Shown: positions 1-64,000 of the stretch, one piece after another
How positions within the stretch are numbered: the stretch's first letter is position 1
How the letters are laid out: each line of letters opens with the position of its first letter
Source of the DNA: Sphingorhabdus sp. EL138
Lineage (GTDB): Bacteria > Pseudomonadota > Alphaproteobacteria > Sphingomonadales > Sphingomonadaceae
Reading direction: 5' to 3'
Assembly: GCF_900258045.1 (NCBI RefSeq)
Contig: NZ_OGVD01000004.1
Span: 620,001 to 684,000 of the forward strand
Length of the DNA: 64,000 nucleotides
Notes under the pieces: model-generated
Seen by the model: the letters and a program-made list of their open reading frames with translations, nothing else
Told to the model about the DNA's origin: nothing
Databases searched by the model: none
Position numbers and translations under genes: made by a program

Positions 1-970
1 ACGTTTCGGTGTCCCTTGGCAGAATGTCCCGCAACGGGCCCGATGATAGCTTTTGCAAGCGCGCAGGCCATTGCGCCCAGCCCATCGCGGCGCGAAAGGC
101 TGCTTCGGAAACCTCTATTTCGTGTTGATGGCGCAACATGGCGATCGCAAGAGCTGCATTGTCCGCCTGATGAGGGCCGGGCAAGGCCGGTAAGGGCAGG
201 GTCAGTTTGCCCCTCTCATCGCGATAATGCAGCTGGTCATCATAGACCGCAGCGTCCCAATTTTCGCCTCGCGGCAGATATTTTGCGTGGGTGGCCGCGG
301 CATGTTCCGCCACGACTTTCGCCATATCATCACGGTATTTTTGAGTGAGCAGCGGGACATCGGATTTGGCAATGCCTGCCTTCTCCCATGCAATGCGCAC
401 CATCGGATCGGCTGGGGTTCCGCCTTCGGGAGAAAGAAGAAAAGCCTCATGATCGATGCCAAGTGCTGCCATGCCCGTCGCTGCAGGTGCAGGCACAATA
501 TTTGTTGCATCGAGCCGCCCGCCCAGGCCGACTTCCAAAATGCAGGCATCAGCCGATGTTTCGGCAAACGCAAGCATAGCCGCCGCCGTGGTCGCTTCAA
601 AAAAACTAGGATTAATGTCCTCGCTGGCGTCGAGGACATGCGCCAGCAACGCCGCAAGATATTCGTCTTCGATCAATGCTCCGGCAAGCCTGATCCGTTC
701 ATTGAAACGCACCAGATGCGGACTGGAATAGACATGCGCTTTCAGGCCTTCGGCCTCTATCGCTGCGCGCAAAAAGGCGCAGGTAGAGCCTTTGCCGTTG
801 GTCCCCGCAACATGAAAAACCGGCGGCAGACTCAGATGCGGATTGCCCACGCGCTCCATGACCGCTCTGATCCGCTCCAGCCCCAGTACATCGCGTCCGG
901 GTGACAGCAGCGAAAGCCGGTCGAGTTGTTTCTGAACCGCCGGATGGTCGGATCTTGCGCCGTCTGCCAT
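1..970 (-). CDS. folC: Bifunctional folylpolyglutamate synthase / dihydrofolate synthase (partial, C-terminus off the left edge)
   Basis: Reading frame open from an ATG at 970 to base 1, about 323 codons, with no stop inside the window. The family adds L-glutamate to dihydropteroate and folates in the cytosol, using ATP. The N-terminal part carries the Mur-ligase P-loop GTNGKGS, followed by the SSPHLVRFNERI stretch and EVGLGGRLDATN, all hallmarks of FolC. The start lies 17 nt after the accD stop, so it is probably co-transcribed with accD, a common alphaproteobacterial arrangement. No strong ribosome-binding site is visible before the ATG, which suggests coupling to accD translation. The last roughly 100 residues are missing only because the window ends. 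Confidence 0.93.
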   Translation of the reverse strand, partial: MADGARSDHPAVQKQLDRLSLLSPGRDVLGLERIRAVMERVGNPHLSLPPVFHVAGTNGKGSTCAFLRAAIEAEGLKAHVYSSPHLVRFNERIRLAGALIEDEYLAALLAHVLDASEDINPSFFEATTAAAMLAFAETSADACILEVGLGGRLDATNIVPAPAATGMAALGIDHEAFLLSPEGGTPADPMVRIAWEKAGIAKSDVPLLTQKYRDDMAKVVAEHAAATHAKYLPRGENWDAAVYDDQLHYRDERGKLTLPLPALPGPHQADNAALAIAMLRHQHEIEVSEAAFRAAMGWAQWPARLQKLSSGPLRDILPRDTET

Positions 971-987
971 GAATGGGTGCGGCTGAG

Positions 988-1842
988 TTAAGCCGCTGTT
1001 TTCCATGCCATGAGATAGCTCATAACGCGGGCCAGTTCGGCGCGCAGTTCCTTGCGGTGAACAACCATGTCCAACATACCGTGATCGAAATAATATTCCG
1101 AAGTTTGGAAATCGTCAGGTAATTTTTCACGGATAGTATTCTCAATCACGCGTCGCCCCGTAAATGCTAACGTAGCGTCAGGTTCTGCAATCTGAACATC
1201 TCCAAGCATTGCATAAGCTGCCATAACGCCGCCCGAAGTTGGATCTGTCAAAACAACAATATAAGGGATGCCGGCTTCTTTCATCATTGAAATAGCGACT
1301 GTTGTTTTAGGCATCTGCATCAAAGACAGGGTGCCTTCCTGCATCCGCGCACCACCTGAAGCGGTAAAACAGATAAGTGGGCATTGATCTTCAATGGCAC
1401 GATTGGCTGCATCGACAAAAGCCTGTCCAACGGCGAGCCCCATGGAGCCGCCTAGAAAAGCAAAATCCTGAACACCAACTACGCACTTATGTCCTTCGAT
1501 TGTACCAGTAACATTCACCCAAGCGTCCTGTTCCTCGGTTTTGGCGCGCGCGGCTTTCAGGCGTTCGGTATATTTTTTCTGATCCTTGAATTTCAGCGGA
1601 TCTTCCGGGACCGCTGAAAAGGGTATTATCTTCCAGCTATTCTCATCCATGATCTGCTCAAAACGGGTCATCGGCCCGATCCGGCCATGATGCTCGCATT
1701 TCGGACAGATATGCATATTGTCCTCATATTCCTTGAGGAACACCATCGCATCGCATTTCTTGCATTTGTGCCAGAGGTTATCCGGTGATTCTTTTTTGGT
1801 GATCGAAGCGATCTTGTTACGGACATTGCTAAGCCAAGACAT
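988..1842 (-). CDS. accD: Acetyl-CoA carboxylase carboxyltransferase subunit beta
   Basis: 284 aa. The beta half of the carboxyltransferase transfers CO2 from carboxybiotin to acetyl-CoA to give malonyl-CoA, the first step of fatty-acid synthesis. The N-terminal four-cysteine zinc ribbon is complete (C27, C30, C46, C49), and the crotonase-like core contains the conserved glycine-rich FTASGGARMQEG segment and GDVQIAEP. Length is typical. The ATG at 1842 has a GAGGA box about 8 nt upstream. It sits between trpA and folC, as in many alphaproteobacteria. accA is not in the window. Confidence 0.97.
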   Translation of the reverse strand: MSWLSNVRNKIASITKKESPDNLWHKCKKCDAMVFLKEYEDNMHICPKCEHHGRIGPMTRFEQIMDENSWKIIPFSAVPEDPLKFKDQKKYTERLKAARAKTEEQDAWVNVTGTIEGHKCVVGVQDFAFLGGSMGLAVGQAFVDAANRAIEDQCPLICFTASGGARMQEGTLSLMQMPKTTVAISMMKEAGIPYIVVLTDPTSGGVMAAYAMLGDVQIAEPDATLAFTGRRVIENTIREKLPDDFQTSEYYFDHGMLDMVVHRKELRAELARVMSYLMAWKTAA

Positions 1843-1862
1843 GCGTCAATTCCTCAGATTTT

Positions 1863-2651
1863 TTAGCGCGCGCTTCTGATAGCATCAGAAAGCGATTTTA
1901 CATAGTCTTTGACATGCGGCGCAGCGTCGGCTCCATGTTCGGCGATAATCTCGACAATCGCCGAGCCAACGACAACGCCATCGGCAACGCGAGCGATATC
2001 GGCGGCCTGTTCCGGTGTGCGAACGCCGAAACCCACGGCGACGGGTAGATCTGTACCCGCTTTTAGGCGTGTAATCGCTTCCTCGATGCTGGCCTGTGCC
2101 GCCTGTTGTAATCCCGTGATGCCTGCGACCGAGACGTAATAGAGGAAGCCTGAAGCGTTGTTCAATATCTCCGGCAAGCGTTCGGCATCGGTCGTCGGTG
2201 TAGCGAGACGGATCACGGCAACATCCTTGGCGCGCAGCGCGTCGCCCAAGCTGTCATCTTCCTCTACCGGAATATCAACGCAGATCACGCCATCAACCCC
2301 CGCATCAACACAAGCATCGGCAAACCAGTCGGCCCCACGGATGGTCATCGGATTGGCATAGCCCATCAGGACTAGCGGAACCGTGGGATGGCGTTGGCGA
2401 AAGGCTGTCGCGATATTCAATATGTCCGCGGTTTTTGTACCTGCGCCGAGGCTGCGGATATTCGCGGCCTGAATAGAAGGGCCGTCAGCCATAGGGTCGG
2501 TGAACGGCATGCCAAGTTCGATAATGTCGGCACCGCCTTCGACAAGTGCGTCAAGAACAGCGCCAGTGTCGGCAGCGCTTGGGTCACCGCCGGTGACGAA
2601 GGTGACGAGGGCCGCGCGGTTGGTTGGGAAGACTGAGGAAAGGCGGGTCAT
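1863..2651 (-). CDS. trpA: Tryptophan synthase alpha subunit
   Basis: 262 aa TIM-barrel enzyme that cleaves indole-3-glycerol phosphate to indole and glyceraldehyde-3-phosphate; indole is then channelled to TrpB. The catalytic acids are present: E45 in ELGMPF and D56 in DPMADGPS, with the same 11-residue spacing as E49/D60 of the enteric enzyme. The ATG overlaps the trpB stop in an ATGA arrangement (2648-2651), which implies translational coupling and equimolar alpha/beta production. Confidence 0.97.
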
Positions 2652-3889
2652 ATCTCCGTCCCCAAAGCCTCGGCGACTGTGAAAATATCCTTGTCGCCGC
2701 GCCCGCAGAGATTGGCGAGAATGATCTGGTCCTTGTCCATCTTCACGGCTTCGCGCGCCACGGCTGCAATTGCATGGCTCGGCTCCAGCGCCGGGATAAT
2801 CCCTTCGGTGCCGCAGAGCAGCTGGAACGCTTCCAGCGCTTCCGTATCGGTCACGCTGTCATAACGCACCCGGCCGGATTCCTTCAGCCAGCTATGTTCT
2901 GGTCCAATGCCAGGATAGTCGAGGCCAGCGCTGATCGAATGTGCTTCGTCAATCTGGCCGTCTTCGTCCTGCAGCAGATAGGTCTTGTTGCCGTGCAAAA
3001 TGCCGGGCTTGCCGCCCGCCAGCGATGCGGCATGTTCTTTTTCCAATCCATGGCCCGCCGCTTCAATACCCAGCATTTCGACGTCGGGATCATCAAGGAA
3101 CGGATGAAACAGACCAATGGCATTAGAACCGCCACCAATAGCCGCCACCAAAAGATCGGGCAGGCGACCGGTGCGCTCGAGCAGCTGTGCCCGTGCTTCG
3201 CGACCGATCACGCTTTGGAAATCGCGCACCAGCTCGGGATAGGGATGCGGGCCAGCGGCGGTGCCGATGATGTAGAACGTGTCATGCACATTGGCGACCC
3301 AGTCGCGCAAAGCGTCATTCATTGCGTCCTTGAGCGTCGCTGAACCACTGGTTACGGGCACAACTTCTGCACCCAGTAACCGCATCCGGAAGATATTCGG
3401 CTTCTGCCGCTCAATATCGGTGGCGCCCATATAGATGACACATGGCAGACCAAAGCGGGCGCAGACGGTGGCCGTGGCCACGCCATGCTGACCCGCGCCG
3501 GTTTCAGCGATGATCCGGGTCTTAACCATGCGCTTGGCGAGCAAAATCTGGCCAATGCAATTGTTGATCTTATGCGCGCCGGTATGGTTGAGCTCATCAC
3601 GCTTGAACCAGATTTGTGCGCCTTTACCCTCTGGTGCGTCTTTCCGGACATGCTCGGTCAGGCGCTCGGCAAAATAGAGCGGGCTCGGACGACCGACATA
3701 ATGTTCCAGCAGGTCATCAAATTCTTCGGCAAAAGTCGGATCAGCCTGCGCCGCGCGATAATGCTTTTCCAGATCAAGGACCAGCGGCATCAGCGTCTCG
3801 GCTACATAACGCCCGCCAAATTGGCCAAAATGACCGCGTTCATCGGGCTGATTGCGGAAGCTGTTCGAGAGTTTATCGTGTTTGGTCAT
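2648..3889 (-). CDS. trpB: Tryptophan synthase beta subunit
   Basis: 413 aa from the chosen ATG at 3889. This PLP enzyme condenses indole with serine to make tryptophan. The PLP lysine is K107 in HTGAHKINN, and the phosphate-binding GGGSNAIG loop is visible. The frame stays open upstream to 4003, but the N-terminus [16 protein letters not shown] matches the family start, and the added 38 residues would lie wholly inside trpF. With the ATG at 3889 the gene overlaps the trpF stop by 17 nt. Order trpF-trpB-trpA is the usual alphaproteobacterial one. Confidence 0.96.
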
Positions 3890-4517
3890 ATGTGCGAACC
3901 GCTTGGCAAAAGGCAGCGATTCTGTCCACATCTTTGACGCCCGGCGCGGATTCAACGCCAGAGGAAACATCGACGAGTGGAGGACTCGTCGCTTCCATCG
4001 CACTCACGACATTATCGGCATCCAAACCGCCGGCAAGACCCCATGGCAATTTGTGATCATGCCCCTTCAGGACAGACCAGTCAAAGCTCGTTCCCGTGCC
4101 GCCTGGTAGGGCCTTTGCCGGAGCATCGAACAACAGACGATTAGCGGCATCATCGAACCGAGCGCTCTTGGCGAGTGTCGCCTTGTCGCGCAGGCCGAGT
4201 GCTTTCCAGACCTCGACATTGCTTTGATCGCGCACCAGTTTGATCCATTCGGGGGTTTCACTGCCATGAAACTGAATCACATCGGGGCGGACAAAGTTGA
4301 TCACATGCCCGGTCAGTTTCGGGTCTGCGTTGACCAGCAACAATACTATTTTTAACGACTCCGGAGCAGCTTCACGCAGTTCGGCTGCGCGCTCCAGCGA
4401 CACATGACGCGGGCTTTTCTCGAAGTGCACAAGGCCGATATAGTCAGCACCGGCGTCAGCGGCGGCGTTGATCGTCGTGATGTCGGACAAGCCGCAAATT
4501 TTAATCTGGGTTTTCAT
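3873..4517 (-). CDS. trpF: Phosphoribosylanthranilate isomerase
   Basis: 214 aa (beta/alpha)8 barrel that isomerises N-(5'-phosphoribosyl)anthranilate to CdRP in tryptophan synthesis. The N-terminal IKICGL motif holds the catalytic base C8, and the C-terminal DVSSGVES segment holds the catalytic aspartate and phosphate-binding loop. The start lies 8 nt after the pyrF stop, and the end overlaps trpB. The other early trp genes (trpE, G, D, C) are not present here, so the pathway is split between loci. Confidence 0.96.
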
Positions 4518-4525
4518 GGGTTCGC

Positions 4526-5200
4526 TTAGAGCGTGGCTTCAATCGATCGCGCCGCGGCATTTGGATTTTCCGCCGCTGTGATCGGGCGGCCAATGACCAG
4601 GACACTGGCGCCACTATCGCGTGCAGCGCGCGGCGTTACCGTGCGTTTTTGATCGCCAGCCTTACCGTTGGCAGGGCGCAGACCGGGTACAACAAAATAG
4701 CCCTCTTTCCAGATTTTATGCGCTGCACCCACTTCATTGCCGGAACAGACAATGCCGTCCAGCCCGGCCTCGGCGGCGAGGTTGGCCAGGCGCTCAACCT
4801 GATCATGCGGGGTGCCGCTATAACCGATCTTGCCCATGTCATTTTGGTCAAGAGAGGTTAGCAAGGTAACGCCGACAACCTTGGTGTTGCTGCCTGCCGC
4901 TGCTTTGGCATCTTCCATCATCGCCCGTCCGCCGGATGCATGCACCGTCACTATCGCGGGCTCGAGGACATTAATCGCCTGCATCGCTTTTGCGACCGTG
5001 TTCGGGATATCATGGAGTTTCAGATCGAGAAAAATCGGCAATCCGATTTTCTGGATCTCATGTACTCCGTGATGGCCATTGGCGCAGAAAAACTCGAGGC
5101 CGAGTTTCAATCCGCCGACATGACCGTTGATCGATTTGGCGAGTGCAACCGCATTGTCCAATATGGGCGTATCGAGCGCAACATATATGGGATTACTCAT
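4526..5200 (-). CDS. pyrF: Orotidine 5'-phosphate decarboxylase
   Basis: 224 aa. Decarboxylates OMP to UMP, the last step of de novo pyrimidine synthesis. The catalytic array DLKLHDIPNT is intact, with D59, K61 and D64 as the Asp-Lys-Asp tetrad members (the second Asp comes from the partner subunit in this dimeric family). The C-terminal GLRPANG and VIGRPIT segments bind the phosphate. The start overlaps the upstream lapA stop by 4 nt (ATGA), so it is part of the same minus-strand transcript. Confidence 0.96.
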   Translation of the reverse strand: MSNPIYVALDTPILDNAVALAKSINGHVGGLKLGLEFFCANGHHGVHEIQKIGLPIFLDLKLHDIPNTVAKAMQAINVLEPAIVTVHASGGRAMMEDAKAAAGSNTKVVGVTLLTSLDQNDMGKIGYSGTPHDQVERLANLAAEAGLDGIVCSGNEVGAAHKIWKEGYFVVPGLRPANGKAGDQKRTVTPRAARDSGASVLVIGRPITAAENPNAAARSIEATL

Positions 5201-5592
5201 GTGCCGGCAGCCTTGTCGTCGCCTGTGATCGGTGAAACTGCAGCAGGCTCAGAGATTTGTTCCTTGCCCAAGTCCAGCGGAGTCGCTGCTGGCTTTGTTG
5301 GTGCCGGCGAGGGTTTGGTTGCATTACTTGCCGCCGTACTGGACACCGGTACCGGTCGAGCAGCCGCTTCAAGCGTCTTGATACGGCGATTGAGGCGCCA
5401 TTTTGATGTACGGTGAAGTATCCACATAGGGACGAAACCCAACAGGAACGCGCCGATAACGAGAACAGGCAGTTTCGTGTCTATGCGGATATCTTGCCAA
5501 ATCAGCACCGACGTTGGCGACCAGTTATTAACAGCAAACACCACCAAAATGACGGCCAATATAACCCAGAAAAGTGTTTTTATGAATTGCAT
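5197..5592 (-). CDS. LapA/DUF1049-family inner-membrane protein
   Basis: 131 aa with two hydrophobic segments, at about residues 5-23 and 43-62, followed by a basic stretch (KWRLNRRIK) and a low-complexity Pro/Ala/Ser/Thr-rich cytoplasmic tail of about 45 residues. This two-helix layout fits the LapA (lipopolysaccharide assembly protein A, DUF1049) family. In enterobacteria LapA acts with LapB in LpxC turnover; in alphaproteobacteria the role is unproven. A GAGGG box precedes the ATG. It leads the pyrF-trpF-trpB-trpA-accD-folC run. Confidence 0.8.
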   Translation of the reverse strand: MQFIKTLFWVILAVILVVFAVNNWSPTSVLIWQDIRIDTKLPVLVIGAFLLGFVPMWILHRTSKWRLNRRIKTLEAAARPVPVSSTAASNATKPSPAPTKPAATPLDLGKEQISEPAAVSPITGDDKAAGT

Positions 5593-5695
5593 TCGGAACC
5601 CTCAATTACCCATTTCATGCACATTACCCGTAATTTCGACCAGTGACCAGAGTGTTGCCGTTCTGGATCACATGGCGGATTTTTTGTCTCGGACT

Positions 5696-6997
5696 TCAGT
5701 CGCCAAAAACTCGATCGAAAATCGTGTCGATATGCTTGAAATGATAATCTAGATTAAAGCTCTCTTCCAATTCCTCATGCGACAGTTTTGCCGTTACGTC
5801 GGGATCAGCTTTCAGCAGGTCAAGCAAAGCCACTTCGCCATCTGATTCCCAGACCTTCATAGCGTTACGCTGAACGATGCGGTAGCTGTCTTCCCGGCTG
5901 ATACCTGCTTGTGTAAGCGCCAGCAGTACGCGCTGGGAGTGCACAAGCCCGCCCATCCGGTCGAGATTTTTCTGCATGCGCTCCGGATAGATGAGGAGTT
6001 TTTCGACCACACCGGTTAAACGCGCGAGGGCGAAGTCCAAAGTGATTGTGGCGTCAGGACCAATCATCCGTTCGACTGAGCTGTGGGAGATATCCCGCTC
6101 ATGCCATAGAGCAACATTCTCCATCGCGGGCAGGGCATAGCTCCGTACCATCCGTGCAAGTCCGGTCAGGTTTTCGGTTAGGATCGGGTTGCGTTTGTGT
6201 GGCATCGCGCTCGAACCTTTTTGTCCGGGTGAGAAATACTCTTCCGCTTCCAGAACCTCGGTCCGCTGCAAGTGGCGAATTTCAACGGCAAGGCGTTCCA
6301 CAGATGACGCGACAACAGCCAAAGTCGCAAAATATTGGGCATGGCGATCGCGCGGAATAACCTGTGTAGAAACGGGCTCTATTTCTAACCCCATTTTTTC
6401 CGCGACATGCGCTTCGACTTTCGGGTCGATATTGGCGAAGGTACCCACCGCGCCTGATATTGCACAGGTCGCAATTTCCTTGCGCGCCAAAACCAGTCGT
6501 TCACGGTTCCGTTCAAACTCGGCATAAGCTTGCGCCAATTTCATACCGAAAGTCACCGGCTCGCCATGAATCCCGTGGCTGCGGCCAATGGTCGGGGTCA
6601 GCTTATGCCCGTAAGCACGGGTTTTGATCGCCGCGAGCAACTTGTCCATATCATCGAGCAATATGTCCGTCGCGCGGGTCAGTTGGACGGCCACACAGGT
6701 GTCGAGTACATCGCTTGATGTCATGCCCTGGTGCATGAAGCGGGCCTCTTCACCGACATTTTCAGCAACATTGGTCAGGAAGGCGATGACGTCATGTTTT
6801 ACTTCGCGTTCAATCTCGTCAATTCGCGCGACATCAAATTTACCTTTGGCCCAAATCGCAGCCGCCGCTTCCTTCGGCACAACGCCCAGTTCGGCAAGAG
6901 CATCGGTCGCGTGCGCCTCTATCTCGAACCATATCTGGAATTTGGATTCAGGTTCCCAAATGGCAACCATATCGGGGCGAGAATAGCGCGGGATCAT
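5696..6997 (-). CDS. purB: Adenylosuccinate lyase
   Basis: 433 aa from the ATG at 6997, which has an AAGGAAAG box just upstream; a longer frame to 7093 lacks family-like sequence. The enzyme cleaves SAICAR and adenylosuccinate, releasing fumarate in purine synthesis. The fumarase/aspartase superfamily signature SSAMPHKRNP lies at residues 262-271, and the TSSDVLDT and GRSHG elements that build the active site are present. It is divergent from pfkA, with about 120 nt between the starts. Confidence 0.96.
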   Translation of the reverse strand: MIPRYSRPDMVAIWEPESKFQIWFEIEAHATDALAELGVVPKEAAAAIWAKGKFDVARIDEIEREVKHDVIAFLTNVAENVGEEARFMHQGMTSSDVLDTCVAVQLTRATDILLDDMDKLLAAIKTRAYGHKLTPTIGRSHGIHGEPVTFGMKLAQAYAEFERNRERLVLARKEIATCAISGAVGTFANIDPKVEAHVAEKMGLEIEPVSTQVIPRDRHAQYFATLAVVASSVERLAVEIRHLQRTEVLEAEEYFSPGQKGSSAMPHKRNPILTENLTGLARMVRSYALPAMENVALWHERDISHSSVERMIGPDATITLDFALARLTGVVEKLLIYPERMQKNLDRMGGLVHSQRVLLALTQAGISREDSYRIVQRNAMKVWESDGEVALLDLLKADPDVTAKLSHEELEESFNLDYHFKHIDTIFDRVFGD

Positions 6998-7116
6998 TTT
7001 TTCTTTCCTTGAAACTGAAAAAGCTGGTTTAATCCAATCATAGCATGACCAGAGATTTGCGGACCCGCTAGCAGCTACATTATGAGTCGGCAACGTGGTT
7101 CATTGGGGAGAAAAAT

Positions 7117-8217
7117 ATGCGTCTGGCAGTATTAACCGGCGGCGGCGATGTTCCTGGCCTTAACCCGTGTATCCGATCGATTGCCATGGCTGCCTGGCAG
7201 CGCGGTTGGGATGTCATTGGACTGCGCCGCGGCTGGGAAGGGGTACTGGAAACCGATCCAACCGATCCCTGGTCGCTGGAAAACTCAGCGATGGTGCTGG
7301 ATAGAGACGCAGTGCGGGGTATTGATCGGCAAGGTGGAACCATTTTACACAGCTCGCGCTGCGACCCTCGAAACACCAGTGAGGGTGACCAAACACAAAA
7401 AGTACTTGATATACTGGATGCGCTGAAGGTGGATGCGCTGATCACCATGGGCGGCGATGGAACATTGCGTTTCTCAGCGCATCTCGCCAGTCTAGGGCGC
7501 GATGTCATTTCTATCCCCAAGACGATGGACAATGATGTGTTCGGTACCGATTATTGTATCGGTTTTTCAACCGCTGTCACCCGGTCCGTCGCTGCGATAA
7601 ATGCACTCAGAACAACGGTGGCCAGCCACGAACGGATCGCGGTGATCGAACTGTTTGGCCGGCGTTCTGGCGAAACTGCTCTGCTGTCCGGCTTTTTGTC
7701 TCAGGCTGATCGCACCGTGATCGCCGAAGTGCCTGCGGATATTGATGTGCTCTTGCCCTTGTTGCTGAAAGACAAGGCGAATAATCCGGAAAGCTATGCC
7801 ATCTGCCTTGTGTCCGAAGGAGCTCAATTGGCAGGTAGTGATACGGATGATGGTGAGATAAGCAAATCCAACACCAACCGGATCGGCGTGAATATAGGCA
7901 CCCGATTGGCGAGAGAAATTGAGGCACGGTCGCCCGAGCGGACAATTGTTCAGGAACTCGCCTACCTGATGCGGGCTGGTGAGCCGGATGCAATGGATCG
8001 GATGGTTGGATTCGCATTTGGCGCCTTGGCGGTGCAACTGATCGAGGAAGGTCGCACATCGAACATGGTTTGCCTTGAAGATGGCAACTACGGTGTCGTG
8101 CCTATTGGGACGCTGCTGGGCGGAACCAAAGGTGTTAACGTATCTGGTCTTTACGATGCGCGCGAATATCGGGCCAATCTCGTGCAGATAGAAGGTATGC
8201 CGATGTTTCTATATTAA
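7117..8217 (+). CDS. pfkA: 6-phosphofructokinase (PfkA family)
   Basis: 366 aa. Phosphorylates fructose-6-phosphate to fructose-1,6-bisphosphate. Motifs in order: nucleotide-loop GGGDVPGLN (8-16), GGDGT (112-116), PKTMDND (134-140, catalytic D138) and the substrate-binding GRRSGETA region. G115 aligns with G104 of E. coli PfkA, which favours ATP, whereas K135 replaces E. coli G124 and is typical of PPi-dependent enzymes. This mixed Gly/Lys signature belongs to the so-called group III PFKs, which include both ATP- and PPi-users, so the phosphoryl donor cannot be read from sequence alone. A GGGAG box precedes the ATG. Confidence 0.9.
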   Translation: MRLAVLTGGGDVPGLNPCIRSIAMAAWQRGWDVIGLRRGWEGVLETDPTDPWSLENSAMVLDRDAVRGIDRQGGTILHSSRCDPRNTSEGDQTQKVLDILDALKVDALITMGGDGTLRFSAHLASLGRDVISIPKTMDNDVFGTDYCIGFSTAVTRSVAAINALRTTVASHERIAVIELFGRRSGETALLSGFLSQADRTVIAEVPADIDVLLPLLLKDKANNPESYAICLVSEGAQLAGSDTDDGEISKSNTNRIGVNIGTRLAREIEARSPERTIVQELAYLMRAGEPDAMDRMVGFAFGALAVQLIEEGRTSNMVCLEDGNYGVVPIGTLLGGTKGVNVSGLYDAREYRANLVQIEGMPMFLY

Positions 8218-8292
8218 GACGATATTTGAGCGTGTTGAGGTGGTGTAACTTAAACAGGCATCGCGCGAATAAGGTGATGAGGGGATCATGAA

Positions 8293-10455
8293 ATGACTGT
8301 CGATCAATCCATGCTGCAAGAAGAACGCCTGTCACCTTTTTTGCGGGTAACGCTCCGTATATGGGTGAAGACCTATCGTTCCATAATCGGCTTGATCAGC
8401 CCGGTCTTCGATCTGCTTGTCCGGTTTTTTGTCGCGCAGGCGATATTTCGTTCTGGTGTCGTGAAACTATCGGACTGGGATACGGCGCTGAGCCTTGCAC
8501 GGTTCGAATATCCCGTTTCGTGGATGGCGCCAGAGACTGCAGCGGTGATTGGCGTGACCATCGAAATCGTAGCGCCGATATTGCTCCTGATCGGCCTGTT
8601 AACACGGGAAGCCGCGCTCGCCATATTGATGCTGCTCGTGGTGAGTCAGGTTGAGTATGTTCCGACCGATCTCAATTTGTGGCTGATCGCTATTTTGGGT
8701 TGGTTTGTGTTGCGCGGGGCAAAAGGTTTTTCCTTCGATCGCGCCGTGGCCGGAGGATTGAGCGGCAGCGCTCTGCCATTTGCTGATCCCATCATGCGCT
8801 TTTTTGAATATTTGACGGACAAGGCTGCGTTGGCCTGGCTGCTGATCATTCGGATATGGCTGGCGGTAACCTTGCTCGTTGTTGCCGGTATGACAAGCAT
8901 GACAGAGGCGGAGCTTTTCCTGCCCGTGAAGAGCTTTGCTGGCATTGATCCAATCATAGTCATTGGATTGGCTCTGCTGCTGGTTCTCGGAATGGTTATT
9001 CCGCTAACTGGCCTTGCGTTGATAGTCGCCCTCAGCACATTGGCCGTAATGGGTCTGCATCCGGATTTGACGCTTTATCCCATGTTGCTCTTTGGATTGA
9101 TGATCATATTTGGTGCTGGCTATCTATCTGTCGACCGGATGACCTCAAACTGGCTGGAACATAATATTTTGTTTGATCGCAAATATGAGGATGTACCCGA
9201 ACATTGGCCGCATATTGTCGTTGTGGGTGCCGGTTTTGGTGGCTTGGCCTGCGTAGCCAAATTAAAAAACCTGCCTGTGCGGATCACGCTTATTGATCGA
9301 CATAACTATCATTTGTTCCAGCCACTGCTTTATCAAATTGCAACAGCCGCGCTGTCACCTGCCGATGTTGCTACACCGATCCGGGGATTGTTCCGCAATG
9401 ACGGTAACGTGCGGGTGCTATTGGGTGAGGTTAGCAACGTCGACAGCAAGACGAAGACGTTGACTTATGGGCGGAACAGCCTGGACTATGACCATCTCGT
9501 TCTGGCCACCGGTGCATCCCATAGCTATTTCGGCAAAGATGAGTGGGCCCCCTATGCACCTGGCCTGAAAACCATCGAAGATGGCGTATCGGTCCGTGCT
9601 CACGTGCTACGCGCTTTTGAAAGGGCAGAATCGTCCAATGATCCTGAACGGGTGAAACGACTGCTGACCTTCGTCATTGTGGGAGCTGGGCCTACTGGTG
9701 TGGAACTGGCCGGCGCGATTGCCGAACTGGCCCATCAGGGGTTGAAGGATGAGTTTAGCAGAATTGACCCAGCTCAAGCACAGATCATATTGGTGCAATC
9801 AGGCGATCGGATATTACCAGCCTTTCCTGAAGATTTGTCGGCGCACGCAGCAGCTTCGCTTGGCAACCTGGGTGTGGACATCCACCTGAAGTCGCGCGTG
9901 ACAGATATTGCCGCTGATCGTGTGAAAATCGGCGATGATATGGAAATTGCGACCGAAACGGTGCTCTGGGCCGCAGGAGTGATTGCCTCTCCTGCCGGTA
10001 AATGGCTGGATGCCGAAACCGATCGGGCAGGGCGGGTCGCTGTGGATGACTATTTGCGAATTACAGGCCACGAGAATGTCTTCGCGATTGGCGATACGGC
10101 AGGTAGCAATGCGTGGGACGGCAATCCGGTTCCGGGACTGGCTCCTGCCGCCAAGCAAGCGGGGGTCTATGTGGCCGACTATATCCAAAAACAGCTTCTG
10201 GACGACAAGCAGATTGCGCCCTTCCAGTACAAGCACCAAGGCAGCCTTGCGACCATCGGTCGCAAAAGCGCCGTTGCAGATTTCGGCTTTATGAAACTGC
10301 ATGGCGCTTTGGCCTGGTGGTTGTGGGGCGCGGTGCATGTCGGTTTTCTCTCCGGGATGCGAAACCGGATAGCGGTACTAGTGAACTGGATATGGTCCTA
10401 TTTCACGCTGCAACTCGGCATTCGCCTAATCACCGGCAAGGATAGCGGTGCTTAA
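8293..10455 (+). CDS. DoxX-type membrane domain fused to type II NADH dehydrogenase-like FAD oxidoreductase
   Basis: 720 aa. Residues about 20-280 are strongly hydrophobic and look like one or two DoxX/DoxD-like four-helix units. From about residue 305 the protein is a two-dinucleotide-fold flavoprotein: FAD site VVGAGFGGLA (about 308-318), NAD(P)H site VGAGPTGVELAG (about 461-472) and FAD-binding FAIGDTA near the C-terminus. The order matches NDH-2, which passes electrons from NADH to quinone at the membrane without pumping protons. The C-terminus adds an amphipathic/hydrophobic anchor (LAWWLWGAVHVGFL). The family assignment of the second half is firm; the function of the first half is inferred. 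It follows pfkA by 75 nt. Confidence 0.88.
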   Translation: MTVDQSMLQEERLSPFLRVTLRIWVKTYRSIIGLISPVFDLLVRFFVAQAIFRSGVVKLSDWDTALSLARFEYPVSWMAPETAAVIGVTIEIVAPILLLIGLLTREAALAILMLLVVSQVEYVPTDLNLWLIAILGWFVLRGAKGFSFDRAVAGGLSGSALPFADPIMRFFEYLTDKAALAWLLIIRIWLAVTLLVVAGMTSMTEAELFLPVKSFAGIDPIIVIGLALLLVLGMVIPLTGLALIVALSTLAVMGLHPDLTLYPMLLFGLMIIFGAGYLSVDRMTSNWLEHNILFDRKYEDVPEHWPHIVVVGAGFGGLACVAKLKNLPVRITLIDRHNYHLFQPLLYQIATAALSPADVATPIRGLFRNDGNVRVLLGEVSNVDSKTKTLTYGRNSLDYDHLVLATGASHSYFGKDEWAPYAPGLKTIEDGVSVRAHVLRAFERAESSNDPERVKRLLTFVIVGAGPTGVELAGAIAELAHQGLKDEFSRIDPAQAQIILVQSGDRILPAFPEDLSAHAAASLGNLGVDIHLKSRVTDIAADRVKIGDDMEIATETVLWAAGVIASPAGKWLDAETDRAGRVAVDDYLRITGHENVFAIGDTAGSNAWDGNPVPGLAPAAKQAGVYVADYIQKQLLDDKQIAPFQYKHQGSLATIGRKSAVADFGFMKLHGALAWWLWGAVHVGFLSGMRNRIAVLVNWIWSYFTLQLGIRLITGKDSGA

Positions 10456-10463
10456 AGCGGTAC

Positions 10464-11180
10464 TTAGATCAAACCTTTTGATCGAAAGGATGTGTGGCCG
10501 TCCATGCCGATAATGATATGGTCATGCACCGCGATGCCTAGTTTTCTGCCGGCGTCGCATATATCCTTGGTAACGGCGATGTCCTGACGGCTGGGCGTGC
10601 TATCACCACTTGGATGATTGTGAACCAATATTATCGCCGCAGACCCGAGTTCCAGCGCTCGTTTGATGACTTCTCGTGTATAGATCGCCGCCTGATCGAT
10701 TGAGCCTTCGCTGATCAGTTCGTCACGGATCAGCCGGTTTTTGCTGTTAAGATGCAATACCCGGACCCTTTCGTGGACAAGATGCGCCATATCCGCGCGA
10801 AGATAGTCAAGTAGCGCTTGCCAGCTCGTCAGAACCGGTTGCTCACGGACGGGCTCGGAAACCATGCGTAGCGCGGCCGCCTGTACAATCTTGATCGCCG
10901 CCGTGCTGTTTTCGCCCATTCCCGTTACCTTCCTGATCGATTCCCCATCGGCTGTCAGTAGTGCTGACAGACTACCAAATGTATCGATAAGGTCCTTTGC
11001 CAACGGTTTCGTGTCTTGTCGCCTGATGGCTAGAGCAAGCAGATACTCGACGAGCTCGTGGTCCAGAAGTGCTTCGCTGCCACCGTTTAGCAAGCGTTCA
11101 CGCAGTCGGGCGCGATGGCCTTCGCCGTGATGGCCTTTTGTGTTTCGTTTGGATTTTTGGGCGTTATCCAGAGCGGGCAT
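10464..11180 (-). CDS. radC: RadC-family JAB-domain protein
   Basis: 238 aa. Contains a helix-hairpin-helix-like N-terminal part (TFGSLSALLTAD, VTGMGENSTAAIK) and a C-terminal JAB/MPN metalloprotease fold with the metal motif HNHPSGDSTPS and an upstream acidic residue in EVIKRALELG. The historical link to DNA repair has been retracted in E. coli and the true role is unknown. Encoded convergently with the NDH-2 fusion gene, 8 nt between ends. Confidence 0.92.
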   Translation of the reverse strand: MPALDNAQKSKRNTKGHHGEGHRARLRERLLNGGSEALLDHELVEYLLALAIRRQDTKPLAKDLIDTFGSLSALLTADGESIRKVTGMGENSTAAIKIVQAAALRMVSEPVREQPVLTSWQALLDYLRADMAHLVHERVRVLHLNSKNRLIRDELISEGSIDQAAIYTREVIKRALELGSAAIILVHNHPSGDSTPSRQDIAVTKDICDAGRKLGIAVHDHIIIGMDGHTSFRSKGLI

Positions 11181-11339
11181 GGCCGAACTATAGATTGTTT
11201 GTCGGGAAATGAGATAAGAAAGCCCATTAACCTGCTGAATTGGCCGAATATGTCCAATTCCAAAAAAATGACGTAAAAACTATTCGTCCTGCGCACTTGT
11301 ACATTGCAACTTAAGCTAGACTTCTGCATTTCAATCGCC

Positions 11340-14300
11340 ATGGAGGAAGAAACCGACCAAGGTCCGATAGGGCGCCGATTGGGGCGACGGCTATTTGTCT
11401 ATCTGGTCCTGTTTCTGTTGCTGGTCGGCTTTCTCATCTTGTGGTTCAGTCGGATCACTATTGCCGATAATTTCGTCCGCTCGCAGCTCAATGATCTGGA
11501 CATAGAGGCGAGTTACGAGATTGAAGATATCGGTTTGCGGAAGCAGGTCATCCGCAATTTGGTAATTGGCGATCCCCAGCAGCCTGATTTGACAGCGGAC
11601 CTGGTGGAAATCGGAAATAGTGTGGGGACAGGCGGGGCCGGAATAAACTGGGTCCGAGCAACAGGGGTCAAGGCATTTGGTCGTTTACAAGACGGCAAAC
11701 TGTCCCTTGGAGCACTCGACAAGTTTTCGGATCCGGAAGATGATAGTCCTCTGGCTCTGCCCGATATTGCACTGACCGTTGAAACGGCCCAATTGCGGAT
11801 CGATAGTGACTTTGGCGCGGTTGGGTTGGCCCTAAACGGCGCTGGCAACTTGCATGACGGCTTTGAAGGTGAGCTCGCCGCATTGAGTAAAAGCCTGAAT
11901 TTGGGCGGCTGTTCTATTTCTGATCCCAGTTATTTTGGGGAGATTGCGATCAGCCAGCGCAAACCCCGTTTGAATGGTCCACTGCGCCTTCCCGATGTGC
12001 AATGTCCCGACCTGGAATTGTCAGCGAAAGATATAGGCGTTCAGATTGCATTGGAACTGGGTCAGGATTTTACAAGCTGGTCAGGCGATGCAGGTATATC
12101 GGGCGGGCCACTGGTTTACGCCGACTATAGTGCCAAGGCAGTAAAATCGACAATTGGCTTTAACGGTGATCTAGACCGCAGCAGTGGCAATATCGATCTG
12201 ACAACAAATAAAGTGGCTTCACCTTATGGTCGCGCGGACATTGCGCGGGTTAGTGGACCTTTTCAAATTGGCTATGGCGATGATCCGATAACAGCGCGGT
12301 TTGAGGGCGCGCCTGAAATTCGGTCAGCAAAAATATCCACCAGCATGCTCGGACAAACGGCAGGGTTGGCAACGTCGACGGATGGGACGCCGATCGGACC
12401 CATTGCGGCAAAGCTGGCTACAGCGATTCGTAACGCGGGCAATTCTCTCAATCTAACCGGTGATATCCGATTTGATACAGGAGCGGCGGGAACCAAATTG
12501 GCGATTAATGCGCTAAATGCAACTTCCCGGTCCGGTGGAGAGATGGCGTTGGATGACGCGATCTTGCTTACTTTTGTCGGCGATGATGTGAGGATGCTCG
12601 CGCAAGGCGATCTCCTGCTCAATGGCGGCGGTTTCCCCGACGCCAGAATAGATTTGAATGACGGCAGCCTCTCACGCGGTTTTGCCGGCAGCGTAAATAT
12701 GGCCGCTTATCAGGCCGGAACAGCGAAACTCAATATTCCAAGCCTCAGCTTTGCGCCTGCGCCCGGCGGCGGAACGAATTTCGATGGTCGCTTGATCCTG
12801 TCCGGCCCACTACCAGACGGCCGGATTACAGGTCTTCAGGTACCGGTTAACGGCAGTTTTGGTGGGCGAGGGGGCTTTTCCCTGTTCCGCGAATGTGTCG
12901 ATTTGCAATTTGCCAGTTTGCGCTCAGCGTCTTTTGTCGCTGGGCCGACCCGCACACGGCTTTGTCCTGAGAACAGTCGCGGCATCGTGTCCAGCCAGGG
13001 CGGCGACCTCAATGTCGCGGCCCGCGCGCCGTCTTTTGACCTTACCGGTAATGTTGGTGGAACAGCACTTGTCCTGTCCAGCGGTGCGCTTGGTTTTTCA
13101 ATGACCAAGGGTGTTACAGCACAGGATGTTTCCCTTCGCATGGGCACAGCCGACAGCATGACGAAATTTGATATGGCGCGCCTCAGTGCCGCTTTCGGGC
13201 AGACGATCACCGGCAAAATCACCGGCGCAGAGGGGCAGATCGCGAACGTTCCCTTGCTATTAAATGATGTAGAGGGTGACTGGAGCTATCTCGATGGCGC
13301 GTTCCTGGCTGACGCACAGCTGCGTGTGCGGGACGAAGAGCAGGTTGAACGCTTTCGCCCGCTGATCAGCAAAAATGTCCAGATCAAATTTGCTGATGGA
13401 CAAATTATCGCTGAAGGCTTGTTGCGGGAACCAACTACAGAGCGTGCGGTAGCGACAGTCAACATCCTTCATGTGCTGGAAAACAGTACGGGCGAAGCTG
13501 TGATCGAGGTTTCCGGGTTAACCTTTGACGACCGGTTGCAGCCAGAATTGCTGACGCCTTTAACGCTTGGTGTAGTTGCCAATGTCGACGGTACCGTGAC
13601 GGGTAAGGGAAGAATCAATTGGGATGCAGCCGGTGACGGCGTCCGCAGTACGGGCAGTTTTCGGACGGATTCTATCAATCTGGCTGCAGCCTTTGGACCG
13701 GTTACCGGGCTGTCCGGGGTAATAGAATTCTCAGATTTGCTTGGTCTCGAAACCACGGAAGGTCAACTCGTTCGCATGGCTGAGGTCAATCCCGGTGTTG
13801 CGGCCTTTAATGGCCAGCTTTTCTATCGGCTGTTGCCTGACTATAAAATGCAGGTGGAAGGCGGCCAATGGCCATTTGCCGGCGGGATGCTTTATCTTGA
13901 ACCGACCATCCTTGATTTGGGCGAGGACGCGGAACGGCGGTTGGAATTCACCGTTGTTGGTGTTGATGCTGCACAGTTTCTCACACAATTTGATTTTGAG
14001 AATATCACGGCTTCGGGTGTTTTTGATGGGAAATTGCCAATGGTCTTTGATCAGGATGGCGGCCGGATTGCCGGTGGGTACCTGGTTGCGCGCAAAGGCG
14101 GTGGCTCGCTATCCTATATTGGCGAATTGACCTATGAAGATATGGGAACCTTCGCAAACTTCGCCTTTAACGCCTTGAAATCTCTCAAATATGAGCAGCT
14201 AACGATCGGCATGGACGGCGCTATTGATGGAGAGATCATCACCGAAGTGAAATTTGCCGGGCTGCAACAAGGTGATAGTGCGAGCAAAAATTTCTTTACG

Positions 14301-14525
14301 AAACAGATCGCCAAGGTGCCCCTTGAATTCAACGTCCGCATCCAGGCACCTTTCATGCAGCTATTGAGCAGTGCGAAAGCTTTTTACGAGCCGGAAATAC
14401 TGGTCGGCCAGAACTTGCCAGCGCTGTTAAGGGCACAGGAAGAGCGGGCTGCAGAGGCCGCAAAAGCGTTAGAAAGTAATTCTGAATCAACTGTTCAGCC
14501 ACGGGAAAGCGATAATGAGCCATAA
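11340..14525 (+). CDS. ydbH: YdbH-family AsmA-like intermembrane lipid transport protein
   Basis: 1061 aa from the first ATG (11340); a TTG at 11304 would add 12 residues. One N-terminal membrane helix (about residues 18-38, LVLFLLLVGFLILWF) anchors a very long, beta-rich periplasmic region with repeated short amphipathic strands, as in the TamB/YhdP/YdbH AsmA-like superfamily. In E. coli these proteins bridge the envelope and carry phospholipids to the outer membrane. The identity is supported by the two following genes, which match ynbE and ydbL in order and size. No good ribosome-binding site precedes either candidate start. Confidence 0.87.
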   Translation: MEEETDQGPIGRRLGRRLFVYLVLFLLLVGFLILWFSRITIADNFVRSQLNDLDIEASYEIEDIGLRKQVIRNLVIGDPQQPDLTADLVEIGNSVGTGGAGINWVRATGVKAFGRLQDGKLSLGALDKFSDPEDDSPLALPDIALTVETAQLRIDSDFGAVGLALNGAGNLHDGFEGELAALSKSLNLGGCSISDPSYFGEIAISQRKPRLNGPLRLPDVQCPDLELSAKDIGVQIALELGQDFTSWSGDAGISGGPLVYADYSAKAVKSTIGFNGDLDRSSGNIDLTTNKVASPYGRADIARVSGPFQIGYGDDPITARFEGAPEIRSAKISTSMLGQTAGLATSTDGTPIGPIAAKLATAIRNAGNSLNLTGDIRFDTGAAGTKLAINALNATSRSGGEMALDDAILLTFVGDDVRMLAQGDLLLNGGGFPDARIDLNDGSLSRGFAGSVNMAAYQAGTAKLNIPSLSFAPAPGGGTNFDGRLILSGPLPDGRITGLQVPVNGSFGGRGGFSLFRECVDLQFASLRSASFVAGPTRTRLCPENSRGIVSSQGGDLNVAARAPSFDLTGNVGGTALVLSSGALGFSMTKGVTAQDVSLRMGTADSMTKFDMARLSAAFGQTITGKITGAEGQIANVPLLLNDVEGDWSYLDGAFLADAQLRVRDEEQVERFRPLISKNVQIKFADGQIIAEGLLREPTTERAVATVNILHVLENSTGEAVIEVSGLTFDDRLQPELLTPLTLGVVANVDGTVTGKGRINWDAAGDGVRSTGSFRTDSINLAAAFGPVTGLSGVIEFSDLLGLETTEGQLVRMAEVNPGVAAFNGQLFYRLLPDYKMQVEGGQWPFAGGMLYLEPTILDLGEDAERRLEFTVVGVDAAQFLTQFDFENITASGVFDGKLPMVFDQDGGRIAGGYLVARKGGGSLSYIGELTYEDMGTFANFAFNALKSLKYEQLTIGMDGAIDGEIITEVKFAGLQQGDSASKNFFTKQIAKVPLEFNVRIQAPFMQLLSSAKAFYEPEILVGQNLPALLRAQEERAAEAAKALESNSESTVQPRESDNEP

Positions 14526-14571
14526 GATATGCCAATTGACGGATCGGTCTGGAAATGCGATTCGATCAATT

Positions 14572-14769
14572 ATGAGGAATAGGAAGACAACCGGCCTGAT
14601 ATCTGGTGTCGCCTTGGGGCTAAGTGCCGTTCTGGCAGGATGTGTGCAGGTTTCTGCACCGGACAAACCCATAGTGATCAACCTGAATATCAATATTAAG
14701 CAAGAGGTCGTGTATCGTCTGGATGGCGATGCGAAGGATTTGATTAACAGTGAAGCGGAGATTTTCTGA
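14572..14769 (+). CDS. ynbE: YnbE-family outer-membrane lipoprotein
   Basis: 65 aa from ATG 14572 (an in-frame ATG at 14515, overlapping the end of ydbH, would add 19 residues). A lipoprotein signal ends in the lipobox AVLAGC. The mature part is only about 40 residues and contains the family core DKPIVINLNINIKQEV and a C-terminal acidic helix. In E. coli, YnbE multimers extend the beta-groove of YdbH to the outer membrane. The choice of 14572 gives a normal-length signal peptide, but 14515 has a better-placed GGGA box. Confidence 0.85.
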   Translation: MRNRKTTGLISGVALGLSAVLAGCVQVSAPDKPIVINLNINIKQEVVYRLDGDAKDLINSEAEIF

Positions 14770-15164
14770 TGTTTGAGTTTATACGGAAAAATAAGGCGGC
14801 TGCCATCGTTGGCGGCTTGGCTTTGACCGCAATTGTTGCGACGCCGGTCATGGCACAGCGTGATCCAGCCTATGCAGCGGCGCGTGCTTCGGGCGCGATT
14901 GGTGAGAAGCCTGATGGCTATCTCGGCTATGTGAACTCTCCATCGGCATCGGTGAAAGCCATGGTCGAAGATTTGAACATCAAGCGCAAGGCGGCCTATA
15001 CCCGCAAGGCTCAGGAAACCAACTCGACGGTGGAGCAGTTTGCTTTTACCTCGGGATGCAATCTGATCATGCGCACGGTGGCTGGTGAGAAATATCAGGC
15101 ACCCAATGGCAGCTGGCAGACCAGAACTTCGGCCGCGCCAACGCGTGACTCGCGCTGCCCGTAA
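14769..15164 (+). CDS. ydbL: YdbL-family periplasmic protein (DUF1318)
   Basis: 131 aa with a cleavable signal peptide ending around VMAQ (residues 28-31). The mature domain has the DUF1318 features EKPDGYLGYV and DLNIKRKAAYTRKA and a downstream TSGCNL segment. In E. coli, YdbL is a chaperone-like partner that restrains YnbE multimerisation on YdbH. The start overlaps the ynbE stop by 1 nt (TGATG), with a GGAG box inside ynbE. A strong terminator follows, so this is the last gene of the operon. Confidence 0.88.
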   Translation: MFEFIRKNKAAAIVGGLALTAIVATPVMAQRDPAYAAARASGAIGEKPDGYLGYVNSPSASVKAMVEDLNIKRKAAYTRKAQETNSTVEQFAFTSGCNLIMRTVAGEKYQAPNGSWQTRTSAAPTRDSRCP

Positions 15165-15190
15165 GGTCATTTGGAGATATTATTATTACA

Positions 15191-15224
15191 AAGGGCGCGC
15201 CGCCAAAATCGGCGTGCCCTTTTT
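15191..15224 (+). terminator. Rho-independent terminator after ydbL
   Basis: Twelve-base-pair GC-rich stem (15191-15202 with 15210-15221, one G-U wobble), 7-nt loop, then a T run at 15220-15224. It separates the ydbH-ynbE-ydbL operon from the ATP synthase operon. The 175 nt from here to atpI have no gene. Confidence 0.88.
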
Positions 15225-15401
15225 CGTTTCAAATCACTGATTTTTTATCGAATTTTCTGCAGTGCAGCATCGCTGTTGACTTGGCGCACCCGCTTTTCTA
15301 AACGGGCGCGGTTAGCGGGGCTGCTCGCTGTCGTGAGTAGAACCAGATTAATCGGCTTTTCCGCTGATTTTCAATAGTTTTACAAAGAATCACGGCAGAG
15401 A

Positions 15402-15716
15402 ATGGACCTGGTAAATCTGATGGACGATGATGCAAAGATAGAGGCGCTGAAAAAGCGGATCGATCAGGCAACATCAGAAGAGGCGGTCAGATCAGGCAAA
15501 ACCCAAAAAGGGGTCGATGATAATTATCGGCTCGGAAATCGGGTTTTGGCGGATTTGATTGCAGGCATTGGTGGCGGTGCATTGGTCGGGTGGGTGCTCG
15601 ATCATTTTATCGGGACCTCGCCATGGCTTCTTTTGGTTTTCCTGTTTCTGGGGATCATCGTGGCATTCAGGAATATTATTAAACTCTCAAACGAGAGCGC
15701 AAAGAAGCATAAATGA
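15402..15716 (+). CDS. atpI: ATP synthase operon protein I (AtpI/AtpZ type)
   Basis: 104 aa with a charged N-terminal half and two closely spaced transmembrane helices (about 48-68 and 73-92) joined by a short GTSPW turn. It is a small assembly factor, or a Mg/Ca uptake-linked protein, encoded first in F0 operons. Assignment rests on size, topology and its position directly before atpB. It is not essential in most bacteria. Confidence 0.88.
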   Translation: MDLVNLMDDDAKIEALKKRIDQATSEEAVRSGKTQKGVDDNYRLGNRVLADLIAGIGGGALVGWVLDHFIGTSPWLLLVFLFLGIIVAFRNIIKLSNESAKKHK

Positions 15717-15752
15717 CTTTTGCGCACCGTTTAGAAAACAGGGGTCCCTTGC

Positions 15753-16535
15753 GTGGCGACTGAAGAAGGTAAAATCGATCCAATGTACCAATTTGAGGTA
15801 CAGACGATTTTGGAAGGCTTTTCACTAGGCGGACAGCAGATTGCGTTTACCAATAGCGCAGTCTGGATGCTGGTTGCGGTTGCTGGTCTGTGGATATTCA
15901 TGCTGGGCGGTATGAAGCGAGAATTGGTTCCCGGTCGCTGGCAGATGATGGTTGAGGACTTTACAGGCTTTATCGACAATATGATGGAGGCCAATATCGG
16001 TCCCGCTGGCCGCAAATATGCGCCTTATGTGTTTTCCCTATTCATGTTTATCCTGTTTTCGAACGTTTTCGGCCTGCTCCCGGTAGGCGTCTTGGGATTG
16101 CATCCCTTTACCGTTACAAGCCATCTGACCGTGACCGGCGTATTGGCGATCATGAGTTTCTCAATCGTGCTGATTGTTGGCTTCGCCAAACATAAGCTCC
16201 ATTTCTTTTCGCTGTTCATCCCGCACGGGACGCCGCTTCCGATGATACCTTTCATCTTCATCGTTGAGCTATTGTCCTTTCTGGTTCGTCCTTTCAGCCT
16301 CGCACTGCGTCTTTTTGTCGCAATGACCGCGGGTCATATCTTGCTAAAGGTTCTAGCTGGTTTCGTGATCAACAGTACCAACGCTGGTGCAGGTTATGGC
16401 GTGCTGGTTGGTATCCCAAGCTTTGCGCTGATGATTGGTATCAGCGCTCTCGAATTGCTGGTGGCGGTTGTGCAGGCCTATGTTTTTGCATTGCTGACAT
16501 CGCTTTACATAAATGATGCAGAAAACCTGCATTGA
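15753..16535 (+). CDS. atpB: F0 ATP synthase subunit a
   Basis: 260 aa, multi-spanning. It forms the proton half-channels next to the c ring. The essential arginine lies in the helix SLALRLFVAMTAGH. The start is GTG at 15753: the N-terminus (M)ATEEGKIDPMYQF is shared by alphaproteobacterial AtpB, while the next ATG (15783) would remove it. It lies 36 nt after atpI and is followed by atpE. Confidence 0.95.
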   Translation: MATEEGKIDPMYQFEVQTILEGFSLGGQQIAFTNSAVWMLVAVAGLWIFMLGGMKRELVPGRWQMMVEDFTGFIDNMMEANIGPAGRKYAPYVFSLFMFILFSNVFGLLPVGVLGLHPFTVTSHLTVTGVLAIMSFSIVLIVGFAKHKLHFFSLFIPHGTPLPMIPFIFIVELLSFLVRPFSLALRLFVAMTAGHILLKVLAGFVINSTNAGAGYGVLVGIPSFALMIGISALELLVAVVQAYVFALLTSLYINDAENLH

Positions 16536-16587
16536 TTTGAAACAAGACTTTATTTCCAAACGATATTTTTGAACAGGAGTAACTATC

Positions 16588-16815
16588 ATGGACGCAGAAG
16601 CAGCAAAATTATTGGGCGCAGGTCTGGCAGCAATTGGTGCCGGTGTAGCCGCCGTAGGTGTGGGTAACGTATTCGGAAGCTTCTTGGAAAGCGCACTGCG
16701 CAATCCATCCGCTGCTGACGGCCAACAGGGCCGTTTGTTCATCGGCTTTGCGGCTGCTGAGCTTTTGGGTCTGCTGGCATTTGTTGTCGCAATGATCCTG
16801 ATTTTCGTTGCCTAA
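16588..16815 (+). CDS. atpE: F0 ATP synthase subunit c
   Basis: 75 aa hairpin of two transmembrane helices. The proton-carrying carboxylate is E58 in FAAAELLGLL of helix 2; helix 1 holds the Gly/Ala-rich GAGVAAVGVG packing motif; the polar loop is RNPSAADGQQ. E58 has none of the extra polar ligands typical of sodium-binding rings, so a proton-coupled enzyme is expected. A CAGGAG box precedes the ATG. Confidence 0.97.
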   Translation: MDAEAAKLLGAGLAAIGAGVAAVGVGNVFGSFLESALRNPSAADGQQGRLFIGFAAAELLGLLAFVVAMILIFVA

Positions 16816-16887
16816 CATATGATATGAAACCGGCGGGGTGGCAGAAACGCCGCTCCGCTGTTTCAAACTATTGGAGCCTCTGGTTCG

Positions 16888-17382
16888 ATGCCACAAATTG
16901 ATCAAATTGCCGCAACCTATGGATCTCAGATTTTCTGGCTTTTGCTGACTTTCGGGTTCACCTTCCTTGTTATCGGTTTAGGCATGTTTCCGAAAATCCA
17001 GGGCACGGTTGATGCTCGGGATAAGCGGATTGCAGACGATCTGGAAGCGGCACGCACGGCCAATTCCAAGGCTGACGAGCTTGAAGAAAGCTATCGGGTC
17101 AAAATGGAAAAAGACCGTAGCGAGGCCCAAGCTGTGGTGGAAGCCAGCAAGGCGAAAGCCAATGCAGCTGCCGAGAAGCGCAAAACCAAGGCTAATGCCG
17201 ATATTGCCGCGAAACTGGCAGCGGCAGAATCGGATATCAAGGCACGCTCCGACGAAGCCCTGAAAGAAATTGAAGGCGTTTCAGCGGAAGTTGCACAAGA
17301 TATGGTTGCCAAAATCTCTGGCGCGAAAGTGACCAAAGCGGCAGCTTTGAAGGAAACAAAGGCGGCTTTGAAACATGGCTAA
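16888..17382 (+). CDS. atpG: F0 ATP synthase subunit b' (second stator b subunit)
   Basis: 164 aa: one N-terminal membrane helix (about 12-32) followed by a long, highly charged alpha-helical coiled coil rich in Ala, Lys and Glu. Alphaproteobacteria encode two different b subunits that pair as a heterodimeric peripheral stalk; b' comes directly after atpE, as here. The symbol atpG/atpF' varies between annotations and is not the gamma subunit. Its stop overlaps atpF by 8 nt. Confidence 0.9.
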   Translation: MPQIDQIAATYGSQIFWLLLTFGFTFLVIGLGMFPKIQGTVDARDKRIADDLEAARTANSKADELEESYRVKMEKDRSEAQAVVEASKAKANAAAEKRKTKANADIAAKLAAAESDIKARSDEALKEIEGVSAEVAQDMVAKISGAKVTKAAALKETKAALKHG

Positions 17383-18040
17383 CGAACAAAACCAGCAGGC
17401 TGCTGCATCTAATTCAGAAGAATTGCCCGCCGCTTCAGAGGCTGTCAGAGAGCGTTTGGAATCGCCCTTGGATAATGAGGGCCTCCCCGTCACCGGTGTC
17501 GAAGCGCTGGAGATCCAGCCTGTAGAAGGTGGCCACGAGAACCCTTCTGTCTTGGGTGTGTTTGACGCAACGGTATTTGTGTCACTATCAATGTTGGTTG
17601 TTGTTGCGCTGGTGCTTTGGAAGAAAGTGCCAGCTCTCATTGGCGCATCGTTGGACAAGAAAATCGCCGATATTCGCGAACAGCTCGATGAAGCCAAGAA
17701 GCTGCGTGAAGAATCCGAAAAGCTCCGTGCGAAATACGAGTCTCGTTTGCGGGCGGCCGATGACGAAGCAGCTGAAATTTTGGCACAAGCCGAAAGCGAA
17801 GCAGAACTGGTTGTCGCAGACGCGAAGAAAGCGACTACAGACCTGATTGCACGTCGGAAGAAGATGGCGGAAGACAAGATCGCTGCTGCAGAACGTTCGG
17901 CGATTGCCGACGTTCGTGCCAAGGCTGCTGGAGCGGCAACAATCGCAGCCCGGAACCTGATCGCTGCTAAACATGATGCGGCAGCAGACAAGTCAATGAT
18001 CGATAAAACGATCAGTGATCTCGGTACGAAACTCAACTAA
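17375..18040 (+). CDS. atpF: F0 ATP synthase subunit b with N-terminal extension
   Basis: 221 aa. The membrane helix sits at about residues 64-83 (TVFVSLSMLVVVALVLW), followed by a charged coiled coil (KKIADIREQLDEAKKLREES). About 60 acidic, disordered-looking residues precede the helix, making the protein longer than the usual b of about 160 residues. The overlap with b' supports coupled, equal synthesis. The alpha, beta, gamma, delta and epsilon F1 genes are not here, consistent with the separate F0 and F1 operons of alphaproteobacteria. Confidence 0.92.
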   Translation: MANEQNQQAAASNSEELPAASEAVRERLESPLDNEGLPVTGVEALEIQPVEGGHENPSVLGVFDATVFVSLSMLVVVALVLWKKVPALIGASLDKKIADIREQLDEAKKLREESEKLRAKYESRLRAADDEAAEILAQAESEAELVVADAKKATTDLIARRKKMAEDKIAAAERSAIADVRAKAAGAATIAARNLIAAKHDAAADKSMIDKTISDLGTKLN

Positions 18041-18105
18041 ACTAAGGTAATTTTGGTTTGGACTGGGTGCTGGTAATCATCAGCGCCAGCGCCTAGATAT
18101 ATTCT

Positions 18106-20022
18106 ATGTCCGGCCCGCAATCTCCCGACCGTTTTAACGAAGAAAAAGCCACCTACTCAGTGCGCGGTAACGAGACACCGGATCTCGAAACCGGCATGGA
18201 AGCCATACGTGAAACGCTGAATACATTGCCAACGCGGCCCGGTGTTTACCGGATGCAGGACAGTCGCGGCGACGTGCTGTATGTCGGCAAAGCGCGATCA
18301 CTGAAAAACCGGGTTGGTTCCTACGTCCAGATGAATCGCTTGCCGCATCGATTGTTACGGATGGTTGCGCAGACCCGGTCGATGACGATTGTGACGACGG
18401 GCAGTGAAGCCGAAGCGCTGCTTCTTGAAGCGCAGCTGATCAAGAAATTTCGACCAGCTTACAACGTTCTGTTGCGCGACGATAAGAGCTTTCCGTTCAT
18501 CCTGTTGCGCGAAGATCATGATTTTCCGCGTATCCAGAAACATCGCGGGGCACAGAAAACCAAGGGCAAGTATTTTGGTCCCTTTGCCAGTGCCGGTTCG
18601 GTAAACCAAACGCTGAACGCCCTGCAAAAGCTATTCCTGCTTCGATCCTGTACAGACAGCTTTTTCAACAACCGCTCGCGGCCCTGTTTGCTCTATCAGA
18701 TCAAGCGCTGTTCGGCGCCATGTGTCGATCGGATCACCAAGGAAGATTATGCCGAATTGGTTGAGGATTCTCGGAATTTTCTCTCTGGCAAATCGACTGA
18801 GGTGCAACAAAAGCTCGGCGCCCAGATGGAACAGGCCTCTGAGCAACTCGATTTCGAGATGGCGGCTCTATATCGTGACCGATTAAAGGCGCTCACCTTC
18901 ATTCAGGGCAATCAAGCGGTGAATGCAGCTGGTCTTCCAGATGCTGATATATTCGCGCTGGCGGCCAAAGGATCGACGGTTTGCATACAGGCTTTCTTCA
19001 TTCGTGGGGGTCAGAATTGGGGGCACCGCAGTTTCTTCCCGGCGCACACCAATAATGTTGAGATTGGGGAAGTTCTCTCCAGTTTTCTGATGCAATTTTA
19101 TGATCGTATGCCACCGCCGAAGCTCGTGTTGCTAGACCGGGATTTGCCCGATGAGGGGTTACTGGCAGAGGCTTTGGGAACACGAGCTGACTATAAAGTC
19201 AGCGTATCCCGACCCCAGCGCGGGGATCGTTTAAAGCTGCTCAAACAAGCAAGTCGCAATGCAGAAGAAGCGCTCGATCGGCGGCTTGCAGAATCATCGA
19301 CACAGGCGAAGATTATGCGCGAGATGGTCGATTTGCTTGAGCTTGATACAGTACCGGATCGCATCGAAATCTACGATAACAGTCATATTCAAGGCACGAA
19401 TATGGTCGGTGGCATGGTGGTCGCTGGCCCGGAAGGTTTTCGCAAGAGTGCCTATCGCAAGTTCAACATTAAAAACCCCGATACCAAACCAGGTGACGAT
19501 TTTGCGATGATGCGCGAAGTACTGGAGCGCCGCTTCGCTCGGGCACAGAAAGAGGATCCTGATCGCGAAAAGGGCGAATGGCCGGATCTCGTGCTGATCG
19601 ACGGCGGCAAGGGGCAGATGAGCGCTGCCAAGGATGCACTTGCAGAAATCGGTGTTGAAGACGTCAACATGATTGGCGTGTCCAAGGGACCGGATCGCAA
19701 CGCTGGGCGCGAAACGTTCCACTTCATGGATGGGCGCGAGTTGAACCTACCAATAAACAGCCCCGTTCTATTCTATCTTCAGCGGCTGCGGGATGAAGCA
19801 CATCGCTATGCGATCGGCGCCCATCGCCAGAAGCGCGCGAAGTCCATTGGCCATAGTTCTCTGGATGACGTTCCAGGTATTGGTCCTGCGCGAAAGCGCG
19901 CGATGTTGCTGCATTTCGGCACGGCACGAGCGGTGAAAAACGCGTCGCTGGAAGATCTGCAAGGCGCGCCTGGGGTTTCGGCGACTGTGGCGCAGAAAGT
20001 GTATGACTATTTCCATGGCTAG
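18106..20022 (+). CDS. uvrC: Excinuclease ABC subunit C
   Basis: 638 aa. Makes both incisions around bulky DNA lesions together with UvrB. Domains in order: GIY-YIG nuclease (about 40-120, GVYRMQDSRGDVLYVGKARSLKNRV in two pieces around the catalytic Tyr and Arg), a cysteine-bearing linker (LLYQIKRCSAPC), a UVR domain for UvrB contact (LDFEMAALYRDRLKAL), an RNase H-like 3' nuclease half (EIYDNSHIQGTN, LVLIDGGKGQ) and C-terminal helix-hairpin-helix (VPGIGPARKRAMLLHFG). No ribosome-binding site is evident at the chosen ATG. Confidence 0.96.
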   Translation: MSGPQSPDRFNEEKATYSVRGNETPDLETGMEAIRETLNTLPTRPGVYRMQDSRGDVLYVGKARSLKNRVGSYVQMNRLPHRLLRMVAQTRSMTIVTTGSEAEALLLEAQLIKKFRPAYNVLLRDDKSFPFILLREDHDFPRIQKHRGAQKTKGKYFGPFASAGSVNQTLNALQKLFLLRSCTDSFFNNRSRPCLLYQIKRCSAPCVDRITKEDYAELVEDSRNFLSGKSTEVQQKLGAQMEQASEQLDFEMAALYRDRLKALTFIQGNQAVNAAGLPDADIFALAAKGSTVCIQAFFIRGGQNWGHRSFFPAHTNNVEIGEVLSSFLMQFYDRMPPPKLVLLDRDLPDEGLLAEALGTRADYKVSVSRPQRGDRLKLLKQASRNAEEALDRRLAESSTQAKIMREMVDLLELDTVPDRIEIYDNSHIQGTNMVGGMVVAGPEGFRKSAYRKFNIKNPDTKPGDDFAMMREVLERRFARAQKEDPDREKGEWPDLVLIDGGKGQMSAAKDALAEIGVEDVNMIGVSKGPDRNAGRETFHFMDGRELNLPINSPVLFYLQRLRDEAHRYAIGAHRQKRAKSIGHSSLDDVPGIGPARKRAMLLHFGTARAVKNASLEDLQGAPGVSATVAQKVYDYFHG

Positions 20023-20749
20023 TCTGCGCACTTCTGCGATCATCTGTTCAGTCCGCCAGCATGGCGAGCATGGCGCGGTCGTGCGGTCTTTGACGCCCGA
20101 AAACGGCTTGATGGCGGGATATGTCAGGGGCGCGAGGTCGCGGACAATGCGGCCCATTCTCATTCCGTCGAACATCGTTCAGGCCGACTATCGTGCACGA
20201 ACAGAGGATCAACTGGCGTCGATGACTGCTGAACTGCAGCAAAGCCGTGGCGCTTATCTTGGTGAGCCGCTCGCTAGCGCTGCGCTCGAATGGGTTACGG
20301 CGTTAACAGCGGCAATCCTTCCTGAAGAGCATAGTTACCCGCAGCTGCACAGTGCGCTTTCAGCGTTGCTGGACGCTATATGCGGTGCGCCATCTGCTAA
20401 GGGATGGGTAGTAGCTCTTGTGCGTTATGAGTTACTTCTGCTGTCCGAACTGGGATTTGGGCTGTCACTGGAAAAATGTACCGTGACGGAGCGTACAGAT
20501 GACCTGGTGTTCATCAGTCCCAAAAGTGCGACGGCGGTTAGTCTGGGGGCGGGACAAGTTTACAAGGACAAGCTTCTGCCACTGCCCACTTTTTTGAAGG
20601 AACCCGCTACCCCGGACTGGAACGATATTTTTGACGGTTTGAAAGTCACAGGATTTTTCCTCAAGCGCCATTTTTTCGAGGATCGTCGCAATGACGTCAT
20701 GGCGTCCCGCACGGTTTTGGTGGATCGCTTAAAAAGGGTGGTTGCCTAA
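20003..20749 (+). CDS. recO: DNA repair protein RecO
   Basis: About 248 aa. Mediates RecA loading on SSB-coated DNA with RecR. The N-terminal OB-fold (AIICSVRQHGEHGAVVRSLT, then YVRGARS) and the helical C-terminal part (RYELLLLSELGFGLSLEKC) match the family. Two in-frame ATGs are possible, 20003 and 20015; both lie inside the end of uvrC (20 or 8 nt overlap), and the second starts at the more conserved MASLRTSAII. The family zinc-finger cysteines are reduced to one. Confidence 0.9.
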   Translation: MTISMASLRTSAIICSVRQHGEHGAVVRSLTPENGLMAGYVRGARSRTMRPILIPSNIVQADYRARTEDQLASMTAELQQSRGAYLGEPLASAALEWVTALTAAILPEEHSYPQLHSALSALLDAICGAPSAKGWVVALVRYELLLLSELGFGLSLEKCTVTERTDDLVFISPKSATAVSLGAGQVYKDKLLPLPTFLKEPATPDWNDIFDGLKVTGFFLKRHFFEDRRNDVMASRTVLVDRLKRVVA

Positions 20750-20796
20750 TCTCTTCAGGCGCGGCAGGGATGCGCGCAAAGAGTTGAGGAAAAAGC

Positions 20797-21846
20797 ATGC
20801 ATATTGCGGTACTCGCCGGCGACGGCATAGGTCAGGAAATCATGACGGAAGCCTTGCGCGTGTTAGAAGCGATGGGGCTGCCCGATCTGCAGCTGGATCA
20901 AGCCGATGTCGGCGGAGTGGCTTACAAAAACCACGGTCATCCATTGCCGCCGGCGACACTCGAATTGGTGATGGCCACCGATGCCGTCTTGTTCGGGGCT
21001 GTTGGTGATCCCGACTGTGACGATCTGGACCGTCACCTGCGTCCTGAGCAAGCGGTGCTGGGGTTGCGCAAGGAAATGCAGACATTTGCGAACCTGCGCC
21101 CGGCCAAGGCCTTTGCCGGTCTTGAAAACCTGTCAGCATTGAAACCGGATATTGCCGGCGCGATCGATCTGCTGATCTTGCGGGAATTGACCGGTGATAT
21201 TTACTTTGGTGAGAAGGGCCGGCGGACGACAGATGCCGGCTTGCGGGAAGGCTATGATATCATGGCCTATGACGAGGAAGAGATTAGCCGCATCGCTCAT
21301 GTCGCTTTCAAGGCGGCTCAAGGACGCCGCAAAAAACTATGCTCCGTAGACAAAGCCAACGTACTGCAAACATCGGTGCTCTGGCGCGAAGTTGTCAACG
21401 AAGTCAGTGCCGATTATCCCGATGTTGAACTTAGTCATATGTATGTCGACAATGCCGCAATGCAGCTTGTGCGAAATCCAGGGCAGTTTGATGTAATGCT
21501 CACAGGCAATATTTTTGGTGACATCCTGTCTGACCAGGCGAGTATGTGTGTCGGTTCGATCGGTCTGCTGGCATCAGCCTCCCTGGGTACTGGAACGAAA
21601 GGCCTTTATGAACCGATTCATGGCAGCGCGCCTGATATTGCGGGGCAGGGCTTTGCCAATCCCTCTGCCATGATATTGTCCGCTGCGATGATGCTGCGCC
21701 ACAGCTTCGGGATGGAGGAAGACGCGGTACGGATCGAGCAGGCTGTCGCTGACGTATTGCAGCAGGGAATATTGGGGCATGATCTGGGCGGCAGTGCTTC
21801 TACGAGGGAAATTGGCGATGCCGTCGTCGCGCAGCTTGCCAGTTAA
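20797..21846 (+). CDS. leuB: 3-isopropylmalate dehydrogenase
   Basis: 349 aa. Oxidises and decarboxylates 3-isopropylmalate to 2-oxoisocaproate with NAD+ in leucine synthesis. The N-terminal [10 protein letters not shown], substrate arginine region [27 protein letters not shown], the metal-binding [10 protein letters not shown] and the NAD-site [14 protein letters not shown] are all present. Conserved [11 protein letters not shown] order is intact. leuC and leuD are not in the window. Confidence 0.96.
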
Positions 21847-21870
21847 GCGTCAACAGGCTTAGGAAAAGAC

Positions 21871-23079
21871 ATGAAAAGAGATACCGGCCAAAATAGAGAG
21901 ATTACGAAGAACTGGCGCCCCGCGACCAAAGCCATCCGCAGCGGCACCATGCGCAGCGAATTTGGGGAGACGTCGGAGGCGATGTTCCTGACCTCTGGCT
22001 ATACTTATGATTGTGCCGAAGACGCCGCTGCACGGTTCAACGGTGAACAATCAGGCATGACCTACAGCCGCCTGCAAAACCCGACTGTGCAGATGTTGGA
22101 AGAACGCATCGCATTGATGGAAGGCGCAGAGGCCTGTCGGGCCACGGCTTCTGGCATGGCGGCAATGACGGCCGCCTTGCTATGTCAGTTACAGGCTGGC
22201 GATCATGTAGTGGCCAGTCGCGCGCTTTTTGGTTCCTGTCGCTGGTTAACGGACTCGCTACTTCCGAAATTCGGTATCGACACCACCGTCATCGATGGCC
22301 GCGAAATCGAAAATTGGGAAAAGGCGATCACGCCCAAGACCAAGGTTTTCTTCTTTGAGACGCCAGCCAATCCGACCATGGATGTTATTGATTTACGGAC
22401 AGTCTGTGATTTGGCGCGCGCCAAAGGCATTACCAGCGTTGTCGACAATGCTTTTGCCACCAATGTGCTGCAACGACCGATGGAATTCGGCGCTGACGTT
22501 GTTGCCTATAGCGCCACCAAGATGATGGATGGGCAGGGGCGTGTGCTGGCCGGTGCGATATGTGGCAGCGAAGAGTTTATCGAGGAAACCTTGCTCGCGT
22601 TTACCCGAAATACGGGCCCCACACTCAGTGCCTTCAATGCCTGGGTCGTGCTGAAGGGACTCGAGACGCTCGACTTGAGGATTCGCAAACAAAGCAATAA
22701 CGCCATTGAGGTGGGCAAGTTTTTGGAGCAGCGGATAGAGAAAATATTGCATCCCGGTCTGCCCAGCCACCCGCAGCATAATCTGGCGATGAGCCAGATG
22801 GAAGCGACAGGACCGATCTTCTCGCTGTACGTGGGTGGTGGTCGAAAACAGGCCCATGGGCTTCTTAATGCATTGAATTTGATAGATATTTCGAACAATA
22901 TTGGGGACAGTCGATCGCTAATGTGTCACCCGGCATCCACCACCCATCATGGCTTGGGTGAAGACGCGAGATTGGAAATCGGGATTAGCGAAGACATGCT
23001 GCGGATCAATGTCGGTCTGGAAGATCCCGCCGATTTGGTTGAAGATTTGGATCAGGCCCTTTCGTCTATTGGTCTTTGA
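21871..23079 (+). CDS. metZ: O-succinylhomoserine sulfhydrylase
   Basis: 402 aa PLP enzyme of the Cys/Met metabolism family. MetZ forms homocysteine directly from O-succinylhomoserine and sulfide. The PLP lysine lies in YSATKMMDGQGRVLAG; the N-terminal SEAMFLTSGYTYDCAEDAAARF and the GQVGL-type tail ASTTHHGLGEDARLEIGIS are characteristic of MetZ rather than MetB or MetC. 24 nt after leuB. Confidence 0.93.
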   Translation: MKRDTGQNREITKNWRPATKAIRSGTMRSEFGETSEAMFLTSGYTYDCAEDAAARFNGEQSGMTYSRLQNPTVQMLEERIALMEGAEACRATASGMAAMTAALLCQLQAGDHVVASRALFGSCRWLTDSLLPKFGIDTTVIDGREIENWEKAITPKTKVFFFETPANPTMDVIDLRTVCDLARAKGITSVVDNAFATNVLQRPMEFGADVVAYSATKMMDGQGRVLAGAICGSEEFIEETLLAFTRNTGPTLSAFNAWVVLKGLETLDLRIRKQSNNAIEVGKFLEQRIEKILHPGLPSHPQHNLAMSQMEATGPIFSLYVGGGRKQAHGLLNALNLIDISNNIGDSRSLMCHPASTTHHGLGEDARLEIGISEDMLRINVGLEDPADLVEDLDQALSSIGL

Positions 23080-23094
23080 CGCTATTGTAAGAAG

Positions 23095-23496
23095 ATGATG
23101 CAGGCGTTCTTCCCATTTTCAGAAACTACCGACGGTGTGACCGTTCGGGTGTCGGTGACATTTTTACCGGAACAATCGGACATTGACGGTTTGCGCTGGT
23201 TCTGGGCCTATCATATTCGCATAGAGAATGAACGCGATAGCGCGGTTCAATTGATGACCAGACATTGGCGAATTTCCGATGCCCGGGGTGCCCTGCACCG
23301 GGTCGATGGCGATGGTGTTATTGGCGAGCAGCCGATTATCCAGCCCGGCAAGTCGCACGATTATGTATCAGGTTGTCCGCTCAACACGCCAAGCGGCGCG
23401 ATGGCGGGACACTTCATGTTCGTAGGAGAAGAACCAGAAGCTTTTGAAGTTCGCATTCCTCATTTCCCTCTTACTGCACCTACTGTAGAGCAATGA
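23095..23496 (+). CDS. apaG: ApaG (Co2+/Mg2+ efflux-linked FN3-fold protein)
   Basis: 133 aa single fibronectin-III-like domain. Family features include WAYHIRIENE, LMTRHWRISDARG, VDGDGVIGEQP and the tail GAMAGHFMFVGEE. The molecular function is not settled; family names link it to cobalt/magnesium resistance and Ap4A-related apaH. Starts at ATG 23095 (or the next codon, also ATG). Its stop overlaps the LysR gene by 4 nt. Confidence 0.93.
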   Translation: MMQAFFPFSETTDGVTVRVSVTFLPEQSDIDGLRWFWAYHIRIENERDSAVQLMTRHWRISDARGALHRVDGDGVIGEQPIIQPGKSHDYVSGCPLNTPSGAMAGHFMFVGEEPEAFEVRIPHFPLTAPTVEQ

Positions 23497-24287
23497 AGCG
23501 TACGCATTTGCCGCTCAACGGGCTTCGCGTGCTCGATGCCGCAGCTCGGCATCTCAGCTTTACACGGGCAGCCGACGAATTGGCAGTCACACCTGCCGCT
23601 GTCGGGCAACAAATCAGGGCGCTTGAGGATATGCTTGGGGTTGTCATGTTTCGGCGCACTCCAAAGGGGTTGGAACTGACAGATGAAGCTGCCGCCGGTC
23701 TGGATGCGCTGCGATCCGGTTTTCTGGAATTTGAAGATGCCGTGCGGGCTATGCAGGCCGGTCAATCTTCCCATAAGCTAACTATTGCTGCTCCACGTGA
23801 TTTGACCGCTAAGTGGTTGAATGAACGGCTTGCAAGCTTTTCACAGGATAACAAAGATGTCAGCTTCGCACTGGTTGCATCAGAAGGCGGCGCGGATTTT
23901 ACCGAAGCCAATCTGGATGTGGCGATCGGATTGACAGATGGTCCAGGTGATAACGAGGGTGTTATCATCGGCGACACGATGTTTGTCAAAGTGGCTGCTC
24001 CCGGCGGGAAGGCTGGCCAGAAAATTGACTGGCCCGGCTGCCCTATCTCGGAAGGTGAAGAAACCTTGATGCGCGTGGCAGATGGTGGTTTGGCAATAGA
24101 GGCCGCTGCCAACGGATTTGGCCACGCCTGGGTCCCCAAGATGCTGGTGCAACAGGATATTGCGGCGGGACGGGTAGAAGTTATCGGAGAGGACAGCAAA
24201 TCCTCTCGCGGCTATTGGCTGGTGGCCCCGCTTCCCCAATGGCGGCAGAAAAAGGTCAAGGCACTGGTCGCTGCGCTAACAGCATGA
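23493..24287 (+). CDS. LysR-family transcriptional regulator (GcvA-like)
   Basis: 264 aa. N-terminal winged helix-turn-helix (residues 1-62) with the LysR core LSFTRAADELAVTPAAVGQQ and LGVVMFRR; then a shortened effector domain. The LSFTRAADEL signature and the C-terminal GYWLVAPL resemble the GcvA group. It is about 30-40 residues shorter than most LysR proteins. It is sandwiched by 4-nt overlaps between apaG and a GNAT gene, so it is probably not divergently auto-regulated in the classical way. Target unknown. Confidence 0.88.
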   Translation: MKRTHLPLNGLRVLDAAARHLSFTRAADELAVTPAAVGQQIRALEDMLGVVMFRRTPKGLELTDEAAAGLDALRSGFLEFEDAVRAMQAGQSSHKLTIAAPRDLTAKWLNERLASFSQDNKDVSFALVASEGGADFTEANLDVAIGLTDGPGDNEGVIIGDTMFVKVAAPGGKAGQKIDWPGCPISEGEETLMRVADGGLAIEAAANGFGHAWVPKMLVQQDIAAGRVEVIGEDSKSSRGYWLVAPLPQWRQKKVKALVAALTA

Positions 24288-24828
24288 CCTTCCCTACTTT
24301 GCCGACGGAGCGGCTGCGTTTGCGTCCTTTGCGTGTCGATGATGCTGAGGTCCTTCATCCCGTTTTTGCGGATGAAGAACTGATGCGCTGGTGGTCTAGC
24401 GGACCGCATGAAACAGTCGCGGAAACGCGGGACTATGTGGCCCAGAATTGCGAAGGCACGCGCTGGCGAACTTGGGCGATCACTACAGTCCAAGACGATA
24501 CGGCGCTGGGTTGGGTTGTCCTTGTAAGATCGGAAGACCGACCGAATGTTAGAGAAATTGGTTATATTCTGAACCGTTCTGCTTGGGGAACGGGAATAGC
24601 GCGAGAAGCTGTTAACAGGGTAATCCAATATGGCTTTGAAGAACTTGGCCTCCGACGTATCTGCGCCGATGTCGATCCTGACAATCTGCCTTCAATCAAA
24701 CTGCTGAAGGCTCTGGGCTTTCAAAAGGAAGCTCATTTGCGGCAGGAATGGGAAACGCATATCGGCATCCGAGACAGTTTGATTTTTGGATTGCTGCGTG
24801 ATGATTGGCTAAACGTCGATCCGAAAAT

Positions 24829-24832
<4 letters not shown>
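24284..24832 (+). CDS. GNAT-family N-acetyltransferase (RimJ/RimL-like)
   Basis: 182 aa from ATG 24284, which overlaps the LysR stop (ATGA). Family features: N-terminal TERLRLRPLRVDDAE, the acetyl-CoA loop region AWGTGIAREAVNRVI and the C-terminal DPDNLPSIKLLKALGF followed by FGLLRDDW. These proteins acetylate ribosomal proteins, amino groups of antibiotics or small molecules; the substrate here is unknown. Its stop overlaps the stop of the convergent serine hydrolase gene. Confidence 0.9.
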
Positions 24833-28150
<3,318 letters not shown>

Positions 28151-28157
28151 TCAGACT

Positions 28158-28184
28158 GGCAAGAGGCTTGTTGAGCCTCTTGCC
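28158..28184 (-). terminator. Perfect 11-bp hairpin between gcrA and parE (weak terminator candidate)
   Basis: Arms 28158-28168 and 28174-28184 are perfectly complementary, with a 5-nt loop. It lies after the gcrA stop and before the parE start on the minus strand. No U tract follows in the minus direction, so termination would be partial or factor-dependent; it could also be an mRNA-stability element in the parE leader. Confidence 0.5.
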
Positions 28185-28218
28185 AAATGGTCTGTAAAAT
28201 AACGTCTTATTGCCTGAT

Positions 28219-28893
28219 TCAGCGAACTCTGGGGCCACCAAAGGGCAGTGGCGGCGGTGCACGCCGTGCGCCGCGTGGCAACTGTGCCTGAAATGCTCTG
28301 CCGCAATGCTCCACACAATATGGGAAGCCCGGATTGACCTCTTCACCGCAGAAATGAAAGTCCGGTTCACCAGGATGGTTCATCGGCCAGCGGCAAATTT
28401 TATCGTTCAAGTCCAACAGACTGGTTTTGTCAGCAATCTCCTCACTGGGTTTGGCAGGAACCAGACGCCGCGGCGGTGCGGGTGGAATGGGTGCCTGCTG
28501 ATCACCAGGGCCCTGACGCAAAAAGCCGCCAGGTCCAACGGAAACGATTTTGGGTCCGTCAGGCTTCGGCATTTTGGATTGTTGCGCAGCATGTGTGCGA
28601 GCAGCGGGCGTTGGTGGCGGCATCGCGCGGCGAGCGACATGTTCTTCTTTCTGCTTGGGTTTCTTTGTCGCTTTGACCGCTGCCTTTTTCGGCTTGGGCG
28701 CCGGTTTATCGCCCTTTGCCGTCTTCGCTTTGGCTTTTACTGGTGATGGGCGGGATTTCAGGCCGAGGCGATGCGCCTTGCCGATTACTGCATTCCTGCT
28801 AACGCCGCCCAATTCTTCGGCGATCTGGCTCGCTGTCAGGCCTTTTTCCCACATTTGTTTCAAATGATCGATACGTTCGTCGGTCCAAGCCAT
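28219..28893 (-). CDS. gcrA: GcrA-family cell-cycle regulator
   Basis: 224 aa. N-terminal helix-turn-helix (residues 1-45, WTDERIDHLKQMWEKGLTAS then GVSRNAVIGKAHRLGL) identical in type to Caulobacter GcrA, which binds sigma70 and methylated GANTC promoters. A long basic Lys/Ala/Pro linker follows, then the conserved C-terminal domain with CRWPMNHPGEPDFHFCG and GFPYCVEHC that contacts RNA polymerase. Being next to parE fits a cell-cycle role. Confidence 0.95.
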   Translation of the reverse strand: MAWTDERIDHLKQMWEKGLTASQIAEELGGVSRNAVIGKAHRLGLKSRPSPVKAKAKTAKGDKPAPKPKKAAVKATKKPKQKEEHVARRAMPPPTPAARTHAAQQSKMPKPDGPKIVSVGPGGFLRQGPGDQQAPIPPAPPRRLVPAKPSEEIADKTSLLDLNDKICRWPMNHPGEPDFHFCGEEVNPGFPYCVEHCGRAFQAQLPRGARRAPPPLPFGGPRVR

Positions 28894-29019
28894 GCAAAAT
28901 CCTAATCTGTTCCACTACTGCGCCCAATATAAGTCTTGTCGCCGCATATTCAATCATACGCGAATGGCCAAGATAATATGGGTTGTGATTGCTGCCCGGA
29001 GCAGATAGGCGAAAAGCCT

Positions 29020-29877
29020 ATGTTAGACCAGCCTAAAAATAACAATTCTGACCAATCCGAGTTTATTCCACAAACTTATGCCGAGCCCGGTGTGCCGGCC
29101 ATACGTGGCGTCAACTGGGGAGGTTTCCTGGCGCTTTACTGGAAGGAAGTACGCCGCTTTTTTAAGGTACAGCTTCAAACTGTCTGGGCGCCGTCGATTA
29201 CTACCTTGCTATTTTTAGTGATTTTTACCGTAGCATTGGGCAGGGGCGATCGCACTGTCCTGGGGGTACCGTTTGCTGATTTCATTGCACCGGGCCTGAT
29301 CTGCATGGGGATGATTCAGAACGCCTTCGCTAACAGCAGTTTTTCGCTTTTGGTCGGGAAAATTCAAGGTACAATTGTAGATTATCTTATGCCGCCATTG
29401 TCTGTCGGCGAATTGCTCGCAGGCCTCGTCGGAGCTGCAATAACCCGGGCAGCACTGGTTGGGTTCGCTGTCTGGCTGGCCATGGCACTTTGGCCGGGCG
29501 TTAATGTCAGCGTAAATCATTGGTGGGCCGTGCTCTGGTTCGGTTTTATGGGCTCAGCAATGCTAGCGCTGCTTGGTGTTCTCACATCGATTTGGGCGGA
29601 AAAATTCGATCATGCGGCGGCTGTGACCAATTTTGTTGTGGCTCCCGCAGCCTTACTATCAGGGACATTCTATTCGATTGACAGGCTGGCCCCCACATTT
29701 CAGGCAGTCAGTCACTTCAATCCGTTTTTCTACGCGATTTCCGGTTTTCGCTATGGATTTCTGGGTGCAGCCGATTCTCCGATAATTGTCGGTTCTTTTG
29801 TTCTGTTGGGGATTAATGTCGGGCTGACCGCACTTTGCTACGTTCTGCTCTCAAAAGGCTGGAAGATTAAATCCTAG
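29020..29877 (+). CDS. ABC-2 type transporter permease
   Basis: 285 aa from ATG 29020 (in-frame ATG 28978 and TTG 28936 are less likely; an AGGCGA box is 7 nt before 29020). Six hydrophobic segments in the ABC2_membrane pattern: a cytoplasmic start WKEVRRFFKVQLQTVW, helices, the conserved amphipathic LMPPLSVGEL loop and NFVVAPAALLSGTFYSIDRL. Members export polysaccharides, drugs or lipids. No ATPase gene is adjacent, so the partner must be elsewhere. Confidence 0.88.
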   Translation: MLDQPKNNNSDQSEFIPQTYAEPGVPAIRGVNWGGFLALYWKEVRRFFKVQLQTVWAPSITTLLFLVIFTVALGRGDRTVLGVPFADFIAPGLICMGMIQNAFANSSFSLLVGKIQGTIVDYLMPPLSVGELLAGLVGAAITRAALVGFAVWLAMALWPGVNVSVNHWWAVLWFGFMGSAMLALLGVLTSIWAEKFDHAAAVTNFVVAPAALLSGTFYSIDRLAPTFQAVSHFNPFFYAISGFRYGFLGAADSPIIVGSFVLLGINVGLTALCYVLLSKGWKIKS

Positions 29878-29890
29878 TGGCTCGACAGCG

Positions 29891-30271
29891 TTAGTGCCGG
29901 TGAATCCGGTGTAGCTTGTACTTGCCATCATCTTCGGCTTTGAACATCCTTCCGACTTCGGGATGCATAACGGGCTCCCCGCTATCGTCTTCGAGCAGAT
30001 TTTGTTGACTGACATAGGCTACATAACTGCTATCCGCGTTTTCGGCCAGAAGATGGTAAAAAGGTTGATCCTTTGACGGCTGCAGATCTTTGGGAATAGC
30101 ATCATACCATTCATCGCTGTTAGCGAAGACCGGATCAATGTCATAAATCACGCCGCGAAAATCAAACAAGCGATGCTTTACCACGTCACCTATCGTGAAA
30201 TTCGCATTTAACACGGGTGGTGTGCCTTTTGGCAGCGGATTGGTGGACGCAAGATATTTGGTTTGAGCCAT
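29891..30271 (-). CDS. hspQ: Heat-shock protein HspQ (hemimethylated-DNA-binding YccV family)
   Basis: 126 aa. The conserved core reads IGDVVKHRLFDFRGVIYDID, DEWYDAIP, QPFYHLLAE and YVSQQNLLEDDSGEP, which is the HspQ/YccV domain. In E. coli it is a specificity factor for Lon; an older name refers to binding hemimethylated DNA. A short tail of about 15 residues rich in His and Lys follows. Convergent with the ABC-2 permease gene, 13 nt apart. Confidence 0.92.
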   Translation of the reverse strand: MAQTKYLASTNPLPKGTPPVLNANFTIGDVVKHRLFDFRGVIYDIDPVFANSDEWYDAIPKDLQPSKDQPFYHLLAENADSSYVAYVSQQNLLEDDSGEPVMHPEVGRMFKAEDDGKYKLHRIHRH

Positions 30272-30422
30272 AGCTCTAATCTAGTCAGTTCCGGTACAGA
30301 TGCAAGCACCGGTCATTTGCTTATCATCGCGGTTTCTCGCTTGGCAAATCACAAATCATGGTCTAAGCGCGCCGCAGATTCGACGCTTATGGCTGCTCAG
30401 GCCATGGTTTCCAACCAAGTGC

Positions 30423-30512
30423 GGAGAGGTGCCAGAGTGGTCGAATGGGGCGGTCTCGAAAACCGTTGTGCGAGCGATCGTACCCAGGGTTCGAATCCCT
30501 GTCTCTCCGCCA
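30423..30512 (+). tRNA. tRNA-Ser (anticodon CGA)
   Basis: 90 nt including an encoded CCA end. The 7-bp acceptor stem (GGAGAGG with the 3' partner before discriminator G) is intact; the anticodon loop CTCGAAA gives anticodon CGA, reading UCG. A long variable arm (class II) and a T arm with GGTTCGAATCC confirm serine identity. The region from here to 30705 holds no other gene that I can support. Confidence 0.95.
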
Positions 30513-30705
30513 AACTGGATCACTAAAAGCGCGAGAGCCTAGCATTCGACGTCGGTGTGTGGATTCTGCTAGTTGCCTCATATCCGGACAAAGTGGTCTG
30601 CTCTGTCGTCTAATATCCATTTTGACCAATAAAGACTGGGAAACGCAGTATTTTTTTGGCAGGATGATTTAAGGCCGGGTGGGTCTGGATTATTTGAGGG
30701 TTAAT

Positions 30706-32493
30706 ATGGCTGATCGGGATTCCCATTTGCAGGACGTGCTAAAGGCGCCTGACGGGCCGCATATTGGTGCGTTGTTTGATTTTGATGGCACAATTATCGC
30801 CGGCTACTCTGCCACAGCCATGTTATGGGAAAAGATCAAGCGCCGGGAGATGACCGCGGAAGAGCTGGTCGAAACTGCTAATGTAATGGCCCAATACAGC
30901 ATGGGGAGCATGGGCTTTTCAGGTTTGATGTCAGCTGCTTCGAAATTCATGAAAGGCGTAACCGAAGACAGCTATTTCGAATTTGGCGAAGAGCTCTATG
31001 AAAAACACATCGCGCGCAAAGTTTATCCGGAATCCCGTGAACTTATTGAAGCGCATATTGCGAAGGGCCATACCGTTGCTATCGTTTCTTCTGCCACCAT
31101 TTACCAGATTGAACCCACTGCGCGTGATCTGAATATCGAGCATGTCTTATGCTCGCAATATGAAGTCGAAAATGGAGAATTTACCGGGAATATAGTTCGC
31201 CCACTTTGTTTTGGTGAAGGCAAGGTCATCGCTGCGGAAAGGCTTGCGAAAGAGCACAAGCTGGATTTGAGCAAGAGTTATTTCTATTCAGATAGTGATG
31301 ATGATCTGGAGTTATTGGAGCGGGTCGGTAAACCACGGCCGTTGAATCCCAACGGCAAGCTTACTGAAATTTCCAAGGAACGTGGTTGGCCTCTGCAGAA
31401 ATTTGACAGCCGCGGGCAAGGCAAGCCGGTTGATTATCTCAGAACGATATATGCCACAGGTTCGCTAGTTACGTCTTTTGTTGCTGGACTGCCGATTTGG
31501 GCCTTAACCGGATCTCAGCGGGAGGCGACCAATTTTTCGACCGGATTATTTGGTGACATCGCCACGGCACTGACCGGCGTGGAACTGGATATCACTGGCG
31601 AAGAAAATCTCTGGGTCAATCGGCCGTGCATCTTTGTCTTTAACCACCAGAGCAAGGCCGATGTGATGATCATGGCAAAGCTGGTGCGTAAAGATGTTGG
31701 CGGCATTGCCAAGAAAGAGGTGAAGGATACGCCAATTATCGGCAAGGTCATGGAAATGGCCGGAACCGTGTTTGTGGACCGGGCCGATGGTCGCAATGCG
31801 ATCAAAGCGATGGAGCCATTGATCGATGCGATCAAAATTGACGGTAAATCAATTTGTATTGCTCCCGAGGGGACCCGGACATTATCGCCGAAAGTGGGGC
31901 CATTCAAGAAAGGTGCTTTCCACTTGGCGATGCAGGCGGGTGTTCCGATGGTACCGATTGTTATCCACAATGCCGGCGATGTGGCTCCCAAAAATGAATT
32001 TGTAATGCGGCCGGCCACGGTGAAGGTCGATATCTTACCGCCTGTCGACACCAGTAAGTGGAAAAAATCAACGCTTGATGCTCATGTTGCCGAGGTGCGA
32101 GGCATGTTCCTGGAAGCCTTGGGGCAAGATGATGATGAGTCTGTGCACGCGCCCGTCAAAACGAGGGCCGCACCCGTCAAGACAGCGTCGAAGCGAACAT
32201 CCACTGCAAAGACGGTTGGTCGCGGCAAGTCAAAAGCAAAGGCTGTTCCCAAGAAAGCGGCTTCGGCTGCGAAGAAGGTTGGATCGACCCGAAAGCCGAC
32301 GGTCGGAAAAGCAGCGACTGCCGCAAAAGCAGCTCCTCGACCTGCTGCTAGAAAAACAGCACCGAAATCTGCAACGCGCAAGCCTGTGGTCAAAAAGCCA
32401 TCTGTTAAAAAAGCAACGGCCGGCGGCACATCAGCGAGAAAACCTACACCCAAAAAGACACCCGCCAAAAAGCCGACAAAAACGAAAAAATAG
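30706..32493 (+). CDS. HAD-IB phosphatase fused to 1-acylglycerol-3-phosphate acyltransferase, with a Lys/Ala/Pro-rich tail
   Basis: 595 aa from ATG 30706, which has GAGGG 6 nt upstream (a GTG at 30679 is less likely). Residues about 20-245: HAD phosphatase of the SerB-like IB class, nucleophile D25 and acid D27 in LFDFDGTI, and the late SDSDDD acidic motif. Residues about 290-480: PlsC acyltransferase with NHQSKAD (H314, D319) and PEGTRT (E388). Residues about 482-595 form an extremely basic low-complexity tail of Lys-Ala-Pro-Thr repeats like histone H1. HAD-PlsC fusions are known, for example in mycobacteria; the tail is unusual. Likely step: lysophosphatidate to phosphatidate, perhaps also dephosphorylation. 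Confidence 0.9.
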   Translation: MADRDSHLQDVLKAPDGPHIGALFDFDGTIIAGYSATAMLWEKIKRREMTAEELVETANVMAQYSMGSMGFSGLMSAASKFMKGVTEDSYFEFGEELYEKHIARKVYPESRELIEAHIAKGHTVAIVSSATIYQIEPTARDLNIEHVLCSQYEVENGEFTGNIVRPLCFGEGKVIAAERLAKEHKLDLSKSYFYSDSDDDLELLERVGKPRPLNPNGKLTEISKERGWPLQKFDSRGQGKPVDYLRTIYATGSLVTSFVAGLPIWALTGSQREATNFSTGLFGDIATALTGVELDITGEENLWVNRPCIFVFNHQSKADVMIMAKLVRKDVGGIAKKEVKDTPIIGKVMEMAGTVFVDRADGRNAIKAMEPLIDAIKIDGKSICIAPEGTRTLSPKVGPFKKGAFHLAMQAGVPMVPIVIHNAGDVAPKNEFVMRPATVKVDILPPVDTSKWKKSTLDAHVAEVRGMFLEALGQDDDESVHAPVKTRAAPVKTASKRTSTAKTVGRGKSKAKAVPKKAASAAKKVGSTRKPTVGKAATAAKAAPRPAARKTAPKSATRKPVVKKPSVKKATAGGTSARKPTPKKTPAKKPTKTKK

Positions 32494-32502
32494 GGAGCCG
32501 GA

Positions 32503-34848
32503 ATGGATGAATCGAAGGCAATAGCAAAGGCGGTACCTCTACTCACACAGGGGCCCAAACTATTTGTCATTGATGCCCGTAACCGGGTGGAGCGACGTCA
32601 TCTGCTGGATTGGCTTCATACGTCGCTGGCTGAAGGCGGTCCGGACCGGGAGATAAACTGGGTCAGCCTTCCAATATCCGATGAGCGCGCCCGATTGCGG
32701 TTGAAGGAGTTGGACCGAAAACTGGATGCTGATCCTGATACAATGGTGATACCTGTCCGTATTGCCTGGCGCATACCGAATTTCGAGAAGAGCCGGGCTC
32801 TCAAAAAACGGCATGCTCTTTTTGGCGATCCCCGGACGCCCGGCAGCTTTCGGGCTCGCATGATACTGGTCCGCAACAAGCGCCGCGCCCATTGCTTGAC
32901 TGGGCAACCGGCCACTATCGGCGAATTACGAGAGCGATTTGAACATCAAAATGCGCTGCATGCCGAGGGCGACGATGAGAATGAGTTTGCCGGATTTGTG
33001 GCGCGTCAGGCTGGTTTGGTTCTCGACATAGAAGAACGCGGCCTTCGTGGGCGACGGTATAAAGTACCCCGTTTTGTGGCTGATGGATTGCGCACCAGCT
33101 CAAAATTTCGTGCGGCTATGACAGAGCTCGCCACCGATCTGGATAAGCCGGAATCGGCTCTTTACGAAGAAGCCGGTAAGTATATGAAGGAGCTCATAGC
33201 CCGGCCCAGCGCCTTTTTCATCGATATGAAGGCCCGGCTGGATCGCTTCATGCTGTCGCAGGGCTATGAAGATGAAATCGTGTTTGACAAAAATGAGCTT
33301 GCGCGCCTGCGCAAGACGATGCGCGACCATCCCACCTTGCTGCTCTTCACACACAAAACCTATATTGATGGCGTGACGCCCACTGATCTGGCGTACCAAA
33401 ATGACTTGCCGATGGTGCATGTTTTTGGCGGGATTAATCTTGATTTCTTTGGGCTTGGGTTTGTCTTGCGACGCGCCGGCACGATTTTTATTCGCCGCAG
33501 CTTTGAAAATAACCCGGTCTACAAGCTCGTCCTCCGCCACTATGTCAGCTATTTATTGGAAAAGCGCTTCCCGATGACCTGGGCTTTTGAAGGTACGCGC
33601 TCGCGGCTCGGAAAGCTGATGCCGCCACGCTACGGCTTGCTCAAATATGTCATGGACAGCGCCAATCTGAATGACATTGAAAATGTCCATATCATCCCGG
33701 TCGTGACCAGTTTCGACTTGATTCGTGATGTCGAGGAATATGCGACCGAGCAAACAGGGCGGGTCAAAAAGGCAGAGTCGCTGAGCTGGTTTGTGGGTTA
33801 TCTACGTAGCCTGCGAGAACCTATGGGCAAGGTCTATGTGGATTTTGGCAAGCCGGTTGTTGTTGGCAATGCCCCGGAGCCTGATGATCGTATTGGGTTA
33901 TCCAAAATTGCCTTTGAAGTGGCAGTGGAGGCCAACCGGGCCACGCCGCTAACGCTGACTTCACTCATGTGCCTCAGTCTGCTGGGTACTGCCCCCCGCG
34001 CTATGACGGCCGATGAATTGCGCGCCGTGATTAACTTCTTCGTGGAATGGGCACAGGAACGCAATATCCGGTTCAGCGATGATCTGACCAGGCAAAATCT
34101 GGAAGGCATTCAAAGGGTTGTCGATACCTTGGTCAATAGTGGCCTGTTTGTGCGTTACGATCAGGGTTCGAGTACCGTCTACGCTATCCAGCCCGAAAAA
34201 CATCCACTGGCAAGCTATTATCGCAATTCAATCGTCCATCATTTCCTGGACAAGGCAATTATCGAAATGTCTTTGCTTAAGGCTAGGGAAGATAAGGATA
34301 AAGTTGCTGCGGACGTTTTTTGGGATGAAACAGACAGGTTACGAGACCTGTTTAAGTTTGAGTTTTTCTATCCACCGAAGGACGAATATCGCGAAAACCT
34401 CAAAGCAGAATTGACCCGTGCTTGCCCGGATTGGAAGATGAAGCTCGATCAGGGCGGCGTTATGCTCAAGAGTCTGACGAACCGGTTTCAACCGCTTATT
34501 GGTCACGCAGTGTTCTTGCCATTCGTGGAATCTTACACAGTAGTGCTAGATATATTGTCCCGGTTGGAGCCAGGGCAGGTCATTGACAAGAAGCATTGTG
34601 TCGAAGAGGCTCTGAAAGAGGGGCGGCAGGCATATTTGCTGCGGCGCATCACCAGCGAAGCGTCCATTGGCAAGATTCTGTTTGAAAATGGTTTTAAGAT
34701 GGCTGCCAGTCAGGATTTAACCGGCGAAACAACCGAAGAAACCATAGCGAAACGAAAGGCTTTGCTCCGCAAATTCCGAGCATTGTCGCGCCGAATGGAA
34801 AAATCGAGGCTTGAGGTGCTTAGCCTGGCTGACAAGATTTTTGACTAA
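32503..34848 (+). CDS. plsB: Glycerol-3-phosphate 1-O-acyltransferase
   Basis: 781 aa, the size of PlsB. It starts phospholipid and triacylglycerol synthesis by acylating sn-glycerol-3-phosphate. The acyltransferase motifs are present: HKTYID (H284, D289) in place of the usual HRSYMD, FVLRRAGTIFIRRSF, FEGTRSR (E363) and a downstream IIPVV segment. The C-terminal 300 residues are helical and soluble-looking as in E. coli PlsB. It follows the HAD-PlsC gene by 9 nt, so both acylation steps are probably co-expressed. Confidence 0.93.
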   Translation: MDESKAIAKAVPLLTQGPKLFVIDARNRVERRHLLDWLHTSLAEGGPDREINWVSLPISDERARLRLKELDRKLDADPDTMVIPVRIAWRIPNFEKSRALKKRHALFGDPRTPGSFRARMILVRNKRRAHCLTGQPATIGELRERFEHQNALHAEGDDENEFAGFVARQAGLVLDIEERGLRGRRYKVPRFVADGLRTSSKFRAAMTELATDLDKPESALYEEAGKYMKELIARPSAFFIDMKARLDRFMLSQGYEDEIVFDKNELARLRKTMRDHPTLLLFTHKTYIDGVTPTDLAYQNDLPMVHVFGGINLDFFGLGFVLRRAGTIFIRRSFENNPVYKLVLRHYVSYLLEKRFPMTWAFEGTRSRLGKLMPPRYGLLKYVMDSANLNDIENVHIIPVVTSFDLIRDVEEYATEQTGRVKKAESLSWFVGYLRSLREPMGKVYVDFGKPVVVGNAPEPDDRIGLSKIAFEVAVEANRATPLTLTSLMCLSLLGTAPRAMTADELRAVINFFVEWAQERNIRFSDDLTRQNLEGIQRVVDTLVNSGLFVRYDQGSSTVYAIQPEKHPLASYYRNSIVHHFLDKAIIEMSLLKAREDKDKVAADVFWDETDRLRDLFKFEFFYPPKDEYRENLKAELTRACPDWKMKLDQGGVMLKSLTNRFQPLIGHAVFLPFVESYTVVLDILSRLEPGQVIDKKHCVEEALKEGRQAYLLRRITSEASIGKILFENGFKMAASQDLTGETTEETIAKRKALLRKFRALSRRMEKSRLEVLSLADKIFD

Positions 34849-34874
34849 GATATTTAGGTTTAGAGGAACGATAT

Positions 34875-36413
34875 ATGTTGCATCAGCTTAGTGCCCAAGA
34901 CGCCCAGTTCCTTTATATCCAGACACCGGAAAATTTGACTCATGTTATGGCGGTCTACGTCTATGATCCATCGACTGTGCCTACCAAAAAGGTGCGATTT
35001 AAGGACATTATCGATCATGTCCGCAGTCGGCTTCATATATCCCCGGTATTCAAACGTAAGCTTTACCGGCTGCCTTTTGATATTGATCATCCCTATTGGG
35101 TAGAAGACCAGCATTTCGATATCGAAGCGCATATTTCCCATGGTCGATTGCCGGAGCCAGGCGATTGGCGGCAGTTTTGCATTCATGTGGCTCGCCATTT
35201 TAGCAAGCCGATGGATATGAACCGACCCCTGTGGGATATGTATGTCGTGGAAGGGCTCGATCGGGTCAAAGGCTATGGCAAGGGTAGCTATGCAATTTTG
35301 ACACGGGTGCACCATGCCGCGATTGACGGTGCCTCGGCTGCTTATTTTTTTACGGCGCTCAGCGACATGGATACAAAGGGGACACCGGCGATAGAAGTAC
35401 CGGCTTCGGATTGGGACTATGGTGATGTGCCGTCTTCGTCGGATGTCATGAACCGTGCCCTTTCCAGCAATCTGTCGTCACCCGTTAAGCTGGCCAACGC
35501 TGTATTAAAGCTAACTCCTACCCTTTGGGATGCAGCGCAGAAAAATATGTCCAGTGATGGGGGGGTGGGTGGACTCACTGTTCCCGAGACCCGGTTCAAC
35601 GGTGCAGTTTCACCGCACAAAATGTTCGATGCTGTCAGTTTCGATTTGAACGAGCTAAAGGCGATGCGGACCAAAGTGGAGGGTGCGACAATTAACGATG
35701 TCGTACTGACCATTTGTAGCGGCGCACTGCGTAAATATCTGATGAAACATAAGGAACTGCCAAAAGAAACGCTGGTGGGTGTAGCCCCGGTCAATGCACG
35801 AAAGCGGGATGGTCAGGAAAATACACCCGGTAACAAGATTACCGCGATGACAGTCAATCTGTGGACCAATATTGCCAATCCGCTGGAACGACTGGAAGCA
35901 GTGCGCAATACGACAAGGGAAACAAAAGCCGCCAAATCTGGTTTGAGTGCACGGATCATGACGGACCTTACCCAGCATATTCCCGGTGCGACTATGGCTG
36001 GCGTCGCCAAAATCCTAACCAGTGAGCGTTTCGCTCCCAAGATGAGCAACGTCTTCATTTCCAATGTGCCTGGACCGCAAATGCCGATGTATATGAACGG
36101 TGCGAAACTTACGCATCAATATGGCATGGCGCCGCTTGGTAATGGAATGGGCTTGTTTATCGCGACACCCAGCTACAATGGAACGATGTCCTTTGCGGTT
36201 ACAACCGACAGAAAAATCATGCCTGACATTGAATTTTTTCGCGAATGCGTTGAGGCCGCCTTTGTCCAACTGAGGGATGCAAAGCCAGCGGCGGGCAGAC
36301 GGAAGGCAAGGACCACGCCTGCCAAAAAGGCACCGCAACCCAAAGATGCTTCGGTCATGTATCGCCGGGTATCCAAGACGCCGAGACGAGCACCAAAGAA
36401 TAAGGTCAAATAA
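34875..36413 (+). CDS. Wax ester synthase / diacylglycerol acyltransferase (WS/DGAT)
   Basis: 512 aa. Bifunctional enzymes of this family esterify acyl-CoA with fatty alcohols or diacylglycerol to build storage lipids. The catalytic motif HHAAIDG (H146-H147, D151) is intact, with the N-terminal LHQLSAQDAQFLY opening and the late FISNVPGP motif. A short basic tail (last 45 residues, rich in Lys/Arg/Pro) recalls the tail two genes upstream. AGAGGA ribosome-binding site. 26 nt after plsB. Confidence 0.94.
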   Translation: MLHQLSAQDAQFLYIQTPENLTHVMAVYVYDPSTVPTKKVRFKDIIDHVRSRLHISPVFKRKLYRLPFDIDHPYWVEDQHFDIEAHISHGRLPEPGDWRQFCIHVARHFSKPMDMNRPLWDMYVVEGLDRVKGYGKGSYAILTRVHHAAIDGASAAYFFTALSDMDTKGTPAIEVPASDWDYGDVPSSSDVMNRALSSNLSSPVKLANAVLKLTPTLWDAAQKNMSSDGGVGGLTVPETRFNGAVSPHKMFDAVSFDLNELKAMRTKVEGATINDVVLTICSGALRKYLMKHKELPKETLVGVAPVNARKRDGQENTPGNKITAMTVNLWTNIANPLERLEAVRNTTRETKAAKSGLSARIMTDLTQHIPGATMAGVAKILTSERFAPKMSNVFISNVPGPQMPMYMNGAKLTHQYGMAPLGNGMGLFIATPSYNGTMSFAVTTDRKIMPDIEFFRECVEAAFVQLRDAKPAAGRRKARTTPAKKAPQPKDASVMYRRVSKTPRRAPKNKVK

Positions 36414-36436
36414 GTAGTGGATAACTACCTAATTTT

Positions 36437-36455
36437 CCCGTTAACGGGTGTTTTT
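36437..36455 (+). terminator. Weak terminator-like stem before the patatin gene
   Basis: A CCCG-TTAA-CGGG tetraloop hairpin (36437-36448) followed by TGTTTTT. The four-base-pair stem is short, so termination would be weak; the island could still be read through into the patatin gene. Confidence 0.35.
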
Positions 36456-36499
36456 CCTCAGCAATGCGTGTATTCGGTCTGACAGTAAGCGAGTAAATT

Positions 36500-37978
36500 A
36501 TGATTTTGAATACAACTTTGAAGATGGAAAAGGCGATGGCCCAAGCGGAAAATTATTCCGACTGGTCTGATGCCGCAGCCGCCCACGATCGCTCCACTGG
36601 CGTCGACAAGTGGAAGGCCTCTGACGATAGCAAGCATTTTGATAATGCCTCTATTCGCAGACGTTTGAAACGCCTGTCAAAGCTTTGGAAAGCCCAGGAT
36701 AATGCGGGCCTGCTTTATGCACTGAATGAAGGTATCCACGGCAATATGGATGGTATGGGCAATGACCGCCTGCACCAAAAAGCCAAATTTGGCACCAAGC
36801 AACTGATTCAGGATTATGTGGATGCCATTGTCAATTCGCTGGAATATCTGGCGAGTGATAAGGTTGATGATATTCCCTTTGAAGAGAAACTCGATTTCTT
36901 TCGTCGGGCGCAACATTGCTACGGTCGCTCTGCCTTTTTAATGAGCGGCTCAGGCGCCTTTCTGTATTTCCATATGGGCGTGGTGAAAGCTTTGTGGTCG
37001 GAAGGGCTATTGCCGCACATCATGTCGGGTTCCAGTGGCGGTTCTATCGTTGGCGCTTTGATCAGCACGCATGTGGATCATGAGATTCCCCCATTTTTTG
37101 AACCCGAAAACCTAGTCACTGAAGGCAGTGATGAAATAGCCTCGCAGACCGGGTTGAGCATATTCGGTGGCACAAGGCGCCTGAAAATAGATGAGATCCG
37201 AGAGCGTATCAGCAATATGATCCCGGATCTGACGTTTCAGGAGGCTTATGAACTGACCGGGCGGCATTTGAATGTTTCGATCGCTCCAGCGGAGAAGCAC
37301 CAAACATCACGCCTTTTGAACGCTATTGCGTCACCCAATGTCTATATACGGGAAGCAGTTATGGCTTCTTGCGCCGTACCGGGCGTTTATCCTCCTGTGA
37401 CATTGGCAGCCAAGGATCACAAAGGAGAACGTAAACCTTATCTGCCCAATCGCAAATGGGTTGACGGTTCTGTAACCCATGACTTGCCGGCAAAACGGTT
37501 GGGGCGGCTTTATGGGGTTAATCACCATATTGTCAGTCAAGCAAATCCGCTAATCACGCCCTTTGCGACTGATGTGAAGCAGCAGAGGACTCCGATTTCC
37601 GCGATCCGGAACGCAACGACTTCGACGATGAAGGCTTGGCTCAACGCCAATGTCGAAATTATGCAGAAGCCGCTATCCTATTTTCCGCGACTGAACAGCA
37701 TGGCCAATATGACACTATCCGTCATTAATCAGGACTATACAGGCGATATCAACATCATCCGTCCGACGATGTTCTGGAGCCCGGCAAAAATACTAAGCGA
37801 TTTGTCGGTGGAAGAAATTAGTGAGCTGATACAACTTGGCGAGCGGACGACTTGGCCGAAAATTGAAATGGTGCGAACCCAGACCAAAATCAGCCAGACA
37901 TTGGACCGCATATTGTTTGAATATGAAAATGAACTGGCCCATGATCACGAACTTGTGATGAAAAGGAAAATCGCTTGA
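36500..37978 (+). CDS. Patatin-like phospholipase / triacylglycerol lipase with DUF3336
   Basis: 492 aa. The N-terminal about 150 residues match the DUF3336 domain found in TAG lipases of the yeast Tgl3/4/5 type and bacterial relatives (KASDDSKHFDNASIRRRLKRL is in this part). The patatin core follows: glycine-rich oxyanion loop MSGSGAFLYFHMGV, nucleophile S179 in GSSGGS, and D322 in WVDGSVTHDLP completing the Ser-Asp dyad. Probably hydrolyses storage triacylglycerols or phospholipids. Several ATGs lie within the first 13 codons; the first is reported. Confidence 0.92.
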   Translation: MILNTTLKMEKAMAQAENYSDWSDAAAAHDRSTGVDKWKASDDSKHFDNASIRRRLKRLSKLWKAQDNAGLLYALNEGIHGNMDGMGNDRLHQKAKFGTKQLIQDYVDAIVNSLEYLASDKVDDIPFEEKLDFFRRAQHCYGRSAFLMSGSGAFLYFHMGVVKALWSEGLLPHIMSGSSGGSIVGALISTHVDHEIPPFFEPENLVTEGSDEIASQTGLSIFGGTRRLKIDEIRERISNMIPDLTFQEAYELTGRHLNVSIAPAEKHQTSRLLNAIASPNVYIREAVMASCAVPGVYPPVTLAAKDHKGERKPYLPNRKWVDGSVTHDLPAKRLGRLYGVNHHIVSQANPLITPFATDVKQQRTPISAIRNATTSTMKAWLNANVEIMQKPLSYFPRLNSMANMTLSVINQDYTGDINIIRPTMFWSPAKILSDLSVEEISELIQLGERTTWPKIEMVRTQTKISQTLDRILFEYENELAHDHELVMKRKIA

Positions 37979-38829
37979 GGCATGAAGAGGCGAGTTTGAC
38001 CCTGGTCGCGCCATCGGCGGCCGCGGGTGCATCGCTTTATTGCCAAAGCTGGACGCCGGAAACTGCTACGAAAGCGGTCATTATATTGGTTCATGGCTAT
38101 GATGAACATAGCGGGCGATACGGATATTTCGCGGATCATTGCACTAAACACGGATTTGCCGTTCAAACCCTTGATCATTGGGGACATGGAAGGTCAGACG
38201 GAGCAAATGGTTTCGTCCCTGACTTTTCAGTTTATCATGATGGTTTGGATAGCCTGATCAAACAATTGCCTGCGGAACAAAAAGGCCTTCCACTGATATT
38301 GGTTGGACATAGTTTGGGCGGTTTAATTGGTGCGACCTACCTGCTCAAAAATCCGTCTCGTTTCACGGCAGCGGTGTTGTCTGGTCCAGCGATTAAAGCG
38401 ACGGAAGAGCCTTCTGCAGTCATGAAAGGGCTCAGCAAACTTCTCTCGAAATTGGCGCCCACAATGGGCGTTTTGGCATTGGATGCGAATGGAGTCAGCC
38501 GCGATCCGAAGGTTGTCGCGGATTATTTGGCCGATCCGTTGGTCTCCGGTACCAAGATCAGTGCCCGGCTGGCAGCTGAAATGATGGCTAATATGGAATT
38601 GGTGCAAAGCCACGCTGCCAAAATAACATTACCGATCTTGCTGTTGCACGGTGGAAAAGACAGCCTGACAGCACCCGAAGGGTCGATGTTTCTCAATGAG
38701 AATATTGGCTCCGGCGAAAAAATGTTGAAAATCTATCCGGAACTTTTTCACGAGATTTTTAATGAACCGGAAAAAGATGCGGTGCTGACGGATATGACTG
38801 ACTGGATGGATCGCATATTGACAAAATAG
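37975..38829 (+). CDS. Alpha/beta hydrolase, monoacylglycerol lipase-like
   Basis: 284 aa from a TTG at 37975, whose TTGA overlaps the patatin stop; an AAGGA box lies 6-8 nt upstream inside the patatin gene. No ATG is available before the conserved core. A second TTG at 37996 is an alternative. The alpha/beta hydrolase features are HGYDEHSGRYGYFAD (serine aminopeptidase S33/MGL type), DHWGHGRSDG, nucleophile S113 in GHSLGG, LHGGKDSLTAPEG and the catalytic histidine in LFHEIFNEPE. Likely completes acylglycerol breakdown started by the patatin. Confidence 0.9.
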   Translation: MRHEEASLTLVAPSAAAGASLYCQSWTPETATKAVIILVHGYDEHSGRYGYFADHCTKHGFAVQTLDHWGHGRSDGANGFVPDFSVYHDGLDSLIKQLPAEQKGLPLILVGHSLGGLIGATYLLKNPSRFTAAVLSGPAIKATEEPSAVMKGLSKLLSKLAPTMGVLALDANGVSRDPKVVADYLADPLVSGTKISARLAAEMMANMELVQSHAAKITLPILLLHGGKDSLTAPEGSMFLNENIGSGEKMLKIYPELFHEIFNEPEKDAVLTDMTDWMDRILTK

Positions 38830-38860
38830 CGACCAGAAGTGCGAACGGGGGAATTTCGCA

Positions 38861-39790
38861 ATGATGATCATTCTATATATTTTATGCACCATAATAATGG
38901 CGGTGTTGATCGCCTATTTCGTGTTTCCGAAGGCGCTTTATGATCTCATGACCGCTTCGCTGCGCCTCCGGGGAGGAATGCGCCAAAAATTCATCAAAGT
39001 CGGTGACAATGTCTGGCCGTATCTGGAAGGTGGACGAGGGGAGGGTGTGCCACTCGTTTTGTTGCATGGTTTTGGTGGTGACAAGGATAACTGGTCAATT
39101 TACGCACCGCATATCACCAAGGATCATCGTTTGATTGCACCGGACCTGCCAGGCTTTGGTGAGAACAACCGATCTCTGGATCGTGACTATGATATCGTCT
39201 CACAGGTCCATCGATTGAGTGCGTTCCTGGACGCTATCAATGTCCCCAAATGTCATATCGGCGGCAATAGCATGGGCGGATTTATCGCTTTGCAATTTGC
39301 AATGGAATATCCGGACAAAGTTGCATCATTGACCTTGTTTAACAATGCTGGCGTCATGGGCGACGTGAAGAGCGAATTGGCAATTGCGGCAGAAAAAGGT
39401 GAAAATTCCCTGGCGCTGAGCGACGTCTCCGATGTTGATCGGCTAATGGCTTTTGTTTCTTATAAACCAGTGCCGATGCCAAAGAACTTCAAGAAAATAT
39501 TCTTTGCAGAGGCCGAAGCCCATAGAGAAGTTCTCGACAAAGTATTCTGGCAAATTGCCGGTGCCGGTATCAATCATCCTCTCAATGATCGCCTCGGCGA
39601 GGTAGTGGCGCCAAGCCTGATCATCTGGGGGCGCCATGATCGGTTGATTGATGTTAGCTGTGTTGCGGTGCTGGATGCAGGTATCAAGGATAGTGAAGCG
39701 GTTATTTTCGAAGAGACCGGGCATATTCCGATGATCGAGAGACCCAAAGAGACTGCTACTGTGCACCGGGCATTTCTTGCAAAACACTAA
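38861..39790 (+). CDS. Membrane-anchored alpha/beta hydrolase (lipase/esterase)
   Basis: 309 aa. An N-terminal hydrophobic anchor (residues 2-24) precedes an alpha/beta hydrolase core: HGFGGDKDNWS, DLPGFGENNRS, nucleophile S137 in GNSMGGFIAL, the aspartate in WGRHDRLID, and the histidine in ETGHIPMIERP. The HGFGGDKDNW pattern is shared with Moraxella/Pseudomonas lipases. Probably acts at the inner-membrane face on acyl esters. 31 nt after the previous hydrolase. Confidence 0.88.
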   Translation: MMIILYILCTIIMAVLIAYFVFPKALYDLMTASLRLRGGMRQKFIKVGDNVWPYLEGGRGEGVPLVLLHGFGGDKDNWSIYAPHITKDHRLIAPDLPGFGENNRSLDRDYDIVSQVHRLSAFLDAINVPKCHIGGNSMGGFIALQFAMEYPDKVASLTLFNNAGVMGDVKSELAIAAEKGENSLALSDVSDVDRLMAFVSYKPVPMPKNFKKIFFAEAEAHREVLDKVFWQIAGAGINHPLNDRLGEVVAPSLIIWGRHDRLIDVSCVAVLDAGIKDSEAVIFEETGHIPMIERPKETATVHRAFLAKH

Positions 39791-39858
39791 ATTTCCAGCC
39801 AGTTTAGCGACATAGAACTCCTCAAGAGGGGAGTCGCAGTAAAATTTGGGGAAAAGCT

Positions 39859-40860
39859 ATGAAATTGCGCGTCGGGCTATTGGGTGGAGGGTCCTGGGGG
39901 ACAACCGTGGCATCACTGGTTTCGCGCAATGCCCCGATCAAGATATGGGCCCGAGACAGCGACACTGTCGACGATATTAATAACAATCACCGAAACAGCA
40001 AATATTTGCCTGATGCCGCGTTGCCGGAAGCACTGGAAGCCACGGGCGATATCGGTGAGGCTGTCTCTGACGCTGACGTACTCGTTATGGGAATTCCGTC
40101 CAGCAATTTCCGCAATGTGCTAGAAGAAGCCAAATCCTATTTGCGACCATGGGTTCCTGTCATCAGCCTGACAAAGGGTTTGGAGCTCTCCACTGGCAAA
40201 CGTATGACTGAAGTCATCGAAGATGTTTTACCTGGCCATCCTGTTGGGGTCCTGACCGGACCCAATCTGGCGCGGGAAATCATGGCCGGGCAGGCGGCCG
40301 CCAGCGTGATCTCAATGGAAGACGAGATTATCGTCAAGCAACTCCAGCAGCTTTTCCACTCCGGAATGTTTCGTGTCTATACCAATACCGATTTGCTGGG
40401 CTGCGAGTTGGGCGGAGTCCTGAAGAATATCATCGCCATTGCCGTTGGCATGGGGGATGGATTAGGGGCAGGGGACAATACTCGATCCGCTCTGATCACT
40501 CGCGGTTTGGCAGAGATTACGCGATTAGGAGTGGCTATGGGTGGCCGACCCGAGACTTTTGCCGGCCTGACGGGAATGGGGGATATGATCGCCACGTGCA
40601 CGAGCCCGTTGAGCCGAAACCGGCATGTCGGTGTCGAGCTGGGCAAGGGGCGCAAAATTGATGATATTATCGAAGAAATGCTGATGGTTGCTGAAGGTGT
40701 CAAAAGTGCGCCGACGGTCATGGCTTTGGCCAAAAAGTATAGTGTTGCAATGCCGATTGCAGAAGACGTGTTTGAAGTAACAAAAGGAACGCGTTCGGCT
40801 GTCCGTGCTTATCGCGGTCTGATCAGTGCATCTGCAGGCTCAGAGGCTGATGCCGGATAG
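39859..40860 (+). CDS. gpsA: Glycerol-3-phosphate dehydrogenase [NAD(P)+]
   Basis: 333 aa. Makes sn-glycerol-3-phosphate from dihydroxyacetone phosphate, feeding PlsB encoded in the same island. Nucleotide site GGGSWGTTVAS, then LTGPNLAREI, the catalytic lysine in LGGVLKNIIAIAVG and substrate-binding GDNTRSALITRGL and TGMGDMIATCTS. A GGGG-rich box precedes the ATG. This is the last gene of the plus-strand lipid run. Confidence 0.96.
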   Translation: MKLRVGLLGGGSWGTTVASLVSRNAPIKIWARDSDTVDDINNNHRNSKYLPDAALPEALEATGDIGEAVSDADVLVMGIPSSNFRNVLEEAKSYLRPWVPVISLTKGLELSTGKRMTEVIEDVLPGHPVGVLTGPNLAREIMAGQAAASVISMEDEIIVKQLQQLFHSGMFRVYTNTDLLGCELGGVLKNIIAIAVGMGDGLGAGDNTRSALITRGLAEITRLGVAMGGRPETFAGLTGMGDMIATCTSPLSRNRHVGVELGKGRKIDDIIEEMLMVAEGVKSAPTVMALAKKYSVAMPIAEDVFEVTKGTRSAVRAYRGLISASAGSEADAG

Positions 40861-41105
40861 ATAGTATCGAAAGAAACTGTAATTTATCCAGAAAGAATTG
40901 GCCGAAAACGTCAAGCCGTTTTGTCAAAACCGGTCATTTCAAGTTGAAAATTTACTAGATTTTACAAAAGCTTATTTACCACTAAGCGTCACCAAAGACT
41001 GGTATTTTTTTTGGTCCATTAAGGATGAAGTTTAAGCTAAGGACTTTTGCTTGCTTCTTTTTGGGGCGTGCCATAAAAATATCTCTCAAGCACTTCGGAA
41101 ATTGT

Positions 41106-41125
41106 TACGTCAGAGTTTCGACGTA
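41106..41125. promoter_or_regulatory. Inverted repeat upstream of the RpfF-like gene (candidate operator)
   Basis: TACGTC at 41106-41111 and GACGTA at 41120-41125 form a perfect 6-bp dyad with an 8-nt spacer, ending 26 nt before the ATG at 41152. It lies in a 291-nt AT-rich gap (40861-41151) that otherwise holds no gene. It could bind a dimeric regulator or form a leader hairpin. No promoter boxes can be assigned with confidence. Confidence 0.35.
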
Positions 41126-41151
41126 GCCCCGATTATGTGGAGAGTATGTAT

Positions 41152-42105
41152 ATGGATTTACGAAGCCAAGCCGTAAACGATGCTGAGACTGATCTCGTAT
41201 TCGACGCGACAGAAACACTGATCACACCGCACCGTGGTCTTGGCTATGATATATTCAAACAGAACTTCAATGAAATTGATTTGCGGTTCGACAAAACGGA
41301 TGAAATTTTCTGGTGCTATATGAACCAGAAATCTCGCCCCAGCTACACATATGAATTGGGCGATGAAATCCAGATGGTCCAAGACTGGATTCATACAAAT
41401 TATGCCATGGATGGAACCCATACCGAGGACCCAATGCGCTATTTTGTTTGTGGATCGCGTACCCCTGGCATTTACAATCTCGGCGGCGACCTGAAACATT
41501 TTGCGGACTGTATTCGGCGTCGCGACTTGGGTGCTTTAAAGAAATACGCCCGTACCTGCGTGCATATGCAATATGCGAACAGCACAGGTTTTGGCGCCCC
41601 AATTATTACCATGGCTTTGGTGCAGGGTGATGCGTTGGGCGGCGGTTTTGAACATGCTTTGGCTTTTGACATTCTGGTGGCCGAGAGAAGTGCAAGGCTG
41701 GGCCTGCCCGAAATTTTATTCAATCTCTTCCCCGGTATGGGTGCCTACAGTTATTTACGTCAGCGTCTCGGCCGCAAAGAGACAGAACAGTTTATTCTCG
41801 AAGGAAAATTATTCACAGCCGAACAGCTCTATGAGATGGGCGTGATTGATATCCTCGCGGAGGACGGTAAGGGCGAGCAAGCCATTATTGAATATACCAA
41901 GCAAAACCGGAAGCGGTTCCACGCTGAACGTGCTGTCTACAAAGCGCGTCGCCTCGCCAATCCCGTAACGATCGATGAATTGCTCGAAATTACGGAGATG
42001 TGGGCAGAAACGGCACTTTACCTTGATGAAGTCGATGTAAGAAAAATGGAGCGCCTTGCGAATGCGCAAGAGCGTCGAATTGCCCGCTCGCTCAAGACTG
42101 TTTAG
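41152..42105 (+). CDS. rpfF: RpfF-like crotonase, probable DSF-family fatty-acid signal synthase
   Basis: 317 aa from ATG 41152, chosen because GGAGAG lies 7 nt upstream; GTG 41137 and ATG 41146 are too close to that box. RpfF proteins hydrolyse and dehydrate 3-hydroxyacyl-ACP to cis-2-unsaturated acids (DSF). The two catalytic glutamates are present, E167 in GGGFEHAL and E187 in LPEILF, with the same 20-residue spacing as E141/E161 of Xanthomonas RpfF, and the flanking ALVQGDALGGGFE and LFPGMGAYSYL are RpfF-specific rather than general enoyl-CoA hydratase sequence. The N-terminal extension and the C-terminal helices also fit. Convergent with the kinase operon, 8 nt apart; the upstream neighbour is gpsA. 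rpfB is not here. Confidence 0.88.
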   Translation: MDLRSQAVNDAETDLVFDATETLITPHRGLGYDIFKQNFNEIDLRFDKTDEIFWCYMNQKSRPSYTYELGDEIQMVQDWIHTNYAMDGTHTEDPMRYFVCGSRTPGIYNLGGDLKHFADCIRRRDLGALKKYARTCVHMQYANSTGFGAPIITMALVQGDALGGGFEHALAFDILVAERSARLGLPEILFNLFPGMGAYSYLRQRLGRKETEQFILEGKLFTAEQLYEMGVIDILAEDGKGEQAIIEYTKQNRKRFHAERAVYKARRLANPVTIDELLEITEMWAETALYLDEVDVRKMERLANAQERRIARSLKTV

Positions 42106-42113
42106 CTACAAGC

Positions 42114-44696
42114 TTAGCCTGCTGCGCTATACCCATTATCGGTCTTGCCGTCTTCAGCCATTTCCGGACCGTTCAAGAAAGCTTTGATGAGTGACACTTC
42201 TAGTTCGACTTGTACGAGATATTCAAATCGCTTTTGCGTGAACTCTGATTCCGTTATGATTTCCAGGTGGCTGCAGATTTGAGATAATTTTTTTGCGCCG
42301 ACATTGTTGGCACCGCTCTTAAAAGCGTGAGCATGGAAACGAAAATCTTCTACCTTGCCGTCTTCAACCGACTTTTTGAAGGCTCTCATAATGTCCGACG
42401 CGTCTTCAACATATGCATCTATGATTGACTGAACGAACGCCTCGTCGCCTATGGATTTCAAATAATCCATCTGCCCCGCGTCAATTGGTGGTTGAGGGTC
42501 ATCTGTCAACTCTGATCCGATGACTTGAACAACATTAAATGGATCATGACGCAGCGATTCTTGCACTTCATTTGCCTTATGGAAATTGCCTGTCTGTTCT
42601 GCAACGGTGTCAAGCAAAACGCTTGCTTCTATTGGTTTTGTGAGCCGTAAATCCATGCCGGCATCAAGGCATTTTTTCTCTGTTTCTGACGTGGAATCCG
42701 CTGTCAGGCCAATAATCGGAATATGGTGGCGAGGCCCTTCGATCTGACGCCATAGCTTGCAGCATTCTATGCCACCAATATTTGGCATGTTGACGTCGAG
42801 AAATACTATGTCGAAAGAATATTGCTCAAGTTCATCAAGAGCTTGCTCACCGTCGGAAACAACAACTACTTCATGGCCAGCATTTATAAGGATCGTTTGC
42901 AAGACCATCTGGTTGGTACGATTATCATCAGCAACCAATATTTTGAGCGAAGCAGATGTTCGAATGATACGGTTAGGATTGTCTTCCAGTTTCTTGCCGG
43001 TGCGATTGAAAGAACAGCCAATTTGAACAACGCTGCGCACAGTATCAAAGTCCGCAGATGCTGGTAGCACTGATGCGAAAGCGGCCCGTAATTTGATCTC
43101 GTCTAGGCTCTTGCTGCCACTTTTAGAGAGCAGGACAGGTGGCAGTTTGGCCTCACGAAAATGACTCCAGAATATGGAGTCATCTCTGTGTTGCTCTGCG
43201 ATTTCTTCATCGAGAAGAGCCATGTCGTATGAAGAAAGCGGGCGGTTTTTGAGGATCGATTCCAAGCGGTCATTTGGGGCACATTGAATATGCTCAATGA
43301 CAACAGATCCTTCGTCCTCTTGCTCAATGTCCGGGCCGTTCAGACCAAATCCCAACGACAATATTCGATAGCTTTCGGGATTGGGAACAACCTCGACGTC
43401 GACGACCGGTTCAACTGGGCAAGCAAGGGTAAACGTGCTGCCCTTTCCCACAGTACTCTCCAACGCAATATCGCCGCCCATCTGGATCGCCAGTTGCTTA
43501 CAGATAGCAAGGCCCAAACCCGTGCCGCCAAAGTTATCAATAATACTGTCATCTGCTTGCTGGAAAACGCCAAATATTTTCTCATGTGCTTCGGCTGGTA
43601 TGCCCGGCCCAGTATCGGTTACAGAGCACCATAACACTGGAGCTTCGGAGACATCATCATCTATTCCGCACTTCAATGTTATTGTACCCGTTTCGGTGAA
43701 CTTCACAGCGTTGCTGGTCAGGTTGATCAGGATATTGCGGATATGATCGAGTTGCCCCGTAACAGCTTGATCGCTCAGAGCTTCGGCTTCGAGGTGAATT
43801 TTCAAACCTTTTTCGGCCGCCGCCAACTGCAAGATGTCACGCACATCTGTGAGCACATCGACGATACTGAATTCCTTCGGTTCCGGCAGTTCTTCCTGTG
43901 TATCCGATCTTGCAAAGGTCAATAGCTGGTTGATCAGATGTAACAGATGCTGACCGGCGGATACGCTGGTACTCACCATCTGTTGTTGTGCTTCAGGCAG
44001 TTTCATGTCGAGCAGATGTGTGCCGTACCCGATAATGGCATTTAGCGGTGTACGCAATTCATGGCTTATGCTCGCTAAAAACAGGCTCTTCGCCTTGTTT
44101 GCGCTTTCAGCTTCTTTCGTTGCCTTGGATATTTTGATAATCAGGGTCGAACAATATGCAGGAACGACGATCAAACCACCCAAGAGGCCTAAAGACAGGG
44201 ATAAATTGTGATGCCAATAGGGCACGGAATATATGGTCCAACCGAATGACATTGTTCCTAGCGCAGCCGCGATACCGAGCCATTTGATACCAAAGCGGAA
44301 GCCATAGCCTAATATCACCCACAGATATAATGGGTAGAGCGCAGCAACTGCTCCGCCGCCAATTTCAAACAAATAGGTCGACACACCGAAGTCAACCACC
44401 AAGCCCGCCAATCGTCGACTGTTGCTTGGCCCAGGCTTTAAGCGATAAGCGATAAAGATCGCCAGGCTGCCTAAAAGGTGCAGTTGAAAGCCAAGCATCA
44501 GGTCTGCATTCCCGTCAAGGAAATAGGTGACGGTTAGCGCGATCACGATCAAAACCAGTCGGTTTATGATCATCTCTCTCTCGCGATCACGACCCCGCTC
44601 GGTAGCGTCGCTGTGATGTGAGTGACGATGATGATGAGCGTGTCTGTGCGTATTATGCTGCTTCGTGGAGCGCTTGCTTTGCAAGAAAGGTAGCAT
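42114..44696 (-). CDS. RpfC-like hybrid sensor histidine kinase (5TM-HisKA-HATPase-REC-Hpt)
   Basis: 860 aa from ATG 44696, 4 nt after the upstream stop with a GAAGGA box. A His-rich cytoplasmic start (nine His in residues 14-28) precedes about five membrane helices (residues 41-190) with the RpfC-type LWVILGYGFRFG loop. Then HisKA with H212 in SHELRTPLN, HATPase_c (DTGPGIP near 360, GTGLGLAI), a degenerate receiver-like stretch, a true receiver with D634 in FLDVNMP, and Hpt with H790 in HAFKSGANN. The layout matches Xanthomonas RpfC, the DSF receptor. Partner genes: rpfF-like (convergent) and the REC-GGDEF-EAL gene (same operon). Confidence 0.88.
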   Translation of the reverse strand: MLPFLQSKRSTKQHNTHRHAHHHRHSHHSDATERGRDREREMIINRLVLIVIALTVTYFLDGNADLMLGFQLHLLGSLAIFIAYRLKPGPSNSRRLAGLVVDFGVSTYLFEIGGGAVAALYPLYLWVILGYGFRFGIKWLGIAAALGTMSFGWTIYSVPYWHHNLSLSLGLLGGLIVVPAYCSTLIIKISKATKEAESANKAKSLFLASISHELRTPLNAIIGYGTHLLDMKLPEAQQQMVSTSVSAGQHLLHLINQLLTFARSDTQEELPEPKEFSIVDVLTDVRDILQLAAAEKGLKIHLEAEALSDQAVTGQLDHIRNILINLTSNAVKFTETGTITLKCGIDDDVSEAPVLWCSVTDTGPGIPAEAHEKIFGVFQQADDSIIDNFGGTGLGLAICKQLAIQMGGDIALESTVGKGSTFTLACPVEPVVDVEVVPNPESYRILSLGFGLNGPDIEQEDEGSVVIEHIQCAPNDRLESILKNRPLSSYDMALLDEEIAEQHRDDSIFWSHFREAKLPPVLLSKSGSKSLDEIKLRAAFASVLPASADFDTVRSVVQIGCSFNRTGKKLEDNPNRIIRTSASLKILVADDNRTNQMVLQTILINAGHEVVVVSDGEQALDELEQYSFDIVFLDVNMPNIGGIECCKLWRQIEGPRHHIPIIGLTADSTSETEKKCLDAGMDLRLTKPIEASVLLDTVAEQTGNFHKANEVQESLRHDPFNVVQVIGSELTDDPQPPIDAGQMDYLKSIGDEAFVQSIIDAYVEDASDIMRAFKKSVEDGKVEDFRFHAHAFKSGANNVGAKKLSQICSHLEIITESEFTQKRFEYLVQVELEVSLIKAFLNGPEMAEDGKTDNGYSAAG

Positions 44697-44700
44697 GCCG

Positions 44701-46857
44701 CTATCCTTCCGCCGAACCGGTAACTTGTTGCCGTTGTACTCCGAACAATTTCGACAAGTCTGTCGCACGCTGTGGACGCGCTATTTTGAAGCCTTGAATC
44801 TCGTCACATCCTGACGCTTGGAGGAGTTCAAGCTGGGCATCATTTTCGACGCCCTCAGCTATAACCCGCATATCCAACGCGTGAGCGAGATGGGAAATTG
44901 TACCGATAATCGCACGGTCTGCTGCAGAATGTTCAATCCGCGATATGAAAGTACGGTCAATCTTCAAACAATTGGCTGGCAAATCTCTTAGATATTGTAG
45001 CGAGGAATAGCCGGTTCCAAAGTCATCTATCGAAATTCCGACCCCAACCTCACGCAATCTGATTAAAGAATCGCTGACATGATCATTATTATTCAGCAGC
45101 AATTCTTCGGTAATCTCAATCACAATCTTCGAAGGATCAATCTGGTTCAACTCAATGTTCTTCAACACTTCTTCGCAGATTTTCTGATTCTGAAACTGAC
45201 GCGGGGATACATTGATAGCAACACGCGGAAGATCAACACCTTCATCCGCTGATCGCCTTATTTGGCTGCATACTTCGGCTATTACCCATTTGCCGACGGA
45301 GTCCATTATTCCCGTATCGTCTGCAACGCGAATAAACTGCACCGGCAGCAGGCGTCCACGCGTTGGATGATCCCAGCGGAGTAGTGCTTCCAAACCTACA
45401 TATTCTAATGTTTTGGCATCGACTATTGGTTGATATTCAAGTGCGAACTGATCCTGACTTAAGGCATCACGCAATTCAATCTCGAGCGATGCATCTGCCT
45501 GGGCAATCTGGTTCATGCCCTCAGAGAAGAAACGATGACAGTTGCGGCCATTCGCTTTCGCATCGTACATCGCGAGGTCAGCGAGCCTCAGCAATTCTTC
45601 ATATTCGTCGCCATCATTCGGAATCAAGCTAACGCCGATACTGGCTCCGATGACCTGCTCGATTCCGCTGATGGAGTACGGCTCATTAATTGCTTTCAGT
45701 ATTTTTGTGCAGCGGGAGTTGATCGCATCAGGTCCGCTGACTTTACCAAGAATAATGGCGAATTCATCACCGCCAATACGTGCCGCGAAATCGTCCGGTC
45801 CGATAATATCGAGCAACCGTTCTGCAACTTCCCGCAGCAATGTATCACCGCTGTGGTGGCCGCGTGTATCATTGATGACTTTGAACCGGTCGAGATCCAG
45901 CAGCAGTAGAGCTGATTCCTGACCGGTCTTTTGACAGGTGTCGATTGTTTTGCGTACTTTTTCCGCCAGCAGCGCACGATTGGGCAGCCCGGTCAGCATG
46001 TCGTGCAAGGCCAGATGCGTGCGATGTTCTTCGGCAAACTTGCGAGCCGTGATGTCGACCGCAGTGGTCAATACACCGATTGTCTCACCCTTATGATTCA
46101 GCAGCGGAGACTTGTTGCAGTGAAAAATAAGCTCAACGCCATCGCTGGAGAATTTTTCCTCATAATGTGGGATCGGTTGTTCCGACTTCAGCACTATCTC
46201 GTTTCTGCGATTTGAATTTGTTGCTAGGCCAGGGCCCAGTATTTCGCCAAAATCTCGGCCGACCATCTCGTCAGGTGTTTTGTCAAAAAGTGCCGATTGA
46301 TAGGCATTAGTGAACAAGCAGCGACCGGCCCGATCGGTGGCATTGATCATGATGGGTATTGTATCGATGATCTGTTCCAGCATACTCTTGTTTGCTGGTG
46401 CGTTACTATCCGGTAAATCGGAAAGTGCGGCATGTTTCCTTTCGATTTCAGACGCCCGTTTTCTAAGATTATCGCTTTTTTGGCTTTTTGTCAGAAGCGA
46501 TGTCGCGCGCCGGCAAAATTCCACATGCGATACCGGGCTCTGCAGAAAATCAGTGGCACCGGCATCCAGCGCGGAAAGTCGGCATTCGCGGTCCTGATGA
46601 GCGGTTATCACGATTGCTGGCACATCACCACATTTAGACATTTTGCGGACTTTTTTGATGAACTCTGCGCCGTTCATCTGAGGCATTCTGTAGTCAACAA
46701 CCAACAGCTCTGCGTTGTTGCTATTTAGCCATTCAAGCGCTTCCAATGGATCAGCAAATGTGACGGAGGAATATTCTTCCCCCATCATGGTCACAAACTG
46801 GGCATAAATCCTGAGATTTGTAGGCCGGTCATCGACGATTAGAACGCGCGTGGTCAT
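44701..46857 (-). CDS. Response regulator with PAS, GGDEF and EAL domains (c-di-GMP turnover)
   Basis: 718 aa from ATG 46857 (a TTG at 46884 is less likely). Domains: receiver 4-118 with D55 in VVDYRMP; PAS about 160-275; GGDEF 278-440 with GGDEF at 362-366; EAL 455-700 with EALLRW at 490. All main EAL residues look intact (NVSPRQF, EITEE, DDFGTGYSS, KIDRTFI, EGVEN, QGF). The product-inhibition I-site RxxD is GPDD (353-356), so it is lost. The receiver has SP instead of the conserved KP at its late lysine position. It could make or degrade c-di-GMP. It takes the place of RpfG next to an RpfC-like kinase. Confidence 0.93.
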   Translation of the reverse strand: MTTRVLIVDDRPTNLRIYAQFVTMMGEEYSSVTFADPLEALEWLNSNNAELLVVDYRMPQMNGAEFIKKVRKMSKCGDVPAIVITAHQDRECRLSALDAGATDFLQSPVSHVEFCRRATSLLTKSQKSDNLRKRASEIERKHAALSDLPDSNAPANKSMLEQIIDTIPIMINATDRAGRCLFTNAYQSALFDKTPDEMVGRDFGEILGPGLATNSNRRNEIVLKSEQPIPHYEEKFSSDGVELIFHCNKSPLLNHKGETIGVLTTAVDITARKFAEEHRTHLALHDMLTGLPNRALLAEKVRKTIDTCQKTGQESALLLLDLDRFKVINDTRGHHSGDTLLREVAERLLDIIGPDDFAARIGGDEFAIILGKVSGPDAINSRCTKILKAINEPYSISGIEQVIGASIGVSLIPNDGDEYEELLRLADLAMYDAKANGRNCHRFFSEGMNQIAQADASLEIELRDALSQDQFALEYQPIVDAKTLEYVGLEALLRWDHPTRGRLLPVQFIRVADDTGIMDSVGKWVIAEVCSQIRRSADEGVDLPRVAINVSPRQFQNQKICEEVLKNIELNQIDPSKIVIEITEELLLNNNDHVSDSLIRLREVGVGISIDDFGTGYSSLQYLRDLPANCLKIDRTFISRIEHSAADRAIIGTISHLAHALDMRVIAEGVENDAQLELLQASGCDEIQGFKIARPQRATDLSKLFGVQRQQVTGSAEG

Positions 46858-47312
46858 ATAGTCGCAATAAGAGGCGATAATCAAAATAAGGTTAACGCGT
46901 CATTGGTATTGTATCGGGTTGTATCTTTGTTGGCCAACCTTTGGAAATCGGCCAAAAATTGTGTTTTTTGAGTACAGAGTCGAGTTTACCCTCGGCTCGC
47001 GCAGTGGTTCTGCGAATGATCATCTTTGTCCAGAGGGAGTAAAGAATGAAGAAAATCACCCTTAAGTCCGGCAAATCACGTTTTTTTTTGGGAGATATTG
47101 CTTTTAAGCGACCAGATGCGAATATTTTGTCCCCAATTCTATCTTACCTGATTTCAAAGCAGGTTGCGCCTGACATTGGATTGAACCATTTTGGTTGTGA
47201 TGCTTCTTGCCACCGGAACTCCAATTCAGCATTGCGATCACAAGGTTAAAACAAGAACAATGATGTTCATCATTGTAAGATATATCCGCAGCTGTTGTTC
47301 AAGGGGGAAATA
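46858..47312. other. 455-nt divergent intergenic region
   Basis: AT-rich gap between the divergent starts of the REC-GGDEF-EAL operon (minus) and the possible DNA-binding protein gene (plus). It must contain promoters for both directions, but I cannot place -35/-10 boxes reliably. It includes a possible 67-codon ORF (listed separately) and a T9 run near 47084. Confidence 0.6.
47046..47249 (+). CDS. Hypothetical small basic protein
   Basis: 67 aa, starting at ATG 47046 with a good AGGGAG box 7 nt upstream. The sequence is basic at the N-terminus (MKKITLKSGKSRFFLGD) with no recognisable domain, and it contains three cysteine/histidine residues late (GCDASCH). It may be a real small gene or a leader peptide for the next gene, or chance. 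No family recognised. Confidence 0.3.
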   Translation: MKKITLKSGKSRFFLGDIAFKRPDANILSPILSYLISKQVAPDIGLNHFGCDASCHRNSNSALRSQG

Positions 47313-47894
47313 GTGGAATTTACCTATGCCGAGATACTGGATATCTTATCCACCAAACATAATGTTGCCAGCGCCAAAAAAGTGGCCTTTCGTGGGCGAT
47401 TGCAACATTTTCAACGACTTGGATTTCCTGCAGGTGCTAATACCGGAAAAGGTAAGGGGGTTGCCTATTCATGGCGTGAGCTTTTCTTGATTGGTTTGGC
47501 ATTGGATTGCCTGGAAATCGGATCCACACCAGATCGAAGTGTAAACGAAATTGTGAAATTTGAAGACGTTTTCTTGTCGGCAATTGCCGGTGTTGGGCTG
47601 GGTGCTCAGGAAGAGGATAGCCGGGACTTTAAATGTTTCCTGATTGTTGAATTGTCTAACCTTATGTCTTTAAAAGAAGAAGCCGACTGGAGCCAGATCG
47701 TAAAACTGCTGTCTCATCAGGATATGATGCAAATCCTGTCCAGCGACGGCTTGGATGCCCATCGTTCTCCTTATGCGTTGATTGATTTGCGTCAGTTCCT
47801 CGCCGCCATTCTAAACGGTGTGTTTAACTGCCTTGAGGCGCCCAAAAAAGAGATTATCGGTGATTTTAAAGCTTGGGCGAGGCAGCAACTATAA
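47313..47894 (+). CDS. Unrecognised protein with a possible MerR-like N-terminal DNA-binding region
   Basis: 193 aa from GTG 47313, preferred because AAGGGGGA lies 5 nt upstream; a TTG at 47295 is possible. The first about 70 residues (EFTYAEILDILSTKHN, FRGRLQHFQRLGFP, YSWRELFLIGLALDCLEIG) resemble a winged helix of the MerR type, where a helix-turn-helix is followed by a regulator-like helix. The remaining 120 residues are helical and match nothing I know. It sits divergently from the c-di-GMP/kinase operon, so control of that operon is an attractive but unproven idea. Confidence 0.65.
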   Translation: MEFTYAEILDILSTKHNVASAKKVAFRGRLQHFQRLGFPAGANTGKGKGVAYSWRELFLIGLALDCLEIGSTPDRSVNEIVKFEDVFLSAIAGVGLGAQEEDSRDFKCFLIVELSNLMSLKEEADWSQIVKLLSHQDMMQILSSDGLDAHRSPYALIDLRQFLAAILNGVFNCLEAPKKEIIGDFKAWARQQL

Positions 47895-48041
47895 CAATTT
47901 TAAAGATTATGAGATGTGCGATGGGCGGCATGCTGGTTGAAGCCTATGGTCATGGAAGTGTTCCAATTTATTATGATTTGTCCGGTTGAGGATAACCGTG
48001 GAGCTGTATAGCATCGATCGCTACTGACATGGAGTAAGCGT

Positions 48042-48974
48042 GTGATTCCCAGCGAGCATTATGAACAGCAATATCTCGATCTGATGCGGCATATCTGGAC
48101 GCACGGCGATGAACGAGTGGACCGTACCGGTGTGGGAACAAAGGCAATTTTTGGTGCGACAATGCGTTTTGATCTGGCTGACGATGCGATTCCGCTGCTG
48201 ACTACCAAGCGGGTGTTCTGGAAAACCGCAGCTAGAGAAATGCTCTGGTTCCTGACCGGAGATACGAACATCCGTTCGCTGGTAGAACAAAAAGTTCATA
48301 TCTGGACCGACTGGCCGCTGGACAAGTACCGGAGAGAAACCGGTGAAAAAATCGACCGAGATGCATTTGAACAGCGGATCATCGAGGATGATGCGTTTGC
48401 TAAGCAATGGGGTGACTTGGGCCCGGTCTACGGCAAACAATGGGTTGATTGGCCGCGCTACACACCGGCCGGTGAGGGGCTCTATCGTCTTGAAGAAAAA
48501 GGTATCAACCAGATAAAATTGCTCGTTGACGGGCTGAAAAACAATCCCGGTTCTCGTCGCCATATATTTACTGGCTGGAACGTCGCTGAATTGGATCAAA
48601 TGGCTTTGCCGCCTTGCCATAAAACGTATCAGTTCTACGTATCGGGAGGCAGATTGTCAGCGATACTGTATCAACGCAGTTGTGACCTTGGACTGGGATT
48701 TGCATTTAATGTGTTCTCTGCGGCGTTGCTGGTCCGCATGATCGCCCAGCAGTGTGATCTGGAACCAGGGCAACTGGTTTGGAATGGCGGCGATGTGCAT
48801 ATTTACTTGAACCATTCAGAGCTTGTGGAAGAACAATTGTCGCGCGAGCCGGTTGGCTCTCCCAAATTTAAAATATTGCGGAAACCAGAATCTGTTTTCG
48901 ACTATATGATTACTGACTTTGATGTCCTGGATTATGCCCCGCAACCTCATATTCCTGCGCCTGTTGCCGTTTAG
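48042..48974 (+). CDS. thyA: Thymidylate synthase
   Basis: 310 aa. Methylates dUMP to dTMP with methylenetetrahydrofolate. The start is GTG 48042, with GGAG 7 nt upstream. The nucleophile is C192 in LPPCHKTYQFYV, and RTGVGTKAIFG, YGKQWVDWP, RRHIFTGWNV and CDLGLGFAFNVF are all family motifs. It is longer than the 264-residue E. coli enzyme because of an insert of about 50 residues around IWTDWPLDKYRRETG, as in the longer Gram-positive-like forms. folA is not directly adjacent. Confidence 0.96.
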   Translation: MIPSEHYEQQYLDLMRHIWTHGDERVDRTGVGTKAIFGATMRFDLADDAIPLLTTKRVFWKTAAREMLWFLTGDTNIRSLVEQKVHIWTDWPLDKYRRETGEKIDRDAFEQRIIEDDAFAKQWGDLGPVYGKQWVDWPRYTPAGEGLYRLEEKGINQIKLLVDGLKNNPGSRRHIFTGWNVAELDQMALPPCHKTYQFYVSGGRLSAILYQRSCDLGLGFAFNVFSAALLVRMIAQQCDLEPGQLVWNGGDVHIYLNHSELVEEQLSREPVGSPKFKILRKPESVFDYMITDFDVLDYAPQPHIPAPVAV

Positions 48975-49162
48975 GCGGCAATCCCAAACTACAGTGCAAT
49001 ATTGCTGCAGCTGGTTACTGCGGCATAACGCCGCGCAACTTTATTGCATCGCTGCAATTCAATTTTACAATAAAATATGATATTCGTACTGTCTTAGCGA
49101 GTCGTAGGGGTTCCTAAAACAGTAGTTTCGATTAGTTCAACCAACTCTTAGGGAGAGCTTGA

Positions 49163-52100
49163 ATGTCGTTTTCTGTCTTTAGCCGTTCTTTATTTGTAAC
49201 TGCATCTTCAACAGCGTGTCTCGCCGGATTGGCCGTGCCGGCCCAGGCGCAGACGGGACCAAGTATCGCGGACACTTCCGCTCAATCTCGTCCCATAATG
49301 GTTGAGAATGCTCCCAGTATCGTCATTCGGGATGATCTCACGTTGGACGACCCGCCCCCGGTAGGTGTTTTTGACAATATTGTTGATGTGACAGGCGTGG
49401 GACAGATGACGGTACGGCCTGATCAAAATACAACTGGCTTAGGTTTATGCACCGGCACTTTGATTAACCCTCGCACCGTTATATTCGCGGCACACTGTGT
49501 GAACGATCAGTCTGCCGAGAGCTATGGCTTTGCCTCAGGTGGAACGGCAATTGCATTTGGTTTTAGCGCGGACAATCGTCCTGCCGTACGCCGCTGGGTT
49601 GGACTTGATGGTGGCACCGCAAATCAGACGGACGTGGATTTCAACATCTATAATGTTGAGCAGGTCTGGTATGATGAGCGTTCCATACCCACCGGATTTT
49701 TAGAGGCAGATGTAGCGCTTGCCACGCTTGATACACATGCAGATGGTGTCCCAACCTGGACACTGCTTTTCTCACCATTGAGAGAAGAGACACACGGTGT
49801 TATCAACGGTTACGGGGCAAGAGGATTGGGTCCCGATGGATCCAATCTCGGCATTGATTTCCGGCGCCGTATTGCGGAGAACATGATCTCATCCGCCAGC
49901 TCGCTCGATGACAGGAATAACTTCCTCTTTGGTCCCGATGATCCGGCATTGCCACAGACCCTTTATAATACGGATTTTGATAGTCCGGCGGGAGAAGCGG
50001 TTTTTGATCCGGAAAATGGCTTGTTCGATTTCGATCTATATGACGGAGCTGCCTTGCCGCGCGAAGGAACAACAGCAGGCGGGGATTCTGGGAGCGCATT
50101 GGTTGCTGACGAGCTTTTCGACAAACCGGTCATTACATCCGTGTTGTCTGGTGGTTCGAGGTTTTTCGGAAGCGAGGATGACCCCAATCCGGAACTGACA
50201 TTCCAACCATTCTCATCCTATGGCACGCAAAGCTTCTATCAGCCACTTTATCTGTTCTGGGATCAGATCGTTGCGAACAACAGTTATGTTTATGCCTCCA
50301 GCCGCGCTGGAACACGCAACTGGATGAACCCGCGCCATTGGGTGCAGGATATGGATCCGAACTATGGCATTAATGTCGATGGTGAATTGGTCAATGCACT
50401 ACCTGGCTTCGAAGCGCCGGGCGTTACAGGCGACACACCGAAATTCGGTAATGTTTGTTTCCTGGATGATTGCCTGGACCTCTCAACCTTAAGCGTCGAG
50501 TTTGATGAAGGCACTCCGAATAGTGTCTTTATTGAAGGTGGTCCGGGAAGTCGTAACTTCGTCCCGAACAACGTGGTCGCTGATCCATCAGCCGGCGTTC
50601 GTGCACGTTATTATGAAGTTACATTGGCCGCCAGCGGTGCAACAAGGCTACGTGATGACGTAACAATTGATCGTCTGAATATAGAGGGCGCAGCGCGGCT
50701 TGATATCCGCAGGCGAGGGAGCCTGAAAGTCTGGGGAGATTATACACAGACAGGCGGTTGGCTTGATCTTCGTGGTACTCTTACCACGGGTGAGGCTTTT
50801 CTTGGTGTAGGGCTATTAACCGGGAACGGGCTTTTTGATCCAACATTTCTGACTTCTGTCAATGGTTCGATAGCACCTGGCCGTAACTTTGGTGATACCG
50901 GCACGCTGACGATAGCTGGCGATGTCATCCTGGCATCCGGCACCTTGTCAATTTTTGATGTTAACCGGTCAGGCAATGACAAGCTGGCTGTACTTGGTGA
51001 TGCCGACAATCTTGGTATCATTTCCTTGGGAGGTACCGCCGCGGTAGTCAATGCCTTCGGCCGCAACAGTGCGAGGTTTGGTCAAACCTTTGAAATTGTC
51101 ACAGCCGAAGGTGGTGTCGAAAACACCTTTGACGACGTTGTTGGAAGGATTGGTGTACTTTATCCGGAGCTGATTTATGGCCCCAATAACGTAACCGCGA
51201 GAATGCGGGCTATCCGTTTCTCTGATTTCTTCAGCGGAAATGGCATTATCAACCCATTTTCATTGGCATTTGCCAGTGCGCTAGACGGCGCTCGAAGCAG
51301 CTCTTACAACGATCTGTCCGACGTCTTCGGTTTGATTGATGTTATGGAAGCCAGTCAGTTAAGTGCGACCTTCCAAAATCTCTCGGCATCTCAAGCCGGG
51401 CGGACGACGACACTCGATCAGCAACAAGGCACCGCCATGCGTAATCTGGTATCCGATCGTCTGTCGTTGCTTGGTGCCAAAGAAGGTGTGAAAGGCAAGA
51501 TCAGGATCATCGGTGCTCCGGGAGTCCTGAACAGTCGCGAACTCACCAATAGCTCGGCTTCACAGCTAAGCTTTGCCGGAAACTACCAGTCTTCCGACTG
51601 GAATGCAGTGCAACTACCTGAGAACATGAGTGGCTTTATGTCGGCTGGATATGATCAGTCTGCATTGGCATTTGGTGGTAATGGTGCGCAAGACAAACAA
51701 GGAAGCTGGCATATTGCCATGGGCCTGGAATTTGGCTTGGACGACCGCACTACTCTTGGCACTGCCTTTGGCTATGCTGATGGTGCCCAGCAAGTTAGCG
51801 GAAGTCTGGCGAATGTTGAGACCAATCAGGCGTCGGTCTATGGCAACTATCGTCTTGGCGGTAACTTCTATATCGGTGGACAAGCGTCCATGTCTCATTC
51901 CCGTATCGGTTCCGACAGTAGGATATCCGGCGGAACAGCGCTCAACAGGCTGGACACTAACTCCTTGGCATTTGCCAGTGAGATTGAAGCTGGTTACAAT
52001 GTCGATGTAGATGGCTTGCTGCTGACACCACGTGCCAGCATCGGCTATTCATCCTATAATGTTGATGGGTTCCGCGACAGTGCCGGTAGTCTCGCAATGG

Positions 52101-52450
52101 CTGTTGATGAAATTAGTCGTGCCGGCTTGGAAGCCAAGATAGGTTTGAAAATATCTGGCATCACCAAAATGGGTTTTGCCTCGGGATGGTCATTTCAGCC
52201 TGAGATGAAGCTGGACTTTGTTAACCGGATTTCCGGAAATGACACCAACTTTAGTGTGCGTTTCCTGGATGCAGAAAATCTACCGTTCGCATTGCCTATC
52301 GGATTGCAGGATGCGTCTTATGGGGAGATGAAAGGTGGGTTTAACTTCACCAATGGCCCCTTGAGCTTTGGTGCGGCGATTGAAACCCGGTTAGGTGAAC
52401 AGGTCTTCCGGGATGATCGGGCAGTCGTAAACATGGCTGTGCGCTTCTGA
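49163..52450 (+). CDS. Autotransporter serine protease (trypsin-like passenger)
   Basis: 1095 aa. Signal peptide to about AQAQ (residue 30). The passenger begins with a chymotrypsin-fold protease: H111 in AAHC, D183 in EADVALA and S309 in GGDSGSAL, a complete triad. A beta-helical stretch follows (residues about 480-700, repeated GxLxVxGD-type turns), then an autotransporter beta-barrel from about residue 830 to the terminal phenylalanine in VVNMAVRF. Such a type V secreted protease would be displayed on or released from the surface. AGGGAG box before the ATG. Target unknown. Confidence 0.9.
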   Translation: MSFSVFSRSLFVTASSTACLAGLAVPAQAQTGPSIADTSAQSRPIMVENAPSIVIRDDLTLDDPPPVGVFDNIVDVTGVGQMTVRPDQNTTGLGLCTGTLINPRTVIFAAHCVNDQSAESYGFASGGTAIAFGFSADNRPAVRRWVGLDGGTANQTDVDFNIYNVEQVWYDERSIPTGFLEADVALATLDTHADGVPTWTLLFSPLREETHGVINGYGARGLGPDGSNLGIDFRRRIAENMISSASSLDDRNNFLFGPDDPALPQTLYNTDFDSPAGEAVFDPENGLFDFDLYDGAALPREGTTAGGDSGSALVADELFDKPVITSVLSGGSRFFGSEDDPNPELTFQPFSSYGTQSFYQPLYLFWDQIVANNSYVYASSRAGTRNWMNPRHWVQDMDPNYGINVDGELVNALPGFEAPGVTGDTPKFGNVCFLDDCLDLSTLSVEFDEGTPNSVFIEGGPGSRNFVPNNVVADPSAGVRARYYEVTLAASGATRLRDDVTIDRLNIEGAARLDIRRRGSLKVWGDYTQTGGWLDLRGTLTTGEAFLGVGLLTGNGLFDPTFLTSVNGSIAPGRNFGDTGTLTIAGDVILASGTLSIFDVNRSGNDKLAVLGDADNLGIISLGGTAAVVNAFGRNSARFGQTFEIVTAEGGVENTFDDVVGRIGVLYPELIYGPNNVTARMRAIRFSDFFSGNGIINPFSLAFASALDGARSSSYNDLSDVFGLIDVMEASQLSATFQNLSASQAGRTTTLDQQQGTAMRNLVSDRLSLLGAKEGVKGKIRIIGAPGVLNSRELTNSSASQLSFAGNYQSSDWNAVQLPENMSGFMSAGYDQSALAFGGNGAQDKQGSWHIAMGLEFGLDDRTTLGTAFGYADGAQQVSGSLANVETNQASVYGNYRLGGNFYIGGQASMSHSRIGSDSRISGGTALNRLDTNSLAFASEIEAGYNVDVDGLLLTPRASIGYSSYNVDGFRDSAGSLAMAVDEISRAGLEAKIGLKISGITKMGFASGWSFQPEMKLDFVNRISGNDTNFSVRFLDAENLPFALPIGLQDASYGEMKGGFNFTNGPLSFGAAIETRLGEQVFRDDRAVVNMAVRF

Positions 52451-52477
52451 ATATAGACATCGCCGAGGATAACGTGG

Positions 52478-52509
52478 AAAAGGGGAGCAGATATCTGCTC
52501 CCCTTTTTT
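52478..52509 (+). terminator. Rho-independent terminator (30-bp perfect palindrome)
   Basis: 52478-52507 is a perfect inverted repeat centred on GATATC, with a GC-rich stem (GGGGAGCAG) and A/T-rich ends that supply a U tract (52504-52509) on the plus strand and also on the minus strand. It lies 27 nt after the autotransporter stop. The A runs on the other side would allow bidirectional use, but no gene converges here. Confidence 0.85.
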
Positions 52510-52620
52510 GTCGAACGGTATAGGACAGATATATTGACCTTTTTGGGAAGATGAAATAATATAACAATCAATTGAAACAAATATTGCGCTGCAACAATGT
52601 GGCAAAGCAGGAGATTTTGG

Positions 52621-53910
52621 ATGGCTGACGACAATAGCAAAACCAATTTACCGCCATTATCCCTGCATGTTCCTGAACCGAAATATCGCCCGGGTGATAC
52701 AGTTGATTATAGCGATGTAGACATACCAAGCGCAGGTGATCAACCGCGTCCCGATGTCAGTAGTGATCCGGCAATCATGCGTGAAATGGTGTATGATATG
52801 GTCCGGGTGCTGGATGAAGACTATAAAGCAGTTGGGCCATGGGATCCGAAGCTTTCTGATGACACGCTGCTCAAGATGCTGAAAACCATGGCACAAGTTC
52901 GAGCGTTTGACGACCGGCTGCACCGCATGCAGCGACAGGGCAAGACCAGCTTCTATATGAAATCCACGGGTGAAGAGGCGACTTCAGTTGCGGCAGCCAT
53001 GGCGCTGCACAGCGATGATATGTGTTTTCCTAGTTACAGGCAGCAGGGGATACTTTTTGTCCGCGGCTATCCGATGGTGGACATGATCAACCAGATTTTC
53101 TCCAATCGAGAAGACAAGTTGAAGGGCCGTCAGCTACCGATCATGTATTGTTCGCGCCGACTGGGATTCTTTTCCATTTCCGGCAATCTCGCGACCCAAT
53201 ATCCGCAAGCTGTTGGTTGGGCGATGGCAAGTGCGGCCAAAGGGGATACGCGTATCGCGGCGACTTGGTGTGGGGAGGGGTCCACCGCGGAAGGCGACTT
53301 CCACAGCGCGATGACCTTTGCGACGGTGTATAACGCGCCAATCATTATGAATGTCGTGAACAACCAATGGGCGATCTCATCATTTTCTGGCTTCGCCGGC
53401 GGAGAGCGGACGACCTTTGCGGCGCGGGCAGCTGGCTATGGCATTGCCGGGTTGCGGGTGGATGGCAATGATCCGTTGGCCGTTTATGCGGCAACGCAAT
53501 GGGCAGCGGAAAGGGCGCGTACCAATAACGGCCCTACATTGATCGAGCATTTCACCTATCGCGCCGAGGCACATAGTACTTCTGACGATCCTAGTGCTTA
53601 TCGCAGCGCGCAGGAGCGGGAAGAATGGCCATTGGGCGATCCGATTACCCGATTGAAGCGCCATTTGATCCATCGCGGTGTTTGGAGCAAGGAGCAGCAT
53701 GAAGCGCTCGACAAAGAATGTATTGAAGCCGTGAAAGTGGCGACCAAGGAAGCCGAGAAAAACGGCATTTTGGGTCATGGTCTGCACCAGCCGTTTGAAA
53801 CCATGTTCCAGGATGTCTTTGAAGAAATGCCCTGGCATTTGAGAGAACAGAGTGAGCAAGCGAACAAAGAACGGGAAATCAAATGGCCTGATGCGGAGGC
53901 ATCTAGATAA
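52621..53910 (+). CDS. bkdA1: Branched-chain 2-oxoacid dehydrogenase E1 component, alpha subunit
   Basis: 429 aa from ATG 52621, with AGGAG 8 nt upstream. Thiamine-diphosphate enzyme that decarboxylates 2-oxoisovalerate and related acids from Val, Leu and Ile. TPP/Mg motif GEGSTAEGDFHSA ... NVVNNQWAIS is complete, and MKSTGEEATSVAAAMAL lies near the active site. The phosphorylation-loop region AEAHSTSDDPSAYR is typical of bkd E1alpha. Its stop overlaps the E1beta start by 1 nt. Confidence 0.93.
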   Translation: MADDNSKTNLPPLSLHVPEPKYRPGDTVDYSDVDIPSAGDQPRPDVSSDPAIMREMVYDMVRVLDEDYKAVGPWDPKLSDDTLLKMLKTMAQVRAFDDRLHRMQRQGKTSFYMKSTGEEATSVAAAMALHSDDMCFPSYRQQGILFVRGYPMVDMINQIFSNREDKLKGRQLPIMYCSRRLGFFSISGNLATQYPQAVGWAMASAAKGDTRIAATWCGEGSTAEGDFHSAMTFATVYNAPIIMNVVNNQWAISSFSGFAGGERTTFAARAAGYGIAGLRVDGNDPLAVYAATQWAAERARTNNGPTLIEHFTYRAEAHSTSDDPSAYRSAQEREEWPLGDPITRLKRHLIHRGVWSKEQHEALDKECIEAVKVATKEAEKNGILGHGLHQPFETMFQDVFEEMPWHLREQSEQANKEREIKWPDAEASR

Positions 53911-54932
53911 TGACAACTATGAACATGATAGAAGCCATTAACAGTGGCCTGGACAATATGATGGCGCGCGATGATGATGTTGTCATCATGGGCGAAGATG
54001 TCGGCTATTTTGGTGGCGTTTTCCGGGCCACAGCAGGACTTCAGGAAAAGCATGGCAAGACGCGGTGCTTCGATACGCCTATCAGCGAATGCGGTATTAT
54101 CGGTGTGGCCGTCGGCATGGCAGCTTATGGGATGCGGCCTGTGCCAGAGATCCAGTTTGCAGACTATATCTATCCCGGGCTGGACCAGCTTGTGTCCGAA
54201 GCGGCCCGTTTGCGTTATCGGTCTGCGGCTGAGTTCACCAGCGCGATTACGGTGCGCTCGCCCTTTGGTGGCGGCATTTTTGGGGGACAGACGCATAGTC
54301 AGTCGCCGGAGAGCATGTTTACGCATGTTTGTGGCTTGAAGACGGTGATTCCGTCTACCCCTTACGATGCCAAGGGGCTGCTGATTTCGGCTATTGAAGA
54401 CAATGATCCGGTGATGTTCTTTGAGCCCAAGCGGATATATAATGGCCCATTCACCGGCTATTATGACAAGCCGGTCGAGCCTTGGTCGAAATTTGAATCT
54501 TCAGAGGTTCCCGAGGACTACTACAAGATTCCGATTGGCAAGGCGAACATCGTGCGGGAAGGCGATGCTGTTACGGTTCTGGCTTATGGTACGATGGTGC
54601 ATGTCGCCAATGCAGTGGTTGAAGAACATGGCATCGACGCAGAGGTCATCGATTTGCGCACGCTCGTCCCGCTGGATATCGAGACGATTGAAGCGTCAGT
54701 GAAGAAAACAGGGCGCTGCCTGATCGTTCATGAGGCGACCCGCACCAGCGGATTTGGGGCTGAACTGTCGGCTTTGGTGCAGGAACGATGTTTCTATCAC
54801 CTTGAGGCGCCGATTGAGCGGGTTACGGGATTTGATACGCCTTACCCCCATTCACTGGAATGGGCTTACTTCCCGGGACCGGTCCGGATCGGGGAAGCTT
54901 TGGATAAGATAGTCGGGGAGCTGACATCATGA
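53910..54932 (+). CDS. bkdA2: Branched-chain 2-oxoacid dehydrogenase E1 component, beta subunit
   Basis: 340 aa. Pairs with E1alpha as alpha2beta2. The conserved VVIMGEDVGYFGGVFRAT start, FDTPISECGIIGVAVG, EIQFADYIYPGLDQLVSE and C-terminal HEATRTSGFGAELSA match the transketolase-like Pyr and C domains of E1beta. Overlaps E1alpha by 1 nt and E2 by 4 nt, so the three are one translational unit. Confidence 0.95.
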   Translation: MTTMNMIEAINSGLDNMMARDDDVVIMGEDVGYFGGVFRATAGLQEKHGKTRCFDTPISECGIIGVAVGMAAYGMRPVPEIQFADYIYPGLDQLVSEAARLRYRSAAEFTSAITVRSPFGGGIFGGQTHSQSPESMFTHVCGLKTVIPSTPYDAKGLLISAIEDNDPVMFFEPKRIYNGPFTGYYDKPVEPWSKFESSEVPEDYYKIPIGKANIVREGDAVTVLAYGTMVHVANAVVEEHGIDAEVIDLRTLVPLDIETIEASVKKTGRCLIVHEATRTSGFGAELSALVQERCFYHLEAPIERVTGFDTPYPHSLEWAYFPGPVRIGEALDKIVGELTS

Positions 54933-56230
54933 GCATTTACACTTTTAACCTGCCGGATATCGGCGAGGGCATTGCCGAGGCGGAGATCGTTGCGTGGCAT
55001 GTGAAGGTTGGGGATCGGGTCGAGGAAGATGACCAGATTGCCGATATGATGACTGACAAGGCAACCGTTGAAATGGAAGCGCCTGTATCGGGAACGATTG
55101 TGGCTGTTGCCGGGGATGAGGGTGATATCATTGCGATTGGTTCGATGCTGGTTGAGATCGAAGCGGAAGGTGACGGAAGTGCCGCGGATGCGGTGCCTTC
55201 CGAAAGTAACGCGGAGGCCGAAAGCGACGCTATGACGCCGCCTCAAGAGATTGAAATAAAAGAAGAAAGTGAGCCCGAGGCCGAAGTTCCCGCGCCAACA
55301 CCCGCAGTTGACAAAACCGTTGCGGAACCAACCAAAAGTGACGCCATGACAGCAGAAAATGCACCATCGGCAAAGGTTCTTGCAACCCCCGCCGTGCGCA
55401 AACGCGCTGCGGATCTGGGCGTCGATCTGAGCCTTGTGAAGGCGCAGGGTGAGCATATCCGCCACAGCGATCTCGATGCCTATCTCAGCTATGGCAGTGG
55501 GCAGGGCTATCGTCCTGCAGGCGCTTCCCAGAAGCGTGATAACGAGACGATCAAGGTCATCGGCATGCGCCGCAAGATCGCGCAGAACATGGCGGAATCA
55601 AAACGCCATATTCCGCATTTCTCCTATGTCGATGAAATTGATATGACGGCGCTGGAAGACATGCGCGCGGACCTCAATGCCAATCGCGGCGACCGGCCAA
55701 AGCTGACCATGTTGCCCCTGATGATCGTCGCCATTTGCAAATCATTGCCGCAATTTCCGATGCTCAATGCCACTTATGACGACGAGGCAGGCCTTGTGAC
55801 GCGTCATGGCGCTGTGCATCTGGGCATGGCCACACAGACCGAACAAGGCCTCATGGTGCCCGTTATACGGGACGCGCAGGATAAGAATATCTGGCAATTG
55901 GCGGCAGAAATCGGCCGTTTATCGGCTGCTGCGCGCGATGGCAGCGCAAAGGCTGACGAATTGTCGGGATCGACGCTAACATTGACGTCTCTGGGGCCTT
56001 TGGGCGGTATTGCGACCACACCGGTGATTCAGCGCCCGCAGGTCGCGATTATCGGTCCTAACAAGATCGTTGAGCGCCCCATGATCATTGACGGCGAGAT
56101 TCAGGCGCGCAAGCTGATGAATCTGTCGATCTCGTGTGATCACAGGGTCGTGGACGGCTATGATGCCGCCAGTTATGTGCAAGCGCTCAAGCATTTGCTC
56201 GAAACACCTGTATTGTTGTTCGCTGATTGA
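54929..56230 (+). CDS. bkdB: Branched-chain 2-oxoacid dehydrogenase E2, dihydrolipoamide acyltransferase
   Basis: 433 aa. One lipoyl domain (1-80) with the lipoylated K44 in DMMTDKATVEME; an acidic Glu/Pro/Ala linker (about 85-145); a peripheral-subunit-binding domain (VLATPAVRKRAADLGVDLS, about 150-185); and the catalytic domain with SCDHRVVDGYD (H405, D409). Transfers branched acyl groups to CoA. No E3 (lpd) gene follows; E3 is probably shared with other complexes. Confidence 0.94.
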   Translation: MSIYTFNLPDIGEGIAEAEIVAWHVKVGDRVEEDDQIADMMTDKATVEMEAPVSGTIVAVAGDEGDIIAIGSMLVEIEAEGDGSAADAVPSESNAEAESDAMTPPQEIEIKEESEPEAEVPAPTPAVDKTVAEPTKSDAMTAENAPSAKVLATPAVRKRAADLGVDLSLVKAQGEHIRHSDLDAYLSYGSGQGYRPAGASQKRDNETIKVIGMRRKIAQNMAESKRHIPHFSYVDEIDMTALEDMRADLNANRGDRPKLTMLPLMIVAICKSLPQFPMLNATYDDEAGLVTRHGAVHLGMATQTEQGLMVPVIRDAQDKNIWQLAAEIGRLSAAARDGSAKADELSGSTLTLTSLGPLGGIATTPVIQRPQVAIIGPNKIVERPMIIDGEIQARKLMNLSISCDHRVVDGYDAASYVQALKHLLETPVLLFAD

Positions 56231-56304
56231 TTGTCGCGGTTTCCGGCACTCCCCAAAAGTGCTGGTTTTGCGATAATCGGCCAACAAAACGGACACAGAG
56301 CAAC

Positions 56305-56416
56305 GTGCTCCGCACTTGATGCGGAGCCTAGGTTGACAGGGCGCAACAGCTAACCCTAGGCTCCGCATCAAGTGCGGAGCACAATACCAATCGCCTCCGC
56401 ATCAAGTGCGGAGCAC
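56305..56416. repeat. Three copies of a palindromic intergenic repeat
   Basis: A unit CTCCGCAtcaagTGCGGAG (itself an inverted repeat with a 5-nt loop) occurs at about 56308-56326 (reverse orientation), 56361-56379 and 56395-56413. The first two sit in a longer inverted repeat (56305-56334 against 56352-56383, one bulged base, 17-nt loop). It lies between the convergent bkdB and DUF11 genes, a usual place for REP-type or bidirectional terminator elements. The rest of 56231-56472 has no gene. Confidence 0.85.
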
Positions 56417-56472
56417 AACTCTATAATAATCCGCCGACTGAAAGGCAGCGGATTTTAGACGCAACTCACCCC

Positions 56473-59400
56473 TTAAAGCCCCAAACTTCCTAAGGTTTGC
56501 TGGTCAAATTTCAGGCGGAAGGTGATGAAAGGCCCATCTCTGGTATAGCGGCTTTCTTCAAAGTCGCGGTCTTCAAAACCCACCACATTATAGCCGAGCG
56601 AGATATAGCCGTTCTTAAACGGCGTTATCCCGATACTCGGTCCCCCGCTATAGGCAATCGTGTCGAAATCCGTGCCTATTCGCGCAGTCGCCTGTCCGCC
56701 GATGTCAATGGTGTCGGAAAGGTCGAACTTGACGTCCGCCCCGACCACATTGCTCCAGCCTTTGACATCATCTTCACCAAATTTATCGAAAACATAGCGG
56801 CTTCCCCAAAAGAAACTATATTCTCCGGCTTCGGTAAAGATGCCGTCATCCGCGTCAATCGGCGTATAATTGACGCTTAAACTATTGATAATTCTACGAG
56901 AAGTTACGTCCCCGTTGACCAGAAGCGGCGCGCCGCCAATCGGTCCGGCCGTGCCTGCCGTCGCATTGCGCACCCGGTCTTCGCGAAACTCGAGTTTTTC
57001 GAGCCACGACCAGCGGCTATCTGCCGGGCGATGGGCCCAGCTGGCTTCCGCTTCTATCACCCTTGTACTGGTGCCGGTTTCATCTTCGGCAACAAAGATG
57101 CTGCCCAATGCCCCCAGAGCACTGCCTTCACCGATCTGTTTCAATACCGCAGAGGTGAAGCCATAGCGTTCCGAAATATCGCCATCACGATATTCGGCGC
57201 GCGATACCCAGCTCCAATCGTCGGTTCGGAAGGTCGCGCCGGCGGTGACGGCGACGAAATCCTCTGTCAACGAGCCATCATTGCCCAGGAAACCACCGGA
57301 AGCGACAGGCTGTTCGTCGTTAATCACATCGCTGCGGTCAAAACCCCCCAAGGTTTCGTTGCCATCGAGTGAGAAATCGATCGTCCACTTGTCGTCGAGC
57401 GGAATAGACTGAGTCAGGCCGTAGGCGGCAAAGGTGCGCGGGCCAAATTCGGTAATTTCCTGTTGATTGGCGCTAACGACCGCTCGCGCTCCGTCCCATG
57501 GTGCAACATCGACACCAATGCGTGCCGTGCGCGCATCGATATTTTCGCCATCGGCAATTTCATAAGTACCGACCAGCTTGATATCGTTGGTGATCGCGTA
57601 GCGCGCGGTGACAGAATGACGGGCCGGGAAGTCGATACTTTCATCCTGTCCGCCAAGCGCGAATTCGGTTTGCGCATCCAGCTCCAGCTTGCCGTCAAAC
57701 AGTCTTTGCGTCGCACCAAGCCGTGCAAGTGTAGAGCGATTGACGCTGCCGTCCGACAATCTGTCTTCGGCGTGGACCACACCGGCGCGCAGGGCCGTAT
57801 CATCGCTTCGATATTCGATTTCTGCTGTGCCAGAGCGCCGACGGGCATCGGTGGTCAGGAAGTTTTCCTGATACCCGCTGGCCGCGAGCGAAAGCTTGTC
57901 ACTCAAGCGCACCCGCGTGTCGATACCGAATTTGCGTGTACCGCTCTCGGCCGCATTGAGCTGACCCAGACCAAAGCCTGCGGATTGCTGACGCACATAG
58001 GCGAGTACATCGAAATTGGAGCCATGATGCTCGGCCTCGACCAGCCACGCGACGGCGCTATCCGCACCGCGCGGCTCACCGTTCAGCACATCGGCGGTTT
58101 TGTCTTCGCTGTCACTGGAAGCCACCTCAGCGCGGAATTCCGTTTTCAGATTGGGCCGGTAGCGGACATCCACGCCGACAAGATCGCTTTTGACGCTTTC
58201 ATTCTCGTCATGGATCGCGGTTGCGCCGATTTTGAATTTCTTGTCCTTGGACTCGTAAGTCAGACGGCCACCAGCGTTGAGATCGCGGCCACCGACACCA
58301 AGCACCTCATATTCGGCGATGATGAATTGCGGATCGAGACCGCTGCTGCGGCTGAGAACAGGTTCACGGAAACGCAAGGTGCCAGCGAGATAGTCGATAT
58401 CATAATCGATATGACGCGTTAGTTCTTTCCGCTCGACGATACGGTCAGAGCGCAGTCGATCGCGGGTTTCCAGCGTGATACGCTCGCTGTTCGCGATGAT
58501 ATCACGGGTGGAGAGGGCATAAGGGCCAGACAGGCCATTGCCCTGAATTTCCTCACGGCGGAAACGATTGGCGGCGTCCGCGCCAAAGGCCAGCGCGCTG
58601 ACCTGATCGCTGCGATATTCGGCTTTTACGCCGTTAAACGCGCGTTGGTAACGGGCCAGTTCCGGTTCGTTGATGCCGGTTTCATAATCACCGAACAGTG
58701 CATAAAATTGCGGCCGTTCAAGTTTTAGATAGAGTCGGCGCACCGATGCGGCGTCGTAGCGTTGCTCGGACCGATCGGCATAAACGGTGTAATAACGGCG
58801 CGGATCAATGACGCCCGCAAAGCGTGTTTCATCTTCCTCTTTGTCGGTGTCATAAGACAGCGTCATCAGCCATTTGCCTGTAACCCGGCCTTTGGCGTAG
58901 AGCGCGACACGGCCATCGAGATTGATATTGTCATCATCCTCGGTCAGATCTTCCAGACGCTCGTCGAGGGTGTTGAAACCCACGGTTCCTGCGGCAAAGC
59001 CGACCACGGTCCACGGACGATCACCGGGATCAAGCCAGGTTTCAATGCGTTGTTCGCGCGATACTTCGCCATCGCGGAACGGGAATGTGACGCTGACAGA
59101 GCCAGAAGCGGTCGTTGGAGCCAATTCGATATAGGCAATGCCCTCATCGCCTTCCACGCGCCACACCGGGGCACCGCGTTCCAGGCCGGAAAGCTGGTTT
59201 GCCTGCTGCGCATCCACCTCAATGGCGGGGGCGTAAGGGGCAGGGACGCTGAAGTCGCCGGTTGCGCCGTGATGGGCAGGGCGGCCGTCACGGTCGGTCA
59301 GGCGCACGGCCAGAATGGGCCGGGTTACGCCGTCTGCGATCAGAACGGATTTATCTTTCAGCAGTTCAGCATTGAGAGGGCTCGCCGAATAATGGACTTC

Positions 59401-61572
59401 GCGGGTCAATAACTCGACCAGCTTGCCGTTTTTGTCCAAAACCCGCGCAACGAGCGTGTTTTTGCGGTTTTTGATATCCAGGCCGCGCCAAATGCTGATC
59501 TGTACCGATCCATTGGCGCTTTTCTCTTTGCCCTCATATGATAGCGGATTGACCTTTTCGCCGTTCAAAGAGAGTTCGACTCGTTGGCCCTTGCGATGCT
59601 TTACTGCTGCTCGCAGGGACTTAACCCGCGGATTATAGCCGGTTTCAGGGAAAACAAAGCCGATGCCCGGTGCCTGTCCGGCTAGCCAGTTACGCTCGGC
59701 ACCCGCAGCTTCCTGATCGGAGAGTATTTTAGGTTTTTCGTATTTTTTGGCAGTCGTTACTTCGCGTGCAGCTACCTTTTTAGCCCGGAAATCTGCGCGT
59801 TTCAGCGCGCCGCCACGACCTTCGACAAAGCGAGAAATGTCGCTGCCGGCGGCGCGCGTGTTTTGCGCGCAGTTAATCGGAGCCATATCAGCCGGGAAAG
59901 TCGATGGATCGACCTGAACAACGTGCAATCCGGGTCTGATGCCCTCAAAATGATAGCGCCCGTCTTCATCGGTGACGGTATAGGTTCCGTCCTGCAGCAT
60001 GACACGAATACCGCCAATTCCTGCGGCTTTGCGCGGGTCAACGCTGCATCCGCCGTCGGTAATACGGCCGATAATCGTGAATCTTTCGGAGATGCCGTCC
60101 CTTTCAATACGCACGGGCACACTGGCGACAGGGCTTTCGGCGCCGCGATTGTCGCGCGCCTGGGCCGTGTTGATCGCATCTCCGGGGCTGGCATCCTGAC
60201 GGATTTCAGCCAAATAGGTGAGTAATCCGCTGCCTGCTGGGGGCAAAGCAGGGACAATGACAGAGAAATTCTGTCCGTTGGGCTGCACAATGGGCGTTAC
60301 AAGAGCGCCGTTATAGCGAACAGTATCGATGCGCAGGCGCATCGCGTTCGGCAACTGGTCCTCAATCGTAACTGCGCCGGTTGTGCGCACCGGATCGCTG
60401 TTTTGCACGGTCACCCGGTACTGGAGGGCATCACCCGGGACGGCAATCGCGGTGGATACCTCCTTGGTGAGGGTAATCGGCACGCCCGGTCTGTCGAGCG
60501 GGACGTCGACGCGCACCGGCGCCGGGTCATCCAGCGTGATGATCCCGCCATAAGAGCCATCCACAATGGTGAAGGGCAGGCCGTCCGTTCGCCGGAAGCC
60601 GTCAAGCTCCTCAGGCGTGGCCGACGAGGGCGCCGTATAGGGCGCTGGCGGCTCGATCAGCAGCCTGTACTGGCCGGGACGGGCAAACGGGAAGCGATAG
60701 AAGCCCTCGGTAAAATTATACACGTTGCCGCCGCTATCGGTCACGGATCCGCCGGAAATCACTGTGCTGGGGAACACAGAAACGCCGTCATCACCGAAAA
60801 CTTCAGCTGGCAGGCCCGTGGCAACGTCTATGAGCGTTACCCGTGTGCCATCGACAGGGGCACCATCGCCGCTGTCAAAGGTTTCACCAAAGGGATCAAT
60901 CAATATCCCGACTTCGACTGTGCCAATGGCACTACCGCTGACCTCGTCAATACCAACGTTGAGCATATCGCCGGGCTGCACAGACAGAACGCAATCGCTC
61001 TGTACCGGCGCGGGCGGTATCGCTGCGGTATTGATCATGCCAACGAAACGACCGCTATTAATCTCGGTTTCGATGATGTTGATCGTCTCACGGTCGCCAG
61101 AAGGCGTCGTGAGGACAACATCGAAACTATCGATAGCGGCACTGTTCAGATTCTTGTTTGGGGCAAGAACTGAAACAATCAGGGGCTCTCCAGCGCGGAT
61201 GCTGCTCGTTGGGGCGATAGCAGCCGGACTGGTATTGGTTCCAGCGAACGCGCCGCGTAGCTCAACCGGGACATTGCCGCCAGAGCCTCTGCAGATTGTT
61301 CCCGGAAGATTAAGCTGTTCCGCGCCTGGCGGATCATCAAAACGATATAAAGTGATCTCAGGCGGCACAGTTGGGGGTGCGACAACCTGAATATCGACGC
61401 GATTGGACGGGGTTTGCAAGCGCGTACTGCCAACGTCCCATTCGGCCTCTGCGACATTGGTAATAAGGGGAAAGCTTTGGGCGTGCGCAGGAATCATAGA
61501 GGCAGGTGCGATCATCGCCCCTGCAGCAAATGCCAGGCTGACTGGCTTAATAAGATTGGTTAACCAACGCAT
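56473..61572 (-). CDS. Giant DUF11/Sdr-like surface protein with a large beta-rich C-terminal region
   Basis: 1699 aa. Signal peptide 1-32 (cleavage near AHAQS). Residues about 33-360 hold extracellular-type beta domains; about 362-490 a DUF11 repeat (VPITLTKEVSTAIAVPGDAL); about 495-565 an SdrD-B/carboxypeptidase-like domain (GGIRVMLQDGTYTVTDEDG, GRYHFEGIRPG); 570-830 a linker and Ig-like part; 835-1699 a long alternating, aromatic-edged region with many acidic turns, as expected for an outer-membrane beta-barrel. It does not end in a canonical terminal Phe but in LGSLGL. Function unknown; probably surface display or adhesion. It is last of a four-gene minus-strand run. Confidence 0.85.
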   Translation of the reverse strand: MRWLTNLIKPVSLAFAAGAMIAPASMIPAHAQSFPLITNVAEAEWDVGSTRLQTPSNRVDIQVVAPPTVPPEITLYRFDDPPGAEQLNLPGTICRGSGGNVPVELRGAFAGTNTSPAAIAPTSSIRAGEPLIVSVLAPNKNLNSAAIDSFDVVLTTPSGDRETINIIETEINSGRFVGMINTAAIPPAPVQSDCVLSVQPGDMLNVGIDEVSGSAIGTVEVGILIDPFGETFDSGDGAPVDGTRVTLIDVATGLPAEVFGDDGVSVFPSTVISGGSVTDSGGNVYNFTEGFYRFPFARPGQYRLLIEPPAPYTAPSSATPEELDGFRRTDGLPFTIVDGSYGGIITLDDPAPVRVDVPLDRPGVPITLTKEVSTAIAVPGDALQYRVTVQNSDPVRTTGAVTIEDQLPNAMRLRIDTVRYNGALVTPIVQPNGQNFSVIVPALPPAGSGLLTYLAEIRQDASPGDAINTAQARDNRGAESPVASVPVRIERDGISERFTIIGRITDGGCSVDPRKAAGIGGIRVMLQDGTYTVTDEDGRYHFEGIRPGLHVVQVDPSTFPADMAPINCAQNTRAAGSDISRFVEGRGGALKRADFRAKKVAAREVTTAKKYEKPKILSDQEAAGAERNWLAGQAPGIGFVFPETGYNPRVKSLRAAVKHRKGQRVELSLNGEKVNPLSYEGKEKSANGSVQISIWRGLDIKNRKNTLVARVLDKNGKLVELLTREVHYSASPLNAELLKDKSVLIADGVTRPILAVRLTDRDGRPAHHGATGDFSVPAPYAPAIEVDAQQANQLSGLERGAPVWRVEGDEGIAYIELAPTTASGSVSVTFPFRDGEVSREQRIETWLDPGDRPWTVVGFAAGTVGFNTLDERLEDLTEDDDNINLDGRVALYAKGRVTGKWLMTLSYDTDKEEDETRFAGVIDPRRYYTVYADRSEQRYDAASVRRLYLKLERPQFYALFGDYETGINEPELARYQRAFNGVKAEYRSDQVSALAFGADAANRFRREEIQGNGLSGPYALSTRDIIANSERITLETRDRLRSDRIVERKELTRHIDYDIDYLAGTLRFREPVLSRSSGLDPQFIIAEYEVLGVGGRDLNAGGRLTYESKDKKFKIGATAIHDENESVKSDLVGVDVRYRPNLKTEFRAEVASSDSEDKTADVLNGEPRGADSAVAWLVEAEHHGSNFDVLAYVRQQSAGFGLGQLNAAESGTRKFGIDTRVRLSDKLSLAASGYQENFLTTDARRRSGTAEIEYRSDDTALRAGVVHAEDRLSDGSVNRSTLARLGATQRLFDGKLELDAQTEFALGGQDESIDFPARHSVTARYAITNDIKLVGTYEIADGENIDARTARIGVDVAPWDGARAVVSANQQEITEFGPRTFAAYGLTQSIPLDDKWTIDFSLDGNETLGGFDRSDVINDEQPVASGGFLGNDGSLTEDFVAVTAGATFRTDDWSWVSRAEYRDGDISERYGFTSAVLKQIGEGSALGALGSIFVAEDETGTSTRVIEAEASWAHRPADSRWSWLEKLEFREDRVRNATAGTAGPIGGAPLLVNGDVTSRRIINSLSVNYTPIDADDGIFTEAGEYSFFWGSRYVFDKFGEDDVKGWSNVVGADVKFDLSDTIDIGGQATARIGTDFDTIAYSGGPSIGITPFKNGYISLGYNVVGFEDRDFEESRYTRDGPFITFRLKFDQQTLGSLGL

Positions 61573-61575
61573 CCA

Positions 61576-61620
61576 AAAAGGGGGAGGCGGCGGCTTCCCG
61601 AATGACCGGAAAGCCGCCGC
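61576..61620 (-). terminator. Hairpin plus U tract directly before the 1699-aa gene
   Basis: On the minus strand a stem of 13-14 bp with one mismatch (61620-61607 with 61600-61587) is followed by CTCCCCCTTTTT, ending 4 nt before the ATG at 61572. This looks like an intrinsic terminator or attenuator that would cut the amount of giant-protein mRNA relative to the small upstream genes. No other ribosome-binding site is visible. Confidence 0.7.
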
Positions 61621-61632
61621 AATCCTTGACCT

Positions 61633-62733
61633 TTAGTCGACCGTTGCCCGGAAGAGCAGCGTTTCGGTAACGCCGGCAGCGACATCGCCGAGATCACCGG
61701 TGATGACACCGGATGATTCTGACAAAGTACCCGCATCGGCATTTGTACCCGTGCCATCGCAGGCAAGGGCAGAACGAACACCGTTAGCCGCCGGAATGGT
61801 GGCTGGTCCGGATACCGGCGCCGTTGCATAGAATGACAGATCCAGAGCGGAAATATCATCCGAAATGCTGACGCTGGTAGCGGTTGCACTGCCCGTCGCG
61901 TTGGTCACGGCGATACAATATTCGATCACCGCACCCGGAATGGATTTCGGGTTAGTGCTACCGTTTACCGGATCCCACAATACGGAACTGGATTTCACAA
62001 CGCTGACATTAGCGGCGGAAATCACGAAGTTATCCGTGTCCGATGCCGATGCATTGACATAGACGTTGTCGATATTCGCTGCGTTAACAGTACCATCTTC
62101 GGTATTTGCGCCCGCGTTGACGGTGTAGTCTCCACCAAGGCTTCCGCCTGTAGCACCCTCTTTGATGGTCGCGGTTAGCGTAATACCTGCGGCGTCACCG
62201 GTTGCAAGACCAAGCGGGATATCACCGACAATATAGACGGTTGCGTTGGCGTCTTCAGCCAGCTCGTCAATGAATGTCGCGGTATCTTCCGCTGGCTGAT
62301 AGCCAGGAGTTGCGCCGGATTCGACGAAGATGAGAAGCCCGGTCACATCAAAGTCGTCGGTGCCGCTAAATGGCGTCGCGGCTCCGGTTGTTTGCTGTGT
62401 AGCGCTCAGTTCAAAGTCGACGACATCGTTTGAATCGTTGGTCACCGTGTAGGTCAGGAAGGCCGGATTAGGCGCGCCTGCCGTCTGGCCTGGCGTAACC
62501 GATTGGGCAGCACCATTGGCTTCCGAAACGGTCAGGTCGAGCTTACGGTCGACTGTGAACGTGTCTGAATCGGTTTCAGCCGTCTGGGATACGCCACCAA
62601 CCTGATAGTTTACGGTGACGTTGTTGGTAATCGCGTCGCCTGCGGTCGTTCCTGCAGCAAATGCCGGGTTTGCACCCAGCATTGCGGCAGTAACAGTGCC
62701 TGTGGCAACGAGAAGTTTCAGTTTACTGGTCAT
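61633..62733 (-). CDS. Secreted DUF11-type protein, copy A
   Basis: 366 aa. Signal peptide to about AFAAG (residue 27). The mature part is Thr/Ser/Asp/Ala-rich, low in Lys, with two DUF11-like units: KLDLTVSEANGAAQSVTPGQ and VSVVKSSSVLWDPVNGS, the second followed by GAVIEYCIAVTN and ending in LGDVAAGVTETLLFR. A paralogue lies at 63300-64000. AGGAG box 7 nt before the ATG. Such proteins form extended adhesive or cell-wall-like rods in other bacteria; here function unknown. Confidence 0.85.
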   Translation of the reverse strand: MTSKLKLLVATGTVTAAMLGANPAFAAGTTAGDAITNNVTVNYQVGGVSQTAETDSDTFTVDRKLDLTVSEANGAAQSVTPGQTAGAPNPAFLTYTVTNDSNDVVDFELSATQQTTGAATPFSGTDDFDVTGLLIFVESGATPGYQPAEDTATFIDELAEDANATVYIVGDIPLGLATGDAAGITLTATIKEGATGGSLGGDYTVNAGANTEDGTVNAANIDNVYVNASASDTDNFVISAANVSVVKSSSVLWDPVNGSTNPKSIPGAVIEYCIAVTNATGSATATSVSISDDISALDLSFYATAPVSGPATIPAANGVRSALACDGTGTNADAGTLSESSGVITGDLGDVAAGVTETLLFRATVD

Positions 62734-62760
62734 TACTGTACTCCTGTTTCACTCTATTGT

Positions 62761-62786
62761 GGATCGCCTTACCCCCGCGGCGATCC
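62761..62786. promoter_or_regulatory. Perfect 8-bp hairpin in the leader of the copy-A gene
   Basis: GGATCGCC at 62761-62768 pairs with GGCGATCC at 62779-62786 over a 10-nt loop, in the 67-nt gap between two DUF11 genes. No T run follows, so it is more likely a processing or stability element than a terminator. Confidence 0.45.
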
Positions 62787-62800
62787 GATACGGTTTGCGG

Positions 62801-63289
62801 TCATTTTACTGTCCCGCGAAATACAAGTTTTCCTTCCGAACCCACTGAAAGAGAACGATTAAATTTCCACTTGATATGCGTTACGTCGCTCATCAGGGCA
62901 GGGCGAACCTCCCCGTTTGCGCGCGTATAGGTAAGAGCCGAAAGCGGCCCCCAGTTTTTGCCTCCGTCAACGGAGACAATTTCGGTGCCATCAGACGTTC
63001 CGTTGAACGCGACCGCTTTGGGGAGCGGGTTGGTGACAGAGAAATCGGTAGCTGGCGTGCTGCCAACATTCTTATATTTGACAACGAAGACGAGATTATC
63101 GCCTGGAATGACCGTTTTGGGCTCTTCCAACATGACGGCGGTTTGTCCGTCCGCGTTCTCGATCTTGCGTTCGACAAAAACATCGCTGGAAAGTGCGACA
63201 TTGTTGGCAGCCATGGCCGCTCCGGGTGTGATCCCCGGGATTGCTAAGGCTGCAAGCATTGCTAAACGTTTCAAAAGATTGATTTTCAT
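62801..63289 (-). CDS. Small secreted DUF11 protein
   Basis: 162 aa. Signal peptide 1-27 ending AAMA. The mature part is a single DUF11 domain: FVERKIENADGQTAV, TVIPGDNLVFVVKYKNVG, TDFSVTNPLPKAVAFNG and a C-terminal GSEGKLVFRGTVK. It sits between the two paralogous longer secreted proteins. 10 nt after the upstream gene, so probably co-transcribed. Confidence 0.85.
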   Translation of the reverse strand: MKINLLKRLAMLAALAIPGITPGAAMAANNVALSSDVFVERKIENADGQTAVMLEEPKTVIPGDNLVFVVKYKNVGSTPATDFSVTNPLPKAVAFNGTSDGTEIVSVDGGKNWGPLSALTYTRANGEVRPALMSDVTHIKWKFNRSLSVGSEGKLVFRGTVK

Positions 63290-63299
63290 CCGATTTTCC

Positions 63300-64000
63300 T
63301 CAATCTATCGTTACTTGGAAAGTGATGGTGCGGGTCTGGCCGCCGGGAACCGTGCCCAGGCTGACTGCAATCTCGCTGCCGTCAAATGACCCGGCGTCAG
63401 CATCGGCATCGCTGTCTGTCAGGTTTGCGCCTTCCAGAGTGATGCTTTCTGCCGTGTAGGTGGTGTCAGTGGGTATATCGTCGGTGATATTCAGGTTGGT
63501 CAGGCTGCCTGATCCCGTGATTGTAGCAACGAGCTGATAGGTAATAGTCGCACCTGGAACCGGCTGATTTCCGCCAAATTGATCGGTCACAGTCGCACTT
63601 TTTACCAGCGCGACCTGCGCCGCCTGTATCAAGAAGAAGCTGCTTGCTTCGCCGTCGGCGCCGGTTGAACCGACAACAGCGTCACCGCCGCCATCACCTT
63701 GACCGGCAAAGCTGGTACCAGGCGTGCCGCTTCCTGTAATAGCCACGGCGGACAATTCGACTTCTGCGCGTTGCCCGTCTGTTGCGGACACCGGGATATC
63801 CGACAATATAAAGACGTTTACGCTAGCATCTGGTGCCAATACCGGATCATTTGAGCCGGGCGAATAAATCGTATCAACACCGGGATCAAAAACACCATTG
63901 TCGTCGGTATCCAGATAGATAACGGCGTTGCTGGTATCGAAATCGTCGCCGCCCTTGGCTGTATCGGCTGTGAGCGTAAAGGCTTCATTGCCGTTGCCAG
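63300..64000 (-). CDS. Secreted DUF11-type protein, copy B (partial, start off the right edge)
   Basis: The frame is open from the window end to a stop at 63300, about 233 codons; the N-terminus and signal peptide lie outside. It parallels copy A: ASVNVFILSDIPV against ATVYIVGDIPLG, VALVKSATVTDQFGGNQPV against SVVKSSSVLWDP, and the end LGTVPGGQTRTITFQ against LGDVAAGVTETLLFR. A TTG at 63839 inside the frame is unlikely to be the real start because family-like sequence continues upstream. Confidence 0.82.
   Translation of the reverse strand, partial: GNGNEAFTLTADTAKGGDDFDTSNAVIYLDTDDNGVFDPGVDTIYSPGSNDPVLAPDASVNVFILSDIPVSATDGQRAEVELSAVAITGSGTPGTSFAGQGDGGGDAVVGSTGADGEASSFFLIQAAQVALVKSATVTDQFGGNQPVPGATITYQLVATITGSGSLTNLNITDDIPTDTTYTAESITLEGANLTDSDADADAGSFDGSEIAVSLGTVPGGQTRTITFQVTID

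Follow-up and report, generated by a model that had tools for sequence, protein, structure and literature searches.

The locus at positions 41152–46857 of the window (the 64,000 nt of Sphingorhabdus sp. EL138 DNA analyzed here) is probably, with a likelihood that we put at about 0.6, an alphaproteobacterial variant of the Xanthomonas-type rpfF/rpfC/rpfG circuit that uses a PAS-GGDEF-EAL output in place of HD-GYP. As summarized in the accessible part of a review, DSF perception follows two core designs, RpfC-RpfG (HD-GYP) and RpfR (PAS-GGDEF-EAL) (PMC4504480); the EL138-type locus would represent a conserved third layout, with the wiring of RpfC-RpfG and a different output enzyme, and would imply that a quorum-sensing system can exchange the output attached to one receiver without losing its synthase or sensor. 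There was no system of such composition among the papers listed by our searches of the open literature, and searches on DSF in Sphingorhabdus or Sphingopyxis yielded no open paper.

Organization and spread of the locus

The rpfF-type crotonase gene (41152–42105, plus strand; 317 aa, with an alternative GTG start at 41137) is separated by a gap of 8 nt (42106–42113) from the convergent gene for an RpfC-like hybrid histidine kinase (42114–44696, minus strand; 860 aa, ATG at 44696). The place of rpfG is occupied by a gene for a REC-PAS-GGDEF-EAL response regulator (44701–46857, minus strand; 718 aa). Since the kinase ATG lies 4 nt past the end of the regulator gene, and both genes are on the minus strand, they look like one operon. 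ORFs, coordinates, Pfam domains and spacing all agree with the sequence-only reading, which had described an RpfF-like crotonase lying convergently, 8 nt away, to an operon of these two genes.

The same convergence of rpfF and a kinase-regulator operon is found in Xanthomonas, with which the locus also shares the RpfC architecture, the receiver clade and a c-di-GMP output. In Burkholderia and Cronobacter, rpfF is likewise convergent to the gene for a PAS-GGDEF-EAL protein, RpfR; however, RpfR carries an FI domain and a ligand Arg, whereas the EL138 regulator has a receiver, a Glu at the position of this Arg and a membrane kinase interposed. Linked rpfF, rpfC and rpfG genes occur outside the Xanthomonadaceae in Leptospirillum, but, as far as the accessible text describes them, in a cluster with a single direction and with an HD-GYP RpfG (PMC8357829). 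There were no rpfH-like or rpfB-like genes among the examined neighbors of our loci. In the Parasphingorhabdus-type subclade, genes for a WS/DGAT, a patatin and two hydrolases, as well as gpsA, lie upstream of rpfF and on the same strand.

All three genes are present in 35 of the 38 named sphingomonad loci, the remaining three ending at contig ends, and this recurrence rules out chance neighbors. The set also occurs in two other alphaproteobacterial families (L143 and L147), whose sequences branch separately from those of the sphingomonads in the trees of both RpfF and the kinase. The neighborhood is therefore conserved in relatives, a check that had been proposed for this locus, and the suggestion that the design is uncommon in Sphingomonadales also held, given its limited spread (5 of 296 genomes sampled by RpfF). 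RpfF was found in 62 genomes of the phylum, the loci being inspected in 44, and the 42 loci of the REC-PAS-GGDEF-EAL type compared below belong mostly to one clade. RpfF-type genes are often alone: 39 of 60 Sphingomonadales loci lacked any match within 5.5 kb to the signaling-gene domain queries derived from the window, which remote domains may escape. An rpfF-type gene alone is thus no proof of signaling.

The crotonase matches Pfam ECH_1 and scores 350 bits with NCBIfam PRK08788, for a cut-off of 177, but only 218.8 bits with the RpfF equivalog NF053515, below its cut-off of 550. Because the RpfR-linked RpfF of B. cenocepacia also fails this cut-off (188.2), whereas a Xanthomonas-type RpfF (L161) passes it (580.2), NF053515 seems to mark the Xanthomonas type. 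Its best PDB relatives are 7zq7 and RpfF 3m6m. The two catalytic glutamates, designated E141 and E161 in the section of the source describing Xcc RpfF (PMC9040811), are E167 and E187 in EL138, as had been claimed; the first is conserved in 151/151 RpfFs and the second in 142, with Asp in the other 9. In a quick tree of 91 rows, with 87 of the 151 RpfFs and without two own-genome hydratases that lacked a clean ORF (L002 and L004), the crotonase grouped with the RpfFs and was split (99) from four own-genome hydratases, which form long branches. This phylogeny, previously suggested as a check, leads us to reject an ordinary enoyl-CoA hydratase. Judging from its sequence, the crotonase is of the RpfF type and probably the synthase of a fatty-acid cell-to-cell signal; as expected for the family, it would make a free 2-unsaturated fatty acid from 3-hydroxyacyl-ACP.

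It could be argued that the crotonase works in lipid metabolism, as an acyl-ACP thioesterase or hydratase, and is part of the adjoining storage-lipid cluster. The order of genes in the Parasphingorhabdus-type subclade and the many RpfF-type genes without a sensor nearby agree with this role, as does the thioesterase activity attributed to RpfF in the accessible part of PMC4504480. Nevertheless, there was no lipid-gene match beside rpfF in the examined stretches of the Sphingorhabdus/Novosphingopyxis subclade or in L143 and L147, where the kinase and regulator genes are present, and we consider a purely metabolic role improbable.

The kinase and its altered docking motif

The kinase contains HisKA, HATPase_c, REC and Hpt domains (Pfam), with putative phosphorelay residues H212 (HisKA), D634 (REC) and H790 (Hpt); H790, as well as D55 of the regulator receiver, were found where the sequence-only reading had placed them. 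The REC domain is matched by that of Xcc RpfC (3m6m_D) at 2e-22 and, with its predicted membrane input domain and its gene convergent to rpfF, the protein has the architecture of RpfC. The input domain (residues 1–196; 44109–44696, minus strand) is all-helical in an AlphaFold2 model (pLDDT 88) and aligns with 11 input domains from rpfG loci at 20–33% identity, in agreement with its earlier designation as RpfC-like. An alignment of 52 input domains (L104, L112 and L156 being left out of 55) contains 10 invariant positions, including E39, R46, W126, R134 and W161. The fold matches listed are other multi-helix membrane anchors, such as ImcA (8wcn; rmsd 3.2 over 166, Z 14.6) and adenylyl cyclase AC9 (9u3q; rmsd 3.4 over 167, Z 12.8), and do not include a membrane structure of RpfC. 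Their scores are close to those that helical bundles can reach through a similar arrangement of helices alone.

According to the accessible part of the source, the DSF-docking motif of X. campestris RpfC was mapped by mutation to R15, D17, S18, E19 and Q22, and S18 and Q22 are needed for DSF sensing (PMC5391125). The corresponding motif of the EL138 kinase, RDREREMIINR (residues 36–46; 44559–44591, minus strand), retains the Asp and the Glu, with E39 aligned to Xcc E19, but differs at these two residues: S18 is replaced by R and Q22 by M (M42). The position of Glu19 and the following Arg are invariant in the 52 rows. Conversely, the Gln22 position is Gln in 15/15 RpfG-type loci versus 0/42 REC-PAS-GGDEF-EAL loci, a difference that reflects few independent events and that 2 changes suffice to explain on the kinase tree (which omits L124, too short), while the Ser18 position is Ser in just 1 of those 42. 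This difference in the docking motif is absent from the earlier description of the locus. Because the Gln22 position is never Gln in these 42 loci, the signal may not be DSF, and the kinase probably either binds another ligand than Xanthomonas DSF or docks it differently; this position offers a testable prediction on how this kinase family discriminates among fatty acids. At the membrane edge of its N-terminus, the kinase would sense the acid made by RpfF or a closely related one.

The same substitutions would also be expected if the kinase sensed a cue not made by RpfF, such as another lipid, a metal bound by its His-rich tail or the membrane state, the genes being linked without forming one loop. 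This tail (residues 14–28, with 9 His; 44613–44657, minus strand) is present in the subclade of the EL138 locus, with similar tails in the Parasphingorhabdus-type subclade; additionally, one genome (G481, locus L247) has the kinase and the regulator without RpfF, its crotonases reaching only the level of hydratases (best, 45.5 bits). The invariance of the Glu19 position and the convergence of rpfF to the kinase-regulator pair in 35/35 sphingomonad loci with all three genes are arguments against it, and we regard such an independent cue as rather unlikely.

The receiver and the output of the regulator

As anticipated, Pfam places a receiver on a c-di-GMP enzyme, with the domains REC, PAS_4, GGDEF and EAL. 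The receiver (46513–46845, minus strand) has D55, conserved in 42/42 regulator rows with letters at that position, and belongs to the rpf-linked RpfG clade: when 14 rpf-linked RpfG receivers were added to the tree (omitting L163, a near-copy), they formed with it one clade (99/97) that excludes 10 HD-GYP receivers without an RpfC input domain nearby and 17 receivers from the same genome, which score at most 48.7 bits against it. Two receiver trees conflict, with the regulator type either nested within RpfG or beside it. The clade also includes a REC-PAS-GGDEF-EAL protein on a long branch (L250, genome G624) with no rpf gene in the 6 kb examined. Among the best 25 receivers outside this architecture, 18 are REC-HD-GYP (77–105 bits); since the nearest outside receivers are mostly HD-GYP, this output probably came first. 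In a related lineage, this type of receiver is joined to a PAS-histidine kinase, and the output therefore looks swappable. The candidate of an RpfG elsewhere in the genome was rejected, because the sole HD_5 match has no receiver match in its frame.

The GGDEF domain (45541–46011, minus strand) has an intact catalytic motif and lacks the I-site (GPDD), and the EAL domain (44773–45477, minus strand) has intact conserved motifs; the motif residues of both are kept in 43/43 rows, and from sequence the regulator is possibly a two-way c-di-GMP controller. In the circuit that we favor, the kinase would autophosphorylate at H212 and relay via D634 and H790 to D55 of a regulator in which an ancestral HD-GYP would have been swapped for PAS-GGDEF-EAL on an RpfG-clade receiver. 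Phosphorylation would set the balance of the two c-di-GMP sites, most likely by increasing hydrolysis by EAL and lowering c-di-GMP at high signal, as with RpfG. More tentatively, and with slightly less than even odds, the RpfG receiver could be a socket for swapped outputs (PAS-GGDEF-EAL, PAS-histidine kinase) in Alphaproteobacteria, the PAS-GGDEF-EAL version being paired with a rebuilt kinase docking motif; if true, these bacteria use a different fatty-acid signal, read under phosphorelay by a bidirectional c-di-GMP enzyme.

The sequence-only reading had proposed that the locus joins both branches of DSF signaling and that the PAS might sense the fatty acid directly, as if RpfR had gained a receiver. 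The order of domains after the receiver is indeed that of RpfR, and RpfS binds DSF through a PAS_4 domain, the class to which the EL138 PAS belongs (accessible part of PMC4504480). Nevertheless, the FI domain, which binds RpfF in RpfR, is absent (Pfam), with the receiver at the N-terminus instead, and in a quick tree, which did not place the origin of the output, the GGDEF-EAL region did not join RpfR with support. The ligand residues given for the RpfR PAS in the accessible part of PMC6361424 (S168, N171, R186 and N201, Bc numbering) are Ser, Arg, Glu and Asn in the EL138 PAS (46039–46383, minus strand), two of the four thus being present. Across 41 PAS rows (L112 left out of 42), the Arg186 position is Glu in 39 and never Arg, the Asn171 position is Arg in 34 and never Asn, and the Ser168 position is Ser in just 13; the Asn201 position is Asn in 33, which include 33 of 34 sphingomonad rows. 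A fold search described a generic PAS: the RpfR PAS (Z 12.5–12.6) is one of many similar matches, and the RpfR-BDSF structure 6dgj (Z 12.5, rmsd 2.9, 101 aligned) takes 17th place in a list of diverse PAS domains whose top match reaches Z 15.0, while sequence searches of the PDB gave weak matches only (best E 0.0069). A fusion of RpfR to a receiver was rejected on account of the missing FI domain, the change of Arg to Glu and the unjoined GGDEF-EAL, and we give little credence to a true merger of both branches. Likewise, with no FI domain and with Glu at the ligand Arg position in 39/41 rows, sensing of DSF in the manner of RpfR is unlikely; under the Xanthomonas-type circuit, the probable role of the PAS is to bring in a further cue or to pass the signal on. 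PAS_4 is also the class of X. campestris RpfS, a soluble histidine kinase for which, unlike the EL138 regulator, the accessible text of PMC4504480 names no receiver or c-di-GMP domain. The REC-PAS-GGDEF-EAL rows fall in two places on the GGDEF-EAL quick tree.

The three-gene locus and its crotonase

An RpfF-type crotonase gene (41152-42105, + strand; 317 aa, Pfam ECH_1) converges, at a distance of 8 nt, on the gene for an RpfC-like kinase (42114-44696, - strand; 860 aa, Pfam HisKA-HATPase-REC-Hpt), which is preceded, with 4 nt between them, by a regulator gene (44701-46857, - strand; 718 aa, Pfam REC-PAS_4-GGDEF-EAL). Open reading frames and Pfam domains agree with the positions that the sequence-only reading gave for the three genes, and residue mapping bore out the residues it had named, D55 in the regulator and H790 in the Hpt domain of the kinase, whose other relay residues are H212 and D634.

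With NCBIfam PRK08788, whose cut-off is 177 bits, the crotonase reached 350 bits; among solved structures, 7zq7 and RpfF entries are closest to it. The RpfF equivalog model gave 218.8 bits, under its cut-off of 550; this cut-off is undecisive for membership because the RpfF adjoining RpfR (the Burkholderia DSF receptor, FI-PAS-GGDEF-EAL) in B. cenocepacia scored 188.2 bits, versus 580.2 for a Xanthomonas-type RpfF (locus L161). In a quick tree of 91 rows, with long branches flagged and the hydratases among them, the crotonase grouped with 86 other RpfF-type sequences and was split, at 99, from four hydratases encoded in the same genome, on the side on which the sequence-only reading had placed it. 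It is the only RpfF-type gene in the genome (next crotonase 48 bits vs 723), and it has both catalytic glutamates, E167 being present in 151/151 rows and E187 in 142/151, with Asp in the other nine.

Upstream of rpfF lies a run of storage-lipid genes (30679-40860, + strand) for a HAD-acyltransferase, a glycerol-3-phosphate acyltransferase, a wax ester synthase/DGAT, a DUF3336-patatin and two alpha/beta hydrolases, ending in what we take to be gpsA. The last five, when traced, recur in the Parasphingorhabdus-type subclade; within the stretches compared, they had no match beside rpfF in the Sphingorhabdus/Novosphingopyxis subclade. Divergent from the regulator gene, a 199-aa ORF (47295-47894, + strand) had no Pfam or NCBIfam match and is matched in six close loci (L097-L100, L104 and L131).

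Distribution of the arrangement

A scan of named genomes, queried with peptides of the window's own RpfF and thus biased to close kin, retrieved 46 loci, 38 of them from sphingomonads (Parasphingorhabdus, Sphingorhabdus, Novosphingopyxis and unclassified relatives). By domain mapping, 35 of these 38 carry the complete set, arranged as in the window, so the neighbourhood pointed out from sequence alone is kept among relatives; the regulator of L112 runs off its contig and the kinase of L124 reads as two frames, while the remaining three loci (L108, L115 and L127) stop at contig ends. In an even draw of Sphingomonadales, RpfF occurred in 60/296 genomes: five loci were of this type, four had an RpfF fusion beside a REC-PAS-kinase, 12 were convergent to a receiver-less GGDEF-EAL protein, and in 39 no signalling gene was found nearby. 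A draw from the whole phylum gave RpfF in 62/398 genomes, and among the 44 with loci examined four were of the new type: G000 and G071, from the window's family, L143 (family f28) and L147 (f21). A fourth family, f9, is represented by genome G481, in which locus L247 holds an RpfC-like kinase and a REC-PAS-GGDEF-EAL protein side by side; an RpfF-type crotonase is absent from this genome, its crotonases being at hydratase level only (best 45.5 bits), and the pair could possibly listen to a signal made by others.

One receiver, several outputs

The 30 best places for the window receiver in 398 genomes comprised five REC-PAS-GGDEF-EAL proteins, 18 REC-HD-GYP proteins (77-105 bits) and seven with other outputs (80-97 bits); other receivers of its own genome reached at most 48.7 bits, and the only HD_5 match in that genome had no receiver match. 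A tree of 78 receivers puts that of the window in a clade (99/97) that takes in all 14 RpfG receivers entered from rpf loci whose regulator is REC-HD-GYP, as well as 14 from REC-PAS-GGDEF-EAL proteins, the window's included, and four from REC-PAS-histidine kinases. The REC-PAS-GGDEF-EAL receiver of L250, on a long branch and with no rpf gene seen in 6 kb, also falls here. Outside the clade are 10 HD-GYP receivers near which no RpfC input domain was seen in 3.4 kb, 10 RpfC receivers and 17 receivers of the window's genome. As all three kinds of output share this clade, the phylogeny indicates an rpf receiver common to HD-GYP, PAS-GGDEF-EAL and PAS-HisKA-HATPase outputs. HD-GYP would be the earlier of them, since the nearest receivers outside the clade are mostly HD-GYP; the new type was nested in RpfG in a smaller tree (97/88) and stood beside it in that of 78 receivers.

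D55 is kept in 42/42 regulator rows with letters, and the GGDEF and tested EAL motif residues in 43/43; both c-di-GMP activities are therefore possible on sequence grounds. The I-site RxxD occurs in only five of the 43 rows (L060, L133, L143, L147 and L247), and the window lacks it.

The PAS domain was modelled as an ordinary PAS (pLDDT 82). Its best fold match was DvhD (9rc0; Z 15.0, rmsd 1.6 over 112), and RpfR-BDSF (6dgj; Z 12.5, rmsd 2.9 over 101) appeared among many other PAS domains. Residues S168, N171, R186 and N201 of RpfR, taken from passages of PMC6361424, were mapped by profile alignment with the PAS domains of six RpfR proteins and counted over 41 rows. The S168 position is Ser in 13 rows, including the window; that of N171 is never Asn and is Arg in 34, with Asn in 24 one column on; that of R186 is never Arg and is Glu in 39; and that of N201 is Asn in 33. 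Given these counts, and because the window regulator, unlike RpfR, has no FI domain, direct sensing of the fatty acid by the PAS in the RpfR manner, which the sequence-only reading had entertained, now appears unlikely.

Kinase input, proposed relay and other rpfF layouts

The kinase input domain was modelled as a helical bundle (pLDDT 88), and an alignment of 52 proteins has ten invariant positions, including E39 and R46. Passages of PMC5391125 give R15, D17, S18, E19 and Q22 of the X. campestris RpfC N-terminus as essential for DSF sensing, with Thr the only replacement tolerated at S18. In the docking motif aligned with it (kinase residues 36-46), the E19 position (E39) is Glu in 42/42 new-type and 15/15 RpfG-type loci, whereas that of Q22 (M42) is Gln in 15/15 RpfG-type and 0/42 new-type loci (Met 26, Ile 14, Thr 1, Val 1) and that of S18 is Ser or Thr in 11/15 and 1/42, respectively. 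Gln also occupies the Q22 position in both kinases adjoining the REC-PAS-kinase type and in 18 of 20 kinases without assigned regulator, the other two being window-clade loci at contig ends (L115, Met; L127, gap); the L247 kinase has Met there and keeps Ser18. The rows are related and the Q22 difference needs only two changes on the kinase tree, so few events underlie the association of docking motif and output.

Directly before the motif, the kinase has a His-rich tail (44613-44657, - strand), with nine His in residues 14-28. Leaving out L101 and the masked L104, which are not readable, the 50 preceding residues contain 4-13 His in the Parasphingorhabdus-type subclade and 0-2 in its sister, except for L122, with four scattered; the tail is possibly a metal or pH sensor.

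We propose that RpfF would make a 2-enoic acid, that the RpfC-like kinase would sense it, and that phosphate would pass from H212 to D634, H790 and D55, with c-di-GMP falling when the signal is abundant. Of these steps, the direction of the c-di-GMP change is the least secure, because cyclase and hydrolase sites are both present in the regulator. Among the open full-text matches listed, none describes a PAS-GGDEF-EAL regulator together with RpfF and RpfC: in the passages concerned, a DSF review of known layouts (PMC4504480) and a Leptospirillum paper (PMC8357829) give RpfC with RpfG and also name RpfR, and surveys of two-component quorum systems (PMC8895600) and acidophiles (PMC9040811) give RpfC with RpfG.

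Other layouts were also seen. In four loci of Sphingomonadales families f2, f6 and f7 (L062:8820-10886, + strand; L064:7519-9411, - strand; L063; L066), RpfF is extended at its C-terminus by a fused Haem_oxygenas_2 domain (PF14518, 'iron-containing redox enzyme'; nearest solved chain 3dde, 1.8e-14). A REC-PAS-histidine kinase adjoins in 4/4, and an RpfC-like kinase is also present in both loci whose contig reaches; in G532 (locus L166), rpfF has a separate gene of this class directly upstream. In such loci, the product of RpfF may be oxidised further into an unknown signal. A possible further, direct-sensor layout is rpfF convergent to a GGDEF-EAL protein (L045, L065, L067-L072, L075, L076, L083, L086 and L184-L186); some N-termini of these proteins look hydrophobic, and Pfam found a PAS or receiver in none of three (L065, L067 and L068). 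In 18 loci of family f43 (L144, L145, L148, L149, L151, L153, L154 and L171-L181), rpfF converges on the gene of an RpfC-like kinase; no RpfG was seen linked to them, some contigs being short, and L176 and L179 have a lone receiver. Finally, in L157 (genome G593) the gene after rpfF, on its strand, encodes a receiver-less PAS-GGDEF-EAL protein, and a kinase and a receiver protein lie beyond it.
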